Part shown: positions 1 to 64,000 of the stretch, one piece after another
Layout: the number at the start of each line of letters is the position of its first letter
How positions within the stretch are numbered: position 1 is the stretch's first letter
Origin: Tichowtungia aerotolerans
GTDB taxonomy: Bacteria > Verrucomicrobiota > Kiritimatiellia > Kiritimatiellales > Tichowtungiaceae
NCBI RefSeq assembly: GCF_009905215.1
Contig: NZ_CP047593.1
Span: forward strand, 2,298,900 to 2,362,899
Direction: 5' to 3'
DNA: 64,000 nucleotides
Notes under the pieces: generated by a model
What the model saw: only the letters and a program-made list of their open reading frames with translations
Told to the model about the DNA's origin: nothing
Databases searched by the model: none
Program-made: the position numbers and the translations under genes

Positions 1-1590
1 TACGGCGGAAGCGCCCAGATCACCGGGCAGTTCTCTGTGGAAGAAGCGATGAAGCTGGCCAATGCGCTGCGCGCCGGGTCTCTGAAAGCGCCGCTGAATA
101 TCATTCAGAAAAGCGAAGTGGACCCATCCCTTGGAAGCGACTCCATTCAGAGCGGTATTCGCGCCGTTATTTTCGGCGGCATTCTCGTACTCGTTTTTAT
201 GGCGCTCTACTACAGATTTGCCGGAGTTATCGCCGACCTTTCCCTGTTGCTCGTCATGATCCTGCTTCCGTTCGGAATGTGGTTTGCTTCAGGAATTTTC
301 GGGTTGTTCACTTCTGAATCCGGAGCGCAGGCCGGCCTGCCGGTGCTGACACTGCCCGGAATCGCCGGTATTGTGCTGACCATCGGTATGGCCGTGGACG
401 CCAATGTGCTGATTTTCGAACGTATCCGTGAGGAGCTTCGTTCAGGCAAAAGCGTGCTCGGTGCCATCACTTCCGGTTACAGCAAAGCGTTCAGCACCAT
501 CTTTGATGCCAACGTAACCACATTGCTGACCGCCGCGATTCTTTTCTGGCAGGGTTCGGGAGCCATTCGCGGTTTTGCCGTGACCCTGAGCGCCGGTATT
601 CTCGTCAGTATGCTGATGGTGCTGGTCTTCACCCGCATGTTCCTTGAAACGATTGCGGATAAAGCGAAGCTCAAAACCATGAAGATGCTCACGATTATCA
701 AATCCGGTACCAACATCGACTTTGTAGGGAAACGGATTCCCGCGATTATCTTCTCGCTCATTCTGATTGTAGGAACGTGGGGAGTGTTCGTCATGAAGGG
801 ACAGGACAACTTCGGGATCGATTTCACCGGCGGTACGTCTTACCTCTTCCGGTTCGAACAGCAGCCTTCCGTTGAACAGGTGCGCGAAGTCCTCGGCAAC
901 GCCGGCATCGCGGACGCTACAATTCAGTATCAGCGCGGTTTTGGTGAGGCCGGCAAAACGGCGGAAGCCCTTGAAATCAAAATCGGCTTTGAAGAAGGTG
1001 ACGCCGCGTTGACGGCCATGCAGACCGCCTTCTCCGGTAACGGTATAATCGAAGCCGGCGAAGAGAAAATCGGCGCTCAGATTGGGGCCGAGCTCAAGAA
1101 AAAGGGAATTACTGCGATCCTTGTGGCCATGGTCGGAATCATTATTTACATCTCTATCCGCTTTGAGTTTTCCTTCGCGGTAGGGGCCATCATTGCGTTG
1201 CTGCATGACGTGCTCATTACGGTCGGAATCTACTGTCTGTGCGGTCGCCAGCTCAGTCTGACGATTATTGCCGCATTGCTGACCATTGTCGGATACTCGG
1301 TCAACGACACCATTGTGGTGTTCGACCGCATTCGTGAGGACATCAAGCTGATGAAGGGCAAAGCCTCCTACAGCGAGATCGCCAACCTGTCCATCAACCA
1401 GACGCTGTCCCGTACACTGCTGACGTCACTCACCACGCTGCTCACGGTCGTGATGCTGGTGGTTGTCGGCGGCGGAGCCATCAACGACTTCGCCTGGGCC
1501 CTGCTGATCGGTGTGGTCGTCGGTACCTATTCCTCCATCTTCATCGCCACGCCGGTTGTACTGCTGTGGCACAAGGAGAAAAAGGTTTAA
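1..1590 (+). CDS. secDF: SecDF protein-export membrane protein, 5' end cut by window
   Basis: Accessory subunit of the Sec translocon that uses the proton gradient to help pull proteins across the inner membrane. The reading frame is open from base 1, so the start lies upstream; 529 codons are visible. The SecD C-terminal membrane half comes first (GIVLTIGMAVDANVLIFERIREE), and the SecF part follows from about codon 220, with the paired SecF motif YSVNDTIVVFDRIREDI. The join 'GIDFTGGTSY' is the SecF periplasmic signature. SecD and SecF are therefore one polypeptide, as in several PVC and Gram-positive lineages. The stop codon overlaps the recJ start (TAATG), so the two genes are probably co-transcribed and translationally coupled. 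Identity is secure; only the N-terminus is missing. Confidence 0.95.
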   Translation, partial: YGGSAQITGQFSVEEAMKLANALRAGSLKAPLNIIQKSEVDPSLGSDSIQSGIRAVIFGGILVLVFMALYYRFAGVIADLSLLLVMILLPFGMWFASGIFGLFTSESGAQAGLPVLTLPGIAGIVLTIGMAVDANVLIFERIREELRSGKSVLGAITSGYSKAFSTIFDANVTTLLTAAILFWQGSGAIRGFAVTLSAGILVSMLMVLVFTRMFLETIADKAKLKTMKMLTIIKSGTNIDFVGKRIPAIIFSLILIVGTWGVFVMKGQDNFGIDFTGGTSYLFRFEQQPSVEQVREVLGNAGIADATIQYQRGFGEAGKTAEALEIKIGFEEGDAALTAMQTAFSGNGIIEAGEEKIGAQIGAELKKKGITAILVAMVGIIIYISIRFEFSFAVGAIIALLHDVLITVGIYCLCGRQLSLTIIAALLTIVGYSVNDTIVVFDRIREDIKLMKGKASYSEIANLSINQTLSRTLLTSLTTLLTVVMLVVVGGGAINDFAWALLIGVVVGTYSSIFIATPVVLLWHKEKKV

Positions 1591-3302
1591 TGTCCAGAGT
1601 CTGGAAGTTTAAGCCATGTGAAGAGGCGCTCGTTGAGCGCCTTTTCCAATGTTTGGAAAATGTTCCAAAACCGCTGGCTGCACTGCTGGTTCAGCGCGGG
1701 TGCACGACGGCTGAAGACGCGTATGATTTTATGAATCCGGCGCTGTCGACGCTGCGCGATCCGTTTGAGCTTCCGGACATGACCCCGGCGGTCGAACGCG
1801 TCCGCCGCGCGCTGGCCGACGGAGAAAAAATCACGGTTTTTGGTGACTATGATGCGGACGGGGTTTGCTCGACCGCGCTGATGGTCCGTGTTCTGCGCGG
1901 ACTTGGCGGCAATGTGTCCGCCTACATTCCCGGACGGCTGGAAAACGGCTACGGCCTTTCGCCCGATGCGCTCCAAACCTGCGTTGAACTGCACGGTCCG
2001 TCGCTGATTGTGACTGTCGACTGCGGAACCGGCGCGGTTGCCGCCGTTGAGGCGGCCCGGGAACGCGGTGTCGATATTGTGGTGACGGATCACCACGAGC
2101 CGGGTGAGAAAATCGCCAGTGCTGTTGCTGTTGTGAACCCCAAGCGGGTTGAAAATCATCCGGCCTCCATTCTGGCCGGAGTCGGCGTTGCCTTTAAAGT
2201 ATGCCATGCGCTCATTAAAGCCGGACGCGATGATACCTGTGCGGCTTCGACCCTGTTCGATCTTAAAAGTGTGCTCGATTTTGTTGCGGTGGCCACGGTC
2301 ACCGATATGGTGCCGCTGCTCGGCGAAAACCGCGCTCTCGTGCGCGCCGGTTTCCAAACGTTGGAAAATTCGGCGTGGCCGGGCTGGGGCGCGCTGAAGC
2401 GGGTGTCCGGTCTGAGAGGTCCGCTTGAAACGTGGCACGCCGGTTTCACATTCGGTCCGCGCATCAACGCCGCCGGCCGTGTCGGCCGTGCCGATGCTGC
2501 GCTCGACCTGTTTTTGACCGATCTGCCGGAAAAGGCGGATGAGCTGGCCGCACTGCTCGACGAATCCAACCGTGAACGGCAGGCCATCGAGCGCGATATT
2601 GTGAAAGAGGCCGTCGATGAAATCGACAGTTGGTTTGATGAAACCAGACACTTCGGGCTGGTGGTCGCCCGCGAAGGGTGGCATGCCGGCGTCATCGGGA
2701 TTGTCGCTTCACGCCTGATTCAGCGTTACGGCCGGCCGGTGGCTGTGATCGGCATCGACGGAGACCGCGGCCGCGGTTCCTGCCGCAGCATCGAAGCGTT
2801 CAGTGTTCTCGATGGACTCCATGCCTGCGCGGATCTGCTGGTCCGCCACGGAGGGCATGAGATGGCCGCCGGGCTGGAGGTGAAGACGGAAAACCTCGAC
2901 GCATTTCGCAAGTGCTTTAATGACTATGCATATAAACGGCTTAAAGATGTCGATTTAAGTCCTGTTTTGGAGATCGATCGCATGGTCGATCTGTCAGAAA
3001 TAGACTCTTTGCTGATGAGCGGGCTGCGGCGCACCGGTCCGTTTGGGCAGGATAATCCGGAGCCGATCTGGGCCGTGATGAATGTGAATGTGGCGGACAG
3101 CCGGATTCTCAAGGAAAAACATTTGAAGCTTACATTCACCGATGGCCGGAACCGGGTCGATGCCATTGGCTTTAACATGGCCGAAAAGCTTCCCGATGGT
3201 CCGGTGGATATTGCCTTTTCTCTCCATGAAAACACGTGGAACGGCCGCACATCCCTGCAGCTGAATCTAAAAGATATTCGTCCGACGCAGGCTCAGGCCT
3301 GA
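1590..3302 (+). CDS. recJ: Single-stranded-DNA-specific 5'-3' exonuclease RecJ
   Basis: DHH-superfamily nuclease that degrades single-stranded DNA 5' to 3' in recombination and mismatch/base-excision repair. The 570-residue length is normal. DHH motifs are visible: VFGDYDADG (Asp residues about 86-90), VTVDCG (about 141-146) and VTDHHEPG (about 166-173). The DHHA1 region has GRGSCRS and RHGGHEMAAG, and a C-terminal OB-like part follows. I chose the ATG overlapping the secDF stop because AAGGAGAAAAAGG precedes it; an upstream in-frame codon would extend into secDF. The gene contains two perfect copies of the TTCCAA-N3-TTGGAA palindrome, read as FQCLE and FQTLE. The 3' end overlaps the convergent DUF456 gene by ten bases. 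Confidence 0.96.
   Translation: MSRVWKFKPCEEALVERLFQCLENVPKPLAALLVQRGCTTAEDAYDFMNPALSTLRDPFELPDMTPAVERVRRALADGEKITVFGDYDADGVCSTALMVRVLRGLGGNVSAYIPGRLENGYGLSPDALQTCVELHGPSLIVTVDCGTGAVAAVEAARERGVDIVVTDHHEPGEKIASAVAVVNPKRVENHPASILAGVGVAFKVCHALIKAGRDDTCAASTLFDLKSVLDFVAVATVTDMVPLLGENRALVRAGFQTLENSAWPGWGALKRVSGLRGPLETWHAGFTFGPRINAAGRVGRADAALDLFLTDLPEKADELAALLDESNRERQAIERDIVKEAVDEIDSWFDETRHFGLVVAREGWHAGVIGIVASRLIQRYGRPVAVIGIDGDRGRGSCRSIEAFSVLDGLHACADLLVRHGGHEMAAGLEVKTENLDAFRKCFNDYAYKRLKDVDLSPVLEIDRMVDLSEIDSLLMSGLRRTGPFGQDNPEPIWAVMNVNVADSRILKEKHLKLTFTDGRNRVDAIGFNMAEKLPDGPVDIAFSLHENTWNGRTSLQLNLKDIRPTQAQA
1642..1660. repeat. TTCCAA-N3-TTGGAA palindrome, copy 1
   Basis: Perfect inverted repeat TTTTCCAA-TGT-TTGGAAAA inside recJ, read in frame as F-Q-C-L-E. 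It is one of at least seven perfect copies of the 15-base core in the window. Confidence 0.85.
2351..2367. repeat. TTCCAA-N3-TTGGAA palindrome, copy 2
   Basis: Perfect inverted repeat TTTCCAA-ACG-TTGGAAA inside recJ, read in frame as F-Q-T-L-E. Confidence 0.85.
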
Positions 3303-3805
3303 ATCAGGCCGATCAGCAGCCATGCGCTCATGGCAAGGGTGAGGGCGGTTTTCAGGAACAGGATGAGCAGTCGGGCGACGAGTGCGCCGGAGGCGATTTT
3401 GGCTGCATGACCGTGATGTTTGAGTCGTTTCCATTCCACAAGAAACGCCAGAGCGAATGAACCGACCAGCATCCCGAGAAACGTTCCAAGGATTGGAAAA
3501 AGCATGGAGCCGAAAAAGGCCCCGAGCAGTCCGCCGGCGATGGCCGCCAGTCCGGCTGTTTTGGAACCTCCTCGTTTCTGGACGCCGAACCATCCGGCAA
3601 GCGCTTCCAGGACTTCCGCGCCGATGCAGAGCACGGCGAATACGATCAGCGTTCCCGGGGTTGGAAAACCGGCGGCGAAGAAGGTGATGATTGCGGCGGC
3701 CAGAACAATCCATGTGCCCGAGAAGGCGAATGCTGAGAACAGCACGCCGATTCCGCAGAGCAGGGCGGTCAGGGTGATGAGCAGAAAATCAATCATAGAA
3801 GTCAC
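3293..3805 (-). CDS. DUF456 family membrane protein
   Basis: Small integral membrane protein of unknown function. About 170 residues are dominated by hydrophobic, Gly/Ala-rich segments. These include IDFLLITLTALLCGIGVLF near the N-terminus, then WIVLAAAIITFFAAGF, then a Gly-rich hairpin (AAIAGGLLGAFFGSMLFPIL) and a last segment ending LLIGLIQA. This pattern of five or so segments with a central glycine-rich pair is typical of DUF456. Translation may begin at the GTG at 3805 or at the ATG nine bases downstream (3796); neither has a clear ribosome site. The gene is convergent with recJ and overlaps its end. A perfect palindrome copy lies in its middle. The family call is moderately secure; no function is implied. 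Confidence 0.75.
   Translation of the reverse strand: MTSMIDFLLITLTALLCGIGVLFSAFAFSGTWIVLAAAIITFFAAGFPTPGTLIVFAVLCIGAEVLEALAGWFGVQKRGGSKTAGLAAIAGGLLGAFFGSMLFPILGTFLGMLVGSFALAFLVEWKRLKHHGHAAKIASGALVARLLILFLKTALTLAMSAWLLIGLIQA
3484..3498. repeat. TTCCAA-N3-TTGGAA palindrome, copy 3
   Basis: Perfect core TTCCAA-GGA-TTGGAA inside the DUF456 gene. Here the coding frame differs (F-P-I-L-G), so conservation is at DNA rather than protein level. Confidence 0.8.
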
Positions 3806-3937
3806 AATAACCCATTTTATGCCGGGCGGAAGTAAATATCTTTAGCGAGCGGGCACTGATCCTGTGAGACTCTGATCTGTGAAGACGAATGCTTCGAACT
3901 TGCCAAGCATTGGCCGCTTCCGTAGTCTCTGCCGGAT

Positions 3938-6900
3938 ATGAAAATCAAACAATTTGTCTTTTTTCTGACAGTTTCGGTTCTTTTTGCGCTGACGGCTTCT
4001 TCGAAGGAGCTGGCTTATAAGGAAAGCACGAGCGGCAACTATTTTTATCTGAATCCATTTGCTCACAAACCGGTGTCTCCGGCTGATCACTGGGATTATG
4101 CGGTTGCGCTGCGCGAAAAAGGCAAACTCTCGGCGGCTCGCAAGCAGTTTGAGGTGCTGGTGAAGCGCTGGCCGGAGAGCGCTCAGGCTGCCGGAGCCAA
4201 ACAGGCGGTGGGCGATATTTACTTTGAGCAGGGTAAGGATAAGAAATCATTCGAGACCTATGAAGAACTGATTAAGACCTATTACACCGGCCTGAAAAAT
4301 TATGATGGGGTGCTGGAAAACCAGTATGCAATTGCTCAACGCGAGATGGAGCGCAAGCGGATGCGCTGGCTGTTCGGCGGTTACCGGGCGCCGGAACGCG
4401 CGATCCCGTATTTAGAGTCCATCCTTAAAAACGCGCCGCAGTGGGACCGGGCGCCGGAAATCCAGTCTGAGATCGGGCAGGCGTACCAGCAGGACGGCAA
4501 CTACGATATGGCGGTGATCGCCTATTCAACCGTTGAATATCGCTATCCTGACAGCTCATTTGCAGAACAGGCTTCGTTCGCAAAGGTTCAGTGCCTGCAG
4601 GAAATGGTGAAGAAAACTCCATACAGTGTGGATATTCGGGAGCAGGCTCAGCTGGCTTCGGCCATTTTCATGGAAACCTATAAGGATTCGGAGCATCGGG
4701 CTGAGATTGAACAGTTTGCGGACGAGCTGGCGGATCAGGCCGCTGCACACGATTTTGAAATCGGCCGGTTCTATGAACGTATACCGAAACCGCCCCGCAA
4801 TGATTCTGCAAAAATTTATTATGAATCAGTGATCGAAGAACATCCGGAAACAAGTCGTGCTGCGGCCGCCTCCCAGAGACTTCGTGTGATGTTCCCGGTT
4901 GCCCCGTCTGTCGGCGGTGAGGCCGTTGCCGACGGCGAGGTTGCCGTTGAACCGGTTCCGGTGCCTGAAACCGTTCCGGAGATTATGGCTTCTATTTCAT
5001 CAGATACAGTGACGACAACCCCTTCGGTGTCCACCGGGGGGGGCTCCGCGCGCAAACCGCTTCCCGAGGTTGGCAGTCCGGATGCTGTTGAAGTGACTGC
5101 GGATCGGCTGGAGTATGAAAGCGGGCAGCTGATCGGGAAAGGCAATGTGGCCGTTCAGCAGGAAGGTGCCAGCCTGCAGGCCGATTATGTGAGCGTCAAC
5201 CAGGAAACCGGTGATATCACCGCGATGGGTAATATTGTGATGCTGTACGACGGTAACCGCTGGGAAGGCGAAAAACTGCTGTACAACTTCAAAACCCGTG
5301 AAGGAAACTTTGGGCCGTCGAGCATGTACTTTGAGCCGGCGTATATTACCGCAGAAAAGACCGAACAGGTTTCTTCAAACGAGTATCGAATGGTTAATGC
5401 CCGGATTACCACCTGCTCCGGCAGCGATCCGATTGTTTATGCCAAAGCCGGCGAAGTGCGCCTGATTGATGAGGATAAGCCGGGGGGACGGTTTATTAAG
5501 GCAAAGCATGTCACATTTTATGTCGGTGATATTCCCGTCTTTTACACACCGTATTGGCAGCGCCACCTCGGCTATCGTGTTTTCAGCTTCTCCGTCGGTT
5601 ACAGCGGCCGCCTTGGAGCATTTGTGATGGGCCGTGCGGTCCTGCGCCCGACCGACTGGCTGACGACCACCTCGCATCTGGACCTCTATTCCGATCGTGG
5701 TGTCGGGTTGGGACAGGATTTCCGGTGGAGCACGCCCAGAGGACAAGGTGGTATCAAAACCTATTACATCAGCGACAATGATCCTCTCGAGAATGATGAC
5801 CTGACGGCGGCCGAGCAGGCATTGATCGACTCGCAGCGTTATCGTGTGCATCTCGATCACCAAGAGCAGATCAGTGACGAAACCTATTTCCGCACGGAAG
5901 TGAACTGGCTGAGCGACCCGACGGTTCTCGAAGATTTCTTTAACGATGAGTTCCGCCAGAATGTAAATCCGGAGAACTATGCGGTGCTTCAGCATTCGGC
6001 GGACAGCTATGCCGCCGGCGTTCGTGTGGACCGCAGTGCGAACGATTTTTATACAACGGTTGAGCGCATGCCGGAAGCCAGTTTCGACTGGTATCGTGCC
6101 CCGCTGGGCGATCTGGCTTATTTCCAGAATGAAACCCGTGCGGGCTTCTACGAAATGCAGCACGCCGAGACAAATATTCTTCCGAGCGTGGCCGCTCCCG
6201 ACTACCGCAGCGCCCGGTTCGATACATACAATCAGGTCTTCCTGCCGTTGCGCATCAAGGAGTTCTTTAATGTCATTCCGCGTGCAGCGTATCGTGGAAC
6301 CTGGTACGGCGACACACCGGCCGGTTCTGCCGAATACCGCAATATCGTGGAGTTGGGAACGTTATCATCCTTCAAGGCCCATAAAAAGCTGACCGACCAA
6401 AGCGGTTTCTACGGAACCGGCCTGCGGCACGTCGTGGAGCCCTATGCGGATTACCTCTACCGTTATTCGGACATTGAAACCAATCTGCTGTATCAGTTCG
6501 ACAACATTGATGAACTGGACGATCGCAACGAAGTCCGCTTTGGGATGCGCAACTTCCTTCAGACCAAGCGAGGCGCCAGACGAGTGGTCAACTTCCTCGA
6601 TACCGACCTCTACACATCCTATCGTCTTGACCGCAATACCGGTGAAAAAGATTTCGGACCGCTGGTTGCCAATCTGGATATGAGCCTGACCGACGACTTC
6701 CGGATTCAGTCTGATCTGGAATATGACATGCATGCCGGGCAATTTGACGAATATAACGCCCGGGCTCATTACCTGGCCACCGACTCCAGCCAGTATTCAC
6801 TCGAATACCGGTATCTGGCTGATACCCGTTCTCTGGTTGCTGCATCCACCGAGCTGTTTCCCAATAATGACTGGTCCTATCAGTTTCTCGTTCGCTACGA

Positions 6901-7066
6901 CGCAACATTGAATGAATGGCGGGAACGGCGCTTCCTCGTTAATCATCGTTTTGACTGTATCGGCCTCGGCCTCGGCCTGAAAGTGGACGAGGACGATGAA
7001 CCGTCCCTGTGGCTGCATCTCTGGCTCAACGCTTTCGGAAGCGACAGCGATTCCGGTCGTTTATAG
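3938..7066 (+). CDS. lptD: LPS-assembly protein LptD with N-terminal BamD-like TPR region and LptA-like domain
   Basis: Outer-membrane beta-barrel that inserts lipopolysaccharide into the outer leaflet. The 1042-residue product starts with a signal peptide (KQFVFFLTVSVLFALTAS, no lipobox). Residues about 35-310 are helical tetratricopeptide-type repeats resembling BamD/YbgF (AVALREKGKLSAARKQFEVL; FEIGRFYERIP...ESVIEEHPETSRAA). A Pro/Val-rich linker follows. Residues about 385-500 form the OstA/LptA-type beta-jellyroll (VEVTADRLEYESGQLIGKG; ADYVSVNQETGDITAMGNI). The rest is the LptD barrel (ITTCSGSDPIVYAKAGEVRL; PVFYTPYWQRHLGYRV), ending in alternating aromatic strands. A typical LptD is 750-900 residues; the extra length is the TPR part. 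The barrel and jellyroll are clear; calling the TPR part BamD-like is inference. Confidence 0.88.
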   Translation: MKIKQFVFFLTVSVLFALTASSKELAYKESTSGNYFYLNPFAHKPVSPADHWDYAVALREKGKLSAARKQFEVLVKRWPESAQAAGAKQAVGDIYFEQGKDKKSFETYEELIKTYYTGLKNYDGVLENQYAIAQREMERKRMRWLFGGYRAPERAIPYLESILKNAPQWDRAPEIQSEIGQAYQQDGNYDMAVIAYSTVEYRYPDSSFAEQASFAKVQCLQEMVKKTPYSVDIREQAQLASAIFMETYKDSEHRAEIEQFADELADQAAAHDFEIGRFYERIPKPPRNDSAKIYYESVIEEHPETSRAAAASQRLRVMFPVAPSVGGEAVADGEVAVEPVPVPETVPEIMASISSDTVTTTPSVSTGGGSARKPLPEVGSPDAVEVTADRLEYESGQLIGKGNVAVQQEGASLQADYVSVNQETGDITAMGNIVMLYDGNRWEGEKLLYNFKTREGNFGPSSMYFEPAYITAEKTEQVSSNEYRMVNARITTCSGSDPIVYAKAGEVRLIDEDKPGGRFIKAKHVTFYVGDIPVFYTPYWQRHLGYRVFSFSVGYSGRLGAFVMGRAVLRPTDWLTTTSHLDLYSDRGVGLGQDFRWSTPRGQGGIKTYYISDNDPLENDDLTAAEQALIDSQRYRVHLDHQEQISDETYFRTEVNWLSDPTVLEDFFNDEFRQNVNPENYAVLQHSADSYAAGVRVDRSANDFYTTVERMPEASFDWYRAPLGDLAYFQNETRAGFYEMQHAETNILPSVAAPDYRSARFDTYNQVFLPLRIKEFFNVIPRAAYRGTWYGDTPAGSAEYRNIVELGTLSSFKAHKKLTDQSGFYGTGLRHVVEPYADYLYRYSDIETNLLYQFDNIDELDDRNEVRFGMRNFLQTKRGARRVVNFLDTDLYTSYRLDRNTGEKDFGPLVANLDMSLTDDFRIQSDLEYDMHAGQFDEYNARAHYLATDSSQYSLEYRYLADTRSLVAASTELFPNNDWSYQFLVRYDATLNEWRERRFLVNHRFDCIGLGLGLKVDEDDEPSLWLHLWLNAFGSDSDSGRL

Positions 7067-7172
7067 GAGGTTCCACGGGTCGGAAAAACCGGCCCAGCGT
7101 GTTCCGGATATTGGAAAAACAGGCCGGATTTTTTCCAAAGTCCGGAAAAGTAAAATTTTTCGCGTGGAGGCC

Positions 7173-7200
7173 TTGACTTGCCCGCCGATTTCTATACCTT
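7173..7200 (+). promoter_or_regulatory. Possible promoter of tRNA-Asn
   Basis: TTGACT (7173-7178) followed after about 16 bases by TACCTT, or 14 by TATACC, ending some 16 bases before the tRNA. It is consistent with a sigma-70 promoter, but the -10 element is not clear-cut. Confidence 0.4.
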
Positions 7201-7215
7201 ATTCGCCTTCAACGT

Positions 7216-7290
7216 TCCTGCGTAGCTCAATGGTAGAGTAGGTGACTGTTAATCACTTGGTTACTGGTTCGAGTCCAGTCGCAGGAGCCA
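7216..7290 (+). tRNA. tRNA-Asn (anticodon GTT)
   Basis: A full cloverleaf can be drawn. The acceptor stem is TCCTGCG/CGCAGGA, the D arm is GCTC...GAGT, and the anticodon stem is GGTGA/TCACT with loop CTGTTAA (anticodon GTT, Asn). The T arm is ACTGG-TTCGAGT-CCAGT. The discriminator is G at 7287, followed by an encoded CCA (7288-7290). A strong intrinsic terminator follows within ten bases, so it is a single-tRNA transcription unit. Confidence 0.95.
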
Positions 7291-7297
7291 ATTTTGA

Positions 7298-7326
7298 AAG
7301 ACCGGTTTTTTGCCGGTCTTTTTTTT
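7298..7326 (+). terminator. Intrinsic terminator after tRNA-Asn
   Basis: Stem AAGACCGG / CCGGTCTT (8 bp) with a T-rich 7-base loop, followed directly by a run of T residues. Confidence 0.85.
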
Positions 7327-7379
7327 GCCGAAATCCCGGGAGCCGGAAAATTACAGGGGCAACTCGGAGTGATGAATAT

Positions 7380-7407
7380 TTGACAATCGGAGCAAAAAAG
7401 GTATTCT
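7380..7407 (+). promoter_or_regulatory. Sigma-70-like promoter of the small basic protein gene
   Basis: TTGACA at 7380-7385 and TATTCT at 7402-7407, with 16 bases between, about 40 bases before the small gene's start. Confidence 0.55.
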
Positions 7408-7447
7408 TTGCCGCTCATTTCGGAAAACGATTTTTAGGAGAAGCACC

Positions 7448-7600
7448 ATGACAATGCATTCCAGTTTGAAAAACGCCGCTAAAATTGAAATTCAGCGCAA
7501 CGTGCTGAAACGCTTTGAGCGCGTTGATAAATTGAAAGAAGAGGGCCGCTGGAAAGAAGGCGATCGCGGATTCGGCCTGCCGAAAACCAAACCTGAGTAA
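7448..7600 (+). CDS. PVC-type small basic protein (50 aa)
   Basis: A 50-residue, lysine/arginine-rich product beginning MTMHSSLKNAAKIEIQ and ending DRGFGLPKTKPE, with the core RNVLKRFERVDKLKEEGRWK. This matches my memory of the small basic protein family restricted to Verrucomicrobia, Chlamydiae and relatives (TIGR04137-like; consensus around 'RNVL.R.ERI..LK..G.W.EGD..FGLPK'). The family has no established function. AGGAG lies 7 bases before the ATG, a good promoter lies upstream, and a terminator follows after 20 bases, so it is a well-expressed monocistron in appearance. It is useful here as a lineage marker. Confidence 0.85.
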   Translation: MTMHSSLKNAAKIEIQRNVLKRFERVDKLKEEGRWKEGDRGFGLPKTKPE

Positions 7601-7620
7601 GCCATTTTCAGTTTATGGAG

Positions 7621-7648
7621 AAGCCTCGGTTCGGCCGGGGCTTTTTTT
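7621..7648 (+). terminator. Intrinsic terminator overlapping the rluB translation-initiation region
   Basis: Stem AAGCCTCGG / CCGGGGCTT (9 bp, one G-T pair) with loop TTCGG and a following T7. The T-run runs straight into the ATGATG start of the pseudouridine synthase, so the hairpin occupies that gene's ribosome-binding region. Confidence 0.8.
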
Positions 7649-8371
7649 ATGATGATTCGACTTCAGAAATATCTGGCAGAATGTGGCGTGGCTTCGCGGC
7701 GCGCCTCGGAAAAACTCATTGTCGACGGACAGGTGAGTGTGGACGGATGTGTTGTGACTGAACTCGGCACAAAAGTTGACCCGGCCACTCAGAAGGTGGT
7801 TTGCAACGGCAGGCCGGTTTCCCGCGAAGAGAAGGTCTGGGTGATGCTCAATAAGCCGACCGGCGTTATCTGTACCTCAGATGACCCTGAAGGGCGCGAG
7901 CGGGTCATCGACCTGGTTCCCGACCTCGCGGGTCGTCTTTACACGGTCGGACGCCTCGATGTGATGAGCGAGGGCCTGATTCTGCTGACCAACGACGGCG
8001 AGCTGGCGCACCGCCTGATGCATCCGCGGCATCATGTGGAGAAAAAATACCAGGTCTGGATTGATCGTGAACTTTCGAAGCAGGACATCGCCCGGATGCT
8101 CAAAGGCCTCAACTGTCGCGGCGAAATGCTGAAAGTGCTCAGGGTGGAACCGTTGAAGCGGATGATTGCCAGTCAGCCCGGTTATACGCTGACCCTTGGC
8201 GAAGGGCGTAACCGACATATTCGCCGGATGATGGAAGCCCTGGACTGCAAGGTGGTTCGCCTGCTGCGGGTTTCGGTCGGTCCGCTGCGCCTCGAAAAAC
8301 TGCGTTCCGGTGAATATCGCGAACTCGCTCCGTGGGAACTCGAAGACCTGCGTAAGGCGGTCGGTCTTTAA
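7649..8371 (+). CDS. rluB: Pseudouridine synthase, RluB/RsuA family
   Basis: Isomerises a specific uridine in ribosomal RNA to pseudouridine. The 240-residue product has an N-terminal S4 RNA-binding domain (RLQKYLAECGVASRRASEKLI, about residues 4-60). The RsuA-type catalytic domain follows, with the active-site aspartate in VGRLDVMSEGLILLTNDGELA (Asp 104). The C-terminal GEGRNRHIRRMMEAL signature is also present. Residue pattern and length fit RluB (23S rRNA) better than the shorter RsuA. The start is the first or second codon of ATGATG, directly after a terminator hairpin; no separate Shine-Dalgarno sequence is visible beyond the GGGG of the stem. The exact target nucleotide cannot be told from sequence. 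Confidence 0.9.
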   Translation: MMIRLQKYLAECGVASRRASEKLIVDGQVSVDGCVVTELGTKVDPATQKVVCNGRPVSREEKVWVMLNKPTGVICTSDDPEGRERVIDLVPDLAGRLYTVGRLDVMSEGLILLTNDGELAHRLMHPRHHVEKKYQVWIDRELSKQDIARMLKGLNCRGEMLKVLRVEPLKRMIASQPGYTLTLGEGRNRHIRRMMEALDCKVVRLLRVSVGPLRLEKLRSGEYRELAPWELEDLRKAVGL

Positions 8372-8453
8372 ATGTAAATAGCTTTATCGTTTAAGAGTTT
8401 TTTTCAGCAAACAATTAGACTTTTGTCTTTCCTGCTTTTAAAGTGTATGGGTT

Positions 8454-12959
<4,506 letters not shown>

Positions 12960-12963
<4 letters not shown>

Positions 12964-13817
12964 GTGAACCCATCCAAAATCGTTACGAGTTTGTTTTGCT
13001 GTTTGATGTGAAAAACGGAAACCCCAACGGCGATCCCGATGGCGGAAACCTGCCGCGCATCGACCCGGAAACCGGACATGGGATTACCACTGATGTCTGC
13101 ATTAAGCGCAAGGTGCGCAACTATGTTGAACTCACCAAAGAGGATCAGGCTCCCTTCAATATCTATGTAAAGGAAAAGGGGATTCTCACCGAACGACGCA
13201 GCCCCGCCTATGATGCGGTAGCAGATGTGAAGGATAAATCGGAAAAGATCAGTCAGGCGCGTGCTTGGATGTGTAAGAACTTTTTCGATGTTCGAACATT
13301 TGGTGCGGTGATGAGCGCCAAGGAAAATAATTGCGGTCAGGTGCGCGGTCCGGTTCAGTTTGCTTTCTCTCAGAGTATTGATCCGGTTGTTCCGCTGGAA
13401 GCAAGCATTACCCGCATGGCTGTTGAAACACGGAAAGAAGCGGATGCTCAAGACGGAGATAACCGTACGATGGGCCGCAAAACATATGTTCCTTACGGCT
13501 TGTACCGAATCCACGGGTTCATTTCCGCGCCGCTGGCAAAACAGACCGGATTCTCCGAAGACGACTTGGAGCTGTTCTGGGAAGCGCTACTCAATATGTT
13601 CGACCACGACCGCTCTGCCGCGCGCGGCGAAATGGCTCCCCAAAAACTCATTGTGTTTAAGCACGCATCCGAACTCGGGAATGCCCCGGCGCAGAAGCTG
13701 TTCAATCTGGTGAAAGTGGCGAAAAACTGCGGCGAAAAACCGCCGCGTTCTTTCGCCGATTACACCATGGAAATCGGCGATGCGCCGGATGGCGTCAAAT
13801 TGATCGAGATGCTGTAA
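12960..13817 (+). CDS. cas7: Cas7c (Csd2), Cascade backbone subunit
   Basis: RAMP protein that polymerises along the crRNA spacer. The 285-residue product carries the Csd2 N-terminal signature [19 protein letters not shown] (glycine-rich loop) and [16 protein letters not shown]. It also has [41 protein letters not shown] and a C-terminus ending [16 protein letters not shown]. The start overlaps the cas8c stop (ATGA). Thirteen bases separate it from the next gene, which is not a known cas gene. Confidence 0.96.
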
Positions 13818-13830
13818 GGAGAGGTTTGAA

Positions 13831-14478
13831 ATGCCGGAGGGGTTTATTCCCAAGCATGGCGGCTACCGGAAGCTGAAGAGCTTCCAGGTGGCGCAACTGG
13901 CGTTTGATGTGACGGTGCGGTTGGTGGAGAAATACATCGACCGCTTCAGTCGCACGCGCGACCAGATGGTGCAGGCGGGGCGCTCCGGTGTTCAGAATAT
14001 CGCGGAGGCTTCGCAGGCCTCCGGAACCTCGAAGGAGACAGAACTCAAGCTGACCAATGTTGCGCGCGCGAGCCTGGAAGAGCTGCGTCTCGACGATGAG
14101 GATTTTCTGCGACAACGGAGGCTGGCAATTTGGGAGCAGGGCCATCCGCTTCGGCAGGAGCTGGTCGATCGACGGTGTACAACTGCTGATGAGGTAGCGC
14201 AATGGGTGCGGGAGAGCTCAATAAGGTCTCTTGGACAATGTGGGCTCGGTGGACAGGATGGGGCGGATCAGGCTGCGTCCAGAACGTCCATGTTGTCCAC
14301 GAAACTCTACCCTGAATTCTCGGCAAATGCGGCGTTAGTGCTGGTCAATGTGGCTTGTGCTTTGCTGTCGCGCCAGCTGCAGACGTTGGAGAAAGCTTTT
14401 CTGAAAGAAGGCGGCCTGCGCGAGCGTATGACCCGCGCGAGGATTGCAGCGCGGGACGAACAGAGGAGGCGGCGATGA
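13831..14478 (+). CDS. Four-helix-bundle protein with 'suffix' domain, embedded in the cas operon
   Basis: Product of 215 residues with two recognisable parts. Residues about 8-95 resemble the S23/IVP four-helix-bundle family: GYRKLKSFQVAQLAFDV; DRFSRTRDQMVQAGRSGVQN; then IAEASQASGTSKETELKLTN. The C-terminal 50 residues (LLSRQLQTLEKAFLKEGGLR...ERMTRARIAARDE) match the 'suffix' domain I recall in TIGR04258-type proteins. The part between (about 130-170) is low-similarity linker whose DNA holds degenerate TGGAC/GTCCA repeats. AAGGAGAG precedes the ATG. Its stop overlaps the cas4 start (ATGA), so it is expressed with the cas genes. Function is unknown. It could be a passenger insertion or an accessory adaptation factor; the coupling favours co-expression but does not prove a role. 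Confidence 0.85.
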   Translation: MPEGFIPKHGGYRKLKSFQVAQLAFDVTVRLVEKYIDRFSRTRDQMVQAGRSGVQNIAEASQASGTSKETELKLTNVARASLEELRLDDEDFLRQRRLAIWEQGHPLRQELVDRRCTTADEVAQWVRESSIRSLGQCGLGGQDGADQAASRTSMLSTKLYPEFSANAALVLVNVACALLSRQLQTLEKAFLKEGGLRERMTRARIAARDEQRRRR

Positions 14479-15095
14479 GTTTTTCCGATTCCGATCTTCT
14501 TCCGCTTTCCGCGCTGCAGCATTACATCTACTGTCCGCGCCAGTGCGCGTTGATTCATCTGGAGCAGCAGTGGACGGAAAACCGCTTCACCGCCGAGGGC
14601 CGGGCGCAGCACGACCGGGTCGACCGCCCCGAACATGAAACGCGCGACGGCATCCGTTATGAATACGCCGTCTTGCTGCGTTCGCTTCGACTGGGGCTGA
14701 TCGGCAAGGCCGACGTGGTGGAGTTTCACGACGATAAGGTTTTCCCGGTCGAGCACAAGCGCGGTCGGCCCAAGCCGACGCATTGTGATCTCGTGCAGCT
14801 GTGCGCCCAGGCGCTCTGCCTCGAGGAAATTCTTGGGGTGAAGATTCCGGACGGGGCCGTCTTTTACGGCCAGCCGCGGCGGCGTCAAGCCGTCGCGTTT
14901 ACGCCGCAGTTGCGCTCCGAAACCGAGCAGGCCACCGCCGCGTTGCACGAAATGCTCCGCTCCGGAAAAACGCCTCCCGCCGAATACGACAAAAAGAAAT
15001 GCAATGCCTGCTCGCTGCTCGAAACCTGCATGCCGAAAAAACGGCGCGCCGTGTCTGATTATCTACAGGAGGCCTTACGTGAAAAAGCACCTTAA
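14475..15095 (+). CDS. cas4: Cas4 exonuclease (type I-C)
   Basis: RecB-like iron-sulfur nuclease that trims prespacers and selects PAM and orientation with Cas1-Cas2. The 206 residues start with the conserved ALQHYIYCPRQCALIHLE, which holds the first cluster cysteine. The RecB nuclease motifs GKADVVEFHD and FPVEHKRGRPK follow, then a C-terminal CNACSLLETCMP supplying the other three cysteines. The ATG at 14475 overlaps the preceding stop; the frame is open upstream, but that extension lies inside the previous gene and lacks similarity. The 3' end overlaps cas1 by 17 bases. Confidence 0.95.
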   Translation: MSFSDSDLLPLSALQHYIYCPRQCALIHLEQQWTENRFTAEGRAQHDRVDRPEHETRDGIRYEYAVLLRSLRLGLIGKADVVEFHDDKVFPVEHKRGRPKPTHCDLVQLCAQALCLEEILGVKIPDGAVFYGQPRRRQAVAFTPQLRSETEQATAALHEMLRSGKTPPAEYDKKKCNACSLLETCMPKKRRAVSDYLQEALREKAP

Positions 15096-16101
15096 TACGC
15101 TCTACGTCACCACGCAGAAAGCCTATCTCCACAAAGAGGGACAGTCCGTTGTGGTTAACGTCGAACAGGAAAGCAAACTGCGCGTGCCCATTCATACGCT
15201 CGACGGTATTGTCTGTTTCGGCGTCGTCTCCATGAGTCCGTTCCTGATGCACCATTGCGCTGAGAACAATGTCGCAGTTTCATTCCTCTCTGAATACGGC
15301 AAATTCCTCGCGCGCATCCAGGGGCCGGTCTCCGGCAACGTCCTGCTGCGACGCGAGCAGTACCGCGTGGCCGACCGGTCCGCCGCCGCATCCGCCATCG
15401 CCCGCAACATTCTCCTCGGCAAAATCGCCAACGCCCGCGCCGTCCTGCGCCGCGCCCTGCGCGACCACGGCGAGCAGCCCGCTCTGAAAACCGCCGAGAA
15501 CCGCCTGAGCCAATACCTCCGCCGCCTGCAGCAGCCCATGCCCATCGAAGAGCTGCGCGGCAACGAAGGCGAAGCCGCCGCCTCCTATTTCGCCGCCTTC
15601 CCGCAGCTTATCACGGTGAAAGACGCCGCCTTTTCCTTTCGCGGACGCAACCGCCGCCCGCCAACCGACCCCGTGAACGCCATGCTGTCCTTCGCATACA
15701 CACTGCTCGTGCACGACTGTCGTTCCGCGCTCGAAGGCGTCGGGCTCGACCCCTGCGTCGGCTATCTGCACGCCGACCGCCCCGGACGGCCCAGCCTGGC
15801 ACTCGACCTGATGGAGGAGTTCCGTGCCTTACTTGCCGACCGTCTCGTACTTTCGCTCATCAACCGCCGCCAGATCCAGCCCGGCGATTTCAACGATTCC
15901 GCCGGCGGGGCCGTCTCCATGACCGATGCCGCCCGCAAAACCCTTCTCGCCGCATGGCAGAAACGCAAGCAGGAAGAGATCATTCATCCCTACCTCGAAG
16001 AAAAATGTAAAATCGGCCTGCTGCCTCATCTGCAGGCCCAGTTGCTCGCCCGCCACCTGCGAGGCGACCTCGACGCCTATCCGCCCTTCATCTGGAAATA
16101 G
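15079..16101 (+). CDS. cas1: Cas1 integrase (type I-C)
   Basis: Metal-dependent integrase that inserts new spacers at the leader-proximal repeat together with Cas2. I chose the GTG at 15079: AGGAGG lies seven bases upstream and the product (340 residues) then begins KKHLNTLYVTTQKAYLHKEG, as is usual for I-C Cas1. Catalytic residues are visible in the C-terminal helical domain: the glutamate in FPVNAML-like context (DPVNAMLSFAYTLLVHDCRS) and His/Asp/Glu in VGYLHADRPGRPSLALDLME. The gene is GC-rich relative to cas8c/cas7. Cas2 follows after 14 bases. Confidence 0.95.
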   Translation: MKKHLNTLYVTTQKAYLHKEGQSVVVNVEQESKLRVPIHTLDGIVCFGVVSMSPFLMHHCAENNVAVSFLSEYGKFLARIQGPVSGNVLLRREQYRVADRSAAASAIARNILLGKIANARAVLRRALRDHGEQPALKTAENRLSQYLRRLQQPMPIEELRGNEGEAAASYFAAFPQLITVKDAAFSFRGRNRRPPTDPVNAMLSFAYTLLVHDCRSALEGVGLDPCVGYLHADRPGRPSLALDLMEEFRALLADRLVLSLINRRQIQPGDFNDSAGGAVSMTDAARKTLLAAWQKRKQEEIIHPYLEEKCKIGLLPHLQAQLLARHLRGDLDAYPPFIWK

Positions 16102-16115
16102 ACAGGAGATTCATC

Positions 16116-16409
16116 ATGCTCGTCCTCGTCAGCTACGACGTATCAACCATCAGCAAACCCGGACGCCGTCGCCTCGCACGCATTGCCAAAACCTGCCTCA
16201 ACTACGGCCAGCGCGTCCAGAATTCCGTCTTCGAGTGCCTCGTCGATTCCGCCCAATGGACCGCTCTGCGCACCGAGCTCCTACGTCTCTATAACCCGGA
16301 CGAAGATTCCCTGCGCTTTTACTTTCTCGGTAAAAACTGGGAACAAAAACTCGAGCACCATGGAACGAAAGACACGCCGAACCTCGAAAATGATTTGCTG
16401 ATCATTTGA
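16116..16409 (+). CDS. cas2: Cas2 adaptation protein
   Basis: Small ferredoxin-fold protein (97 residues) that bridges two Cas1 dimers in the spacer-integration complex. It starts MLVLVSYDVSTISKPGRRRL with the conserved strand-1 aspartate. It continues NYGQRVQNSVFECLVDSAQW and ends with RFYFLGKNWEQKLEHHG and a short tail. This is the expected I-C Cas2 length and order. It is the last cas gene; the CRISPR leader follows directly. Confidence 0.96.
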   Translation: MLVLVSYDVSTISKPGRRRLARIAKTCLNYGQRVQNSVFECLVDSAQWTALRTELLRLYNPDEDSLRFYFLGKNWEQKLEHHGTKDTPNLENDLLII

Positions 16410-16589
16410 TCGCGCGAACCTCCAGTCCCCGGTAAAACCCCGGCCGGTTCGCGCAACCCGTATACGGCTGAAAATAAAGGCCCACCTTTAATTGATCTTT
16501 GAAAATCGAATAGTCCATAGGGCGACGAATCGACAGTTCGCGCAAACTGTCCCATTGACAGCGCCAGATCAGACACTTACAAAAATACA
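16410..16589 (+). promoter_or_regulatory. CRISPR leader
   Basis: The 180 bases between cas2 and the first repeat have no gene. The sequence has an AT-richer middle (TGAAAATAAAGGCCCACC; TTTAATTGATCTTTGAAAAT) and short GTTCGCGC/CGCGCGAAC inverted pieces near both ends. The position upstream of perfect repeats, with the degenerate repeat at the far end, marks it as the leader and site of new spacer insertion; it should contain the array promoter. Confidence 0.8.
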
Positions 16590-18454
16590 GTCGCCCGCCA
16601 CGCGCGGGCGTGGATTGAAACGTACCATCAGGCGTTAAGGTCTCGGCTGTAAGGTCGCCCGCCACGCGCGGGCGTGGATTGAAACAGAATAGCAGAACCG
16701 GCAACCGCCTCCTGTCTCGTCGCCCGCCACGCGCGGGCGTGGATTGAAACACCTCCACCAGCTGATGCTGCTCGCCGTCAAATAGTCGCCCGCCACGCGC
16801 GGGCGTGGATTGAAACGTGGTTAACCGTTCCCGCCTTCCAGGAACTCGAGTCGCCCGCCACGCGCGGGCGTGGATTGAAACAGAGGAGACGATTCGGACT
16901 TTGCTGATTTGCGGAGTCGCCCGCCACGCGCGGGCGTGGATTGAAACATTGATAACCCGGTTCTCACCACCGGCAGAAAGTCGCCCGCCACGCGCGGGCG
17001 TGGATTGAAACACGACTGGCCGTGAAGGAAGAGTGCAAATTAAGCGTCGCCCGCCACGCGCGGGCGTGGATTGAAACAACAAAGTCGCGGCGTACTGCAC
17101 TGGCCGGACGGTCGCCCGCCACGCGCGGGCGTGGATTGAAACTGCTGAATCCGATGCTCGAGAAGCACTTGCTCAGGTCGCCCGCCACGCGCGGGCGTGG
17201 ATTGAAACATGATGGGCGGTGCAACGACCGGCAGCCTTAATAGTCGCCCGCCACGCGCGGGCGTGGATTGAAACCCGTCAGTTTGTTGGCAGTTTCCGGA
17301 AGCGCCTCGTCGCCCGCCACGCGCGGGCGTGGATTGAAACCTGATCCTTGATTCCGTTGAATATCACCCGGAAAGTCGCCCGCCACGCGCGGGCGTGGAT
17401 TGAAACCTGCGGGCCGAACTGCTGATTAATCAGAGACAGGTCGCCCGCCACGCGCGGGCGTGGATTGAAACCTTGAAGCCTTGCTTTTCGCCGGTATGGG
17501 ATTAGTCGCCCGCCACGCGCGGGCGTGGATTGAAACGTGTGCAGCGTCAGCAGGTTGCCGCTGCCGTCATGTCGCCCGCCACGCGCGGGCGTGGATTGAA
17601 ACGAGTTCGCGGCAGTGATGCTGAAGAAATTCGATCGTCGCCCGCCACGCGCGGGCGTGGATTGAAACTCGATGGCCTGCGCACAGGTGATATCCGTTTC
17701 CTGTCGCCCGCCACGCGCGGGCGTGGATTGAAACGGCTATCAAGAGCGTTGGGCCGAGTACCGTTATGTCGCCCGCCACGCGCGGGCGTGGATTGAAACA
17801 AGTCAGTCAACAAGCAAGCCTTAGCGGACCTTAGTCGCCCGCCACGCGCGGGCGTGGATTGAAACATCTTGGATGCTGATAAGAGTTCTTTGCGCATCGT
17901 CGCCCGCCACGCGCGGGCGTGGATTGAAACCGGCTCAGGCTCGAACGTAGAGCAGCTCATCACGTCGCCCGCCACGCGCGGGCGTGGATTGAAACTCACC
18001 CCTGGATGTATCCAACCGGCACCAGGTGGTCGCCCGCCACGCGCGGGCGTGGATTGAAACTGGTCGATCTTGCGGCCGGCAGTGTCGTTATCGCGTCGCC
18101 CGCCACGCGCGGGCGTGGATTGAAACATTACACCCTCCGTATCAGATCAATTAACTTAAAGTCGCCCGCCACGCGCGGGCGTGGATTGAAACTCAAGCAA
18201 AAGTAGAGGTCAGTTTACAGCCAGTCGTCGCCCGCCACGCGCGGGCGTGGATTGAAACATGTCCGCCACTTATTACGAAGGTCAACGGCTCGTCGCCCGC
18301 CACGCGCGGGCGTGGATTGAAACGGCTATCAAGAGCGTTGGGCCGAGTACCGTTATGTCGCCCGCCACGCGCGGGCGTGGATTGAAACAGCTACTGCGAG
18401 TGGATCTGCTCCGTTTGGTGAAGTCGCCCGCCACGCGCGGGCGTGGATTGACAT
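16590..18454 (+). CRISPR. Type I-C CRISPR array, 29 repeats, 28 spacers
   Basis: The repeat is 32 bases, beginning GTCGCCCGCCACG and ending GTGGATTGAAAC. Its CGCCCGC/GCGGGCG arms form the hairpin that Cas5c cleaves. Repeats start at 16590, 16654, 16719, 16785, 16850, 16916, 16980, 17046, 17111, 17177, 17243, 17309, 17375, 17440, 17505, 17571, 17637, 17703, 17768, 17834, 17899, 17964, 18029, 18095, 18161, 18227, 18292, 18357 and 18423. The first 28 look identical. The last ends GATTGACAT instead of GATTGAAAC, so the array reads away from cas2, with the oldest spacer near 18.4 kb. Spacers are 32-34 bases. Spacers 18 (17735-17767) and 27 (18324-18356) are identical. Targets cannot be assigned without a search. 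Confidence 0.98.
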
Positions 18455-18633
18455 TGTTTGAAATCAGAAACAGCGGACTGCGGCTTTGGTGCTCGTCCTG
18501 CGTTTTTTGGAAACAACGGGTTTTGGGGTGATTAATTTGAGACTGGATGTTTATCATATTATTTATTTAAAAGCATCTTTCTTTGAAAGTTAAATCTGGT
18601 AGTATTGTCAATCATCGTGGAACGGAGGGTGTG

Positions 18634-18999
18634 ATGGCAGATATTCTTGTGGTTGATGATGAGCTGGACATGATTATGATGCTTAAGGCAGCTCTGGAGA
18701 GGCAGGGACACTCCGTGATTACGGCGTCCAATGGTGTCGAGGCATTGGGGGTGCTGCAGGAACGCGACGTCCATCTTGTTGTTACGGACATGCATATGCC
18801 GGAGTTGGACGGTTTTGATTTGATTCCTGCCGTGCTGGAGCAGTTTCCCGGACAGAGAATTCTTGCGATGTCCGGTGTCGGGCAGTGGGAGCCCAAGGAT
18901 AATCTGAACGTTGCCCGGGATCTGGGGGCTGTTTGCTGTGTTGAAAAGCCTTTCAACCTGGATGATTTTTACGGATGTGTGGAAGAGCTTGTGGGCTGA
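18634..18999 (+). CDS. Stand-alone receiver-domain response regulator
   Basis: A single CheY-like receiver domain of 121 residues without output domain. The acidic pair is in ILVVDDE (Asp 8/9), the phosphoacceptor in VVTDMHMPELDG (Asp 52), a Ser in the Thr position (AMSG, Ser 80) and the conserved lysine in VEKPF (Lys 105). The start is the ATG at 18634, with GGAGGG seven bases upstream; an in-frame upstream ATG at 18583 would add 17 unlike residues. No cognate kinase is adjacent. It may serve a phosphorelay elsewhere, possibly the chemosensory operon ten kilobases away, but that is speculation. Confidence 0.88.
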   Translation: MADILVVDDELDMIMMLKAALERQGHSVITASNGVEALGVLQERDVHLVVTDMHMPELDGFDLIPAVLEQFPGQRILAMSGVGQWEPKDNLNVARDLGAVCCVEKPFNLDDFYGCVEELVG

Positions 19000-19020
19000 G
19001 ATCAGGAACGAAAGGTTTGA

Positions 19021-19407
19021 TTAATTCAGCAGCCAGGCCAGTGCCTGTGAGCGGTCGGTAAAAGCTCGAACTTCAAACGGTAAAAATGCCGCCTCGGCGC
19101 AGTACAGTTCCGCTTTGGCTTTTTGGAATTCATCAGCTGTCAGAATGGCGCTTCTGCAACCCTCTTTGATTGCACTTCGGATCAGCAGGTTCATGACTCC
19201 TTGAGCCAGCCTTGGAAAGGAGTGCAGCGGAAAATCCACATTCTTATCAAACACCCACAGATCGGGTTTTTCCTTTTTGGGGTCGGCCCTGTGCAATCGG
19301 TAAATGATTTCCAGGAAGTCCCATGGGGAAAGTTTTCCAGAAGCATGCACTTCAGCATAGTTTTCTTTTTGTACAATCTTGTATGTCGATGCTGAAGCGG
19401 TGTGCAT
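19021..19407 (-). CDS. Hypothetical protein, possibly SpoIIAA/STAS-like
   Basis: A 128-residue soluble protein I cannot name with certainty. It has alternating strand/helix stretches (YKIVQKENYAEVHASGKLSP; DFLEIIYRLHRADPKK; PDLWVFDKNVDFPL; CRSAILTADEFQKAKAE). The C-terminus FEVRAFTDRSQALAWLLN is reminiscent of SpoIIAA-like/STAS proteins, whose last helix commonly reads 'R.F.d...A..WL'. Its ATG directly follows the stop of the M16C peptidase gene on the same strand (TAA-ATG abutting), so the two are probably one operon. No export signal is seen. Confidence 0.6.
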   Translation of the reverse strand: MHTASASTYKIVQKENYAEVHASGKLSPWDFLEIIYRLHRADPKKEKPDLWVFDKNVDFPLHSFPRLAQGVMNLLIRSAIKEGCRSAILTADEFQKAKAELYCAEAAFLPFEVRAFTDRSQALAWLLN

Positions 19408-22296
19408 TTACAGGACTTTCAGATGACGCTCAAAGGGCACGTTGGAGAGTTCAATGGACTCTTTGGAGCCCAGCACGGCGGTAACGGCATCGTGCATATC
19501 GAGAAACTCACCAAACTGCCGGAAGTGTTCGACCGTTGTGGCCAGAATTTCGTTGCGGCGCTGCTGGCGTTTTTCGTCGGTGATTCCGGTGAGCCAGCGC
19601 AGGGTGTCGCAGTATCCTTTGGCATCGGGCAGTCGGTAGGTGTCGATTCCGCCGATGGCTCCGATCAGTGCACGGCTCAGCTCGTCCTGATCAATATCCA
19701 GATTTTTGAGAAACTCTCCGGTCTGGGCGTAAACTTCGAGCGTGTCGGCCAGATTCGGGTCGCGATAGGAGGCAAAGGCAAAGACGCCGCAACAGGGTTC
19801 AAACGTACACAGCGCGCCATAAGCGCCTCCCTGAACGCGGATCTTTTCCCACAGCCAGGCGGTGCGCAGATATTTGGTAACCACCAGCGCTGAACCGTCG
19901 TGCTGGTAGTGGTTGTCGAACAGATTGATTGCGCTGCCGACATAGTTGACGCGAGAGGGCGCCGTAAGGGCCTCGGACTTTGGGAGATCGGCTTTAAATG
20001 CCCAGGGGTTGGAAAGATTGTTTCCCATGGTTGGAAAAGCACACAGGAATTTTTCCAGGGATTGGAAAATCACGGCCCGGTCCCGGTTGTCTGCGGTCAC
20101 GTTAACGACCAGTCCGCCGGCCAGCATCTTTTTCAGGATGGTTTCGATTCGTTCAAGAATCGCGGCCCATTCGTCATCCACGCGCTGTTCGATCTCGCGG
20201 TGAAAAAAGAGAGCATCAATGCCGCCCATGGCTTCCGCGGCGCGGGAGGCCTCGTGATAATGCGCTTTCAGGCGGGAGAGAACGGCGGTGTGGCCGTTGG
20301 GGACCAGTCCGCTTTCCATTTCCGCTTTCTGCTCCAGCAGGACTTCCTTGAAACGCTTGATGTTGTCGAACGCCGGCAGGAAGAGGATATCGCTGATGAT
20401 CGAAAACAGATCTTCAATCCGGTTGGCCATGCACTTCCCGCGCAGGAAGAGACGACTGACGCTTTCCGGGGATTGTTCCGGAACCGCATGAACCGGCGCA
20501 GCATAAATTCCGCCGGTTTTTCGGGCAATGCGCTGCGAGAGGGAGGCAAAGCTTTCTTTCTGGGTGCCCATTTCCAAAAGCATGCTTCCGAGCAGGGAAA
20601 CCCACGGCAGGTCGTCGGTGTCGAGCACATGAAGGTCCAGCCCGATATCGATGTAGGCGATGCCGCCGGTGAACAGGTCGTGAAAAAGGACCGTGGCGTT
20701 GTCGAAGGTTTCGATTTCGCGCGGAATGACGCGCACCTCTTTGCGCAGGTCGTTGCGGCACAGCAGCGGGATCGTTTTGATGGCGGCCGGGCTGTCGGGA
20801 GCTTTCTGCATGTCGAGCAGGCGTTCGGCGGCTGTCATGGTGCGTTTGATTTCGTCGGGAATCATCGCATCCTTTACGGCCTGCATTACGGCGGCATCTT
20901 CAGCATCTTCGCGCTCGGCCTTAAAGGCGTCCGGGATGAGCCGGACAACAGAGCGGTGCGGGTTTTTCAGCAGGGAGTTTTCGATGAGCTCTTCAAAATA
21001 GCGCGGGTTGTCGGCCAGTGCCTGTTTCAGGCCGGCCAGCGGTTTTTCGTAGGCGGCGAGCACCAGCGGATCCCAGTCGTACAGCCAGGTTTCGAGCATG
21101 GTGAGCATGACGGAGAGCCCCTGCGGGCAGGAACCGCGGTTGTTTTCGCGCAGGTCGAATTCGAAGGAGTTGAGCGCGGCGTCGATGTCGCCGGGATCAA
21201 TGCCGTCCTGAACCAGTTTTTCCAGGGTTTGAAAAATCAGTTTTTCCACCTTGCCAAGGTTTGGAGTGTCGACTCCTTTCATGCCGATGGAATAGGCAGG
21301 CTGGCGCAGATGGGTTTCGAGGCCGAAGCCCGCGATGTCCTCGCCGAGGCCGGATTCGATGAGCGCCTTGCGAAGCGGCGAACCGGAGGTTCCGGTGAGG
21401 ATGTGGTCGAGCACGGTGAGCGCAAAGTGAAGGGATCCTTCGGGCAGTGCCCAGTTGACAGTCACGAAGGCTTTGGAGTCTTCATCGCCGGCGGCGAAGG
21501 TTTCCTTGATCAGGGCCGGTTTTTTAAAAGAGGGCTGCAGTGGAATGGAGGAGTCCGGCGGATTTTCCAGGGATTGAAAACCGCCGAGGTATTCTTCGAG
21601 AATTTCGAGCCGTTTGGCGGGGTCGTCGTTGCCGTAAAAGAAAATGCGGGCGTTGGAGGGGTGATACCACGTTTCGTGGAATTCGCGGAATTCGCCGTAG
21701 GTGAGAGTCGGGATCACCGAGGGGTTGCCGCCGGAGTCGAGGCTGTAGGTGGTGTCCGGGAAAAGGCTTTGCTGGGAGCGTTCAAGCAGCAGGCTGTCGG
21801 GGGACGAATAGGCCCCTTTCATTTCGTTGTAGACAACGCCCTTGCAGGTGAGGGGTGCGTCCGGGCCTTCCAGCTCGTAGTGCCAGCCTTCCTGCCGGAA
21901 GAAGGCCGGGGTGATGCGCGGGAAGAAAACGGCGTCCAGATAGACGTCGACGAGATTGTAGAAGTCCTGCACGTTCTGGCTGGCGACCGGGTAGACCGTT
22001 TTGTCGGGGTAGGTCATCGCGTTCAGAAAGGTCTGAAGGGAACCCTTGAGAAGCTGAACGAACGGGTCTTTCAGAGGGTACTTGCGGGACCCGCACAGGA
22101 CGGTGTGTTCAAGAATGTGGGCGACGCCGGTGGAGTCGGAGGGGGGAGTGCGAAAGGTAATCCCGAACACCTTGTTGTTGTCGTTGTTCTCTACCGAGAT
22201 GTATTCCGCTCCGGTCGGTTCGTGGCGATATTCTTTTACGATGCCGTTGAGTTCGGCGACGGCGGTTTCACGAATCAATTTGAACTGGGTTTCCAT
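19408..22296 (-). CDS. M16C family zinc metallopeptidase (presequence-protease-like)
   Basis: Large peptidase (962 residues) of the PreP/Cym1/insulinase M16C group that degrades peptides inside a closing chamber. The inverted zinc motif is in VAHILEHTVLCGSRKYPLKD (HxxEH). It continues LLKGSLQTFLNAMTYPDKTV and QNVQDFYNLVDVYLDAVFFP, and the downstream zinc-ligand glutamate region is GVVYNEMKGAYSSPDSLL. Four M16-type lobes fit the length. The ATG at 22296 is preferred over a TTG nine bases upstream. No signal peptide is visible, so it is probably cytoplasmic. The gene contains several near-matches to the TTCCAA palindrome that read FQSLE or FQTLE on the coding strand. A long open frame on the opposite strand is a composition artefact. 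Confidence 0.92.
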   Translation of the reverse strand: METQFKLIRETAVAELNGIVKEYRHEPTGAEYISVENNDNNKVFGITFRTPPSDSTGVAHILEHTVLCGSRKYPLKDPFVQLLKGSLQTFLNAMTYPDKTVYPVASQNVQDFYNLVDVYLDAVFFPRITPAFFRQEGWHYELEGPDAPLTCKGVVYNEMKGAYSSPDSLLLERSQQSLFPDTTYSLDSGGNPSVIPTLTYGEFREFHETWYHPSNARIFFYGNDDPAKRLEILEEYLGGFQSLENPPDSSIPLQPSFKKPALIKETFAAGDEDSKAFVTVNWALPEGSLHFALTVLDHILTGTSGSPLRKALIESGLGEDIAGFGLETHLRQPAYSIGMKGVDTPNLGKVEKLIFQTLEKLVQDGIDPGDIDAALNSFEFDLRENNRGSCPQGLSVMLTMLETWLYDWDPLVLAAYEKPLAGLKQALADNPRYFEELIENSLLKNPHRSVVRLIPDAFKAEREDAEDAAVMQAVKDAMIPDEIKRTMTAAERLLDMQKAPDSPAAIKTIPLLCRNDLRKEVRVIPREIETFDNATVLFHDLFTGGIAYIDIGLDLHVLDTDDLPWVSLLGSMLLEMGTQKESFASLSQRIARKTGGIYAAPVHAVPEQSPESVSRLFLRGKCMANRIEDLFSIISDILFLPAFDNIKRFKEVLLEQKAEMESGLVPNGHTAVLSRLKAHYHEASRAAEAMGGIDALFFHREIEQRVDDEWAAILERIETILKKMLAGGLVVNVTADNRDRAVIFQSLEKFLCAFPTMGNNLSNPWAFKADLPKSEALTAPSRVNYVGSAINLFDNHYQHDGSALVVTKYLRTAWLWEKIRVQGGAYGALCTFEPCCGVFAFASYRDPNLADTLEVYAQTGEFLKNLDIDQDELSRALIGAIGGIDTYRLPDAKGYCDTLRWLTGITDEKRQQRRNEILATTVEHFRQFGEFLDMHDAVTAVLGSKESIELSNVPFERHLKVL

Positions 22297-22380
22297 AAGG
22301 CGCAAGAGGATACCAGAGCTTGAACAGGAGGCAACTCTAACCTGATTGATTCAAACGAGTGAGAGGGCCGTATAAACAGC

Positions 22381-22407
22381 AGGGGCGGCGCATTCTGCGC
22401 CGCCCCT
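22381..22407. terminator. Perfect 12-bp hairpin, probable bidirectional terminator or repeat
   Basis: AGGGGCGGCGCA / TGCGCCGCCCCT around a three-base loop. There is no long T-run on either side. It lies between the M16C start and the end of the minus-strand small ORF, so it may stop leftward transcription or be an extragenic palindrome. Confidence 0.5.
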
Positions 22408-22445
22408 GTAAAATGTTGTGTGCGGATGGTGCCGCACGGGTTATT

Positions 22446-22568
22446 TTAGATACCCGCTGTCCAGGACATCGGGCTTTTGATACTTCCGGATGCAGTCTTC
22501 AGGATGAAGCTGCGTCTTTCACCGGAGCGCCGACGTGTTATCTTTTCTGTATATTTCTTTTCTTTCAT
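22446..22568 (-). CDS. Small basic ORF (40 aa), hypothetical
   Basis: A 40-codon frame in an otherwise empty 413-base gap. It has an excellent ribosome-binding site: AGGAGG six bases before the ATG. The product starts MKEKKYTEKITRRRSGERRS and ends MSWTAGI: the first half is strongly basic, the second half Ser/Gly-rich. A TTGCAC...TACAAA pair with 16-base spacing about 70 bases upstream is a weak possible promoter. A GTGCGG/CCGCAC hairpin and the strong 12-bp hairpin follow. It lies downstream of the VanZ-like gene on the same strand. I know no family. It could be a nucleic-acid-binding small protein, a leader peptide, or chance; the ribosome site is the main support. Confidence 0.45.
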   Translation of the reverse strand: MKEKKYTEKITRRRSGERRSFILKTASGSIKSPMSWTAGI

Positions 22569-22709
22569 CTTTTCCCTCCTGTTTCCAGGGTGAGGTTTTT
22601 CTTCAACCGGAACCTATTCCCGGTTGGATTTGCGGCGATTTGTACTCTTTTAAAAAAGGAGTGCAACACTTTCTGGCATTTTTTTTAGGTTAGGAAATGC
22701 CTGATTTTA

Positions 22710-23951
22710 TTACGTGTTTTTAGGGTGTCCGGCGGATTTTGCCGTGCGCCGGATGCGGCGCGGAATCGTCAGCAGCGTTGTCAGCGCCACTGCGATCAGG
22801 ATGCCGGAAAAGTCCACCGCCAGATCATCCAGGCCGGCCTTGCGGTCCGGAGTGAGAAACTGAAGCACTTCCGTTGACGCCGCAAACAGGGTGAGCCCGG
22901 CCAGAACCGCAAAAATAATGCGGTTTGGTTTATGGGCCGGAGCCCATGTGAGCATTGACAGGGCCGCCAGTATCAGAAAGAGAGAAAAGTGCCCCGTGAT
23001 ATAGGTGTGTCTGACAAAGGTGTCGGCCGGAGTCTCTGCCGGTGGTTTCGGTTGGTGCGGTGCCGGTTTCTCTTCGGGCCGGGGTTCGGATTCGGCGGCC
23101 GGGATTTTGTCCGTTTGGGCAGGTGACGGTGTTTCGGGTTTCGGTGGTGTGATTCGCTGTACGGTTTTCTGAAACATGTCCGCGGTGCGAAGGATGCTTC
23201 TGTTGAGAAATTCCCCAGGGAGCAGAACCCCGGCAATAATGCCTGTCGCGCACAGCAGGGTGGCGGTGCCGGTTCGGCTGGTCCACGGCGAAAGAGCAAG
23301 CAGACAGGCACTGAATGCGCCAATCCAGAGCAGGATGAACAGCACCTGAAAAAACGGAGCGGTCGGTCGCGGGCTGACCGGAATGACAGATACGTCATCA
23401 ACATACAGCGTTCCACTGCTTCCCAGGTTTTGAAGCTGAAGCCGGCCGTCCATACTGTTTTCCGGAACCGGGAATATACTGGAGTAGCGCTTCCACCTCG
23501 TATCTTTTTTGAGACCGAACACCGTGTGGGAATGGTTGTACATTCCTTTGCCCTTGCTGTTTCGGTAAAAGAAAATGGTTCGCGGCAGATGGTATCCTTC
23601 TGTTCCCGGATGAACCTTTTCCGCTTTGGCCCGAACGGAAACTTTGAAGGCAGGGATATTTTTTATGTCCGGAATGGTCTTCCGCAGCGTGCTGTGGTGT
23701 CTCGGGGTTGCTTCCAGAATTACGCCTGTGGAGTTTCTGTAGCCGTCTCCATGGGCCAGGCGCGCCAGCCGCTCGTCCCAGCCTGTCCACTCTGCGGCGC
23801 AGTCCGGGCTTTCAAAACTGCCGTCGACGATCCGTTCCGGCCCGATTGCCTGCCACGGCTCATAGAGGTTGAAAAACAGTGCCATGGCGGCGACCGTTAG
23901 AGCCGCAAACAGGCCGACATGGCGAATTTGAGGTGGTTTTTTTCCGAACAT
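22710..23951 (-). CDS. VanZ-like membrane protein with N-terminal binding-type domain
   Basis: A 413-residue membrane protein. The N-terminal segment VGLFAALTVAAMALFFNLY anchors an extracytoplasmic domain of about 150 residues. That domain has a jellyroll/galactose-binding look (IVDGSFESPDCAAEWTGWDE...LYVDDVSVIPV). Two more membrane segments follow (FFQVLFILLWIGAFSACLLA; TATLLCATGIIAGVLLPGEF), then a Pro/Lys-rich linker. The C-terminal VanZ-type part ends TEVLQFLTPDRKAGLDDLAV with the family's buried Glu/Arg/Asp pattern. VanZ proteins are linked to glycopeptide resistance or surface effects in other bacteria, but most family members have no known role. The start ATG lies inside a near-palindrome (TTTCCGA-ACA-TTGGAAA). 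Confidence 0.75.
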   Translation of the reverse strand: MFGKKPPQIRHVGLFAALTVAAMALFFNLYEPWQAIGPERIVDGSFESPDCAAEWTGWDERLARLAHGDGYRNSTGVILEATPRHHSTLRKTIPDIKNIPAFKVSVRAKAEKVHPGTEGYHLPRTIFFYRNSKGKGMYNHSHTVFGLKKDTRWKRYSSIFPVPENSMDGRLQLQNLGSSGTLYVDDVSVIPVSPRPTAPFFQVLFILLWIGAFSACLLALSPWTSRTGTATLLCATGIIAGVLLPGEFLNRSILRTADMFQKTVQRITPPKPETPSPAQTDKIPAAESEPRPEEKPAPHQPKPPAETPADTFVRHTYITGHFSLFLILAALSMLTWAPAHKPNRIIFAVLAGLTLFAASTEVLQFLTPDRKAGLDDLAVDFSGILIAVALTTLLTIPRRIRRTAKSAGHPKNT

Positions 23952-24014
23952 TGGAAATAAACTCTCAAAACAACCTTTTCAGGGGAAGAATTATAGCGGA
24001 AATTCAGAAGTCTT

Positions 24015-24641
24015 ATGAAACCGGATTTAAATCAGTATAAGGCATTCATTTTTGATCTCGACGGTACGCTGATCGATTCGGAGAAATACCATGCCGATGG
24101 TTTTTCTCAAGCGGTTGAGGCGTTGACCGGCTATCAGATCACGGATGAGGAGCGGCGTGAGTTTTTTGAGTCGCACACCAACACCTTCGCACCGATACTT
24201 GCGAAGCGGCACGGACTGACTTTTGATGTGGCCGAAGTGCTGCGCAGAAAGCGCCGGCATGTTGAAAAGCATTTCAGAACGGATGTGTTTCCTCAGGCGA
24301 TTCACTTCATTCGCAAATGGCGCGCACGCAAGCGGCTGGCGCTGGCCAGCAATTCACCGAAGAGTTTTGTCCGCAATGCGCTGGTGGAAGGGCGAATGAT
24401 CGATCTGTTTGAAACCGTCTGTACGGCCGACGACGTGGAGCACCGCAAGCCCGATCCGGAAATGTATCTGCTGACTCTCGAGTGGCTGAAGCTGGCGCCG
24501 GAAGAAACGATTGTCTTTGAGGACAGCCCGGCCGGGGTCCATGCGGCGCAGGCTGCCGGCTGTCCGGTGGTCATGATGGAAAACGGGAGCGGCCGCACTG
24601 TGGACGGCGTGGAAAAATTTACATGGAGGGAACTTTCTTGA
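24015..24641 (+). CDS. HAD-superfamily phosphatase/phosphomutase (beta-PGM-like)
   Basis: A 208-residue cytosolic HAD subfamily IA enzyme. Motif I is FDLDGTLIDSEK (nucleophile and general-acid aspartates), with a helical cap after it. Motif II is in LALASNSPKSF and motifs III/IV are in RKPDPEMY and VFEDSPAGVHAAQAAGCPVV. The FDLDGTL and EDSPAG patterns are typical of beta-phosphoglucomutase and phosphoglycolate-phosphatase relatives; the substrate cannot be decided. Its stop overlaps the probable TTG start of gcvT (TTGA), so the two are coupled. A role in removing a toxic phosphorylated by-product is possible but unproven. Confidence 0.85.
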   Translation: MKPDLNQYKAFIFDLDGTLIDSEKYHADGFSQAVEALTGYQITDEERREFFESHTNTFAPILAKRHGLTFDVAEVLRRKRRHVEKHFRTDVFPQAIHFIRKWRARKRLALASNSPKSFVRNALVEGRMIDLFETVCTADDVEHRKPDPEMYLLTLEWLKLAPEETIVFEDSPAGVHAAQAAGCPVVMMENGSGRTVDGVEKFTWRELS

Positions 24642-25747
24642 AACACACACCATTGCACGAAGAACATATTACATTGGGTGCCCGCATGGCCGAATTCGGC
24701 GGCTGGGATATGCCGATTCAGTACGAAGGTATTCTGGCAGAACATCAGCATACGCGCACGCAAACCGGGCTGTTCGATATCTGCCACATGGGCGAGTTCG
24801 AGCTGACCGGCCCGACGGCGGCGGCCGATCTCGAAAACCTGCTGACGATGAAGGTATCCACGCTGGCGGTTGGGCAGTGCCGCTACGGCTTCATGCTTAA
24901 CGAAGAGGGCGGTGTGATTGACGATCTCACCTGCTATTGCCTCGATGACGCGCGCTACATGCTCGTCGTCAACGCCGCCACGCGCGACGGCGATGCCGAA
25001 TGGATTCAAAACCACCTTTCGCCCGAAACCGTTTTTACGGATCGCTCAAACGAACTGGCTAAGCTCGACGTGCAGGGGCCGCAGGCGCGCACCGATCTGG
25101 AAAAAGTTTTTGGATCGATTCCTGATATTGGATATTTCAGAGCAGAATTTTTCCGAGGCTTGGAAAAACTATTGGGTGCAGGCTCCGCCTGCTTGGATAC
25201 TGAAATGCTGATCAGCCGCACCGGGTATACCGGCGAGCTGGGCTATGAACTCTATTTCCCGGCTTCCGAGGCGGTGCGCATCTGGCGCGCACTGCTGGGG
25301 AATGAAAACATCAAGCCGATCGGCCTAGGCGCCCGCGATACGCTTCGCTTAGAAATGGGCTACTCGCTCTACGGCCACGAGCTCTCGACCGATCGTACTC
25401 CCGCCGGCGTCAGCCGCGGCATGTTCATCAAAAAAGATCAGGATTTTATCGGGCGCGATGCCGTCATGCGCGACCTGGAAACTCCAGCCGAGCTGCTGGT
25501 TGCTCTGGAGTTCGAAAGCAAACGCGCCGCCCGCGCGCACGATAAAGTGTTTCTCCGCGGGTTGGAAATGGGCGAGGTTACCAGCGGTTCTGTTTCTCCA
25601 AGCCTTGGAAAAGCTGTGGCTTTGGCACTCGTTAAGGCTGATGCCGCAGGGCTCGGAACGGTTCTGGATGTCGAAATCCGCGGGAAACAGTTCCCGGCAA
25701 CTGTTGTGAATCTTCCGTTTTATCCAAACGGAACTGCCCGCGGCTGA
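24638..25747 (+). CDS. gcvT: Aminomethyltransferase, glycine-cleavage T protein
   Basis: Transfers the aminomethyl carbon from lipoyl-H protein to tetrahydrofolate, releasing ammonia. I prefer the TTG start at 24638: GGAGGG lies seven bases upstream and the product then begins KHTPLHEEHITLGARMAEFG, exactly where GcvT proteins begin. An ATG at 24623 would add five residues and lies over the Shine-Dalgarno. The length is 369 residues. Typical motifs are GGWDMPIQY, TGLFDICHMGEFELTG, VVNAATRDGDAEW, SRTGYTGELGYELY, and GLGARDTLRLEMGYSLYGHE. The other cleavage-system genes (gcvH, gcvP) are not in the window. Confidence 0.93.
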   Translation: MKHTPLHEEHITLGARMAEFGGWDMPIQYEGILAEHQHTRTQTGLFDICHMGEFELTGPTAAADLENLLTMKVSTLAVGQCRYGFMLNEEGGVIDDLTCYCLDDARYMLVVNAATRDGDAEWIQNHLSPETVFTDRSNELAKLDVQGPQARTDLEKVFGSIPDIGYFRAEFFRGLEKLLGAGSACLDTEMLISRTGYTGELGYELYFPASEAVRIWRALLGNENIKPIGLGARDTLRLEMGYSLYGHELSTDRTPAGVSRGMFIKKDQDFIGRDAVMRDLETPAELLVALEFESKRAARAHDKVFLRGLEMGEVTSGSVSPSLGKAVALALVKADAAGLGTVLDVEIRGKQFPATVVNLPFYPNGTARG

Positions 25748-25810
25748 TCGGTAATCTGCTTAAAATGTGATCGTTTTGGTTGGGTTTCGGACGGTTCCGG
25801 TGTATTGTTG

Positions 25811-25825
25811 TTCCAATGTTTGGAA
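25811..25825. repeat. TTCCAA-N3-TTGGAA palindrome, copy 5
   Basis: Perfect core TTCCAA-TGT-TTGGAA in the gap between gcvT and the DUF255 gene, the only perfect copy outside a gene. A decayed second copy (TTTTTCAGGCATTGGAAA) lies 30 bases on. Confidence 0.85.
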
Positions 25826-25881
25826 AGCAACGGTGTTGCGGCACCCGTTTTTCAGGCATTGGAAACCGGAAGGAGCATGCA

Positions 25882-27906
25882 ATGCCGAAACAGACAAATC
25901 AGCTGATTCACGAAAAAAGTCCGTATCTGCTTCAGCACGCGCACAATCCGGTCGACTGGTTCCCGTGGGGTGACGAGGCGTTTCGGAAAGCCCGCGAAGA
26001 GGATAAACCTGTTTTTTTGTCGATCGGTTATGCGACGTGCCACTGGTGCCACGTGATGGCGCACGAGTCGTTTGAAAACCCGGAAGCCGCAGCCGCGCTG
26101 AACGAGGCGTTTGTTTGTGTGAAGGTTGATCGCGAAGAGCGGCCCGATATTGATGAAATCTATATGACCGTCTGCCAGATGCTTACTCGCAGCGGCGGCT
26201 GGCCGCTGACGGTTGTGATGACTCCCGAGAAACAGCCGTTCTTTGCAGGCACCTATATCCCGCTCGAAAGCCGCTTCGGGCGAACCGGCCTGCTGGAGCT
26301 GGTGCCGCGTCTTTCCGATGCCTGGAAAAATCAGCGTGAAACGGTTGTAAAGTCCGCTGCTGAGCTGACTGCGGCGCTCGCGGCGCCGGAGGAGGGAGCA
26401 ACCGTTTTAGACGAAGACCTGCTGGAACGCACGTTTGAGGATTCGGAAGAGACATTTGATGGACAGCACGGTGGGTTCGGCTCCGCGCCGAAGTTTCCGT
26501 CGCCGCATCGGCTCGTTTTCCTGATTCGTCAGAATCCGGAGGCGGCGCGTCCGATGGTTGATAAAACACTGACAGCAATGCATCGGGGCGGTGTGTGGGA
26601 TCAGATCGGTTTTGGGATGCATCGCTATTCCACCGATCGCGAATGGCTGGTGCCGCATTTTGAAAAAATGCTCTACGATCAGGCGCTGACCGCTCTGGCC
26701 TGCATTGAAGCGTTCGAGGCATACGGCGATGAACCGTATCGTCGCATGGCTGAGGAGATTTTTGAATATGTCCTGCGCGATATGACGGCGCCCGAGGGCG
26801 GTTTTTATTCGGCAGAGGATGCTGACAGCGAAGGAATCGAAGGCAAATTTTATGTGTGGTCGCTCGACGAGTTGCGCGAACTGCTCGATTCCGATGAACT
26901 GGCGATGGTTGTAAAAATATTTCATGTTCAGGCAGACGGAAATTTTCGCGACGAATCCTCCCGGCGGAAAACCGGTGATAATATTCTGCATCGCAGCGGT
27001 CCGGAGAATGTCTCGGAAGAGATCCGCTCGAAACTGTTTGCTGCGCGAGAAAAACGAATTCATCCGCTCAAGGATACCAAGGTGCTCGCGGACTGGAACG
27101 GCCTGATGATTGCGGCTCTGGCGAAAGCCGGGCGTGTGTTTGATGACCCTCAATATGCTGAGGCCGCGCAGCGCGCCGCGGATTTTGTCTGGAGCGAACT
27201 GCAGGATAACGGCCGTCTGACACACCGCTGGCGGGAAGGGCAGGCCGCCGTTCCCGGGCAGTTGACCGATTATGCGTTTATGATTTTCGGGTTGCTGGAG
27301 CTGTACGAAACCTCGTTTGATTTCCAAACTCTGGAAAAAGCGCTGACGCTGAATGACGCGGTGCTGGCTCAGTTCCGGGATCCGCGGAGCGGCGGATTTT
27401 ATCTGACGGCCGATGACGCGGAGCCGTTGATTGTACGTCCGAAAAGCATACTCGACGGCGCGCTGCCTTCCGGAAATTCGATCCAGGTGATGAATCTGCT
27501 GAAGCTGGCCCGGATGACCGGGCGCATCGAGTTTGAGAAAACAGCGGCCCGTACAGCCCGGGCGTTTGCTTCGACTATCAACCGGATTCCTTCCGCTTTC
27601 ACTCAGGCATTGCAGGCGATTCAGTTTGTGAAGTCCGGCGGGATTGATGTTGTGATTGTCGGCGATCGCGGGCTGCCGGCAACGCAGGCGCTGATTCAGG
27701 CGGTACGGTCGGCCCGTCAGCCGAACTGTACGGTCTTACTGAAAACACCGGGACTTGAAACAATTGCGCCGTTCACTGCGGACATGCGGCCGGTTAACGG
27801 CGCGCCCGCTGTATACATCTGCCGCAGCTTTGCCTGCGAACGACCTTTCACGGATCCGGAAGCTGTGAGAGATGCTATGAGTGAGATGCATCAACAAACT
27901 GTCTGA
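25882..27906 (+). CDS. DUF255 thioredoxin-domain protein (YyaL/SSP411-like)
   Basis: A 674-residue soluble protein. Residues 1-165 form a DUF255 thioredoxin-like domain starting [20 protein letters not shown], with the CxxC-type site in [14 protein letters not shown]. The rest is an alpha/alpha-barrel resembling glycoside-hydrolase and mannose-isomerase-like toroids ([60 protein letters not shown]). Homologues are widespread (YyaL, human SPATA20), without a firmly established reaction. The start at 25882 follows AAGGAGCATGCA and matches family N-termini; the frame stays open upstream but that part looks non-coding. The 3' end overlaps the convergent kinase gene by 32 bases. Confidence 0.92.
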
Positions 27907-30010
27907 TGGCTTCCTCCAGACAGTTTCGTTGAAGCGGCTTTGTGGCATAACTGTTCATCCCGGCATCTATGCAGAGGTCTTTGTCACCTTTCATTGCATT
28001 TGCAGTGAGAGCAATGATCGGTATTTTCGGGTTTTTAACGGTGGATGAATTCCGGATGGCTCTGGTGGCTGCAAACCCGTCCATGATCGGCATTTTCACA
28101 TCCATCAGTACCAGATCGAAATCATTCTTTTCGAGGGCTTCCACGGCTTCCTGACCATTGGCTGTAATGGTTGGCTTGTGGCCCAGTGAAGTCAGCATCC
28201 GGGTGACAACCATTTGGTTGACCAGATTGTCTTCGGCGACCAGTACATTCAGGACGCGGGTTTCGGGAATCACGGAAGGCTTGCGGTCTTCGAGCACATC
28301 TTCTTTCGCGATCCCGGCTTTGATGCTTCCAAGTTTTGCCAGCAGATTGGTGTCGTACAGAGGCTTGGTTAAGCGGTGTTTGAGTTCCAGTTCTTTACAG
28401 AGGGCGCTGTGCTCGCGCAGCGTGGCTGCAGGCAGGGCGGGAATAATTGTTCCGGGAAGGTTCCGGTCGATGATTTCCCTGATCTGGGAAAACATATCGG
28501 CACCGGGGACTTTTGTGTCCAGAATCAGAATATCGAAGGGTTTTCCGGTTTCTGCTTCCCGCTGCAGTTGATCAATCAGCCCGGACGGATCCTGCAGGGG
28601 GGTTACATCGGCATCGGCTTCTTCAAGCATCTGCTGCAGGAAACTCAATGCGGTCGGGTTGTCGTCAACAGCGAGGACCTTCAGTGATTCGAGGTGTCCA
28701 TTGCGCTTTGATTCTGTATCCAAGGTTCCGACGAGAATCGTGAAATGGAACGTGCTTCCCTGGCCGGGAGTGCTTTCGAGCCATATTTTCCCTCCCATCA
28801 TCTCGACCAGTTTTGCGCTGATAGCCAGTCCGAGTCCTGTGCCTTGTTTGATGTGCTCGTTATCTCCTTCAATCTGGGAAAACGCATCGAAAATGGTATC
28901 GCATTGATCCTGAGGGATCCCGCAGCCGGTGTCCTGTACCGAGCAATGGAGCTCGGTGAGTTCGTTTTCGGTCTCATGGCTGTGGATGCGTACAATGATT
29001 TCGCCGGCATCGGTAAACTTGATGGCGTTTCCAATGAGATTGGTCAGGATCTGTCCCAGACGATGCGGGTCGCCCACGATGATATCCGGGACATCCGGCT
29101 CGACGCGGCCTGCGAGCTCAACATCTTTCTGGTCGGCCTGAACGGCGAGTGTTTTGAGGTTGAGTCCCACGTAATCACGCAGGTTGAAGGGTTTTTTGGT
29201 AATATCGAGTTTCCCGGCTTCGATCTTGGAAAAGTCGAGGATGTCATTAATCAGTGAGAGCAGAGATCCTGCCGACTGCTGGATCAGGTCGAGGTATTCA
29301 TGCTGAATCGGGGAGAGTCCGGTGTCGCGGAGGAGATCGCTCATTCCGATGATTCCGTTCATGGGGGTGCGGATGTCGTGACTCATGTTGGCGAGGAATT
29401 CGCTTTTGGCTTCATTGGCTGCATTGGCCGCTTTCATGGCTTGTTCCAGCTGAGCCTGTGTTTCCTCCAGCTCCCGGTTGACAGCCTTGAGCTCCTGGTT
29501 TTTCTGTACGGCATTTTCAAACGAAGAGAACAGCAGGTCGACAATCTGGATGCGGCTGGATGTGACCGAGATTTTTTCGCCGCCGAAATAGATCTGAACG
29601 CCGGATTCTTCCGGCATGGTTTTCCGCAGCTCCTGATTGATCAGAATATACTGGATGCGGGAGAGCAGGAATTCTTGCTGATAGGGTTTGGTGATGAAGT
29701 TATCGGCGCCGCACTGTAGTCCCTGGATGACATCATACGGATCCGAAAGAGACGTGAGCAGGATCACCGGAATCGTGGATGTGTCCGGATTTCCTTTGAT
29801 TTTTCGGCAGAGGTCGTATCCGTCCATTCCCGGCATGATGATATCGCTGATGACGAGTGTCGGCCGGAAGTCCGGCAGAACGTTCAGGGCCTCTTCGCCG
29901 TTGCGCGCCAGCTGGGTAACGAAGCTTTCCTGTTGAAGGATGTTCTCAAGCATGAGCGCCTGAGTGGGGCTGTCTTCGACGATAAGTACTTTCTGGAGTT
30001 CGTTTTTCAT
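27875..30010 (-). CDS. Hybrid histidine kinase with N-terminal receiver and two C-terminal receivers
   Basis: A 711-residue cytosolic signalling protein, last gene of the chemosensory operon. Order: receiver ([22 protein letters not shown], about 1-125), a coiled-coil rich in Glu/Gln (about 170-215), and a HisKA dimerisation helix with [13 protein letters not shown]. The HATPase ([25 protein letters not shown]) runs to about 445. A second, partly degenerate receiver ([21 protein letters not shown]) and a third receiver ([23 protein letters not shown]) follow. There are no membrane segments, so its input is probably phosphate from the CheA homologue to the first receiver. It takes the position occupied by the response regulator in Wsp-type operons. 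ATGA overlap with cheB. Confidence 0.93.
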
Positions 30011-31110
30011 GCGGGGTCCTTCATTGGTCGTGATTCAGAAATTGCAAGAGACAGAAATTCGGATATTTCCTCGGGGGGCAGGGCATGACGTGCTGCGTTG
30101 AGTTTAAAGGCTTCGCCCGGCATTCCGAAAACGACACAGCTTTCCTGATTCTGGATGACTGTTGCCGCGCCGGTGTCTTTCAGTATTTTGAGTTCTGCTG
30201 CTCCGTCTGAGCCCATTCCGGTCAGCAGGATTCCAATCGTCCTGTTTCCAACGTGCCGGGCCGCAGTCCGGAACAGATAGGACACTGCCGGCCGCAGGCT
30301 GTACTCTTTGGGATCTTTGGAGAGAACGATTCGCCCGTCCGGGTCGAGTCCCATATGCCGGTCATCCGGTGCGAAATAGATTTTTCCCGGTTCCGGAATC
30401 ATTCCCTGTTCGGCGATCAGGATGTGATGGCCAGTGGCGGTTCCCAGCCAGTCCACCAGTCCGGTCAGAAATCCGTGAGCAATGTGCTGTACAACGAGAA
30501 TCGGAAGAGGATACGGGGCGGGCAGCCGTTCGAAAATCTGGCGCAGAACGACCGGTCCTCCAGTCGACGCTCCAATCACCACCAGCTTGCCGTTGCGTTT
30601 GCTGACCGGGCAGTCCGGGCGACATGCCGGCGGGCAGCTGACACCGCTTTTTTTAAGAACCGTTGCCGGAACTTTTTCCGGATCCGGTTTGCTGCGTCGT
30701 CGAGTGACGACTTTCACCTCAGACATCATTCTGATTTGTTTGAAGAGGTGTGACAGAGAGGTTTCGTATTCCGGATGCCCCGGGCCCGCCGGTTTGTTTA
30801 CAACTGCAATTGCGCCGGCGGCGAGAGCTTCGAAGACCTTTTGTTTGTTATCCTGATCCCAGTATTGACTCACAATCACCACCGGGCAGGCCTGTGTACA
30901 CATGATTTCCCGGGTTGCTTCCAGTCCGTCCATGATCGGCATTTTTACATCCATGGTAATGACGTCCGGTTTGAGTTTTGCGGCCTTCCGAACGGCATCC
31001 ATTCCGTTCGAGGCGATGCCGACGACCGTCATGCCTTCCTGTCGGTCCAGCTCATACGTCATGAGTTTCCGGACGGTTTCGGAATCATCAACAACCAGTA
31101 TACGAATCAT
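30007..31110 (-). CDS. cheB: CheB-type protein-glutamate methylesterase
   Basis: Removes methyl groups from chemoreceptors when phosphorylated. The 367 residues contain an N-terminal receiver ([28 protein letters not shown]) and a basic/Cys-containing linker (about 130-180, with [16 protein letters not shown]). The methylesterase domain has the catalytic triad in VIGASTGGP (Ser), VVQHIAHGF (His) and [12 protein letters not shown] (Asp). It is equivalent to WspF in Wsp systems. The stop overlaps the next gene (ATGA) and cheA lies 16 bases upstream. The cysteine cluster in the linker (CPPACRPDC) is unusual and could bind metal or be redox-active. Confidence 0.94.
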
Positions 31111-31126
31111 AAATGGGTCATCCTGT

Positions 31127-33403
31127 TTAGATCAGCCGGTTCAATACCGAAACCAGGTTGCTCTGATCAAAGCTGCTTTTTACAATATAGGCGCTGGCTC
31201 CGGCTTCAATGCCGCGCTCTTTGTCTTCCTGGGATGCGAGCGATGTAACCAGAACAACAGGAAGCTCTGCGAGTTTGCGGTCGGCGCGCACGCGTTCGGT
31301 TAAAACAAATCCGTTCATTCGCGGCATATCGACATCCGAGACCAGAGCGTCGAACTCTCCGGTTTTAAGAGCCGCGAATGCGGCGGCTCCGTCCACGGCG
31401 GTTGCCACGTGGTATCCGGACGATTCGAGAACGTTTTTGAGCAGCATGCGGGAGGTGATGGAGTCTTCGGCGACCATCACAGATTTTTTTCGGCTGCTCG
31501 CCGGAAGCGGAGCGGCGGCGGCAGCTACTGCAGGGCGCGAGCCCCCGACAATCGAAGACTTGATCAGGTCGTGAACATTCAGGATGGGCGCGAGTTCGCC
31601 GGTGCCCAGCACCGCGATGCCGGAAACATTCCGAACACGCATCAGTTGCGGCCCGAGACCTTTAACCAGAACTTCCTGTTCGCGTAAGACTTCATCCACT
31701 TCGAGGGCAAACCTCTGGCTGCCCGCGCAAATCACCAGCGCCAGAAGTGTTTCCTTGTCAGCGGAGCGGACAGGGGATGGCTGCTCCAGAAGAACAGACA
31801 GCGTTTCCAGCGGAAGGGCCTGATCGGCAACGGTAATCGTTTCCCGGCCCTCGACGGTTTTAATGTCGTTCAGCGGAACCCGAAGCATTCGTTCGACGGA
31901 TGGCGTTGGGAGAACAAACTGGCTGTCGCCGCTTTGAACAAGTATTCCCCGGAACGTTGCCAGCCCGACCGGAAGGATGATTGAGAACGACGTGCCCCAC
32001 GGCTTGCGCGGTGTTACGGACACAGACCCGCCAAGGGATTCAACTTTTTCCCGAACGACAGACGTTCCGATTCCGCGGCCGGAAATGGATGTGACCTGTT
32101 CGGATGTTGACAGTCCGGAAAAAAAGATCGAGGAGGCCAGCTGCTCTTCGGTCATTTTTTCGGCATCTTCCGGCGAGACAATTTGTTGTGAGATCAGGGT
32201 TTTCCGGAGTTTATTCAGGTCCAGGCCCCGGCCGTCATCCTCGACGGTGATATGAACCTTTCCAGAGTCAATTTGAGCGATGGAAATGGAAACGGTCCCT
32301 TTTTCAGGTTTGTTTTTTGCGGCCCGTTCTTCCGGGGATTCGATTCCATGATCGATGCTGTTGCGGATTAAATGCAGGAACGGGTCTTTCATCCCTTCAA
32401 GAATCCGCCGGTCAGCTTCTACATTTCCGCCTGTAATTTCCAGTTCGACCGGTTTGTTCTGCTCATTGCTCAGGTCGCGGACGACCTTATGCATCATCGA
32501 AAGGCTGCTGGAAAACGGCATCATCATCAGTTCGCGCATATTGCCGTGCAGGCTGTCGACAAACCGGGCGACTGAGGAGGCATCGTTGCGGGCGTTCTGG
32601 AGGATCGTTCCTGTCTGCAGCTCCAGAGGATCTATTTCATCTTTGATGGATTCAAGGGTATGCTGAAGCTGTTCTATTTTAGGCCGCAGTGATTTTTCAG
32701 AAAGACCGCTGTTTTTTTCTGCGGCCTGAGTCAGCTGGCGGAGAACCGGCATAATGTTCGACCAGGTCTTCTTCCATTCTGAAATTTTCCGGGAGAGTTT
32801 CTGTAATTCGCCGGCCCGGTGTTCAGTGCTGAGTTTTAAACTCAGCAGTTCTTCCGATTCACGCATGATCTGTTCCAGTCGGTCCTGTGAGACCCGGAGG
32901 GTGTTTGGTGTGACGGAAACTGGCGTGGGTTCCTTTCGGTTTTTTTCTTCAGGAGCTGGAGCCGGCGGTTTCGCAACAGGTTTTTTTTCAGTCGGGCTGG
33001 AACCGTTTTTTTCATCCTGCAGTCGCTTCAGTGCAGACACAACGGCGTCGATTTCCTGTTTGGAAAGTGTTTCTGGATTTTTAAGATCGGCTTCAATCAG
33101 GTCCAGCACCTGATAAAGCAGATCGATTGCAGTTTCTGTCGGTGCAGTCTGTTCTTTCTGCAATTTGGCAAACAATCCTTCGGCGGCCTGGCAAAGCGTT
33201 TCAATGCCTGGTTTGTTTACGGCGCGGGCCGCGCCTTTCAGGCTGTGAGTTTCCCGAAAGATTACTTCCACCCAGTGTGCCCGCTGCTCTTCATCGGCAG
33301 ACTTCAGGCTTCTCAGGCCGGTGGCAATTTCTTCGAGATGCTCCTGTGCTTCAACGGCAAACGCCGCCCGGAGTTTTTTCAGAAATGCTTTGTCCATCTC
33401 CAT
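31127..33403 (-). CDS. cheA: CheA-type histidine kinase with C-terminal receiver (WspE/FrzE-like)
   Basis: Central kinase of the chemosensory array, 758 residues. The P1 Hpt domain has the phosphorylated histidine in FRETHSLKGAARAV (His 53). A Lys/Pro-rich linker without an obvious P2 domain is followed by dimerisation helices. The P4 ATPase has LIRNSIDHGIESPEERA, VEDDGRGLDLN and SGRGIGTSVVREKVESLGG. The P5 CheW-like domain runs about 480-625, and the receiver after about 640 has VMVAEDSITSRM and ALVSDVDMPRMNGF. The kinase-receiver fusion is the hallmark of WspE/FrzE-type systems rather than flagellar chemotaxis. Motifs look intact. Confidence 0.95.
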   Translation of the reverse strand: MEMDKAFLKKLRAAFAVEAQEHLEEIATGLRSLKSADEEQRAHWVEVIFRETHSLKGAARAVNKPGIETLCQAAEGLFAKLQKEQTAPTETAIDLLYQVLDLIEADLKNPETLSKQEIDAVVSALKRLQDEKNGSSPTEKKPVAKPPAPAPEEKNRKEPTPVSVTPNTLRVSQDRLEQIMRESEELLSLKLSTEHRAGELQKLSRKISEWKKTWSNIMPVLRQLTQAAEKNSGLSEKSLRPKIEQLQHTLESIKDEIDPLELQTGTILQNARNDASSVARFVDSLHGNMRELMMMPFSSSLSMMHKVVRDLSNEQNKPVELEITGGNVEADRRILEGMKDPFLHLIRNSIDHGIESPEERAAKNKPEKGTVSISIAQIDSGKVHITVEDDGRGLDLNKLRKTLISQQIVSPEDAEKMTEEQLASSIFFSGLSTSEQVTSISGRGIGTSVVREKVESLGGSVSVTPRKPWGTSFSIILPVGLATFRGILVQSGDSQFVLPTPSVERMLRVPLNDIKTVEGRETITVADQALPLETLSVLLEQPSPVRSADKETLLALVICAGSQRFALEVDEVLREQEVLVKGLGPQLMRVRNVSGIAVLGTGELAPILNVHDLIKSSIVGGSRPAVAAAAAPLPASSRKKSVMVAEDSITSRMLLKNVLESSGYHVATAVDGAAAFAALKTGEFDALVSDVDMPRMNGFVLTERVRADRKLAELPVVLVTSLASQEDKERGIEAGASAYIVKSSFDQSNLVSVLNRLI

Positions 33404-33421
33404 GCTGTGATCCTTATGAAA

Positions 33422-35122
33422 TTAGATCCGGTAGTTTTCGACGATGCCCTTAAGTTTTTCACCGAGCAGTTTCAGGCTGTGAACGGCCCCTTCGAGCTGT
33501 TTGGCGCTGCTGGCATTCTGCTGGCTGGCCTCGCTGACGCTTTCCATCGCTGCGGTGATCTGATCCATGCCGACGCGCTGCTGCTGGCTGGCTGCCGCAA
33601 TCTGGGTGGCTGCGTCAGCGGACTGGTCCAGGCTGTTGCTCAGCGCAACAATGGCCTGTCCTGCCTGGGCGGCGGAGGCGGTTCCTTTTTCAACCACTTT
33701 ATTTCCCTGTTCCGTTGCCATAACAGCCGTGCTGGTTGCTTTCTGGATTTCATTAAGGATTCCGCGCACTTCGGTCGTCGCCTGTTTGGACTGTTCGGCA
33801 AGGCTTTTCACTTCCTGGGCAACCACGGAGAATCCTTTTCCATGCTCGCCCGCTTTGGCAGCCTCAATCGAGGCATTTACGGCCAGTACATTGGACTGTT
33901 CCGCCAGGGAATCGACGGTGGCGATAATCTGACCGATGGCCTGGCTCTGTTCACTAAGGCGGATGATGGTTTCGGCAATCGCACTCATCTGTTCCTGAAT
34001 TTTGTTCATGCCCTGAATGGTTTCCCCGGTCGACTTCTGACCCTGTTGAGACGTTTCCCGGATACGATGGGATTCGTTAGCCATTTGTTCCGCTTTGGTG
34101 CTGGCCAGTTCGGCGGTCTGGCGTACTTCCTCCACGGTGGTGGTGGTTTCGCTGATTGAGGTGGCGTTTTCTGCAGCAGAGGATGCGAGCTGGGCGCTGG
34201 ACGCGGACAGTTCTGAGACGGAGGAGGCAATGACGGCAGCTCCGTCGATGATCTCCTGAACCTGTTCCCGCAGACTTATAATCATTTGCAGGAGAGACCC
34301 TCCCAGTGAGTCTTTGTCTGAACGAGGTGTTATCGTGCCGGTTAAATCCCCGTGTGAAATTTTTTCGGCAACAGAGGAGATGCCTCGCAAGCCGTCTGCC
34401 ATGGAGATGAAGGCTTTTGCGAGAAGACCGGTTTCGTCGTTCGAATCTTCTATCGTTAACTGCTCGGAGAGGTTGCCGGTTTCTATATGTCTGGAATATT
34501 CAACCAGCGTTTTCAGCGGAGTGGTGATGCCGACGGAAATCCGCTGGCCAAGCCAGAATGCAACAGCGAACGCCAGGAGTGTGACGGCAAGCAGGATAAA
34601 GATACTGTAAGTCTGTGCGGCATCAGCCTTCTGCATGGCTTGTGTCATTTCCATTTCAGCATGGTCGACAATTTCTTGCAGGGTACCGAACTCCTGCTCG
34701 AGATGATCCATCTGAGTCTGGTCGTAATTTCCTTCTGTTTTTTCGAGCTGTGACGCGAACATCTGCAGTCTTTTATGGGAGGCGGCCAGCTGTTCCACTT
34801 TATCCTTTGCATCCGTTCCGACGGTCAGATTGCGAAGGTTGGCCAAATGCTCGGTAATGCTGCTTCCCCACTGTTTTGTGCGATCCTCGGCTTCATGGTT
34901 ACCAAGCAGCAGGGAATAAAATGCCAGCTGTTCCGCGTAAATGTCGGTTTGGAGTTTGCTGGAGATTTGTGCCACCGGGTATTTTTTCTGCAGGATTTCA
35001 TCCGCTTTGTGACCGATTATCTGGACCATCAGGATTCCGATGACTCCATTCAGTGCAACCAGCAGTGACACACAGAAAAATGCTGTTTTCAGGCGGGCTC
35101 CGATTGTTTGGTTTTTGAACAT
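33422..35122 (-). CDS. Methyl-accepting chemotaxis protein (receptor 1)
   Basis: Membrane chemoreceptor of 566 residues. TM1 is about 12-36 (FFCVSLLVALNGVIGILMV) and an extracytoplasmic four-helix-type sensor follows (about 37-170). TM2 is YSIFILLAVTLLAFAVAFWL, then HAMP and a long signalling coiled coil. The hairpin tip reads [20 protein letters not shown] and [20 protein letters not shown], the conserved CheA/CheW contact. There is no C-terminal pentapeptide for CheR/CheB tethering. It is paralogous to the next receptor: the signalling halves are nearly the same, the sensor halves are diverged. This suggests tandem duplication with two different inputs. Confidence 0.94.
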   Translation of the reverse strand: MFKNQTIGARLKTAFFCVSLLVALNGVIGILMVQIIGHKADEILQKKYPVAQISSKLQTDIYAEQLAFYSLLLGNHEAEDRTKQWGSSITEHLANLRNLTVGTDAKDKVEQLAASHKRLQMFASQLEKTEGNYDQTQMDHLEQEFGTLQEIVDHAEMEMTQAMQKADAAQTYSIFILLAVTLLAFAVAFWLGQRISVGITTPLKTLVEYSRHIETGNLSEQLTIEDSNDETGLLAKAFISMADGLRGISSVAEKISHGDLTGTITPRSDKDSLGGSLLQMIISLREQVQEIIDGAAVIASSVSELSASSAQLASSAAENATSISETTTTVEEVRQTAELASTKAEQMANESHRIRETSQQGQKSTGETIQGMNKIQEQMSAIAETIIRLSEQSQAIGQIIATVDSLAEQSNVLAVNASIEAAKAGEHGKGFSVVAQEVKSLAEQSKQATTEVRGILNEIQKATSTAVMATEQGNKVVEKGTASAAQAGQAIVALSNSLDQSADAATQIAAASQQQRVGMDQITAAMESVSEASQQNASSAKQLEGAVHSLKLLGEKLKGIVENYRI

Positions 35123-35148
35123 AGTTTTTCCTTTGTGGTTTTAGATCC

Positions 35149-36759
35149 TTAAAGCCTGTAGCCTGTGATGATTTCCTGCAGTTTGTCGCCGAGAGTTTTC
35201 AGATTCTGGACAGCCCCTTCGAGCTGCCTCGCACTCGTGGCATTCTGCTGACTGGTTTCGCGGACACTTTCCATGGCCGCGGTAATCTGATCCATACCGA
35301 CGCGCTGCTGCTGACTGGCTGCAGCAATCTGGGTTGCGGCATCGGCTGAATGTTCCAGTCCTTCGGTCAGGGTAATGATGGCCTGTCCAGTCTGGGCGGC
35401 CGTTGATGTTCCTTTTTCCACCACTTTGCTGCCTTGTTCGGTGGCCATGACAGCGGAACTTGTGGCTTTCTGGATTTCGTTAAGAATGCCCCGCACTTCA
35501 TTGGTCGCCTGTTTGGACTGCTCGGCCAGATTTTTGACTTCCTGGGCAACCACGGAGAATCCTTTGCCGTGTTCGCCGGCTTTGGCGGCCTCAATGGAGG
35601 CGTTTACAGCCAGGACATTTGATTGCTCGGAAAGAGAGTCTACAGTGGCGATAATCTGCCCAATGGCCTGGCTCTGTTCGCTCAGGCGAATAATGGTTTC
35701 TGCGATGGTGCTCATTTGGGAGTCAATTTTGTTCATGCCCTCGATGGTTTCGTCGGTTGACTTTCGTCCCTGACGGGATGCTTCACGAATCTGCACAGAT
35801 TCATTCGCCATCTGTTCCGCTTTTGTATTGGAGAGTTCGGTGGTTTGCCGGACTTCTTCGACCGTCGTGGTCGTCTCGTTGATGGATGTGGCGTTTTCAG
35901 CGGCAGAAGATGCGAGCTGAGCGCTGGACGCAGACAGCTCTGCAACGGAAGAGGCAATCACGGTGGAGCCGTCGGTCACTTCCTGAAGGTTTTTCCGAAG
36001 ATTGGAAATCATAATACGGAATGCAGTCACCAGAGCTCCGATTTCATCTTCCGGAACCTCCATGTGAAATTCCCGGCGGAGATCTCCCCGGGCGACATTG
36101 TTGGAAAAATCAACCAGCGCTTCCAGCGGACGGATAATTCCTGAAGAAATGCTGCGGCCAAGCTGGAATGAGATCAGAAACGCCAGAATCGTTACAGCAA
36201 TCAGAGCGACCCGGCTTTGTTTCTGGAAAGCATCCGCCTGGTTCATGGCCTGGTCCATTTCATCCGTCGCCATCTGGATCAGGTTGTTGATTTCTGTCAG
36301 CATACTGTCGATCTGGTGCTCCATCTCCTGCATGACCAGATCTGTCTGATCCTGTGCGGTGTTGGCGGAGGAGAGCTCGACCATTTTTCCGGTCAGCTGC
36401 TCAATACGTTCATGCATTGTATCAATGCGCGTGACTGCCTGCTGCTCAGAGGAATCAGTTACCTGTGTTTTCAGGCTGTTAAGATGCTGTGCCGATTGTT
36501 TGTTCCATTGCTCCATTAAGAGAAGAGCATCCTTTTCTTTCAGCAGGTACGAATGCAGTGCCAGCAGTTCTGAATTGGCCGATATTGACAGGCTGTATGC
36601 TGCCTGAACAATGGGATATTTTTTTTCAAAGATAATGTCTGTACCATCAGAGATCATCTCGATGGCGACCAGCCCGACGGCTCCGCTGACTGCCACAAAC
36701 AATGCCACCCAGAAGAATGCATTTCTCAGTCGTTTTGATACGCTGTGTTTTCCGTTCAT
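35149..36759 (-). CDS. Methyl-accepting chemotaxis protein (receptor 2)
   Basis: Second receptor of the operon, 536 residues, with TM1 about 13-32 ([20 protein letters not shown]). A sensor of about 140 residues with predicted four-helix bundle character ([40 protein letters not shown]) follows. TM2 is about 178-200 ([19 protein letters not shown]), then HAMP and a signalling domain with [20 protein letters not shown]. The C-terminal region is close to identical to receptor 1 over long stretches, whereas the sensor is not. Neighbouring cheW starts 12 bases upstream. The ligand is unknown. Confidence 0.94.
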
Positions 36760-36770
36760 AGGGATCTCTT

Positions 36771-37301
36771 TCAGGTCTTTGTTTCTTCGTTCACAACCAG
36801 ACGTTTATCGGTCAGGATTTTTGTGCCGTTGAGCACAATCAACCGGTCCTTGGTGATGCCGCTGATATAGGTGCGATCAATTCCGGACCAGTTTTCGACA
36901 GAAGACAGGTCGTTTTTGTTAATAAAGGTGCTGCCCAGCACATCATCGGCAAGGATGCCGAATACCATTTCATTTTCTTCCAGAATGATGAGTTTATTCA
37001 GATTGGTGATGCCGGTGGAAGGCAGGGAAAAAAACTGTTTCAGGTCGATCACCGAGCAGATTTCCCCATGTACATTGGTCACGCCCAGTACAAAAGAGGG
37101 CGTGTGCGGAATGGGAAGAATGGAAGTCAGCGGCCAGATTTCACGAATATAACGCATTTCAACGGCGTAACATTCAGACGCCAGTGTGAACGGCATAATC
37201 TCGGTTCGGTCCTGGTCGTTTTGTTGCTGAACCGGTTTTTTTGCCAGGAGTGACGCCCGTTTAAGGAGTTCATTGTGGATAAACTGTTGTGAATCAGTCA
37301 T
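36771..37301 (-). CDS. cheW: CheW-type scaffold protein (second copy)
   Basis: Adaptor linking receptors and CheA, 176 residues. It has an N-terminal extension of about 33 residues ([20 protein letters not shown]). The CheW fold then starts at [21 protein letters not shown] and includes [33 protein letters not shown] and [14 protein letters not shown]. Its start overlaps the cheR stop (ATGA). It corresponds to WspB or WspD; the two cheW copies in the operon flank cheR exactly as in Wsp loci. Confidence 0.92.
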
Positions 37302-38854
37302 GCTGGTTCCTCCAGTGCGCAGCCAATCAGTTCCTTCAGGTGTTGAGCTGTCATGCCTTCTCCTTCCGGAACCGGGTCGTCGGATGACAGCTCTTCAAGC
37401 AGGTGAAGGGCTTGGGTGAAATGTTTTTTTGCCAAGGATATATTGTCCTGCTGAATGGCCAGGTGTCCGGAGGAAAAAAACGCCATGATATGCATTTCGT
37501 CGAGATACATGACTCGCTGCAGAGAGCGCTGCGCTTCGGGCAGGGCATTTTGTTCCAGCTGAATCATTGCCAGAAGATAATGGTGTTTGGCATTCAGCTT
37601 ATCCGTTTCAACGGCATTGAGTGCATTTGGCAGGGCGTCATCCAGATTTCCGGAGTTCGCCTGAGCCCGGGCCAGCAGGAATGCCTCGCCCCCTTGCGCG
37701 GGTTGTCCCTTTAAATGCTCGGTAATCAGTTCGATTGTTTCGACGTGCCGTCCTTCGGAGTACAGCTTTTCCGCGCGTTGTAAAACAGAGGCTTGTTCCG
37801 GGTCTTCCCGGGATTGTTCTGGCTGAGGGGTGCCGGTGGACGCCATGGGGACACGCGGCGGTGTTTTCAGCTCAAAGGTGGGCAGCGAGATTGACAGCCG
37901 TTCCCTCTTTTCCACGGTCTGGAATGTGTTCGTGCGGATTGACTGGGGAGGCAGGAACGGTTTGGATTCCCATCTGTTTCTGCCAGGCGGACGAGTCGTG
38001 TTTTTCTGATACAGAATCGAGTTGTGAATATGCTGCCGGTGCAGAACCGGATCGGTCACATAAACGGTTTCGGTCGGGCTGAGCACCAGCCAGCCGTTTT
38101 CAGTCAGGGATTCCTGCATGCGTGAGATCACCTTGCAGGCCTGTTCCTTCGAAAAATAAATCAGGACATTTCGGCAGAAAATCACATCCATTGCCTGGGT
38201 TTGGGTGGCAAGAGAAGGGTAGATATCGTCAGCCAGATTTAAAAAATCAAATGTAACCCGGTTTTGAATATCCGGTCGGACCGTATGGGCCTCGCCGTCA
38301 ATTTGAAAATAGCGTTGTTTCACCCAGTCCGGCGTGCCGCGAAATGACCAGGGGCGATAAACCGCTGTTCGGGCACGATCCAGAAAGACCGGGTTGATAT
38401 CTGTTGCCAGAATGCGGATCGACCACTCATCAATATCCGGCAGCATTGCGTCGAGAAGCATGGCAATCGAATAGGGCTCTTCGCCGGTGCTGCAGGCCGC
38501 ACTCCAGATTTTAAGCTGCTTCCGGCCGTGTTTCCGTTTTCGGTCGATGACCTCATTAAACAGATGGCGGGCCATCGGCTCAAAAGAGTTCTTTTCCCGG
38601 AAAAAATAGGTTTCCCCGATGGTCAGGAAACCGGCCAGTTTGTGGAGTTTTCTGGCCGGCAGTTCCGGATGCATCAGCTGGTGCAGACAGGAGGCCGGGT
38701 CGGTATGCCCGAATGCTTCGACCGCTTTCAGAAAGTTGCGTTGGAGATCATTCCAGTGATCCTCGGGAAAGTGCAGCCCGAGCCGTTCTCGAACAAAAAC
38801 GCTGAGTGGAGCGAGCCATGTATGGGGGGCAGTCAATTGATCAGCTGTGTTCAC
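37298..38854 (-). CDS. cheR: CheR-type methyltransferase with C-terminal TPR domain (WspC/FrzF-like)
   Basis: Methylates receptor glutamates using S-adenosylmethionine. The 518 residues comprise a CheR N-terminal helical domain (GLHFPEDHWNDLQRNFLKAV; FLTIGETYFFREKNSFEPMA) and the Rossmann methyltransferase (IWSAACSTGEEPYSIAMLLD; RILATDINPVFLDRAR; MDVIFCRNVLIYFSKEQACK). A variable Pro-rich linker (about 285-350) and a tetratricopeptide region (about 355-500: ASVLQRAEKLYSEGRHVETI; AKHHYLLAMIQLEQNALPEA) follow. The TPR fusion is typical of systems other than flagellar chemotaxis. ATGA overlaps at both ends show tight coupling with the two cheW genes. Confidence 0.94.
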   Translation of the reverse strand: MNTADQLTAPHTWLAPLSVFVRERLGLHFPEDHWNDLQRNFLKAVEAFGHTDPASCLHQLMHPELPARKLHKLAGFLTIGETYFFREKNSFEPMARHLFNEVIDRKRKHGRKQLKIWSAACSTGEEPYSIAMLLDAMLPDIDEWSIRILATDINPVFLDRARTAVYRPWSFRGTPDWVKQRYFQIDGEAHTVRPDIQNRVTFDFLNLADDIYPSLATQTQAMDVIFCRNVLIYFSKEQACKVISRMQESLTENGWLVLSPTETVYVTDPVLHRQHIHNSILYQKNTTRPPGRNRWESKPFLPPQSIRTNTFQTVEKRERLSISLPTFELKTPPRVPMASTGTPQPEQSREDPEQASVLQRAEKLYSEGRHVETIELITEHLKGQPAQGGEAFLLARAQANSGNLDDALPNALNAVETDKLNAKHHYLLAMIQLEQNALPEAQRSLQRVMYLDEMHIMAFFSSGHLAIQQDNISLAKKHFTQALHLLEELSSDDPVPEGEGMTAQHLKELIGCALEEPA

Positions 38855-39315
38855 AGTGAAACTGCTCCTATGGCCTGATCTAACTGCCTGTCTTCTTCTT
38901 CCGACAGAAATTGTTCGAGATTGTGGATGTAGACCAGATCCTCATTAATGGTCGTAACGCCGGAGATATGGGGCAGGTTCTCAATGACTGCGCTGACGTT
39001 TTCCTGGGGAATCATGCTGCTGGTTTCAATTCCGGAAACCTGGCTGACCCACAGGGCCAGTTCTCTTTTTTCCGTTCTTGCGAGGATGAAATGATCTTCA
39101 AGGCGGAGCTGCTGTCCGGGGAGGCCGAGACGCCGCCGGGTGTCTATGACCGGCATGATTCGTCCGTGAACATTAATCATTCCGGAAATAATGTCCGGAG
39201 CATTGGGAAGAGGGGTTATTGCAACGGCCAACTCGGTTCGAACCACATTTCCGAGCGGAAGAGCGCAGCGTGTTTCGTCAACTTCGAAAACCAGCAGTTC
39301 TGTCTTATCGCTCAT
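38851..39315 (-). CDS. cheW: CheW-type scaffold protein (first gene of operon)
   Basis: A 154-residue CheW with core motifs LVFEVDETRCALPLGNVVRT, APDIISGMINVHGRIMPVID and TRRRLGLPGQQLRLEDHFIL, ending with an acidic tail. It is the first gene of the nine-gene minus-strand operon, preceded by a weak AAGAAG ribosome site. The AT-rich 5' region upstream (TTACACTTATAAAACC and TTTATTTTTAATAA on the coding strand) presumably contains the operon promoter. Confidence 0.92.
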   Translation of the reverse strand: MSDKTELLVFEVDETRCALPLGNVVRTELAVAITPLPNAPDIISGMINVHGRIMPVIDTRRRLGLPGQQLRLEDHFILARTEKRELALWVSQVSGIETSSMIPQENVSAVIENLPHISGVTTINEDLVYIHNLEQFLSEEEDRQLDQAIGAVSL

Positions 39316-39875
39316 TTTTCTTCTTATGCAAGTTGTTATTAAAAATAAAGTTATCAGGTTTTATAAGTGTAACAGTAAGTCTCTGTTTGGTCGTTTTCAC
39401 ACTTCATCCCAAAACGTCCATTTATAAACCGCTAAGAAGGAAAAGAAAACAACATATCCATTAAATTCTCATTTTTGAGACGGAAGGTGTGTGGATTTTG
39501 AAAAGAGAACGTCATGCGGTGGTTTTAACTTTTGGCTGCACATCGCTGCCGGACGGACGCGAACATATCCCGGAGGGGTTTCATCCCGATCCGTCGCATC
39601 AGATAGAGGATATTGTAATATTGGAAATAATATATTAACCGCAGATTACACGGATGAACGCGGACCGGCGTGGGCAGGTTTTCAGCAACGGTTTCCAGTG
39701 ATCGCAATAAGGATACGTTTCTTCATAGAGGCTTAGAAGGGATTGTTTTCAGTTTAGGGATGTCGGGAACAGAATAATTTGATATAGCACAACGCTTCGT
39801 GAAGCCGGCAAAGATCGGCGGCAAGGCGGGTCGCCGTAATGCGGTGGCGTTTGCGCAAAAAATCAAGGAAGCGAT
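39316..39875. other. 560-base gene-free gap with a dispersed-repeat fragment
   Basis: Divergent intergenic region between the chemosensory operon and the esterase. I find no convincing gene; short frames here lack ribosome sites. At 39637-39664 the text AACCGCAGATTACACGG plus ATGAACGCGGA resembles short 'CGCAGATTACAC'-type extragenic repeats seen in many genomes. At 39780-39870 a 28-codon frame (VKPAKIGGKAGRRNAVAFAQ) runs to a TGA overlapping the esterase start and could be the tail of a lost gene. The operon promoter should lie at 39320-39400. Confidence 0.5.
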
Positions 39876-41645
39876 ATGATGAAAAAAAGGTTCATTCTTT
39901 GTTCATGGTTGGTGGTTTTTGTTCTGGTGTCTTCCGGGGAGCGGGTTTCTCTGTGGCCTGAAGGAAAAATTCCCGATTTTCAGGCTAAGCAGATTGCGGC
40001 AACAACTAAAGAGGTGAAAGAGCCGGGGTTTGTGGCTGCGGAGCATACGATGCCTTATTTGGAATGGTTTGAGCCGCCGGCTGAAAAAAACGGCGGATGC
40101 ATGGTGCTTATTTCCGGAGGTGCTTATCAGGGCTGCTGCGACTGGGCACGGGTTGACCAGGCCGCCGAAAAGTTCACCGAACTCGGGTTCGTCTGTGTGA
40201 GCCTCGTCTACCGCACGCCGCGTCCGGAAGGATTGCCGATTTATCAGAGCGGATGGGAGGACGGGCAGCGTGCGATCCGGCTTGTCCGCAGCGAGGCACA
40301 GAAGCGCGGCTTCGATCCGGAAAAAATCGGCGCACTCGGATTTTCCGCAGGCTCGCACCTGACGGTTCTGTTGGCAGCAAGCTCGCTGACTTCGGCCTAC
40401 GAACCGGTCGACGAACTCGATCAGCTTCCGTGTCACGTCAACTGGGCTGTGCCGGTCTTTACGGCCTATGCGCTTACGGACGGTTTGACTGGTCCCAACA
40501 CGCGTGAAGGAGACGGGATTGATGTCAAACTCTCTGATGCTTTCAAGTTTGATAAGAAGACGTGTCCGATGGTGCTCTTGCATGGTGGAGTGGATATATA
40601 TTCACCGAACGGCGCCACGCAGATCTACCGTCAGCTCCGTCGAATGAAAATTCCGGCCGAAATCCATCTCTTCGCAGACAAGCGGCATGGTTTCAGAGGT
40701 ACACTGGATGAGCGTGAGGACGGCACGGCTGCCGATCATTGGCTCACCCGTGTTGCCGAGTTTTTCCGCCAGATGAATTACGATGGGCTTCTCGGCGAAG
40801 AAGTTGATCTGATGGCCCGCTACCCGAGCGACGATGCGCGCGGTGCGTACAGCAAAGAGCCGGTCTGGCCGGAAGGAAAGATGCCGGATGTGCAGACAAA
40901 CCAGAGCCTGCCTTATATCGAGTGGCATATGCCGAAGGAGCTTAAGACAAAGGCAATCCAGATCATCTACTCGGGCGGTGCCTACAAGGGCAACAATCCG
41001 GACGGATTTGAAGTCGCGCCGACACGGCGTTACCTGAACGAAAAGGGCATGACGGTCGTGACGATGAAATACCGCACGCCGCGTCCTTTGGGCGATTTGG
41101 CGAAGCACACCACCGCGTGGCAGGATCTGCAGCGCGCCATCCGAATCGTTCGCAGTCAGGCTGCGGAAAAGGGGCTCGATCCCGACCGTATCGGAATCAT
41201 GGGTTCCTCGGCCGGCGGACATCTGACGCTCATGGGTGCGACCAGCTCGAAGCATCGCTCCTATTGGCCGATCGACGATCTGGACAAAATTCCCTGCAAC
41301 GTGCAGTGGGCAGTTGCCATCTATCCGGCGTATGCGCTCACAGATGGAGTTAACTCTCCGAATGCGAAGGGCGGCAACGAAGACGATTCGCGGCCCGTTC
41401 CTGAGTTCTCATTCGATCTTGATACTTGCCCGATGCTGTTTATCCACGGCGATGCAGACGGTTGGGCGGCGATGAACTCCGTAAAATGCTGGGAACAGCT
41501 CCGCCGGATGGGAATTCAGTCCGATCTCCATACGCTGGTCACTCGCGGGCACTGCTTCCAGCGGAAGGCCGCACCGGGTACGGGCAGCTATACCTGGATG
41601 AATCGCATTTGGGAATTCATGAATCACAAGGGTTTTAACAAGTAA
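39876..41645 (+). CDS. Exported esterase with two tandem alpha/beta-hydrolase domains
   Basis: Product of 589 residues with a signal peptide (RFILCSWLVVFVLVSS). It has two homologous acetyl-xylan-esterase/carboxylesterase-type domains. Domain 1 (about 25-300) has oxyanion loop ISGGAYQG, nucleophile GFSAGSH (Ser 157), acid HGGVD and base KRHGF. Domain 2 (about 310-589) repeats WPEGKMPDVQ, YSGGAYKG, GSSAGGH, HGDAD and TRGHCF. Each domain begins with the same 'sLWPEGKiPD' phrase, so this is internal duplication, and both active sites look complete. Likely substrates are acetyl or other esters on plant/algal polysaccharides, in keeping with the hydrolase locus nearby. The start is the first of two adjacent ATGs. 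Confidence 0.87.
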   Translation: MMKKRFILCSWLVVFVLVSSGERVSLWPEGKIPDFQAKQIAATTKEVKEPGFVAAEHTMPYLEWFEPPAEKNGGCMVLISGGAYQGCCDWARVDQAAEKFTELGFVCVSLVYRTPRPEGLPIYQSGWEDGQRAIRLVRSEAQKRGFDPEKIGALGFSAGSHLTVLLAASSLTSAYEPVDELDQLPCHVNWAVPVFTAYALTDGLTGPNTREGDGIDVKLSDAFKFDKKTCPMVLLHGGVDIYSPNGATQIYRQLRRMKIPAEIHLFADKRHGFRGTLDEREDGTAADHWLTRVAEFFRQMNYDGLLGEEVDLMARYPSDDARGAYSKEPVWPEGKMPDVQTNQSLPYIEWHMPKELKTKAIQIIYSGGAYKGNNPDGFEVAPTRRYLNEKGMTVVTMKYRTPRPLGDLAKHTTAWQDLQRAIRIVRSQAAEKGLDPDRIGIMGSSAGGHLTLMGATSSKHRSYWPIDDLDKIPCNVQWAVAIYPAYALTDGVNSPNAKGGNEDDSRPVPEFSFDLDTCPMLFIHGDADGWAAMNSVKCWEQLRRMGIQSDLHTLVTRGHCFQRKAAPGTGSYTWMNRIWEFMNHKGFNK

Positions 41646-41667
41646 ACAGGCAAATAGGGAATAACAG

Positions 41668-42894
41668 ATGAAGAAACTACTGATACTCATCGCCGGCGCG
41701 GCGATTTTCTCGGGATGCAGCACGGTCGGCAACGGGCCGGAAAATTCGGGAACGACGTTCGCGAAGGATGCACTCGCCCCCTACGTCGAAAACGGACAGC
41801 TTGCGGGAGCGGCCAACGTCTTTTACAAGGACGGCCTGCAGGAAAACGCCTGCATCGGATATGCGGATGTCGCAGCGAGGCGTCCTATCACGATGGACGA
41901 CGTCTACATGCAGTGTTCACAGACGAAGGGATTCTGCGGCGTGACAATCGCCATGCTCGTTGAGGAAGGCAGAATCTCGCTCGACGACCCTGTTTCGAAG
42001 TATCTGCCGGAATTCAAGGAACTCTGGGTTCATGAATCCACCACGAACGGCGTGAAGACACTCGTTAAGGCTCAGAACGAACTCACCGTCCGCATGGCCA
42101 TGAACCACACCGGCGGATTTCCGTTCGAGATTTGCGCGAAGCAGGGCAATCTCAAGGGCGGCGGTTGGTCCGGCGGCGCTCCTCTCCGTCAGACTGCGGC
42201 GATCGCGGCGGCGTGCCCGTTGCTCTTCGAGCCCGGAACGAAGGTTCAGTATTCCAACACCGGCATCGACATTGGCGCGGCCATCGTCGAGGTGGTGACC
42301 GGTCAGCGCTGGGAGGACTTCCTCAAAGAGCGCGTCCTCGATCCGCTCGGCATGAAGTCTACCTGGTTCTGGCCGACTGATAAGCAGCTTGAGACCCAGA
42401 TGGAGATGTACGATTGCGTCGAGAATGCTCCCGCCAAATACCGCTTGCAGAACGATATGCAGCAGCGCCCATACAACGACGATCACGTCTTTCCGTCAGC
42501 GGGCGCCGGGCTCTGGACGACTGCGAATGATCAGCTCAGGTTCTACAAGATGCTCATGAATCTCGGCATGGCTGAGAATGGTGTGCGGATTCTCAAGGAA
42601 GAGACCGTTAAGGAACTTCTCGCGAAGTCCACACGTCCGAAAGGCTTGGGCGGTTATTCGCTCGGGCTTTCCGCGCCGGAAGAAGACACAGATGACGCCT
42701 GGTTCGGACATGGCGGCGCGTGGGGCACGAACTGCATGGTCAACTGGCACCGCAAGGAGTTGAAGCTTTGGGCGGTGCAGCTCTGCGGCAAGCCGCGTCC
42801 CTGGGACAAGGCGCGCTCCGAGGCGGAAGACAAGTTCTTCAGGTACGCGATCGACAACTCCGGCGCCGACGCCTACACCGGCCGCGTCAAGTAA
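41668..42894 (+). CDS. Beta-lactamase-family serine hydrolase lipoprotein
   Basis: A 408-residue class C/penicillin-binding-protein-like serine hydrolase (EstB/CubicO family). The lipoprotein signal is KKLLILIAGAAIFSGC (lipid-modified Cys 17). The active-site SxxK is SQTK (Ser 84, Lys 87) in VYMQCSQTKGFCGVTIAMLV. The YxN motif is YSNTG and the third element is FGHGGAWG. Such proteins are mostly esterases or peptidases rather than antibiotic resistance enzymes. It lies 22 bases after the esterase gene, so the pair is probably an operon ending at the terminator downstream. The substrate is unknown. Confidence 0.9.
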   Translation: MKKLLILIAGAAIFSGCSTVGNGPENSGTTFAKDALAPYVENGQLAGAANVFYKDGLQENACIGYADVAARRPITMDDVYMQCSQTKGFCGVTIAMLVEEGRISLDDPVSKYLPEFKELWVHESTTNGVKTLVKAQNELTVRMAMNHTGGFPFEICAKQGNLKGGGWSGGAPLRQTAAIAAACPLLFEPGTKVQYSNTGIDIGAAIVEVVTGQRWEDFLKERVLDPLGMKSTWFWPTDKQLETQMEMYDCVENAPAKYRLQNDMQQRPYNDDHVFPSAGAGLWTTANDQLRFYKMLMNLGMAENGVRILKEETVKELLAKSTRPKGLGGYSLGLSAPEEDTDDAWFGHGGAWGTNCMVNWHRKELKLWAVQLCGKPRPWDKARSEAEDKFFRYAIDNSGADAYTGRVK

Positions 42895-42925
42895 GTCCCG
42901 ACACGGAAATCTTCAAGATTCAGCA

Positions 42926-42967
42926 AAGGAGCCCGGCTGATTTTGGCCGGACTCTTTCGCGTTTTTT
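42926..42967 (+). terminator. Intrinsic terminator after the hydrolase gene
   Basis: Stem AAGGAG-c-CCGGC / GCCGG-a-CTCTTT with one mismatch and an eight-base loop, followed by GTTTTTT. Confidence 0.6.
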
Positions 42968-43061
42968 GCGGTTAAAAGATGTCGTCACATTGTGACCTTC
43001 ATGTTTCCTTAAGGTGAACTATGCCAGTATCTCCTCAGATAAAGAAACAAAGGAGGGTCCT

Positions 43062-44507
43062 GTGAAGACGAAAGCATGTGTTGGAATGCTGATGATTGCC
43101 GCCGGAGCAATGGCGGTCGATTATCCGATTGTCGATACCGGGCAGATCCGTTGCTACGACGACCGCACAGAGATCGAGTTTCCAAAGGTTGGAAACAGCT
43201 GGAGTGGCCAGGATGCGCAGTATGCGGGGAACCAGCCTTCCTATAAAGACCACAGCGACGGCACGGTTTCTGATCTGGGAGCCGGCCTGATGTGGACGCA
43301 GGATCCCGGAGAAAAGAAAACCTGGACCGAAGCGGTGGCCGGTGCTGAAAAATGTAAGACCGGAGGTTACGACGACTGGCGGCTTCCGACCATAAAAGAG
43401 CTGTACTCCCTGGTCAATTTTTCCGGAATCGATCCGGACCCGCGCAGCGCAACGGGAACGGTTCCGTTCATCGATACCGACTTTTTCAAGTTCCAGTACG
43501 GCAAAGAAGAGGACGGCGATCGCATTATCGATTCGCAGTGGGCGACCTCCACGATTTATGAAGGCAAGGTGATGCGCGGCGCGCGGGCGATGTTCGGTGT
43601 GAATTTTGCCGACGGCCGTATCAAGGGGTATCCGGTCGACGACATGCCCGGGTGCGGCGCGAAAACGTTCTATGTCATTTACGTGCGCGGCAACGAAAAA
43701 TATGGACAGAACGACTTTGTCGACAACGGTGACGGTACGGTGACCGACCGTGCCACCGGCCTGACTTGGATGCAGGCCGACAGCGGGAAAGGCATGGACT
43801 GGGAAGAGGCGCTCGAATATGCCGAAAAAATGAAATTTGCCGGACATGACGACTGGCGGCTGCCGAATGCCAAGGAGTTGCAGAGCATTGTCGACTACAG
43901 TCGCTGCCCGGATACCACGGACTCGGCTGCTATTGATCCGGTTTTCCAATGTTCGGAAATTACCAATGAAGCCGGTCAGAAAGATTTCGGTCACTACTGG
44001 AGCAGCACGACCCATGTTGGTCGCGATGGCAGCCGCGCGGCCTACATCGCATTTGGCCGTGCACTCGGCTATATGAAAGGCCGTCAAACCGGCCAGAGTT
44101 CATGGATGGATGTCCACGGCGCGGGCGCGCAGCGCAGTGATCAGAAAACAGGCGACGAGTCGCAGCTGCCGCAGGACCACGGTCCGCAGGGCGATGTACA
44201 GCGCATCAACAACATGGTGCGCCTTGTGCGCGGTGGAACGGCGGAGCCCGTTGCGTCCGGCCCGAAAGTTGAGAAACAGAGTGGTTTACGTCAAGGTCCG
44301 CGGGGTGGATCGGGAGGGTTTATGGAACGCGAAGACCGCAACAGTGACGGCAAAGTGACCCATGGTGAATTCCGCGGTCCGCCCGGCCTGAGTGATGCTG
44401 AAAGAGCCGAGCACTTTGATCGCCTGGATCGTAACGGTGATGGTGTCATTACCGAAGACGAAGCCCCGACCGGCCTACCGTTCGGCGGTTCGGGAGGACG
44501 TCGATGA
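43062..44507 (+). CDS. Exported protein with two DUF1566 (Lcl-type) domains and EF-hands
   Basis: A GTG start at 43062 is chosen because AGGAGG lies five bases upstream; a start at 43014 would lack a ribosome site. The 481 residues begin with a signal peptide (CVGMLMIAAGAMA). Two DUF1566/Lcl C-terminal-type domains follow, each with the signature 'gL.W.....W..A......DWRLP...EL.slv': GLMWTQDPGEKKTWTEAVAG with GGYDDWRLPTIKELYSLVNF, and GLTWMQADSGKGMDWEEALE with GHDDWRLPNAKELQSIVDYS. The C-terminus has two calcium-binding EF-hand loops (DRNSDGKVTHGEF; DRNGDGVITEDEA). It is probably a surface or periplasmic calcium-stabilised protein; no enzymatic activity can be inferred. Confidence 0.85.
   Translation: MKTKACVGMLMIAAGAMAVDYPIVDTGQIRCYDDRTEIEFPKVGNSWSGQDAQYAGNQPSYKDHSDGTVSDLGAGLMWTQDPGEKKTWTEAVAGAEKCKTGGYDDWRLPTIKELYSLVNFSGIDPDPRSATGTVPFIDTDFFKFQYGKEEDGDRIIDSQWATSTIYEGKVMRGARAMFGVNFADGRIKGYPVDDMPGCGAKTFYVIYVRGNEKYGQNDFVDNGDGTVTDRATGLTWMQADSGKGMDWEEALEYAEKMKFAGHDDWRLPNAKELQSIVDYSRCPDTTDSAAIDPVFQCSEITNEAGQKDFGHYWSSTTHVGRDGSRAAYIAFGRALGYMKGRQTGQSSWMDVHGAGAQRSDQKTGDESQLPQDHGPQGDVQRINNMVRLVRGGTAEPVASGPKVEKQSGLRQGPRGGSGGFMEREDRNSDGKVTHGEFRGPPGLSDAERAEHFDRLDRNGDGVITEDEAPTGLPFGGSGGRR
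43178..43196. repeat. TTCCAA-N3-TTGGAA palindrome, copy 6
   Basis: Perfect GTTTCCAA-AGG-TTGGAAAC in the DUF1566 gene, read in a different frame (F-P-K-V-G-N) from the FQxLE copies. A one-mismatch copy (TTTTCCAA-TGT-TCGGAAA) lies near 43942 in the same gene. Confidence 0.85.
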
Positions 44508-44548
44508 CGTGGTTGTAACGTAGGCTCTGCGAGCTGGGCTGCAGGATA

Positions 44549-45106
44549 TTAAATCCACTTGGTGATTTCGTCGATGGAACGGCGGGGGCGGGTTTGGCGT
44601 TCGCCGTCAGGCCGGCCGACTGTGATGAGGCTGACGACTTCGATGGAGCGCGGCCAGCCGACAATGCGGCGCGCGATCTTCGGTTTGATCCAGCCGATCC
44701 AGCAGGTGCCGAGCCCGAGTTCTTCTGCCTGAAGAACCAGATGTTCGCCGGCAATGCCCATGTCGAGCAGCGGATAGTCAACGCCTGAAATCTTTGTGGC
44801 GATCTGATGAGTCAGCGTCGTGCGTTTCATTCCCAGCGCAATGATGGCGCCCGCGTGTTCGGCCCAGCGCATCGGAATACCGGGGAGAAATGCTTTGCTG
44901 ATCAGCTGCATCTGTACGGATTTGTCGGTTACAACGGCAAACTGCCACGGCTGGCGGTTGCAGGCCGACGGCGCCATCCGGGCGGCTTCGATCATTTTTT
45001 CGAGCGCCTCCTTCGGAGCCGGTTCCGGTCGGTATGAGCGGCAGCTGGTCCGATGTTTCACCAGATCGAGAAACGGCTGATTGCTGAGTGGAGTGTTGTT
45101 TGACAT
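44549..45106 (-). CDS. Nitroreductase-family FMN oxidoreductase
   Basis: A 185-residue flavin enzyme. The FMN-binding N-terminal helix and loop read VKHRTSCRSYRPEP, followed by MIEAARMAPSACNRQPWQFA. The C-terminal half has LGLGTCWIGWIKPKIARRIV and VVSLITVGRPDG. This is the compact nitroreductase fold acting as a dimer on nitro, quinone or enone substrates. The physiological substrate cannot be told. It is convergent with the DUF1566 gene and separated from it by 41 bases. Confidence 0.9.
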   Translation of the reverse strand: MSNNTPLSNQPFLDLVKHRTSCRSYRPEPAPKEALEKMIEAARMAPSACNRQPWQFAVVTDKSVQMQLISKAFLPGIPMRWAEHAGAIIALGMKRTTLTHQIATKISGVDYPLLDMGIAGEHLVLQAEELGLGTCWIGWIKPKIARRIVGWPRSIEVVSLITVGRPDGERQTRPRRSIDEITKWI

Positions 45107-45586
45107 GCCGAAAATCGTATCACCTGCCTGCCTGAAAATGGAGGGTAAATGATGGATTGTGGCAGGACATAGATTCCCCCGGCTTTAGCCGGGGGGGGGG
45201 CTGTAGGGGAGCGAGGTCCCTTGGCGAACATCCGTAATTTGTACGTATCTCAAGGGCTGCATGACCCTTACGAATGCTTTTTCACCCGCAGACCAGTGAT
45301 GGTTCTTATAAATTTTTTAGCAAATTCGTATGCTTTATAGGATGGGCACTGCAGTCGACATACTGTGGGGCTAGATATCTGTGTGGCGGATTCACACGTC
45401 AGGAGAGGAATTTGAACCAAAAAGAGCTGGTGTTTTCTTTTAATAGTGGTAAAACGATTCATCAATTGTTTTGGTAGCTTTGATTACTAGATATAATCTG
45501 TTGATTATTGATTTTTTGATAGGCCATATTTTGGGATTTAATGCCATTTTAGATGAAACGATTATGTTTCTGAGAGGAGAGTAGGA
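45107..45586. other. 480-base gene-free gap with an IS200/REP-like hairpin
   Basis: No gene is seen. The left part has a strong hairpin at 45176-45195 (CCCCCGGCT/AGCCGGGGG plus extra G). It is followed by GC-rich text with GGGAGCGAGGTCCCTTGG and then an AT-rich half with TTATAAATTTTTTAGC and TATATAATCTGTTG-like promoter-like stretches. The far end supplies GAGAGGAGAG just before the GTG start of the glycoside hydrolase. This may be a decayed mobile element plus the promoter of the downstream polysaccharide locus. Confidence 0.5.
45176..45195. repeat. CCCCCGGCT-TT-AGCCGGGGG inverted repeat
   Basis: Nine-base perfect arms with a two-base centre. Hairpins of this text occur at ends of IS200/IS605-type elements and in REP sequences in many bacteria. 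No transposase is adjacent. Confidence 0.6.
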
Positions 45587-46855
45587 GTGAAGAGGCGAGT
45601 GGTTTGTGGGCAGAATGTGGAGCTTCGTCAGGGAAAGCTTTGGGTGGAGGAGGAGCACCGGTTTTTGAAGATCGGTAAGCCGCTGCGGAATTTCGGAGAC
45701 CCGAGTGATGTGGAGGAGCTGGTTTCGGATTTGGGCAGAATCAAAGAGAAGAAGTTCGACTGCATTGAGCTGAACTGTTACTGGCATCATCTTGACCGTG
45801 ACGGCGACGGAATGGTGGATGTGGATGTCGAGCCGCTGCGCCGCCTGATTGATGCTATTTGCGATCATGGCATGTTTGTCTCGCTGTCGGTTGAAACCTA
45901 CGGTGTCGGTGGAGGACAGGTTCCTGACGGGTTCTGGGCCGCTTATCCCGATGCTCTTGCGGTGGGCGTTGACGGAAAGAGTGTGGCGGACACGGAGTAC
46001 GGCTATATGTCGAAGGTTCCGTCTCTTTTTTCGGAAGATTACCTGCGGGTATCCCGCAGTTATATTTCCCATCTGACGTCCTTGCTGGATATTTCTAAAA
46101 TTCTTTATTTCGAGACGACGGTGGAACCCCAGTATATGGGAGATGTCTTTGTCGATTATTCCGATAATGCCCGGCGTGCATATGAAACGTGGGTGCAGGA
46201 GAATGGTGTTTCGGATGCGCCGGCTTTCCCGGAAGAGTTGCCGGTTTCACAGGCGTTTGTTCAGCATCCGGTCTGGAATCGGTTCCGCGCCGAGTGGCTT
46301 GCCCGCTGGGTCAACGGCGATGCGCAGGCATTTCGTGACGCGGCTGGAGCGGATGCCTGGGTGGCTGCAGATTATCTGGATGCGGACGAACCGACGATGC
46401 CGGCTCGATGCGGGGATCCGGTGGTTTTTCTGGAGGGACTGGATCAGATTGATATCATCCAGGTCAACTGGCATTGGCATAATTTATCCCGGGAGCCGAA
46501 TAGAAAGGCGTACGAGCGTGTGCGTCAGGTAATGGACGCCTTCGACCGGGACTGGGCGATTACCGAGCATATGACGATTAACGGAACAGACTACCAGCCG
46601 GAAGAGATGGAGGAGCTGCTGCGCAATACGATCCGGAACAGCACTCATTTCGGATGGGAGTTTGTGGACCTGGCGGCGGATATGGATTCGCCGGACACCC
46701 CGGAGGGAGAGGTCCTTCCGGGCAATTTTAAGCCGGCCCATTTTGCTGTGTATAACCGCAACTGGGAGCCCAAGCCAAACATGGCCGTGGTGGATGAACG
46801 ATGGGATGAGTGGATGGACGAAGTGCGGACGGCCGCCGCTGTCGAGTGTTCGTAA
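45587..46855 (+). CDS. Glycoside hydrolase-like TIM-barrel protein (clan GH-A type), cytoplasmic
   Basis: A 422-residue protein without signal peptide, beginning at a GTG after GAGGAGAG. It has the look of a beta/alpha barrel: KKFDCIELNCYWHHLDRDGD (strand 2), MFVSLSVETYGVGGGQVPDG, LYFETTVEPQYMGD (possible acid/base glutamate), WVAADYLDADEPTMP, and IIQVNWHWHNLS. The strand-7 region is RDWAITEHMTINGTD, whose glutamate could be the nucleophile. It ends HFGWEFVDLAADMDSPD. I recognise no precise family; GH42/GH5-like is the nearest guess. It is the first gene of the polysaccharide locus and 25 bases before the first sulfatase. It probably processes oligosaccharides imported by the symporter. Confidence 0.65.
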   Translation: MKRRVVCGQNVELRQGKLWVEEEHRFLKIGKPLRNFGDPSDVEELVSDLGRIKEKKFDCIELNCYWHHLDRDGDGMVDVDVEPLRRLIDAICDHGMFVSLSVETYGVGGGQVPDGFWAAYPDALAVGVDGKSVADTEYGYMSKVPSLFSEDYLRVSRSYISHLTSLLDISKILYFETTVEPQYMGDVFVDYSDNARRAYETWVQENGVSDAPAFPEELPVSQAFVQHPVWNRFRAEWLARWVNGDAQAFRDAAGADAWVAADYLDADEPTMPARCGDPVVFLEGLDQIDIIQVNWHWHNLSREPNRKAYERVRQVMDAFDRDWAITEHMTINGTDYQPEEMEELLRNTIRNSTHFGWEFVDLAADMDSPDTPEGEVLPGNFKPAHFAVYNRNWEPKPNMAVVDERWDEWMDEVRTAAAVECS

Positions 46856-46880
46856 ATCCGGATGAACGGAAAGGGAAACG

Positions 46881-48926
46881 ATGATTAAAAAATTGCTATT
46901 GACACTTTCCTGCGGCCTGCTGGCTCAGCGTGGACTGACCGAAGAAAAGCCCAATGTCGTCTTCATCATTACGGATGACCAGAGCTGGGATACGATTCAA
47001 TGCATGGGAGGGAAAGTGCTGACTCCCCGCTTGGACCGCATGCGGTCCGAGGGGATTTATCTCAGCGATTTCAATGTGACGTCCACGGTCTGCTCGCCGA
47101 GCCGCTACAGTTTTTTAACGGGTCGGTATGCCGGGCGGTGCGAAGGAGACTATTTTACCCGCCTGCATCCGGCGGGGAGTCAGACGCGTGTGGAGAATAA
47201 CTGTGAGCTGGAGGAAGACCGCTGGAATTTGGCGAAGGCCATGCAGGCGAACGGATATCGAACCGGCTTTGCCGGGAAATCCCATATGATTCATCATGAC
47301 TGGCTTCCCAGGAGGAACTGGAAAGCAGCCGGGCTGGAATCCTATCCGCAGAATGCCGATCCGCGGGATCCGGAAGTGAATGCGAAAATGCAGCGCAACC
47401 ACCGGAAATGGTGTGAAGCGATGAAACAGCATGGGTTTGATTTTGCGGACGGAGTGTATGGCGCCAACCTGATGGAACTCTGGTGCGATGCGCTGAATGT
47501 GCACAACATCGACTGGACGATCAGCAAGGCGCTGACGTTTATGGAGCAGAGCAGAGACGATCCCTTTTTCCTGTATGTCGGATTGACGCTGAATCACGGT
47601 CCGGATCCGGGGAAAATCAGGTATACGCTTGCAGCAGACCCCCGGATGACCGGTGAAGGCTTTGTCGCGGAGGGCTTTGATGTGCTTCCGTCGCATCAGG
47701 ATGTTCTGGACCGGAATGCCGCCGTCGGTTTTACGGATCAGAAAGCCCACTCGTTGTGGCTCGACGATGGCATCGGGGCGATCTTCGACAAACTCGAGGA
47801 ACTGGATCTGAACGAAAATACAATTGTCTTCTTTGTGCCGGACCATGGGCTGTACCGGCACGGAAAATCAACGCTGCACGACAACGGTATGCGCATCCCG
47901 ATGCTGGTCTGGTGGAAAAACCGGATTCCGGCAAATGCAACGTATGACGAAATTGTCGCCAATATTGATGTGGCTCCGACCATTATGGATCTGTGCGGTG
48001 TGACTCCGCCGGCCGACTATGAGCTCGACGGGAAAAGCTTCAAATCTGCGCTGTTTGGCAGCCGGGAACCGATTCGGGAATACCTGTTTTCCGAACTGGG
48101 CTATTCGCGGGCAATCAAAACCAAGAACTGGAAGTACATTGCAATCCGCTATCCGGCGGAGGTCGAATGGCGCATCAACAGCGGACAGAAATTTCCCAAT
48201 TACGGGGGGCGTCCGCCGGTGGACCGACCCTATTTGGTGCGCAATACGCATCTGGGCTATTATGCATCCAAGGTCAATCCGCACTACTTTGAAGTGGACC
48301 AGCTCTACAACCTGAAGGCCGATCCGCAGGAAAACGAAAACCTGTTTGGTCAGTATCCCGAAGTCGAGCAGACACTGAAGGACCAACTGACGAAAAAACT
48401 GGAACAGTTTCCGGGACGTCCATTCGGCGAGTTTTTCAAGGACCCCTGTTCCTGGCCGGCCATGGATGAACTCGGAGCACCGGACGGAACGGGCGTGATC
48501 CTGAAAATCGTGACGGACTCCCAGGTCGAACCGGTGACGGTTCAGGGGCGGGACGCCTGGAAGGCGCTCAATCGTCCGGGGCAGCCGGAATACCTCTATT
48601 ACAAGATCGATAATCCTCTTCTGAAAGACGGGGCGCAGCCCAAAGTGATTGTACGGGTGGTTTATCTGGATCGCGGAAACACGCGCGCGCTCATCGAGTA
48701 TGATTCGAGCGATCCGAACGGCAATCCCAATCCGAACCTGAAGGGCGCGTTTAAACCGTATGGGGATTTTTATGTGGAGGATTCCAATGTTTGGAAAACC
48801 AACTTTTTCCTTTTGACCGATGCACAGTTCAGCGGTCGCTGCCATGGTGCGGATTTCCGGCTGGACTTTTCGAAATCCGATGCTGATCCGGTTGTGTCGG
48901 ACGTTTCTGTTTTTGCTGTTGAATAA
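46881..48926 (+). CDS. Exported formylglycine sulfatase (S1 family) with C-terminal module
   Basis: Hydrolyses sulfate esters, probably on a marine or host polysaccharide. The 681 residues begin with a signal peptide (KLLLTLSCGLLAQRGLTEE). Metal-binding aspartates are in FIITDDQ (32-33), and the maturation motif C-S-P-S-R (Cys 71) in TSTVCSPSRYSFLTGR becomes formylglycine. Further sulfatase marks are FAGKSHMIHHDWLP, VPDHGLYRHGKSTLHDNGMR and APTIMDLCGV. The last about 145 residues form a separate module (YLYYKIDNPLLKDGAQPKVI; YLDRGNTRALIEYDSSDPNG; FSGRCHGADFR) shared with neighbouring proteins. It is a close paralogue of the sulfatase at 51 kb. It needs an anaerobic or FGE-type maturase encoded elsewhere. 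Confidence 0.93.
   Translation: MIKKLLLTLSCGLLAQRGLTEEKPNVVFIITDDQSWDTIQCMGGKVLTPRLDRMRSEGIYLSDFNVTSTVCSPSRYSFLTGRYAGRCEGDYFTRLHPAGSQTRVENNCELEEDRWNLAKAMQANGYRTGFAGKSHMIHHDWLPRRNWKAAGLESYPQNADPRDPEVNAKMQRNHRKWCEAMKQHGFDFADGVYGANLMELWCDALNVHNIDWTISKALTFMEQSRDDPFFLYVGLTLNHGPDPGKIRYTLAADPRMTGEGFVAEGFDVLPSHQDVLDRNAAVGFTDQKAHSLWLDDGIGAIFDKLEELDLNENTIVFFVPDHGLYRHGKSTLHDNGMRIPMLVWWKNRIPANATYDEIVANIDVAPTIMDLCGVTPPADYELDGKSFKSALFGSREPIREYLFSELGYSRAIKTKNWKYIAIRYPAEVEWRINSGQKFPNYGGRPPVDRPYLVRNTHLGYYASKVNPHYFEVDQLYNLKADPQENENLFGQYPEVEQTLKDQLTKKLEQFPGRPFGEFFKDPCSWPAMDELGAPDGTGVILKIVTDSQVEPVTVQGRDAWKALNRPGQPEYLYYKIDNPLLKDGAQPKVIVRVVYLDRGNTRALIEYDSSDPNGNPNPNLKGAFKPYGDFYVEDSNVWKTNFFLLTDAQFSGRCHGADFRLDFSKSDADPVVSDVSVFAVE
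48782..48796. repeat. TTCCAA-N3-TTGGAA palindrome, copy 7
   Basis: Perfect TTCCAA-TGT-TTGGAA inside the C-terminal module of the first sulfatase, read as D-S-N-V-W-K-T. The paralogues have 'SGTWKT' and 'SGTWTT' at this place without the palindrome, so the DNA motif has been gained or lost within a conserved protein segment. Confidence 0.8.
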
Positions 48927-48989
48927 ATAATGTTTGCAACTCGGGCGATTCGCGATGTGGTTATTCTCGGGGCTCAGGGAGGTGTATCA

Positions 48990-50987
48990 ATGAGAAGTGT
49001 ATTATTGTTCGGTTTTTTGCTGATGGCTGTTTCCGCCGGCTGGAGTGCGCCGAAGTTCAACCCGCTGTTTACGGACCATATGGTGTTGCAGCGAGGCAAG
49101 CCGGTTCCAGTTTGCGGATCGGCCGATCCTGGAGAAAAGGTGACGGTGACATTTGCGGGACAGAGCAAAACGGCGGTTGCGGATTCTTCCGGACAATGGC
49201 GCCTTTTGCTGGATCCGCTGGCGGCGAACAGTCAGTCGGATGAGCTGGCAGCAACCTCTGCAGATGGGAAACAGACCTGTGCGGATGTGCTGGTTGGCGA
49301 TGTCTGGCTGTGTGCCGGGCAGTCCAACATGGCAACACTGATGAAAACCTACTCGACGCTTTCGGATGAAACTGAAACCATGAAGAATCCGCAGGTCCGC
49401 CTTTTCAAAACCAAACAAGGTGGGGTCGGGGCTCCTGAACCGTCGAAACAGGTGGTCATCGATCCGCTGTTTAAATCCTCCTGGCAGATTTGCTCGCCGG
49501 AGTATGCTGCGAACTTTTCAGCGACGGCCATGTTTTTTGCCCGGCAGCTTCAGCCGCAGCTGAATGTGCCGATTGGACTGATTTATGCCAATCGCGGCGG
49601 AACGGCGGTCCACTCCTGGCTCCCGCAGGACGTGCTGGCATCCCGTCCGGAGTATGAGCTCTATCGCGCCAAAGCGTTTCCTGACCGGAAGCCTTCAAAG
49701 AACAATCCCGGAGCCATTCGCACGCCGTCGCATCTCTACAACGGAACAATCCATCCGCTGGCTCCGTTCGCCATCAAGGGAACGATTTGGTACCAGGGCG
49801 AATCGAATTCATCGCGTTCCGAACTCTATGCCATGGAGATGGGAGACCTCATCGCATCCTGGCGAAAACTGTGGGGGGATGACTTTTACTTCCTGTTTGT
49901 CCAGCTGGCTCCGTACGGAGGTGTCCAATGGGATACGAGCGGCGAAGGGTGGGCCTGGCTGCGTCAGGCGCAGACCGATTGCCTTGAGATTCCGAAGACA
50001 GGCATGGCTGTGATTCTTGACTCCGGGGAATTTACGGATATTCATCCGCAGAACAAGCAGCCGGTCGGCGAGCGGCTCGCACTGCTGGCCGAACAAATCG
50101 ACCACCCGCAGGTTGTGGCGTCCGGCCCGATGTTTGATTCGGTTCAGTTCAAAAAAGGGAAGGCAATTATCTCATTTAAAAAGGGAACAGCCGGAGGACT
50201 GCACACTCAGCGCGTGGCGATGAATAAAGGCCGGAAGATTGAGCCTGGCAAGGACCCGAAAGCATTTATTGCTCCGGCGGATAAGCTCTTTGGTTTTGAG
50301 ATTTCCGGGAAGGATCTGAACTGTGTTGCGGCTGATGCCCGTATTGATGGGGACCAGGTCATTGTCAGTCACCCTTCTATTTCTGAACCGGTAGCGGTTC
50401 GCTATGGCTGGGCGAACTTTCCGCTGGCCAATCTGTACAACGGCGCCGGCTTGCCGGCCTGTCCGTTTCAGAGCGGTCCTTTCAAACGGCCGGAAGGTCC
50501 CTACAACAGCGAGAAGCCGCCGGTCGCGAACCTTGGAGATCCTGTGATTGCGATACCTGTAACTACGGTGTCGGATTCGCAGGTCAGCGAAGTGTCTGTT
50601 GCAGGACGGAAGGCCATGCAGTGCCGTCTGGAAGATCGTTCGCGGGGCTACTTTTATTATAAAATCGAGGATCCCGCTTTTACGGATGGTGCCCAGCCGG
50701 GGGTGATTATTCGGGTGACCTATCTGAACCGTGGAAACTGCATGGTCAATTTCCAGTACGATTCAAATGACCTGGACGGAAGCCCGAATCCGAAGCTGAA
50801 AGGGGCGTTTAAGTCGTACGGAGCCGATTTTTATACGAAGGAATCGGGTACCTGGACGACCCGTTACTTTGTCGTGAAGGATGCGAAGTTCAGCGGCCGC
50901 TGCCACAAAGCGGATATCCGGATTAATTTCATCAACCCGGACGTGGATCCGGTTGTCGCGGAAGTAGCGGTCTATCCACTGGACTAA
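48990..50987 (+). CDS. Sialate O-acetylesterase-like SGNH hydrolase with C-terminal module
   Basis: Exported carbohydrate esterase, 665 residues. I place the start at the ATG at 48990 because GGGAGG precedes it by 7-8 bases and a signal peptide then begins at once (SVLLFGFLLMAVSAGWSA). The N-terminal beta-domain FTDHMVLQRGKPVPVCGSAD is typical of the family. The nucleophile is in LCAGQSNMATL (Ser 112), with RGGTAVHSWLP, TIWYQGESNSS and the Asp/His pair in FTDIHPQNKQPVGERL. The last about 140 residues (YFYYKIEDPAFTDGAQPGVI; FSGRCHKADIR) are the same module as in the adjacent sulfatases. The family removes acetyl groups from sialic acid or plant sugars; here an acetylated, sulfated polysaccharide is likely. 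Confidence 0.92.
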   Translation: MRSVLLFGFLLMAVSAGWSAPKFNPLFTDHMVLQRGKPVPVCGSADPGEKVTVTFAGQSKTAVADSSGQWRLLLDPLAANSQSDELAATSADGKQTCADVLVGDVWLCAGQSNMATLMKTYSTLSDETETMKNPQVRLFKTKQGGVGAPEPSKQVVIDPLFKSSWQICSPEYAANFSATAMFFARQLQPQLNVPIGLIYANRGGTAVHSWLPQDVLASRPEYELYRAKAFPDRKPSKNNPGAIRTPSHLYNGTIHPLAPFAIKGTIWYQGESNSSRSELYAMEMGDLIASWRKLWGDDFYFLFVQLAPYGGVQWDTSGEGWAWLRQAQTDCLEIPKTGMAVILDSGEFTDIHPQNKQPVGERLALLAEQIDHPQVVASGPMFDSVQFKKGKAIISFKKGTAGGLHTQRVAMNKGRKIEPGKDPKAFIAPADKLFGFEISGKDLNCVAADARIDGDQVIVSHPSISEPVAVRYGWANFPLANLYNGAGLPACPFQSGPFKRPEGPYNSEKPPVANLGDPVIAIPVTTVSDSQVSEVSVAGRKAMQCRLEDRSRGYFYYKIEDPAFTDGAQPGVIIRVTYLNRGNCMVNFQYDSNDLDGSPNPKLKGAFKSYGADFYTKESGTWTTRYFVVKDAKFSGRCHKADIRINFINPDVDPVVAEVAVYPLD

Positions 50988-51035
50988 AATCTATCAATTA
51001 TAAATGGGCCGTTTGGCGCAGTAGAGGTGAATACT

Positions 51036-53132
51036 ATGATGAATATCCGACATAAAGAGAAGAGGGGAGCGTCAGGGTTGAAAACACTTGCCGGTGCATT
51101 GTTTCTGCCGGCTATCCTCTGCCAGCCGGCGGCTGCGGCAAAAAAACCGAATGTTGTGTTTATCATTTCTGATGACCAGGGGGAGGAAACCCTGCACAGC
51201 CTGGGCGGCCAGGTGCTGACTCCGCGGCTCGACCGGATGAGGGAAGAGGGCCTCTATCTGTCCAACTTTTATGTCACATCTACCGTCTGTTCGCCTTCCC
51301 GTTACAGTTTCCTGACCGGGCGGTATGCCGGCAACTGCCGTTCGGACGGGTTTATGAGGCTGCATCCGTCGGGAGAAATGACTCGGGTCGAAAACAATTG
51401 CGAGCTGGAACCCGATCGGCGCCACCTGGCCGAAGTCCTGCAGAAAAACGGCTATAAAACCGGCTTTGTCGGCAAAAGCCACCTCGTCAATCACAATTGG
51501 GCCAACCGCCCAAAGAACTGGGAACTGTACGGACTGAGACCCTATCCGCAAGATGCCGAGCCGCGTGATCCGGAGATCAGTGCCAAACTCAAACATAACC
51601 ATGAAGCCTGGTGCGAGGCGATCAAGGCATATGGGTTTGATTATGTGGACGGAGTGTACGGAGCCAATCCGCGCGAGCTCTACTGCAAGGCGCTGTGGGG
51701 ACATAATCTCGAATGGACCGTCAGCAAGGCGTTAACCTTTCTGGAAGAATCCAAAGACGAACCCTTCTTCCTCTATTTTGCAACCACGCTGCAGCACGGT
51801 CCGGATCCGCGGCTGCCCAAGTTCGGGCTTGGCATGGATCCGCGGATTACGCCGGAAGGATTTTTGGAAGATGCCGAGTTCGATTTTATGCCGTCTCGCA
51901 AAAGCGTGCTCGACCGCTATGCCGCGGCGGGACTGCCCAAGGACGGACAGCCCAACGCCCTCTGGCTCGACGACGGTGTCGGCGCGATTCTCGATAAAAT
52001 CAGGGATCTGGGCCTGGAGGAAGACACGATTGTTATTTTTGTGCCGGATCACGGTTTCTATCAGCCAACGCTCGGAAAGGCGACGCTGTATGACGACGGC
52101 ATGAAGGTTCCGATGTTCATTCAGTGGAAAGGAACGATCCAGCCGGGAGCGACCTATAACCGGCTGCTGGCGAACATTGACGTTGCCCCGACGATCATGG
52201 ATCTGTGCGGAATCACGCCTCCGGAAGACTATGACCTGGACGGGAAAAGTTTTAAACCGGCTCTGTTCGGCAGTCAGGAGCCCCTCCGGGAATATGTTTT
52301 TTCCGAGCTGGGTTATGCCCGCGCGGTGCGGTCGGAAAAATGGAAATACATCGCTGTCCGCTACCCGGAAGAGATCGAATGGATGGCCCGGACCGGCGTG
52401 CCGTTTCCGAACTTTCCAGGAAATCCGTCTCCGGAGCGCCCGTATCTGATCCGCAACACGCATCTGGGACACATCGCCGCCGACCGCAATCCGAACTATT
52501 TTGATCCGGACCAGCTGTACAATATCCAGAGCGATCCGGAAGAAAGCGATAATGTTTTCGGCCAGTATCCGGAAGTGGAAGCGCAGATGAAAAAGGTGCT
52601 TGAACAAAAACTGGAAGCGTTTCCCGGCCGACCGTTCGGCGAATTTGCTTCCAGCGTTCTGCCGGCGGTTTCTGGCGAACCGGCGGCCCGAGCGGTTCTC
52701 CGGAGTGCCGCATCGGATTCCTCGGAGGTGACCTCGGTTTCCATTGAGGGCCGGTCCGGCTGGCAGACCCGGGCTCAGAAAAAAAAGCCGAGCTACTTTT
52801 ATTTAACGGTGGATAATCCCGATCTGCGCAACGGGGCACAGGCTCATGTGCTTCTGCGTGTGACCTATCTCGACCGGGGGAACGCGAAGGTGCTGGTGCA
52901 GTACGATTCCAGCGACCCGAGCGGAAATCCGGACGCGAACCTGCCTCCGGGCGTGTTTAAACATATGGGGAGTTTTTACACCCTGGATTCCGGAACCTGG
53001 AAAACCAAAGAGTTTCTGGTTCGGGATGCCCGGTTTGCCGGGCGCTGTCACGGGGCGGATATCCGATTTGGCTTTATGAAGCCGGATGCCGACCCGGTGA
53101 TCGGGGATATTGAAATTTATCGTGTGGATTAG
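51036..53132 (+). CDS. Exported formylglycine sulfatase (S1 family) with C-terminal module, paralogue 2
   Basis: Close paralogue of the sulfatase at 46.9 kb, 698 residues from the ATG at 51036 (AGAGGTG upstream; an in-frame GTG at 51027 overlaps that site). The signal peptide is LKTLAGALFLPAILCQPAAA. Catalytic features are FIISDDQ (Asp 46-47) and TSTVCSPSRYSFLTGR (Cys 85). Others are FVGKSHLVNHNW, VPDHGFYQPTLGKATLYDDG and APTIMDLCGI. A C-terminal module of about 145 residues carries YFYLTVDNPDLRNGAQAHVL, YLDRGNAKVLVQYDSSDPSG and FAGRCHGADIR. Divergence between the two copies suggests related but distinct sulfate positions. It is 39-48 bases downstream of the esterase gene. Confidence 0.93.
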   Translation: MMNIRHKEKRGASGLKTLAGALFLPAILCQPAAAAKKPNVVFIISDDQGEETLHSLGGQVLTPRLDRMREEGLYLSNFYVTSTVCSPSRYSFLTGRYAGNCRSDGFMRLHPSGEMTRVENNCELEPDRRHLAEVLQKNGYKTGFVGKSHLVNHNWANRPKNWELYGLRPYPQDAEPRDPEISAKLKHNHEAWCEAIKAYGFDYVDGVYGANPRELYCKALWGHNLEWTVSKALTFLEESKDEPFFLYFATTLQHGPDPRLPKFGLGMDPRITPEGFLEDAEFDFMPSRKSVLDRYAAAGLPKDGQPNALWLDDGVGAILDKIRDLGLEEDTIVIFVPDHGFYQPTLGKATLYDDGMKVPMFIQWKGTIQPGATYNRLLANIDVAPTIMDLCGITPPEDYDLDGKSFKPALFGSQEPLREYVFSELGYARAVRSEKWKYIAVRYPEEIEWMARTGVPFPNFPGNPSPERPYLIRNTHLGHIAADRNPNYFDPDQLYNIQSDPEESDNVFGQYPEVEAQMKKVLEQKLEAFPGRPFGEFASSVLPAVSGEPAARAVLRSAASDSSEVTSVSIEGRSGWQTRAQKKKPSYFYLTVDNPDLRNGAQAHVLLRVTYLDRGNAKVLVQYDSSDPSGNPDANLPPGVFKHMGSFYTLDSGTWKTKEFLVRDARFAGRCHGADIRFGFMKPDADPVIGDIEIYRVD

Positions 53133-53162
53133 GAGCGAATTTAAAACAGCGAAAGGGGATTC

Positions 53163-56100
53163 ATGCTTAAGAGGTCTTTAATAATGGGTTGTGTGGCGGC
53201 GTCGGGGATCTGCGCGGCTCTCGCGGAAGATGCCGCCCGGGTGGCGCTGGTCGGTGGGGATTTGAGTTCCGCCGGCGGCCGGATTGCACAGAGCACGGAG
53301 CAGGTGCTGAAGGGCAGGGGCATCCGTTACGATGTGTTGGCCGGCCAGTCGCTGACCGATTCGTCGATTTTAAAGCGGTATGATCTGCTGGTTTATGCCG
53401 GAGCCGAAGCCCTGCCGATGACCGCATCCCTGCCGCTTCAGGAATATCTCCAGTCCGGCCGCGATCTGCTTGCCTTGGGGGCGCCTCCTTTCAGTGAAAA
53501 ATTCTGGCCGGTGGAAGATGGGTTTCTCAGCCAGGAAGAGCTGGATGAAAACCTGAAACAGTCTCCGGCGGCCGATGCGTTCCTGGATTTCCAGCAGGCG
53601 CACCAACGGGAGGGCTGGAACGAGGAGACCAATCACGAAGAGAGCCGTTCCGGAACGGAGTTTCTCTCGGAGGATGCAAACACCTTCATGCGGCTGAACA
53701 TCGTGAACTTCACGGGCTGGGACATGTTTTCCCTTCCGGTTGACCATCTCGGAAACGACAACGATGCTATTCTCCGGTTCAAGGTCCGCGGAGCTTCCCA
53801 GACCACCGAACTGCTGGTCGAACTGCTCGAAGAAGACGGGTCGCGCTGGATGGCAACCGCGGAGGTCTCGCCGGAATGGTCATCGGTTCTCCTCTGGCCG
53901 GGTGAGTTCAAATGCTGGCATGACGGCGGTCCGATGGGACGGGGCGGAGATGGCGACGCGGTGAAACTGTCGCAGGTGGCCGCAGTCAAATTCGGGCTGG
54001 CCACTAGCCATATCACCCTGTCTGAAAAAGACCATCAGGTGGACATTGATGACGTGGTGACCGTGCGCAATCCGGCGCTCACCGATGCGGCCGGAGAAAT
54101 GCCGTCGCTCGACGGGCTGACCCCGGATTATAAATATTTTCCGGTGACCGGAACGGCGGCCATCAAACCGGCCCCGAATCAGGTGATGGTTCGCGATGCC
54201 GGTGAAATCAAAGCCGGTCCGATCGCCTCGGTCCACCCCCGACCGATGGGGCTGGGGTATCTCAAGGATCGACCCTACCGCTTTGTGCCGCTGCTCAACA
54301 CCTATAACGCCGACGGCCGGCGCTCCGGCTATCTGGCCTGGATGATGATCAACGAAGGGCGGCGAACCGGAGACTATCCGGTCTGGATGTTCCTGGAGAG
54401 CGGCAAAACCCCCAATCCGTATGCCGGAAGCCGGTGGGCGGTTTTCGGGACCAGCAATCCCGCGGACTATGAGCAGCCTTCTCTTCAGAAGGCACTCGGT
54501 CAGGTGGTGCAGGGAATGCTGCGCGGCACCTTTCTGATGGAGGGCGGCAGCGAGCACTTTATTTACACGGACTCTCCAAAGGAAGTCTTGCTGGGCGCGC
54601 ATACGGTCGTCAGCCCGCTGGAGCAGGATCCCCGTTCCCTGAAACTCCTGTGGACCGTGACGGATGCGGACGGCGAAACCGTTGTGTTCCGCCAGGGACA
54701 GTCCATGTATCGGCAGGGAAGCAGGATTCCGGAAACCGATGGCGGATTCATGGATCATTTCCAGAAATTCCAGATCGAAGAGGGGCTGAAAGCCGGAACG
54801 TATATTGTCACCACAGAACTCATGGATGAAGATGGGGTGATTGACCGGATTTCCCACGAAATGAATGTGTGGAAACCCAAGCCGGTGGAGGAGCGGAAGT
54901 ATGTGACGACCGACGGGGGACAGTTCATGCTGAACGGCAAACCCTGGTTCGGCTACGGCATCAACTATATGCCGAGCTCCGGGGTCGCCCTTGAAAACAC
55001 AACGGACTATGAATTCTTTGTCAACCGGACCGCCTACGATCCGGCGATTATCGACGAAGATCTGGAAATGCTGCAAAGCATCGGCTTCAACCTGATCAGC
55101 ACGTTTATCTATTACCGCGACATCGACACCCGGAACATTCTGGACCTGCTGCTGCGGGCGGAAAAATACGGCATGAAGGTCAACCTCGGCCTGCGCCCGC
55201 ATGCCGATCCCATGCAGTTCAATGTGCGCGAGGTCGAAGACCTGATTCGCGAAAACCGGCTGGCCGAACACGATGCCGTCATTGCCTACGACCTGGCCTG
55301 GGAACGCAACTGGGGTGAATGGGACCGCAGCTACGGAACCTATACGGGCCGCAAAGGCTATGATGAAATCTGGGAACTCTGGATCAACGATCAGTACGGT
55401 TCCCTCTCCGCTGCAGAAAAGGAGTGGGGTGTTGAGGTCCCGCGCCGGGGAGACGGCCGGGTTACCGGTCCGTCCGATGAGCAGATCGATACCGATGGTC
55501 CCTGGCGCAACATGGTCGCAGCCTATCGCAGTTTTGCCGACTGGTACACCGGATACCGCATGATGAAGGCCTCGGACGCCATTCGGGCGGTCGACCCCAA
55601 CCATCTGATCAGCTTCCGGATGCACAACACCGGCGATCCGACACAGAAGCCGTCTTTCTATCCCTTTGATATGAAGGCCCTGGCGCCGTTCCTGGATATC
55701 ATGGAGCCCGAGGCGTACGGCCGAATCGGCGACTGGGATCGCGTGAAGCCCGGGCTGTTTACCGGCGCCTACAGCCGCATGGTGGCGTCGGATAAACCGC
55801 TCTATTGGTCGGAATTCGGGCATCACGTCTGGACCGGAAGCAATTTTGAGATGGACGAAGCCCGCGTTCAGTTCCAGGCAGACTACTATCGCGACTTCCT
55901 GACCATGTGCCGGATGAGCCGGGTCAATGCCGTTGCCTGCTGGTGGAATGCCGCGGGATACCGCATCAATGAAAACAGCGATTTCGGTGTCTTCAACCCG
56001 GACAAAAGCGACCGGCCGGTCACCAAAGTGCTGCGCGAGTTTGCCGACGTCTTCAAGAATCCGGATCTTTCTTTGGAACCCGACGTCTCACTGACGTTTG

Positions 56101-56675
56101 ACCGGGATCGCAGCAGCCGGGGACTCAACGACGAATATGTCCGGCTGGAAGAGGAGTACTGGAAGCTGACGGATGAGGGAAAATTTGTCGGTCTGACCAC
56201 ACCCGGTCACGGAACGACTACGGCCGACGTGCCGCTGGATGCGGTTGGCAACGGCTCGGATGTGAAATCCGCTCCGGCCAAATATATCAACGCCACGTTC
56301 CGTCAGGTGCAGATCCGTCAGGGGCAGGGCCTGTGGCGCACGGTCCAGAGCGGCGATCGGATTCCCGTCCGGGCCGGCGCTCCAGTCGAGATTCGGGCGC
56401 TTGCCGCCAACACGGATTATGCAACGTGGCTGTCGGCCCGCTCGTCTTCGGTCGGTGCGGTGGTACTGACCGGCCGCACGGCCGGCAGGATGGCCCTGCA
56501 GGCCGGTCTGAAGAGCGACACCCCCCATATGTCAGACGGAAGCTTCGAGCCGGCGGTCCTGACAGACGGAGTCTCGGAAGAAACGGACTGCAAATTGAGA
56601 CTGCAGGTGACGGGCCGGGAGATCGGGGCCTTCGGTTTCGGTGAAGTCTTCCACCTGGAGCTGAGTCCGCAATAG
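53163..56675 (+). CDS. Large exported glycoside hydrolase, clan GH-A TIM barrel
   Basis: A 1170-residue exported protein with signal peptide (KRSLIMGCVAASGICAALAE). Residues about 25-130 look like a flavodoxin/GATase-like N-terminal region (VALVGGDLSSAGGRIAQSTE). A beta-sandwich region follows (about 180-300, LRFKVRGASQTTELLVELLE...VDIDDVVTVRNP), then mixed domains to about 600. The catalytic barrel starts at GGQFMLNGKPWFGYGINYMP. The acid/base region is AYDLAWERNWGEWDRSYGTY and the nucleophile region is KPLYWSEFGHHVWTG, followed by AVACWWNAAGYRINENSDFG. The 'WSEFG' and 'WERNWG' patterns support a retaining clan A enzyme (GH5/GH42/GH50-like), but no precise family can be assigned. It follows the second sulfatase by 30 bases in the same operon. 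Confidence 0.75.
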   Translation: MLKRSLIMGCVAASGICAALAEDAARVALVGGDLSSAGGRIAQSTEQVLKGRGIRYDVLAGQSLTDSSILKRYDLLVYAGAEALPMTASLPLQEYLQSGRDLLALGAPPFSEKFWPVEDGFLSQEELDENLKQSPAADAFLDFQQAHQREGWNEETNHEESRSGTEFLSEDANTFMRLNIVNFTGWDMFSLPVDHLGNDNDAILRFKVRGASQTTELLVELLEEDGSRWMATAEVSPEWSSVLLWPGEFKCWHDGGPMGRGGDGDAVKLSQVAAVKFGLATSHITLSEKDHQVDIDDVVTVRNPALTDAAGEMPSLDGLTPDYKYFPVTGTAAIKPAPNQVMVRDAGEIKAGPIASVHPRPMGLGYLKDRPYRFVPLLNTYNADGRRSGYLAWMMINEGRRTGDYPVWMFLESGKTPNPYAGSRWAVFGTSNPADYEQPSLQKALGQVVQGMLRGTFLMEGGSEHFIYTDSPKEVLLGAHTVVSPLEQDPRSLKLLWTVTDADGETVVFRQGQSMYRQGSRIPETDGGFMDHFQKFQIEEGLKAGTYIVTTELMDEDGVIDRISHEMNVWKPKPVEERKYVTTDGGQFMLNGKPWFGYGINYMPSSGVALENTTDYEFFVNRTAYDPAIIDEDLEMLQSIGFNLISTFIYYRDIDTRNILDLLLRAEKYGMKVNLGLRPHADPMQFNVREVEDLIRENRLAEHDAVIAYDLAWERNWGEWDRSYGTYTGRKGYDEIWELWINDQYGSLSAAEKEWGVEVPRRGDGRVTGPSDEQIDTDGPWRNMVAAYRSFADWYTGYRMMKASDAIRAVDPNHLISFRMHNTGDPTQKPSFYPFDMKALAPFLDIMEPEAYGRIGDWDRVKPGLFTGAYSRMVASDKPLYWSEFGHHVWTGSNFEMDEARVQFQADYYRDFLTMCRMSRVNAVACWWNAAGYRINENSDFGVFNPDKSDRPVTKVLREFADVFKNPDLSLEPDVSLTFDRDRSSRGLNDEYVRLEEEYWKLTDEGKFVGLTTPGHGTTTADVPLDAVGNGSDVKSAPAKYINATFRQVQIRQGQGLWRTVQSGDRIPVRAGAPVEIRALAANTDYATWLSARSSSVGAVVLTGRTAGRMALQAGLKSDTPHMSDGSFEPAVLTDGVSEETDCKLRLQVTGREIGAFGFGEVFHLELSPQ

Positions 56676-57037
56676 AGCCGAAGGCCAGCGGGGCCGGTAT
56701 TCGTCGATCACAGGGTTACTCTGTTGAATGGGTGAGATACAGGGAGGGCATTTGGGAACGATGCAGTGAGACGTTTTTTTTGACCAGATAAGCAGGAATC
56801 GAGGGGTTGGATGATCCCGGAATGAAGGAGAATTTTATCGGACCCCGGGTCTTGCCGCGGATGCCGGCCTGGACCTGGGCCCGTGGGAGGCCTGGAAGGT
56901 TGCGCTGGATCCGGGGGCGCATTTTATCTGCTCGTTTGATCTTCGTCATGTGCCCGGAAACGGCCGCGTTCCGGGACGTGGACGAGCCATTCCTGTGAAT
57001 TTGATGTTGAAGTAAATTAGGAAATTAAAGGAGAGGT
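56676..57037 (+). pseudogene. 360-base gap with a possible gene relic
   Basis: Between the large hydrolase and the symporter. A frame of about 60 codons from 56836 to 57015 reads AADAGLDLGPWEAWKVALDP, then GAHFICSFDLRHVPGNGR and ends VNLMLK-stop. It has coding-like composition and resembles the C-terminal 'L.PWEa.v..L' ends of glycoside hydrolases. There is no plausible start: upstream text lacks an in-frame start with ribosome site. I read it as the 3' scar of a deleted gene, with low confidence. AAGGAGAG at the right end serves the symporter. Confidence 0.3.
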
Positions 57038-59053
57038 ATGGAGGCGTGGAATTATTTTGGACTGGTGGATTATCTGTTTATGGGCATCTACCTGTTGATC
57101 CTTGTCGGTATGGGGTTTTATCTCAGGCAGCGCGCCTCGCGCAGCCTCGACAACTATATCTGCGGCGGCGGGCATCTGCCGTGGTGGATGATGGGCGTTT
57201 CGGGAATGGCCAATTTTCTGGACCTCGCCGGAACGGCGGTCATTATTTCCTTTCTGTTCATGATCGGGCCGCGCGGGCTGTTTGTTGAATTCCGCGGCGG
57301 GGCCGTGCTGGTGCTGCCGTTCATGATGCTCTGGGCGGGCAAGTGGCACCGTCGATCCGGCTGCCTGACGCTGGCGGAATGGAACATTTTCCGGTTTGGC
57401 GATAACTGGGGAGGGCGCTTTGCCCAGCAGATGATTGTGGTATCCATGATTCTGTTCACCATCGGCCTGCTCGCCTACCTGATTATCGGCGCGGGCATCT
57501 TCCTGTCCATGTTCCTGCCGTTCTCGCCGATCGCCTGTTCGCTGGGGCTCATCGGATTTGCCACGCTGTATAATATGATTTCCGGATTTTACGGAGTTGT
57601 TTATACCGACCTGTTCCAGTCTTCAATCATTGTCGCCGCGGTCGTTTATATTTCCATCAAGGCATTTGGTCTGACGGGCGGCGCCGAAGAGATTTCCGAG
57701 GTCGCCATGCAGGTGACCGGCAATCCGGACTGGATCAGCGGGGTTCCCTCGTGGACGATCGACATGCCGAAAGGGTATGAAGCATATCGGCACCTGGTTG
57801 TCCTGATGGGGCTCTATCTGATGAAAAATATTTTCTTCGGTGCCGGCTCCGGATATGACCAGCGCTATTTCGGCGCGCGCAACGACCGCGAATGTGGACT
57901 GCTTTCCCTGTTCTGGACCGCACTGATGACGCTGCGCTGGCCGATGATGATCGGGATCGCCCTGCTGGGTCTCTACGCGGTTCACAGCCTGATGCCGAAT
58001 CACGACCTCGTGTCGCAGGCCGCCAGCCTGATCCACGCTCATTATCCCGATGCGGAAGGCCAGACCTGGGATGCGCTGATTTCCGGCCTGTCGCACGCTC
58101 CCGCCAACTATCCGGCCGACCTGCTCACCGGACTCAAGGATCTGCTCGGCGCCGATCAGTTTGCCGGGAAACTCCAGCTGATCAGCAGCGAGGGCACAAT
58201 CAATCCGGAAAAAATTCTGCCGGCCGTTCTCCTGCTGTCCGTCGGGGAGGGCATGCGCGGTGTTCTCGTGATTGCGCTCATCGCGGCGGCACTTTCAACC
58301 TTCGGCAGCAATGTCAACCTGGCCACCGGCATGATGGTCAATGACTTCTATAAAAAATGGATTCGTCCGAAGGCTTCGACCCGCGAGCTGATTCTGGCCA
58401 GCTGGGTCAGTGTGCTGCTACTGGTGGTAACCGGCTTCCTGTTTTCCATCACGCTCAAAAACATCAACGACATCTGGGGCTGGCTCATGATGGGGCTTCA
58501 GAGCGCGATTCTTGTGCCGATCTTCCTGCGGTTCTACTGGTGGCGCTTCAACGGCGGCGGCTATGCATTCGGCTGTCTGGGCGGACTGGTCGCCACGATC
58601 GCGCAGCGGGCACTGGCTCCGGAGCTCAATGAGGGCTGGCAGTTTGTCATCACACTGGCGGGCGGGCTGACCGGATCCATCATCGGAACCTACCTGACGC
58701 AACCGACGGATCCCGAGGTGCTCCGGAACTTCTATCTGAAAACCCGACCCTTCGGCATCTGGGGGCACATCAAGAAGACCCTCTCGGAAGAGGAGCAGAT
58801 CCGCACCACGCGCGAACACCGCAACGACCTGATCGCTGTTCCGTTCGCACTGCTCTGGCAGGTCACCATGTTCCTGTGCCCGATGCTTGCGCTCGTCAAA
58901 AACTGGACCGGCTTTGCCGGCGCATTCATTCTCTGGCTCATCGGCGGCGCCGGGCTGTGGTTCTTCTGGTACCGCAACCTGCCGGCAACCAACTACTACG
59001 AGGATCCGGCCGAAAAACCGGCCGAAAAACCGGTCGAGGCATCCGGCGAATAA
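57038..59053 (+). CDS. Sodium:solute symporter (SSS family, SGLT-like)
   Basis: Inner-membrane sodium-coupled transporter, 671 residues with 13-14 hydrophobic segments. Family signatures are YFGLVDYLFMGIYLLILVGM at the N-terminus, SLDNYICGGGHLPWWMMGVS, and GMANFLDLAGTAVIISFLFM. Also present are GFATLYNMISGFYGVVYTDL, GAGSGYDQRYFGARNDRE and ALIAAALSTFGSNVNLATGM (TM8 sodium-site serine region). A C-terminal hydrophilic tail is rich in Glu/Pro/Lys repeats (AEKPAEKPVEA). ATG is preceded by AAGGAGAGG. Within this locus it is the only transporter and most likely imports the mono- or oligosaccharide released by the exported enzymes; no TonB/SusCD-type outer-membrane pair is present. Confidence 0.93.
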   Translation: MEAWNYFGLVDYLFMGIYLLILVGMGFYLRQRASRSLDNYICGGGHLPWWMMGVSGMANFLDLAGTAVIISFLFMIGPRGLFVEFRGGAVLVLPFMMLWAGKWHRRSGCLTLAEWNIFRFGDNWGGRFAQQMIVVSMILFTIGLLAYLIIGAGIFLSMFLPFSPIACSLGLIGFATLYNMISGFYGVVYTDLFQSSIIVAAVVYISIKAFGLTGGAEEISEVAMQVTGNPDWISGVPSWTIDMPKGYEAYRHLVVLMGLYLMKNIFFGAGSGYDQRYFGARNDRECGLLSLFWTALMTLRWPMMIGIALLGLYAVHSLMPNHDLVSQAASLIHAHYPDAEGQTWDALISGLSHAPANYPADLLTGLKDLLGADQFAGKLQLISSEGTINPEKILPAVLLLSVGEGMRGVLVIALIAAALSTFGSNVNLATGMMVNDFYKKWIRPKASTRELILASWVSVLLLVVTGFLFSITLKNINDIWGWLMMGLQSAILVPIFLRFYWWRFNGGGYAFGCLGGLVATIAQRALAPELNEGWQFVITLAGGLTGSIIGTYLTQPTDPEVLRNFYLKTRPFGIWGHIKKTLSEEEQIRTTREHRNDLIAVPFALLWQVTMFLCPMLALVKNWTGFAGAFILWLIGGAGLWFFWYRNLPATNYYEDPAEKPAEKPVEASGE

Positions 59054-59070
59054 GGCGGGGCGGTATTCAC

Positions 59071-60827
59071 ATGGAAAGAAAGATTATCCAGTCCTGCTGT
59101 CTGTTCGCCGGTGTGACGGCGGCGGCTTCCCTTGCGGAAACCGCCGCGCCGCGGCCGAATGTTCTGCTGATTGTTGCGGACGATATCGGCTGCGGCGACC
59201 TCGCCTGTTACGGAAGCCCCGTGGCCGACACGCCCAACCTCGACCGGCTCAAGGCTCATTCGCTCTCCTTTGCGGATTATCATGTGTCGCCGATGTGCAC
59301 TCCCACCCGCAGTTCGCTGATGACCGGGATGGATCCGATCCGGACCGGTGCCGACTATGTCTGCATGGGGCGCTCGCTGCCGCGGGCAGACCTGCCGATG
59401 GCGCCGCAGCTCTTCAAAGCCGCCGGTTACAGCACGGCGCTGTTCGGCAAATGGCATCTGGGCAGCAATGTCCCGTTTCGTCCGCAGGATCGGGGCTTCG
59501 ACGAGGTCCTGACGTTTCCGGGATCGCACATCGCCAGCGCGCCGGATTACTGGGAAAACGACTACTGGAGTCCGATGCTCCAGCACAACGGCGAATGGAA
59601 GAAATATGATGGTTTCTGCACCGATATCTGGTTCGACGAAACCATGGCCTGGATCAGCGAACAGGCCGACCGCCCGTTCTTTCTGTATCTGCCGGTCAAT
59701 GCCGCCCATGGCCCGTTCTGGAGCCCGGAAGAGCTGAAAAACAAATACCTGCAGCGCGGCCTGAGCGATCCTGCCGCCCGGTTCTATGGACTGATCGAAA
59801 ACCTCGACTGGAACCTGGGGCGCCTTGTCCGTTTTCTGGAAGAAAAGCAGCTCGACCAAAACACGATTCTGATTTACAGCTCGGACAACGGTACCGCATT
59901 CGGCGACACCGTGTACAACGCCGGCATGCGGGGAAAGAAGCGGTCGCTTTACGACGGCGGACATCGTGTGCCCCTGTTTGTCCGCTGGCCGGGAAAGCTG
60001 CCGGCAGGAGTCGAGATTTCGGCACTGGTTCAGACGCAGGACCTGCTGCCCACGCTGCTGGATCTGGCGAACATTTCCTTCCGGCCGGGACAGTTCGACG
60101 GCATCAGCCTTGCCGAACCGCTGAAAGCCGGTTCATCGGCGGGACTGCCGGACCGGATGCTGACCATCCAGTACGGCTCGGATGATCCCGCCGGCGGGCA
60201 TCAGAAGCATGATGCGGCCGTCATCTGGAATCAGTGGCGTCTCGTCGGGAACAGGGAGCTGTACGATCTTCGCAAGGACCCCGGTCAGCAGACCGATGGT
60301 GGAGCTCCGTTCCGTCCTTCCGCTATTCCCGGATACACATCGGCAGTCTGCGGGAGCCCGTCAGCCTGCTGTCCTCCAAGGACTGGGCCTATGGATACTG
60401 CGACAATCCCCACAACATTCGCAGCGGAACATCCGCCACCGGGGTCTGGCATCTGTACAACGAGGAGGCCGGGGACTATTCCATTCAGCTCTACCGCTGG
60501 CCGCCGGAGGCGCGGCTCGCCATCCGCTCCGGCGCACCGAAATACATCGGAAAGTACGGTGACTTTGAGCAGGGCATTGCGCTGCCCATCGCCCAGGCAA
60601 AAATCGAAATCGCTGGATCGGTGCAAACGGTTCCGGTACAGGCGGGGGATCGTTCCGCCGACTTCACCGTTTCCCTTCCTCAGGGACCGGTCGAGCTGGC
60701 CGCGTCGTTTCTCCAGGAGAGCGGAGAGCCCCGCTGCGGTGCCTATTATGCCGTTGTCAAAAAGCGCGGAAGCACGGAAACCCTGTCCAGGCTTCGTGCT
60801 GCCGATACGGAATCCCGGGAGAAATAA
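59071..60827 (+). pseudogene. Exported sulfatase (S1 family) with a frameshift at about 60,296
   Basis: The N-terminal 409 codons encode a normal sulfatase: signal peptide (KIIQSCCLFAGVTAAASLAE), IVADDIGCGDL, the C-T-P-T-R maturation motif (Cys 76) in SPMCTPTRSSLMTG, LFGKWHLG, YSSDNGTAFG and LPTLLDLA. The frame is lost just after LYDLRKDPGQQTD. From 60297 the next frame continues the family sequence (WWSSVPSFRYSRIHIGS; LLSSKDWAYGYCDNPHNIRS; GDYSIQLYRWPPEA) to a stop at 60827, six bases before the next gene. The 15-20 residues usual between 'DP.Q.tD' and 'WW' are missing, so a deletion of 3n+1 bases is likely. It is either a pseudogene or an assembly error. The domain core upstream is complete, so a truncated product could still fold. 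Confidence 0.8.
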
Positions 60828-60832
60828 ACGTC

Positions 60833-63277
60833 ATGAGCAGACTGACCAGACAACCTGTTGTGTGGGCGCGCGCGGCCCTGATGCTTCTGTCGGCAGGACT
60901 CTCTGTCGGCAGGGCACTTGCGGCGCCGGTCAGTCTGAGTCCGCTTCCGATGGGCGGCGACGGGGCGTACTCCACGGAAACCCGGCTCGGCCGGAGCGTC
61001 TGGATTCCCGACAGTCTTTATCTCTATTTTGATGTGCCCGATTCGCCGGATTTTGTTCCCGGTGAGCCGCTTTATATCCGGGTTGAATACGTTGATGCCG
61101 GTCGGGGATATCTGAACTGCCAGTATGATTCAACCTATGGCGATGAAGCCGCAGACCGATATCGTTTGGCGGAACTGCACACGCGGTCCAGCCGGATTGA
61201 CACCGGGGAATTCGTCTATTCGCACCGCCAGTTCGTATCGCCGCTGCTGGGCGGACGGCAGAACGGCGGTGCGGACTTCCGGCTGGTGCTCAAAAGCAGC
61301 GACAGCGAGGCGTTTGCTGTCGCCGGTGTCGAGGTGAGCAGTGCGCCGTTCGATGACGAGCGGTTTCTCTACGTGCTTTCCCGGCCGTGGCTCGTTCCAT
61401 ATGACGGGGACGTGAATGATTTTGTGGATGCGAAGACCCTGTCCGGCAAGGTGATGGCCGGTTATCAGGGATGGTTTCGGACGCCGAATGATGCGGAGGA
61501 CAACGGCTGGCAGCACTGGGGGCGCACAGCCTTTGACAGGCTGGATGCAACGCAGATTACCGTGGATATGTGGCCCTATGTGTCCGACTATCTGCCCGAG
61601 CGACTTTGTCCCGCCGACGGGATGGTGCTGGAGAGCGGCCGCCCGGCATATCTCTTCTCCTCGGCCGATCCGGAAACGGTTCAGCGCCATTTTCGGTGGA
61701 TGCGGAAATACAACATCGACGGTGTTTATCTGCAGCGGTTCATCACCCGAAACAACAGCGGCTACTACGGCGCTTCGGAATTTGTGCTGGATAACGTGCG
61801 CAAAGCCGCCGCCCGCGAGGGACGGGTCTGGGCGCTTGAATACGATGTCAGTTCGCTGGACAACGACGCCAGCCCGTTGGAAGTGATGACGAATGACTGG
61901 CAGTGGCTGGTGAATGATCTCGGGATTCTGGACGATCCGCGCTATCTGCACGAAGACGGCAAACCGGTCCTGTTCATCTGGGGATTTTCCGTGGAGGGGC
62001 GGGACTTCACCATCGATCAGGCCAATGAAATTGTGGACTATTTCTCGTCGCAGAATCTTTATCTGATCGGTGGCGTCAACTGGTACTGGCAGAATAAAAG
62101 TGACTGGTATGACCATTACCGGCGCTACGACCAGCTGCTCGGCTGGATGGAATCCGACCGCAGCCGTCTGAGCAGCCAGAAGCAGCAGCTCGAAAACTGG
62201 GGCATGAAAATTCTCCCGCATGCCTGGCCCGGATTTTCCTGGTGTAACCTGAAAATGCTGCAGCCGGGAACGCAGTACACGCCGCGCAGCGGCGGGCAGT
62301 TTTATTGGAACCGTCTCTACAACGCCGTTTCCTGCGGGGCCGACCAAATCTTTCTGGGCATGTTCGATGAGTACGATGAGGCGACGGCGATCATGCCGAT
62401 GTCCGATGAGCACCCGGCACCGCACACCGCGTGGGGACAGTACATCGACAACGAAGGCCGGGACCCATTTCGCTATCTTCAGCTGAGTGTTGCCGCACGG
62501 GAGATGTTGCGCGGTGAGCGTTCGGTCTCGTCATCGCTTCCGTCTCCCGACAGCCTGGTGGATCCGGCATACGGCGGAGCCCATGCAACCGCCTATCTGC
62601 GGCAAACCAATTCGGAAAACGGGCTGATGCTTCGGGAGCCGTCCGATGGGCAGACCGTCGCGGCGGTTGTCGGCGGCTATGACTGCCGAGTGAACGGTCC
62701 GGATCCTTCTGCAGATTATTATTTTTATTTTGATATCGATGACTCGCTTTGCTTCAGCAATCAGGCCGGACAGGCGGTTACGGTTGAAATTGAGTACTAT
62801 GATGATGCGGGCACCGCGGGAGCCCGGTTCCGGCTGCAGTACGACGGTCTGTCCGGATCTTACGCGCCACATGCGACCGTTTATACGGCGCCGGGAAGCG
62901 GCGGGTGGAAAAACCTGCGCTGGAATATCAACGATGGCCTGTTCGCCGGAAGGCAGCATCTCGACTCGGATTTCCGTATCGCACTGTATTCGGGTGATCA
63001 GGCGGCCCTCCGCCGGGTCAGTGTGTTTTTTCCGGAAGAAGAGGCCGGAACGACCGCTGCGGACGAGGTCGGTCTCCAGTGGCTGGACGGCGAGGTGTCC
63101 TGGTCGACCGCCGCCGGTGCCGTCGGCTGGCAGTTATTCCGGAGCGACTCACTGGACCAGCCGGAGTGGCAGGAGATTCCCGGCACAGTCCGCATTTCGG
63201 ATGAGACGGTTTTTTATCGTCCTGAAGCAACCGCTGAAGCGGGATTCTACCGGCTGGAACGGACCGTCAGGCAATAG
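60833..63277 (+). CDS. Exported GH71/GH99-like glycoside hydrolase with two flanking modules
   Basis: An 814-residue exported protein with signal peptide (ARAALMLLSAGLSVGRALAA). Residues about 35-170 and about 600-730 look like diverged copies of the module found in the sulfatases (YLYFDVPDSP...YIRVEYVDAGRGYLNCQYDS...FRLVLKSSD, and YYFYFDIDDS...FAGRQHLDSDFRIALYSGDQ). The central domain begins GKVMAGYQGWFRTPNDAEDN and continues YDVSSLDNDASPLEVMTNDW, HEDGKPVLFIWGFSVEGRDF and LPHAWPGFSWCNLK. This matches glycoside hydrolase family 71/99-like proteins (endo-alpha-mannanase-type). The end has a short beta domain (WQLFRSDSLDQPEWQEIPGT). It follows the frameshifted sulfatase by five bases. The substrate is unknown. 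Confidence 0.85.
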   Translation: MSRLTRQPVVWARAALMLLSAGLSVGRALAAPVSLSPLPMGGDGAYSTETRLGRSVWIPDSLYLYFDVPDSPDFVPGEPLYIRVEYVDAGRGYLNCQYDSTYGDEAADRYRLAELHTRSSRIDTGEFVYSHRQFVSPLLGGRQNGGADFRLVLKSSDSEAFAVAGVEVSSAPFDDERFLYVLSRPWLVPYDGDVNDFVDAKTLSGKVMAGYQGWFRTPNDAEDNGWQHWGRTAFDRLDATQITVDMWPYVSDYLPERLCPADGMVLESGRPAYLFSSADPETVQRHFRWMRKYNIDGVYLQRFITRNNSGYYGASEFVLDNVRKAAAREGRVWALEYDVSSLDNDASPLEVMTNDWQWLVNDLGILDDPRYLHEDGKPVLFIWGFSVEGRDFTIDQANEIVDYFSSQNLYLIGGVNWYWQNKSDWYDHYRRYDQLLGWMESDRSRLSSQKQQLENWGMKILPHAWPGFSWCNLKMLQPGTQYTPRSGGQFYWNRLYNAVSCGADQIFLGMFDEYDEATAIMPMSDEHPAPHTAWGQYIDNEGRDPFRYLQLSVAAREMLRGERSVSSSLPSPDSLVDPAYGGAHATAYLRQTNSENGLMLREPSDGQTVAAVVGGYDCRVNGPDPSADYYFYFDIDDSLCFSNQAGQAVTVEIEYYDDAGTAGARFRLQYDGLSGSYAPHATVYTAPGSGGWKNLRWNINDGLFAGRQHLDSDFRIALYSGDQAALRRVSVFFPEEEAGTTAADEVGLQWLDGEVSWSTAAGAVGWQLFRSDSLDQPEWQEIPGTVRISDETVFYRPEATAEAGFYRLERTVRQ

Positions 63278-63287
63278 GGGGAATGAG

Positions 63288-64000
63288 ATGAGGCAGGTGA
63301 AGTTTTTTATACTTTTTCTCGTGGTGCTTTCCAGTATGGGGCGGGCCGATCGAGTGATCAACGGCAGTTTTGAAACCGGAACGCCCGGAGTGCTGGTTCC
63401 GCCGAGTCCGTCTGTAGATGTGGTGGTCGGCTGGCGGGCTTTTGATACGTCGGGAGCGTTTGTGACGTATGAACTGATTTCTGATCCGAAGGAGGCGTTC
63501 GACGGAAACAACTATATCCGTATTACCTCCACAGCAAGTGAGGGCGTCGTGGATTCCGGACTGGACATCACCTGGGGCAGAGCCGGGGCCTTTACGGTTT
63601 CGACTGGTGTGACCTATACCGTTTCGTTTGCTGCCAAACGAATTGACGGTACAGACAATTCCCTGTTCGTGGGAATCAAGACCTTTGACGGAAACGTTGC
63701 GCTGGAATCATTGGTCAGCGAGGGAATGTCGCTGACGGATACCTGGGCCGTGTACTCGTATGACATTACCCCGACATTATCGACCTCCAGCGGGGACGAT
63801 CCGGTTCTGTACATTGGATTCCGCCCCAAAAGCACCCGTTTGCTGGATGAGACCATCTGTCTGGATGCTGTCCGCTGCCGCGGCCGGACCGCTTTTGCGG
63901 AGGTCGGGCAGATGGCATTGGGCGAGGCCGACGTGCGCCTGACGGTTTTCGGTGCCGATCGCACCGCTTACAGCCTGCAGTCTACGACCAATCTGGCGTC
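63288..64000 (+). CDS. Exported beta-sandwich binding protein, 3' end cut by window
   Basis: Frame open from the ATG at 63288 to the window end (237 codons). A GGGGGAATG ribosome region and a signal peptide (VKFFILFLVVLSSMGRA) begin it. It continues with a carbohydrate-binding-module-like start (DRVINGSFETGTPGVLVPPS) and a beta-sandwich pattern ending LLDETICLDAVRCRGRTAFA. The last visible residues (LTVFGADRTAYSLQSTTNLA) are of the 'Y.LQ.StnL' type common in surface proteins of this phylum. No catalytic motif is visible. It is the last gene seen of the polysaccharide locus, 11 bases after the GH71/99-like gene. Confidence 0.75.
   Translation, partial: MRQVKFFILFLVVLSSMGRADRVINGSFETGTPGVLVPPSPSVDVVVGWRAFDTSGAFVTYELISDPKEAFDGNNYIRITSTASEGVVDSGLDITWGRAGAFTVSTGVTYTVSFAAKRIDGTDNSLFVGIKTFDGNVALESLVSEGMSLTDTWAVYSYDITPTLSTSSGDDPVLYIGFRPKSTRLLDETICLDAVRCRGRTAFAEVGQMALGEADVRLTVFGADRTAYSLQSTTNLA

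Follow-up and report, generated by a model that had tools for sequence, protein, structure and literature searches.

Why do two sulfatases, an esterase and a glycoside hydrolase (GH) encoded close together end in, or lie between, copies of one and the same domain? The question is raised by a locus of a Kiritimatiellota genome (G000, a single contig of 3.88 Mb). The window, that is, the whole stretch of 64,000 nucleotides that was analysed, corresponds to C1:2298900-2362899 of this genome. A first-pass annotation of the window had proposed that the shared domain is an uncharacterised carbohydrate-binding or surface-attachment module, which moved or was recruited independently and directs different enzymes to one polysaccharide. 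The explanation that we favour, and consider fairly probable as a whole, is a carbohydrate-binding module (CBM) of the beta-sandwich, galactose-binding-like type, whose family is found in none of Pfam, NCBIfam and PDB, and which here probably targets a sulfated alpha-mannan.

The module and its locus

The features of the window used in the analysis are the following, all on the + strand.

45587-46855, +: 422-aa protein with a counterpart (69%) in a P. desulfatans-like cluster (sequence comparison)
46881-48926, +: sulf1, predicted S1 sulfatase (S1_51-like), module C-terminal (PF00884 3e-43; PDB 9FVT 6e-135; formylglycine motif CSPSR)
48930-50987 (start perhaps 48990), +: CE20/SASA-like carbohydrate esterase, module C-terminal (PF03629 1.5e-17; PDB 9H4U, a CE20 enzyme, 1e-85)
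51027-53132, +: sulf2, predicted S1_51-like sulfatase, module C-terminal (PF00884 1e-42; PDB 9FVT 9e-132)
53163-56675, +: 1170-aa protein, weakly GH14/GH42-like, without module, 30 bp 3' of sulf2 (domain scan)
57038-59053, +: sodium:solute symporter, kept in related clusters (PF00474 5e-23; homologs 83%, 64% and 62%)
60833-63277, +: GH71/99-like glycoside hydrolase between two modules (PF16317 1e-6, under cut-off; PDB 4ACY 8e-5)
48486-48923, +: module copy 1, sulf1 residues 536-681 (BLASTP and HMM)
50544-50984, +: module copy 2, esterase residues 539-685 (BLASTP and HMM)
52692-53129, +: module copy 3, sulf2 residues 556-701 (BLASTP and HMM)
60923-61354, +: module copy 4, N-terminal copy of the GH (BLASTP, HMM and module tree)
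62612-63037, +: module copy 5, C-terminal copy of the GH (BLASTP, HMM and module tree)

The module, of ~145 residues, forms the C-terminal end of the proteins at 46.9, 48.9 and 51.0 kb. Its copies are 51% (sulf1/sulf2), 51% (sulf1/esterase) and 47% (esterase/sulf2) identical from end to end (BLASTP, ~1e-49 to 1e-54), which bears out the alignment noticed in the first-pass annotation; the motif given there is also right for these three close copies. The two diverged copies that it placed around the catalytic domain at 60.8 kb were recovered as well: the C-terminal one is 29% identical to the sulf1 module (~7e-11, BLASTP), the two are 29% identical to each other (7e-6), and both are only 25 to 30% identical to the sulfatase and esterase modules. 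With the window sequences left out, an HMM was made from 29 related copies; it matched exactly these five copies among the 319 open reading frames (ORFs) of the window (E-values 1.9e-42, 2.2e-41, 2.1e-37, 1.1e-16 and 1.4e-8), and gave no match with 1,000 shuffled modules. The catalytic parts had been described as unrelated; this is so between sulfatase, esterase and GH, but not for sulf1 and sulf2, which are homologs (58% overall).

The genes from 46881-48926 through 53163-56675 lie on one strand, spaced by 3 to 39 bp, an arrangement suggestive of a single operon. The GH gene follows downstream of this four-gene run in the same direction. The protein at 45.6 kb is weakly GH14/GH42-like, as is the one at 53.2 kb.

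Several other genes of the region deserve mention. A third sulfatase (~59062-60827, +) is apparently frameshifted: the N-terminal part shares its frame with ORF 58876-61032, and the C-terminus, which is normal, falls in ORF 60234-60827. It has an intact homolog (70% identity) in a second cluster, and represents either a pseudogene or a sequencing error. That second, paralogous cluster of the same genome (C1:132-154 kb; L038, L107) contains a symporter (83%), sulfatases, GH38, an esterase and a GxGYxYP protein that each carry a module, and a GH71/99-like protein (73%) that carries two. A gene running on the + strand from ~63.4 kb to the window end, and on into L106:594-4565, starts with a CBM4_9-like segment, which is also N-terminal in the GH and the esterase of the second cluster, and continues outside the window with a pectate-lyase-like domain. 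Further upstream, 43014-44507 (+) encodes a protein in which two Lcl_C (DUF1566-type) stretches are combined with EF-hand-like motifs at the C-terminus, and 39876-41645 (+) a single protein with, as read by eye, apparently two tandem alpha/beta-hydrolase esterase domains.

Spread of the module between enzymes

The four closest orthologs of sulf1 and sulf2, found in Pontiella-like genomes, are 62 to 65% identical to sulf1 and stop at the end of the catalytic domain, without the module. The cluster around one of them (G025:C2) is syntenic: it also encodes the 422-aa protein and the symporter, together with a GH99-like protein, a GH38 and an esterase that carries the module (L155). Module-bearing sulfatases found elsewhere are of other sulfatase lineages, and one of these has the module at its N-terminus. 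For the window esterase, the closest paralogs in its own genome (54%) differ from it in the C-terminal region.

In the module tree, the copies of sulf1, sulf2 and the esterase formed one clade (97/96), with modules of G025 and Lentisphaerae sulfatases as neighbours; the modules of other esterases were placed elsewhere. A single clade of all esterase modules was rejected (AU test, P = 0.015, and P = 0.003 when one more esterase was added). A tree in which the sulf1 and sulf2 modules are sisters without the esterase copy was not rejected (P = 0.29). Since the esterase copy groups with the sulfatase copies and the Pontiella-like sulfatase orthologs are devoid of module, we conclude that domain shuffling between unrelated catalytic domains is, as judged from the sequences, real. 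In the locus, the module probably spread by local duplication or transfer among the tandem S1_51-like sulfatases and the CE20-like esterase.

The proposal of movement or independent recruitment needs qualifying for the GH. Its N- and C-terminal copies are each 42 to 70% identical to their counterparts across six GHs from five genomes, which are all those found of the subfamily; each of them follows its GH, which rules out a recent transfer and indicates co-inheritance with the enzyme.

The existence of one sulfatase with module-bearing and module-less orthologs provides a natural experiment on the role of the module. As a separate observation, in the two Pontiella-like genomes a module-less S1_51-like sulfatase is located less than 15 kb from two GH92 genes (G024:C3 422-435 kb and G025:C1 2774-2788 kb).

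Candidate polysaccharide of the locus

The lead towards an alpha-mannan comes from the relation of the sulfatases to 9FVT, the glutamates of the GH and the presence of GH38 near modules. The sulf2 protein is 44% identical to 9FVT over 495 aligned residues, the match stopping at residue 541, ahead of the module; for sulf1, the PDB entry ranking after 9FVT reached only ~1e-28. Together with the formylglycine motif (CSPSR), these matches suggest that both belong with the S1_51 sulfatases. In the GH, the C-terminal half of the barrel aligns with the GH99 endo-alpha-mannosidase 4ACY, and E513/E516, both invariant in the GH alignment (A7), fall on E329/E332 of 4ACY (DEYDE vs NEWHE), which we take to be the catalytic glutamate pair of GH99. 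The resemblance differs from membership, in that the E-value is only 8e-5 and the PF16317 score 28.6 bits for a cut-off of 33, and the enzyme is probably of another family (GH71/99-like or GH195). As to the esterase, its match with 9H4U covers the SGNH domain and stops near residue 515, again ahead of the module. Its catalytic part is thus akin to the CE20 esterases (9H4U, 9EGA; PMC12313940), and the module sits after the CE20 architecture, distinct from the C-terminal beta-sandwich of CE20.

A GH38 alpha-mannosidase gene is located at ~C1:2367923-2370748, 5 kb outside the window, and GH38 genes are also present in the paralogous cluster at C1:132-154 kb. Taking as neighbourhood a distance of up to 12 kb, a limit that was set after looking, and bearing in mind that clustered genes are not independent, 4 of the 6 GH38 genes of the source genome are close to a module (0.16 expected), and 7 of 22 in three genomes (0.38 expected). 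In the same three genomes, the corresponding figures were 0 of 148 for GH29 (2.1 expected), 3 of 78 for GH2 (1.1) and 0 of 13 for GH92 (0.2). No GH92 gene was found in the source genome, and GH92 was therefore rejected as its mannosidase. The GH38 clustering supports an alpha-mannan, short of proof.

A comparison can be drawn with the OpSulf1 / PbSulf1-GH195 pathway for sulfated mannan, proven in Bacteroidota (Polaribacter; PMC13063451). The window sulfatases are ~44% identical to 9FVT, which stems from that pathway, and in both cases a GH99-related endo-enzyme shares a locus with sulfatases. Degradation is completed there by a GH92 exo-mannosidase, while here it is a GH38 that lies nearby; and the main text of that account, as far as consulted, reports no module comparable to those of the window enzymes. 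By analogy with the Polaribacter order of steps, the sulfatases and the esterase would unmask the chain by desulfation and deacetylation, the GH99-like enzyme, between its two older module copies, would cut it, and the GH38 alpha-mannosidase would finish the oligosaccharides. Taken with the GH38 neighbours, the 9FVT relation points to a possible sulfated-mannan locus in Kiritimatiellota, outside the Bacteroidota of the proven pathway.

That the ligand of the module in this locus is an alpha-mannan is a near-even prospect in our estimation. The absence of GH92 from the source genome and the remoteness of the GH copies from the other three speak against it. The more precise assignment to a C6-sulfated alpha-1,3 kind of mannan is tentative, and somewhat unlikely. 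The most complete scenario should be regarded as unlikely: a founding, uncatalogued, multi-phylum CBM family, of which the Kiritimatiellota branch recognises C6-sulfated alpha-1,3-mannan and was added by copying to two sulfatases, an acetylesterase and a mannanase, directing desulfation, deacetylation and cutting at one diatom polysaccharide.

The module could also be a CBM for a glycan other than alpha-mannan, such as a sulfated galactan, a fucan or an acetylated heteropolysaccharide, the specificity of the sulfatases having drifted. We take this possibility seriously, while doubting it: only one specificity has been characterised for S1_51, the GH99-like proteins form a broad group, the proteins at 45.6 and 53.2 kb lean towards GH14/GH42, and GH92 is missing, but three alpha-mannan pointers coincide, and the clustering of GH38 is not matched by GH29 or GH2. 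That the enzymes act on one polysaccharide, as proposed in the first-pass annotation, is suggested by their nature and by the operon. It does not follow from the modules, the GH copies being so remote from the other three that they may bind something else.

Fold, partners and status of the family

Structure prediction, the check suggested along with the original proposal, gave a confident answer. The AlphaFold2 model of the isolated module (34 sequences) was all-beta, with ten strands (pLDDT 94.8, pTM 0.89), so that the module is predicted to fold as a discrete domain, outside the 9FVT and CE20 units. A model of the whole GH protein, obtained with a 5-sequence alignment, had a pLDDT of 54 and was set aside. 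Foldseek placed the module among galactose-binding-like jelly rolls, mostly with TM 0.5 to 0.58: Eph ligand-binding domains (the best), meprin MAM, CBM29, CBM4-2, CBM22-1, CBM6, CBM11 and exo-beta-agarase. Matches in a viral fold library were generic phage tail jelly rolls, and uninformative. In predicted fold, in size (~145 aa) and in its accessory place on polysaccharide enzymes, the module is like the beta-sandwich CBMs (CBM29, CBM4, CBM22, CBM6, CBM11; 1WCU, 1K42, 4XUO, 1UY0, 2LRO). It differs from them by an identity of 8 to 10% in most fold alignments, without sequence match, and by a conserved motif of its own (YDSxD, W-T, F.GR.NG.DFR). Five residues are invariant (Y72, D73, R118, D123 and R125 in copy 1) and eight nearly so (Y38, Y60, D62, S74, D76, W103, F115 and G121); in the model, most invariant ones map to the end of a strand or to the loops formed by residues 73-89 and 111-123.

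A match to a described family was sought in Pfam, NCBIfam and PDB. None of the 34 diverse members scanned gave a significant Pfam or NCBIfam match, and the PDB sequence search gave no real one. Weak Pfam matches such as Thermopsin, ParB_C and Phage_portal, and the PDB matches 1JJU, BamA and 4XXP, were discarded as chance. The module is a real and well-defined domain family of familiar type that, as judged against these three collections, is apparently uncatalogued. CAZy CBM families outnumber the CBM models of Pfam, and the module could be a remote member of a catalogued CAZy family that has no Pfam model. The best CBM-type matches, all under cut-off and with one member each, were CBM_35_2 (E 0.1) and SGBP_B_XBD (E 0.05); set against the 34 diverse members without significant match and the lack of any PDB sequence match, they leave this explanation quite unlikely.

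The source genome holds ten copies of the module at four loci, and the Pontiella-like genomes G024 and G025 seven each. It was present in 8 of the 58 relatives searched and in 29 of 388 genomes across the phylum, and a scan of named genomes gave matches in Lentisphaerae, Victivallales, Spirochaetes, Desantisbacteria, Verrucomicrobia, Kiritimatiellales, Armatimonadota and Planctomycetes. The total, 93 copies in 77 proteins, is an upper count, a few proteins having been fetched twice under different locus ids. Partners in the 44 proteins scanned, in categories that partly overlap, were GH99-like (14), pectate-lyase-like (9), SASA (7), DUF5010 (7) and sulfatase (4), as well as GH42, GH14, GxGYxYP and BD-FAE types, so that the module is contiguous to carbohydrate-active enzymes. 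Given the pectate-lyase-like and GH42-like partners across phyla, specificity for mannan cannot hold for the entire family.

The module is found N-terminal, C-terminal, on both sides, in tandem (three copies behind a GH-like domain at L067) and without enzyme. Such free placement, with tandem and enzyme-less forms, is the pattern of CBMs. From its fold and company, the module likely binds sugar; most likely, it is an addition to secreted enzymes that degrade polysaccharides and would keep each of them on the polymer. Surface attachment, the other function first proposed, is made less likely by this range of positions, which includes both termini, tandem arrays and a secreted pair without enzyme. 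A structural or protein-protein role on a jelly-roll fold (anchoring, dimerisation or complex assembly) would agree with the protein-binding Eph domains as best Foldseek matches, with the meprin MAM domains and with a module common to several proteins of one operon, but we hold it improbable, since placement is free, unlike that of sorting signals, the partners are nearly all polysaccharide enzymes, of unrelated folds and from many phyla, and close sulfatase orthologs work without it. If the module binds, it represents a new CBM family, carried by sulfatases and esterases besides glycosidases, and could serve as a probe for sulfated polysaccharide; a literature search for sulfatase-CBM fusions found no direct precedent.

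The enzyme-less form is L090:5423-6493, from a Spirochaetes MAG (JACRPF010000021.1), which encodes 357 aa with a signal-peptide-like start and two modules, and is a candidate stand-alone glycan-binding protein. Its gene adjoins module-bearing pectate-lyase-like and esterase genes.
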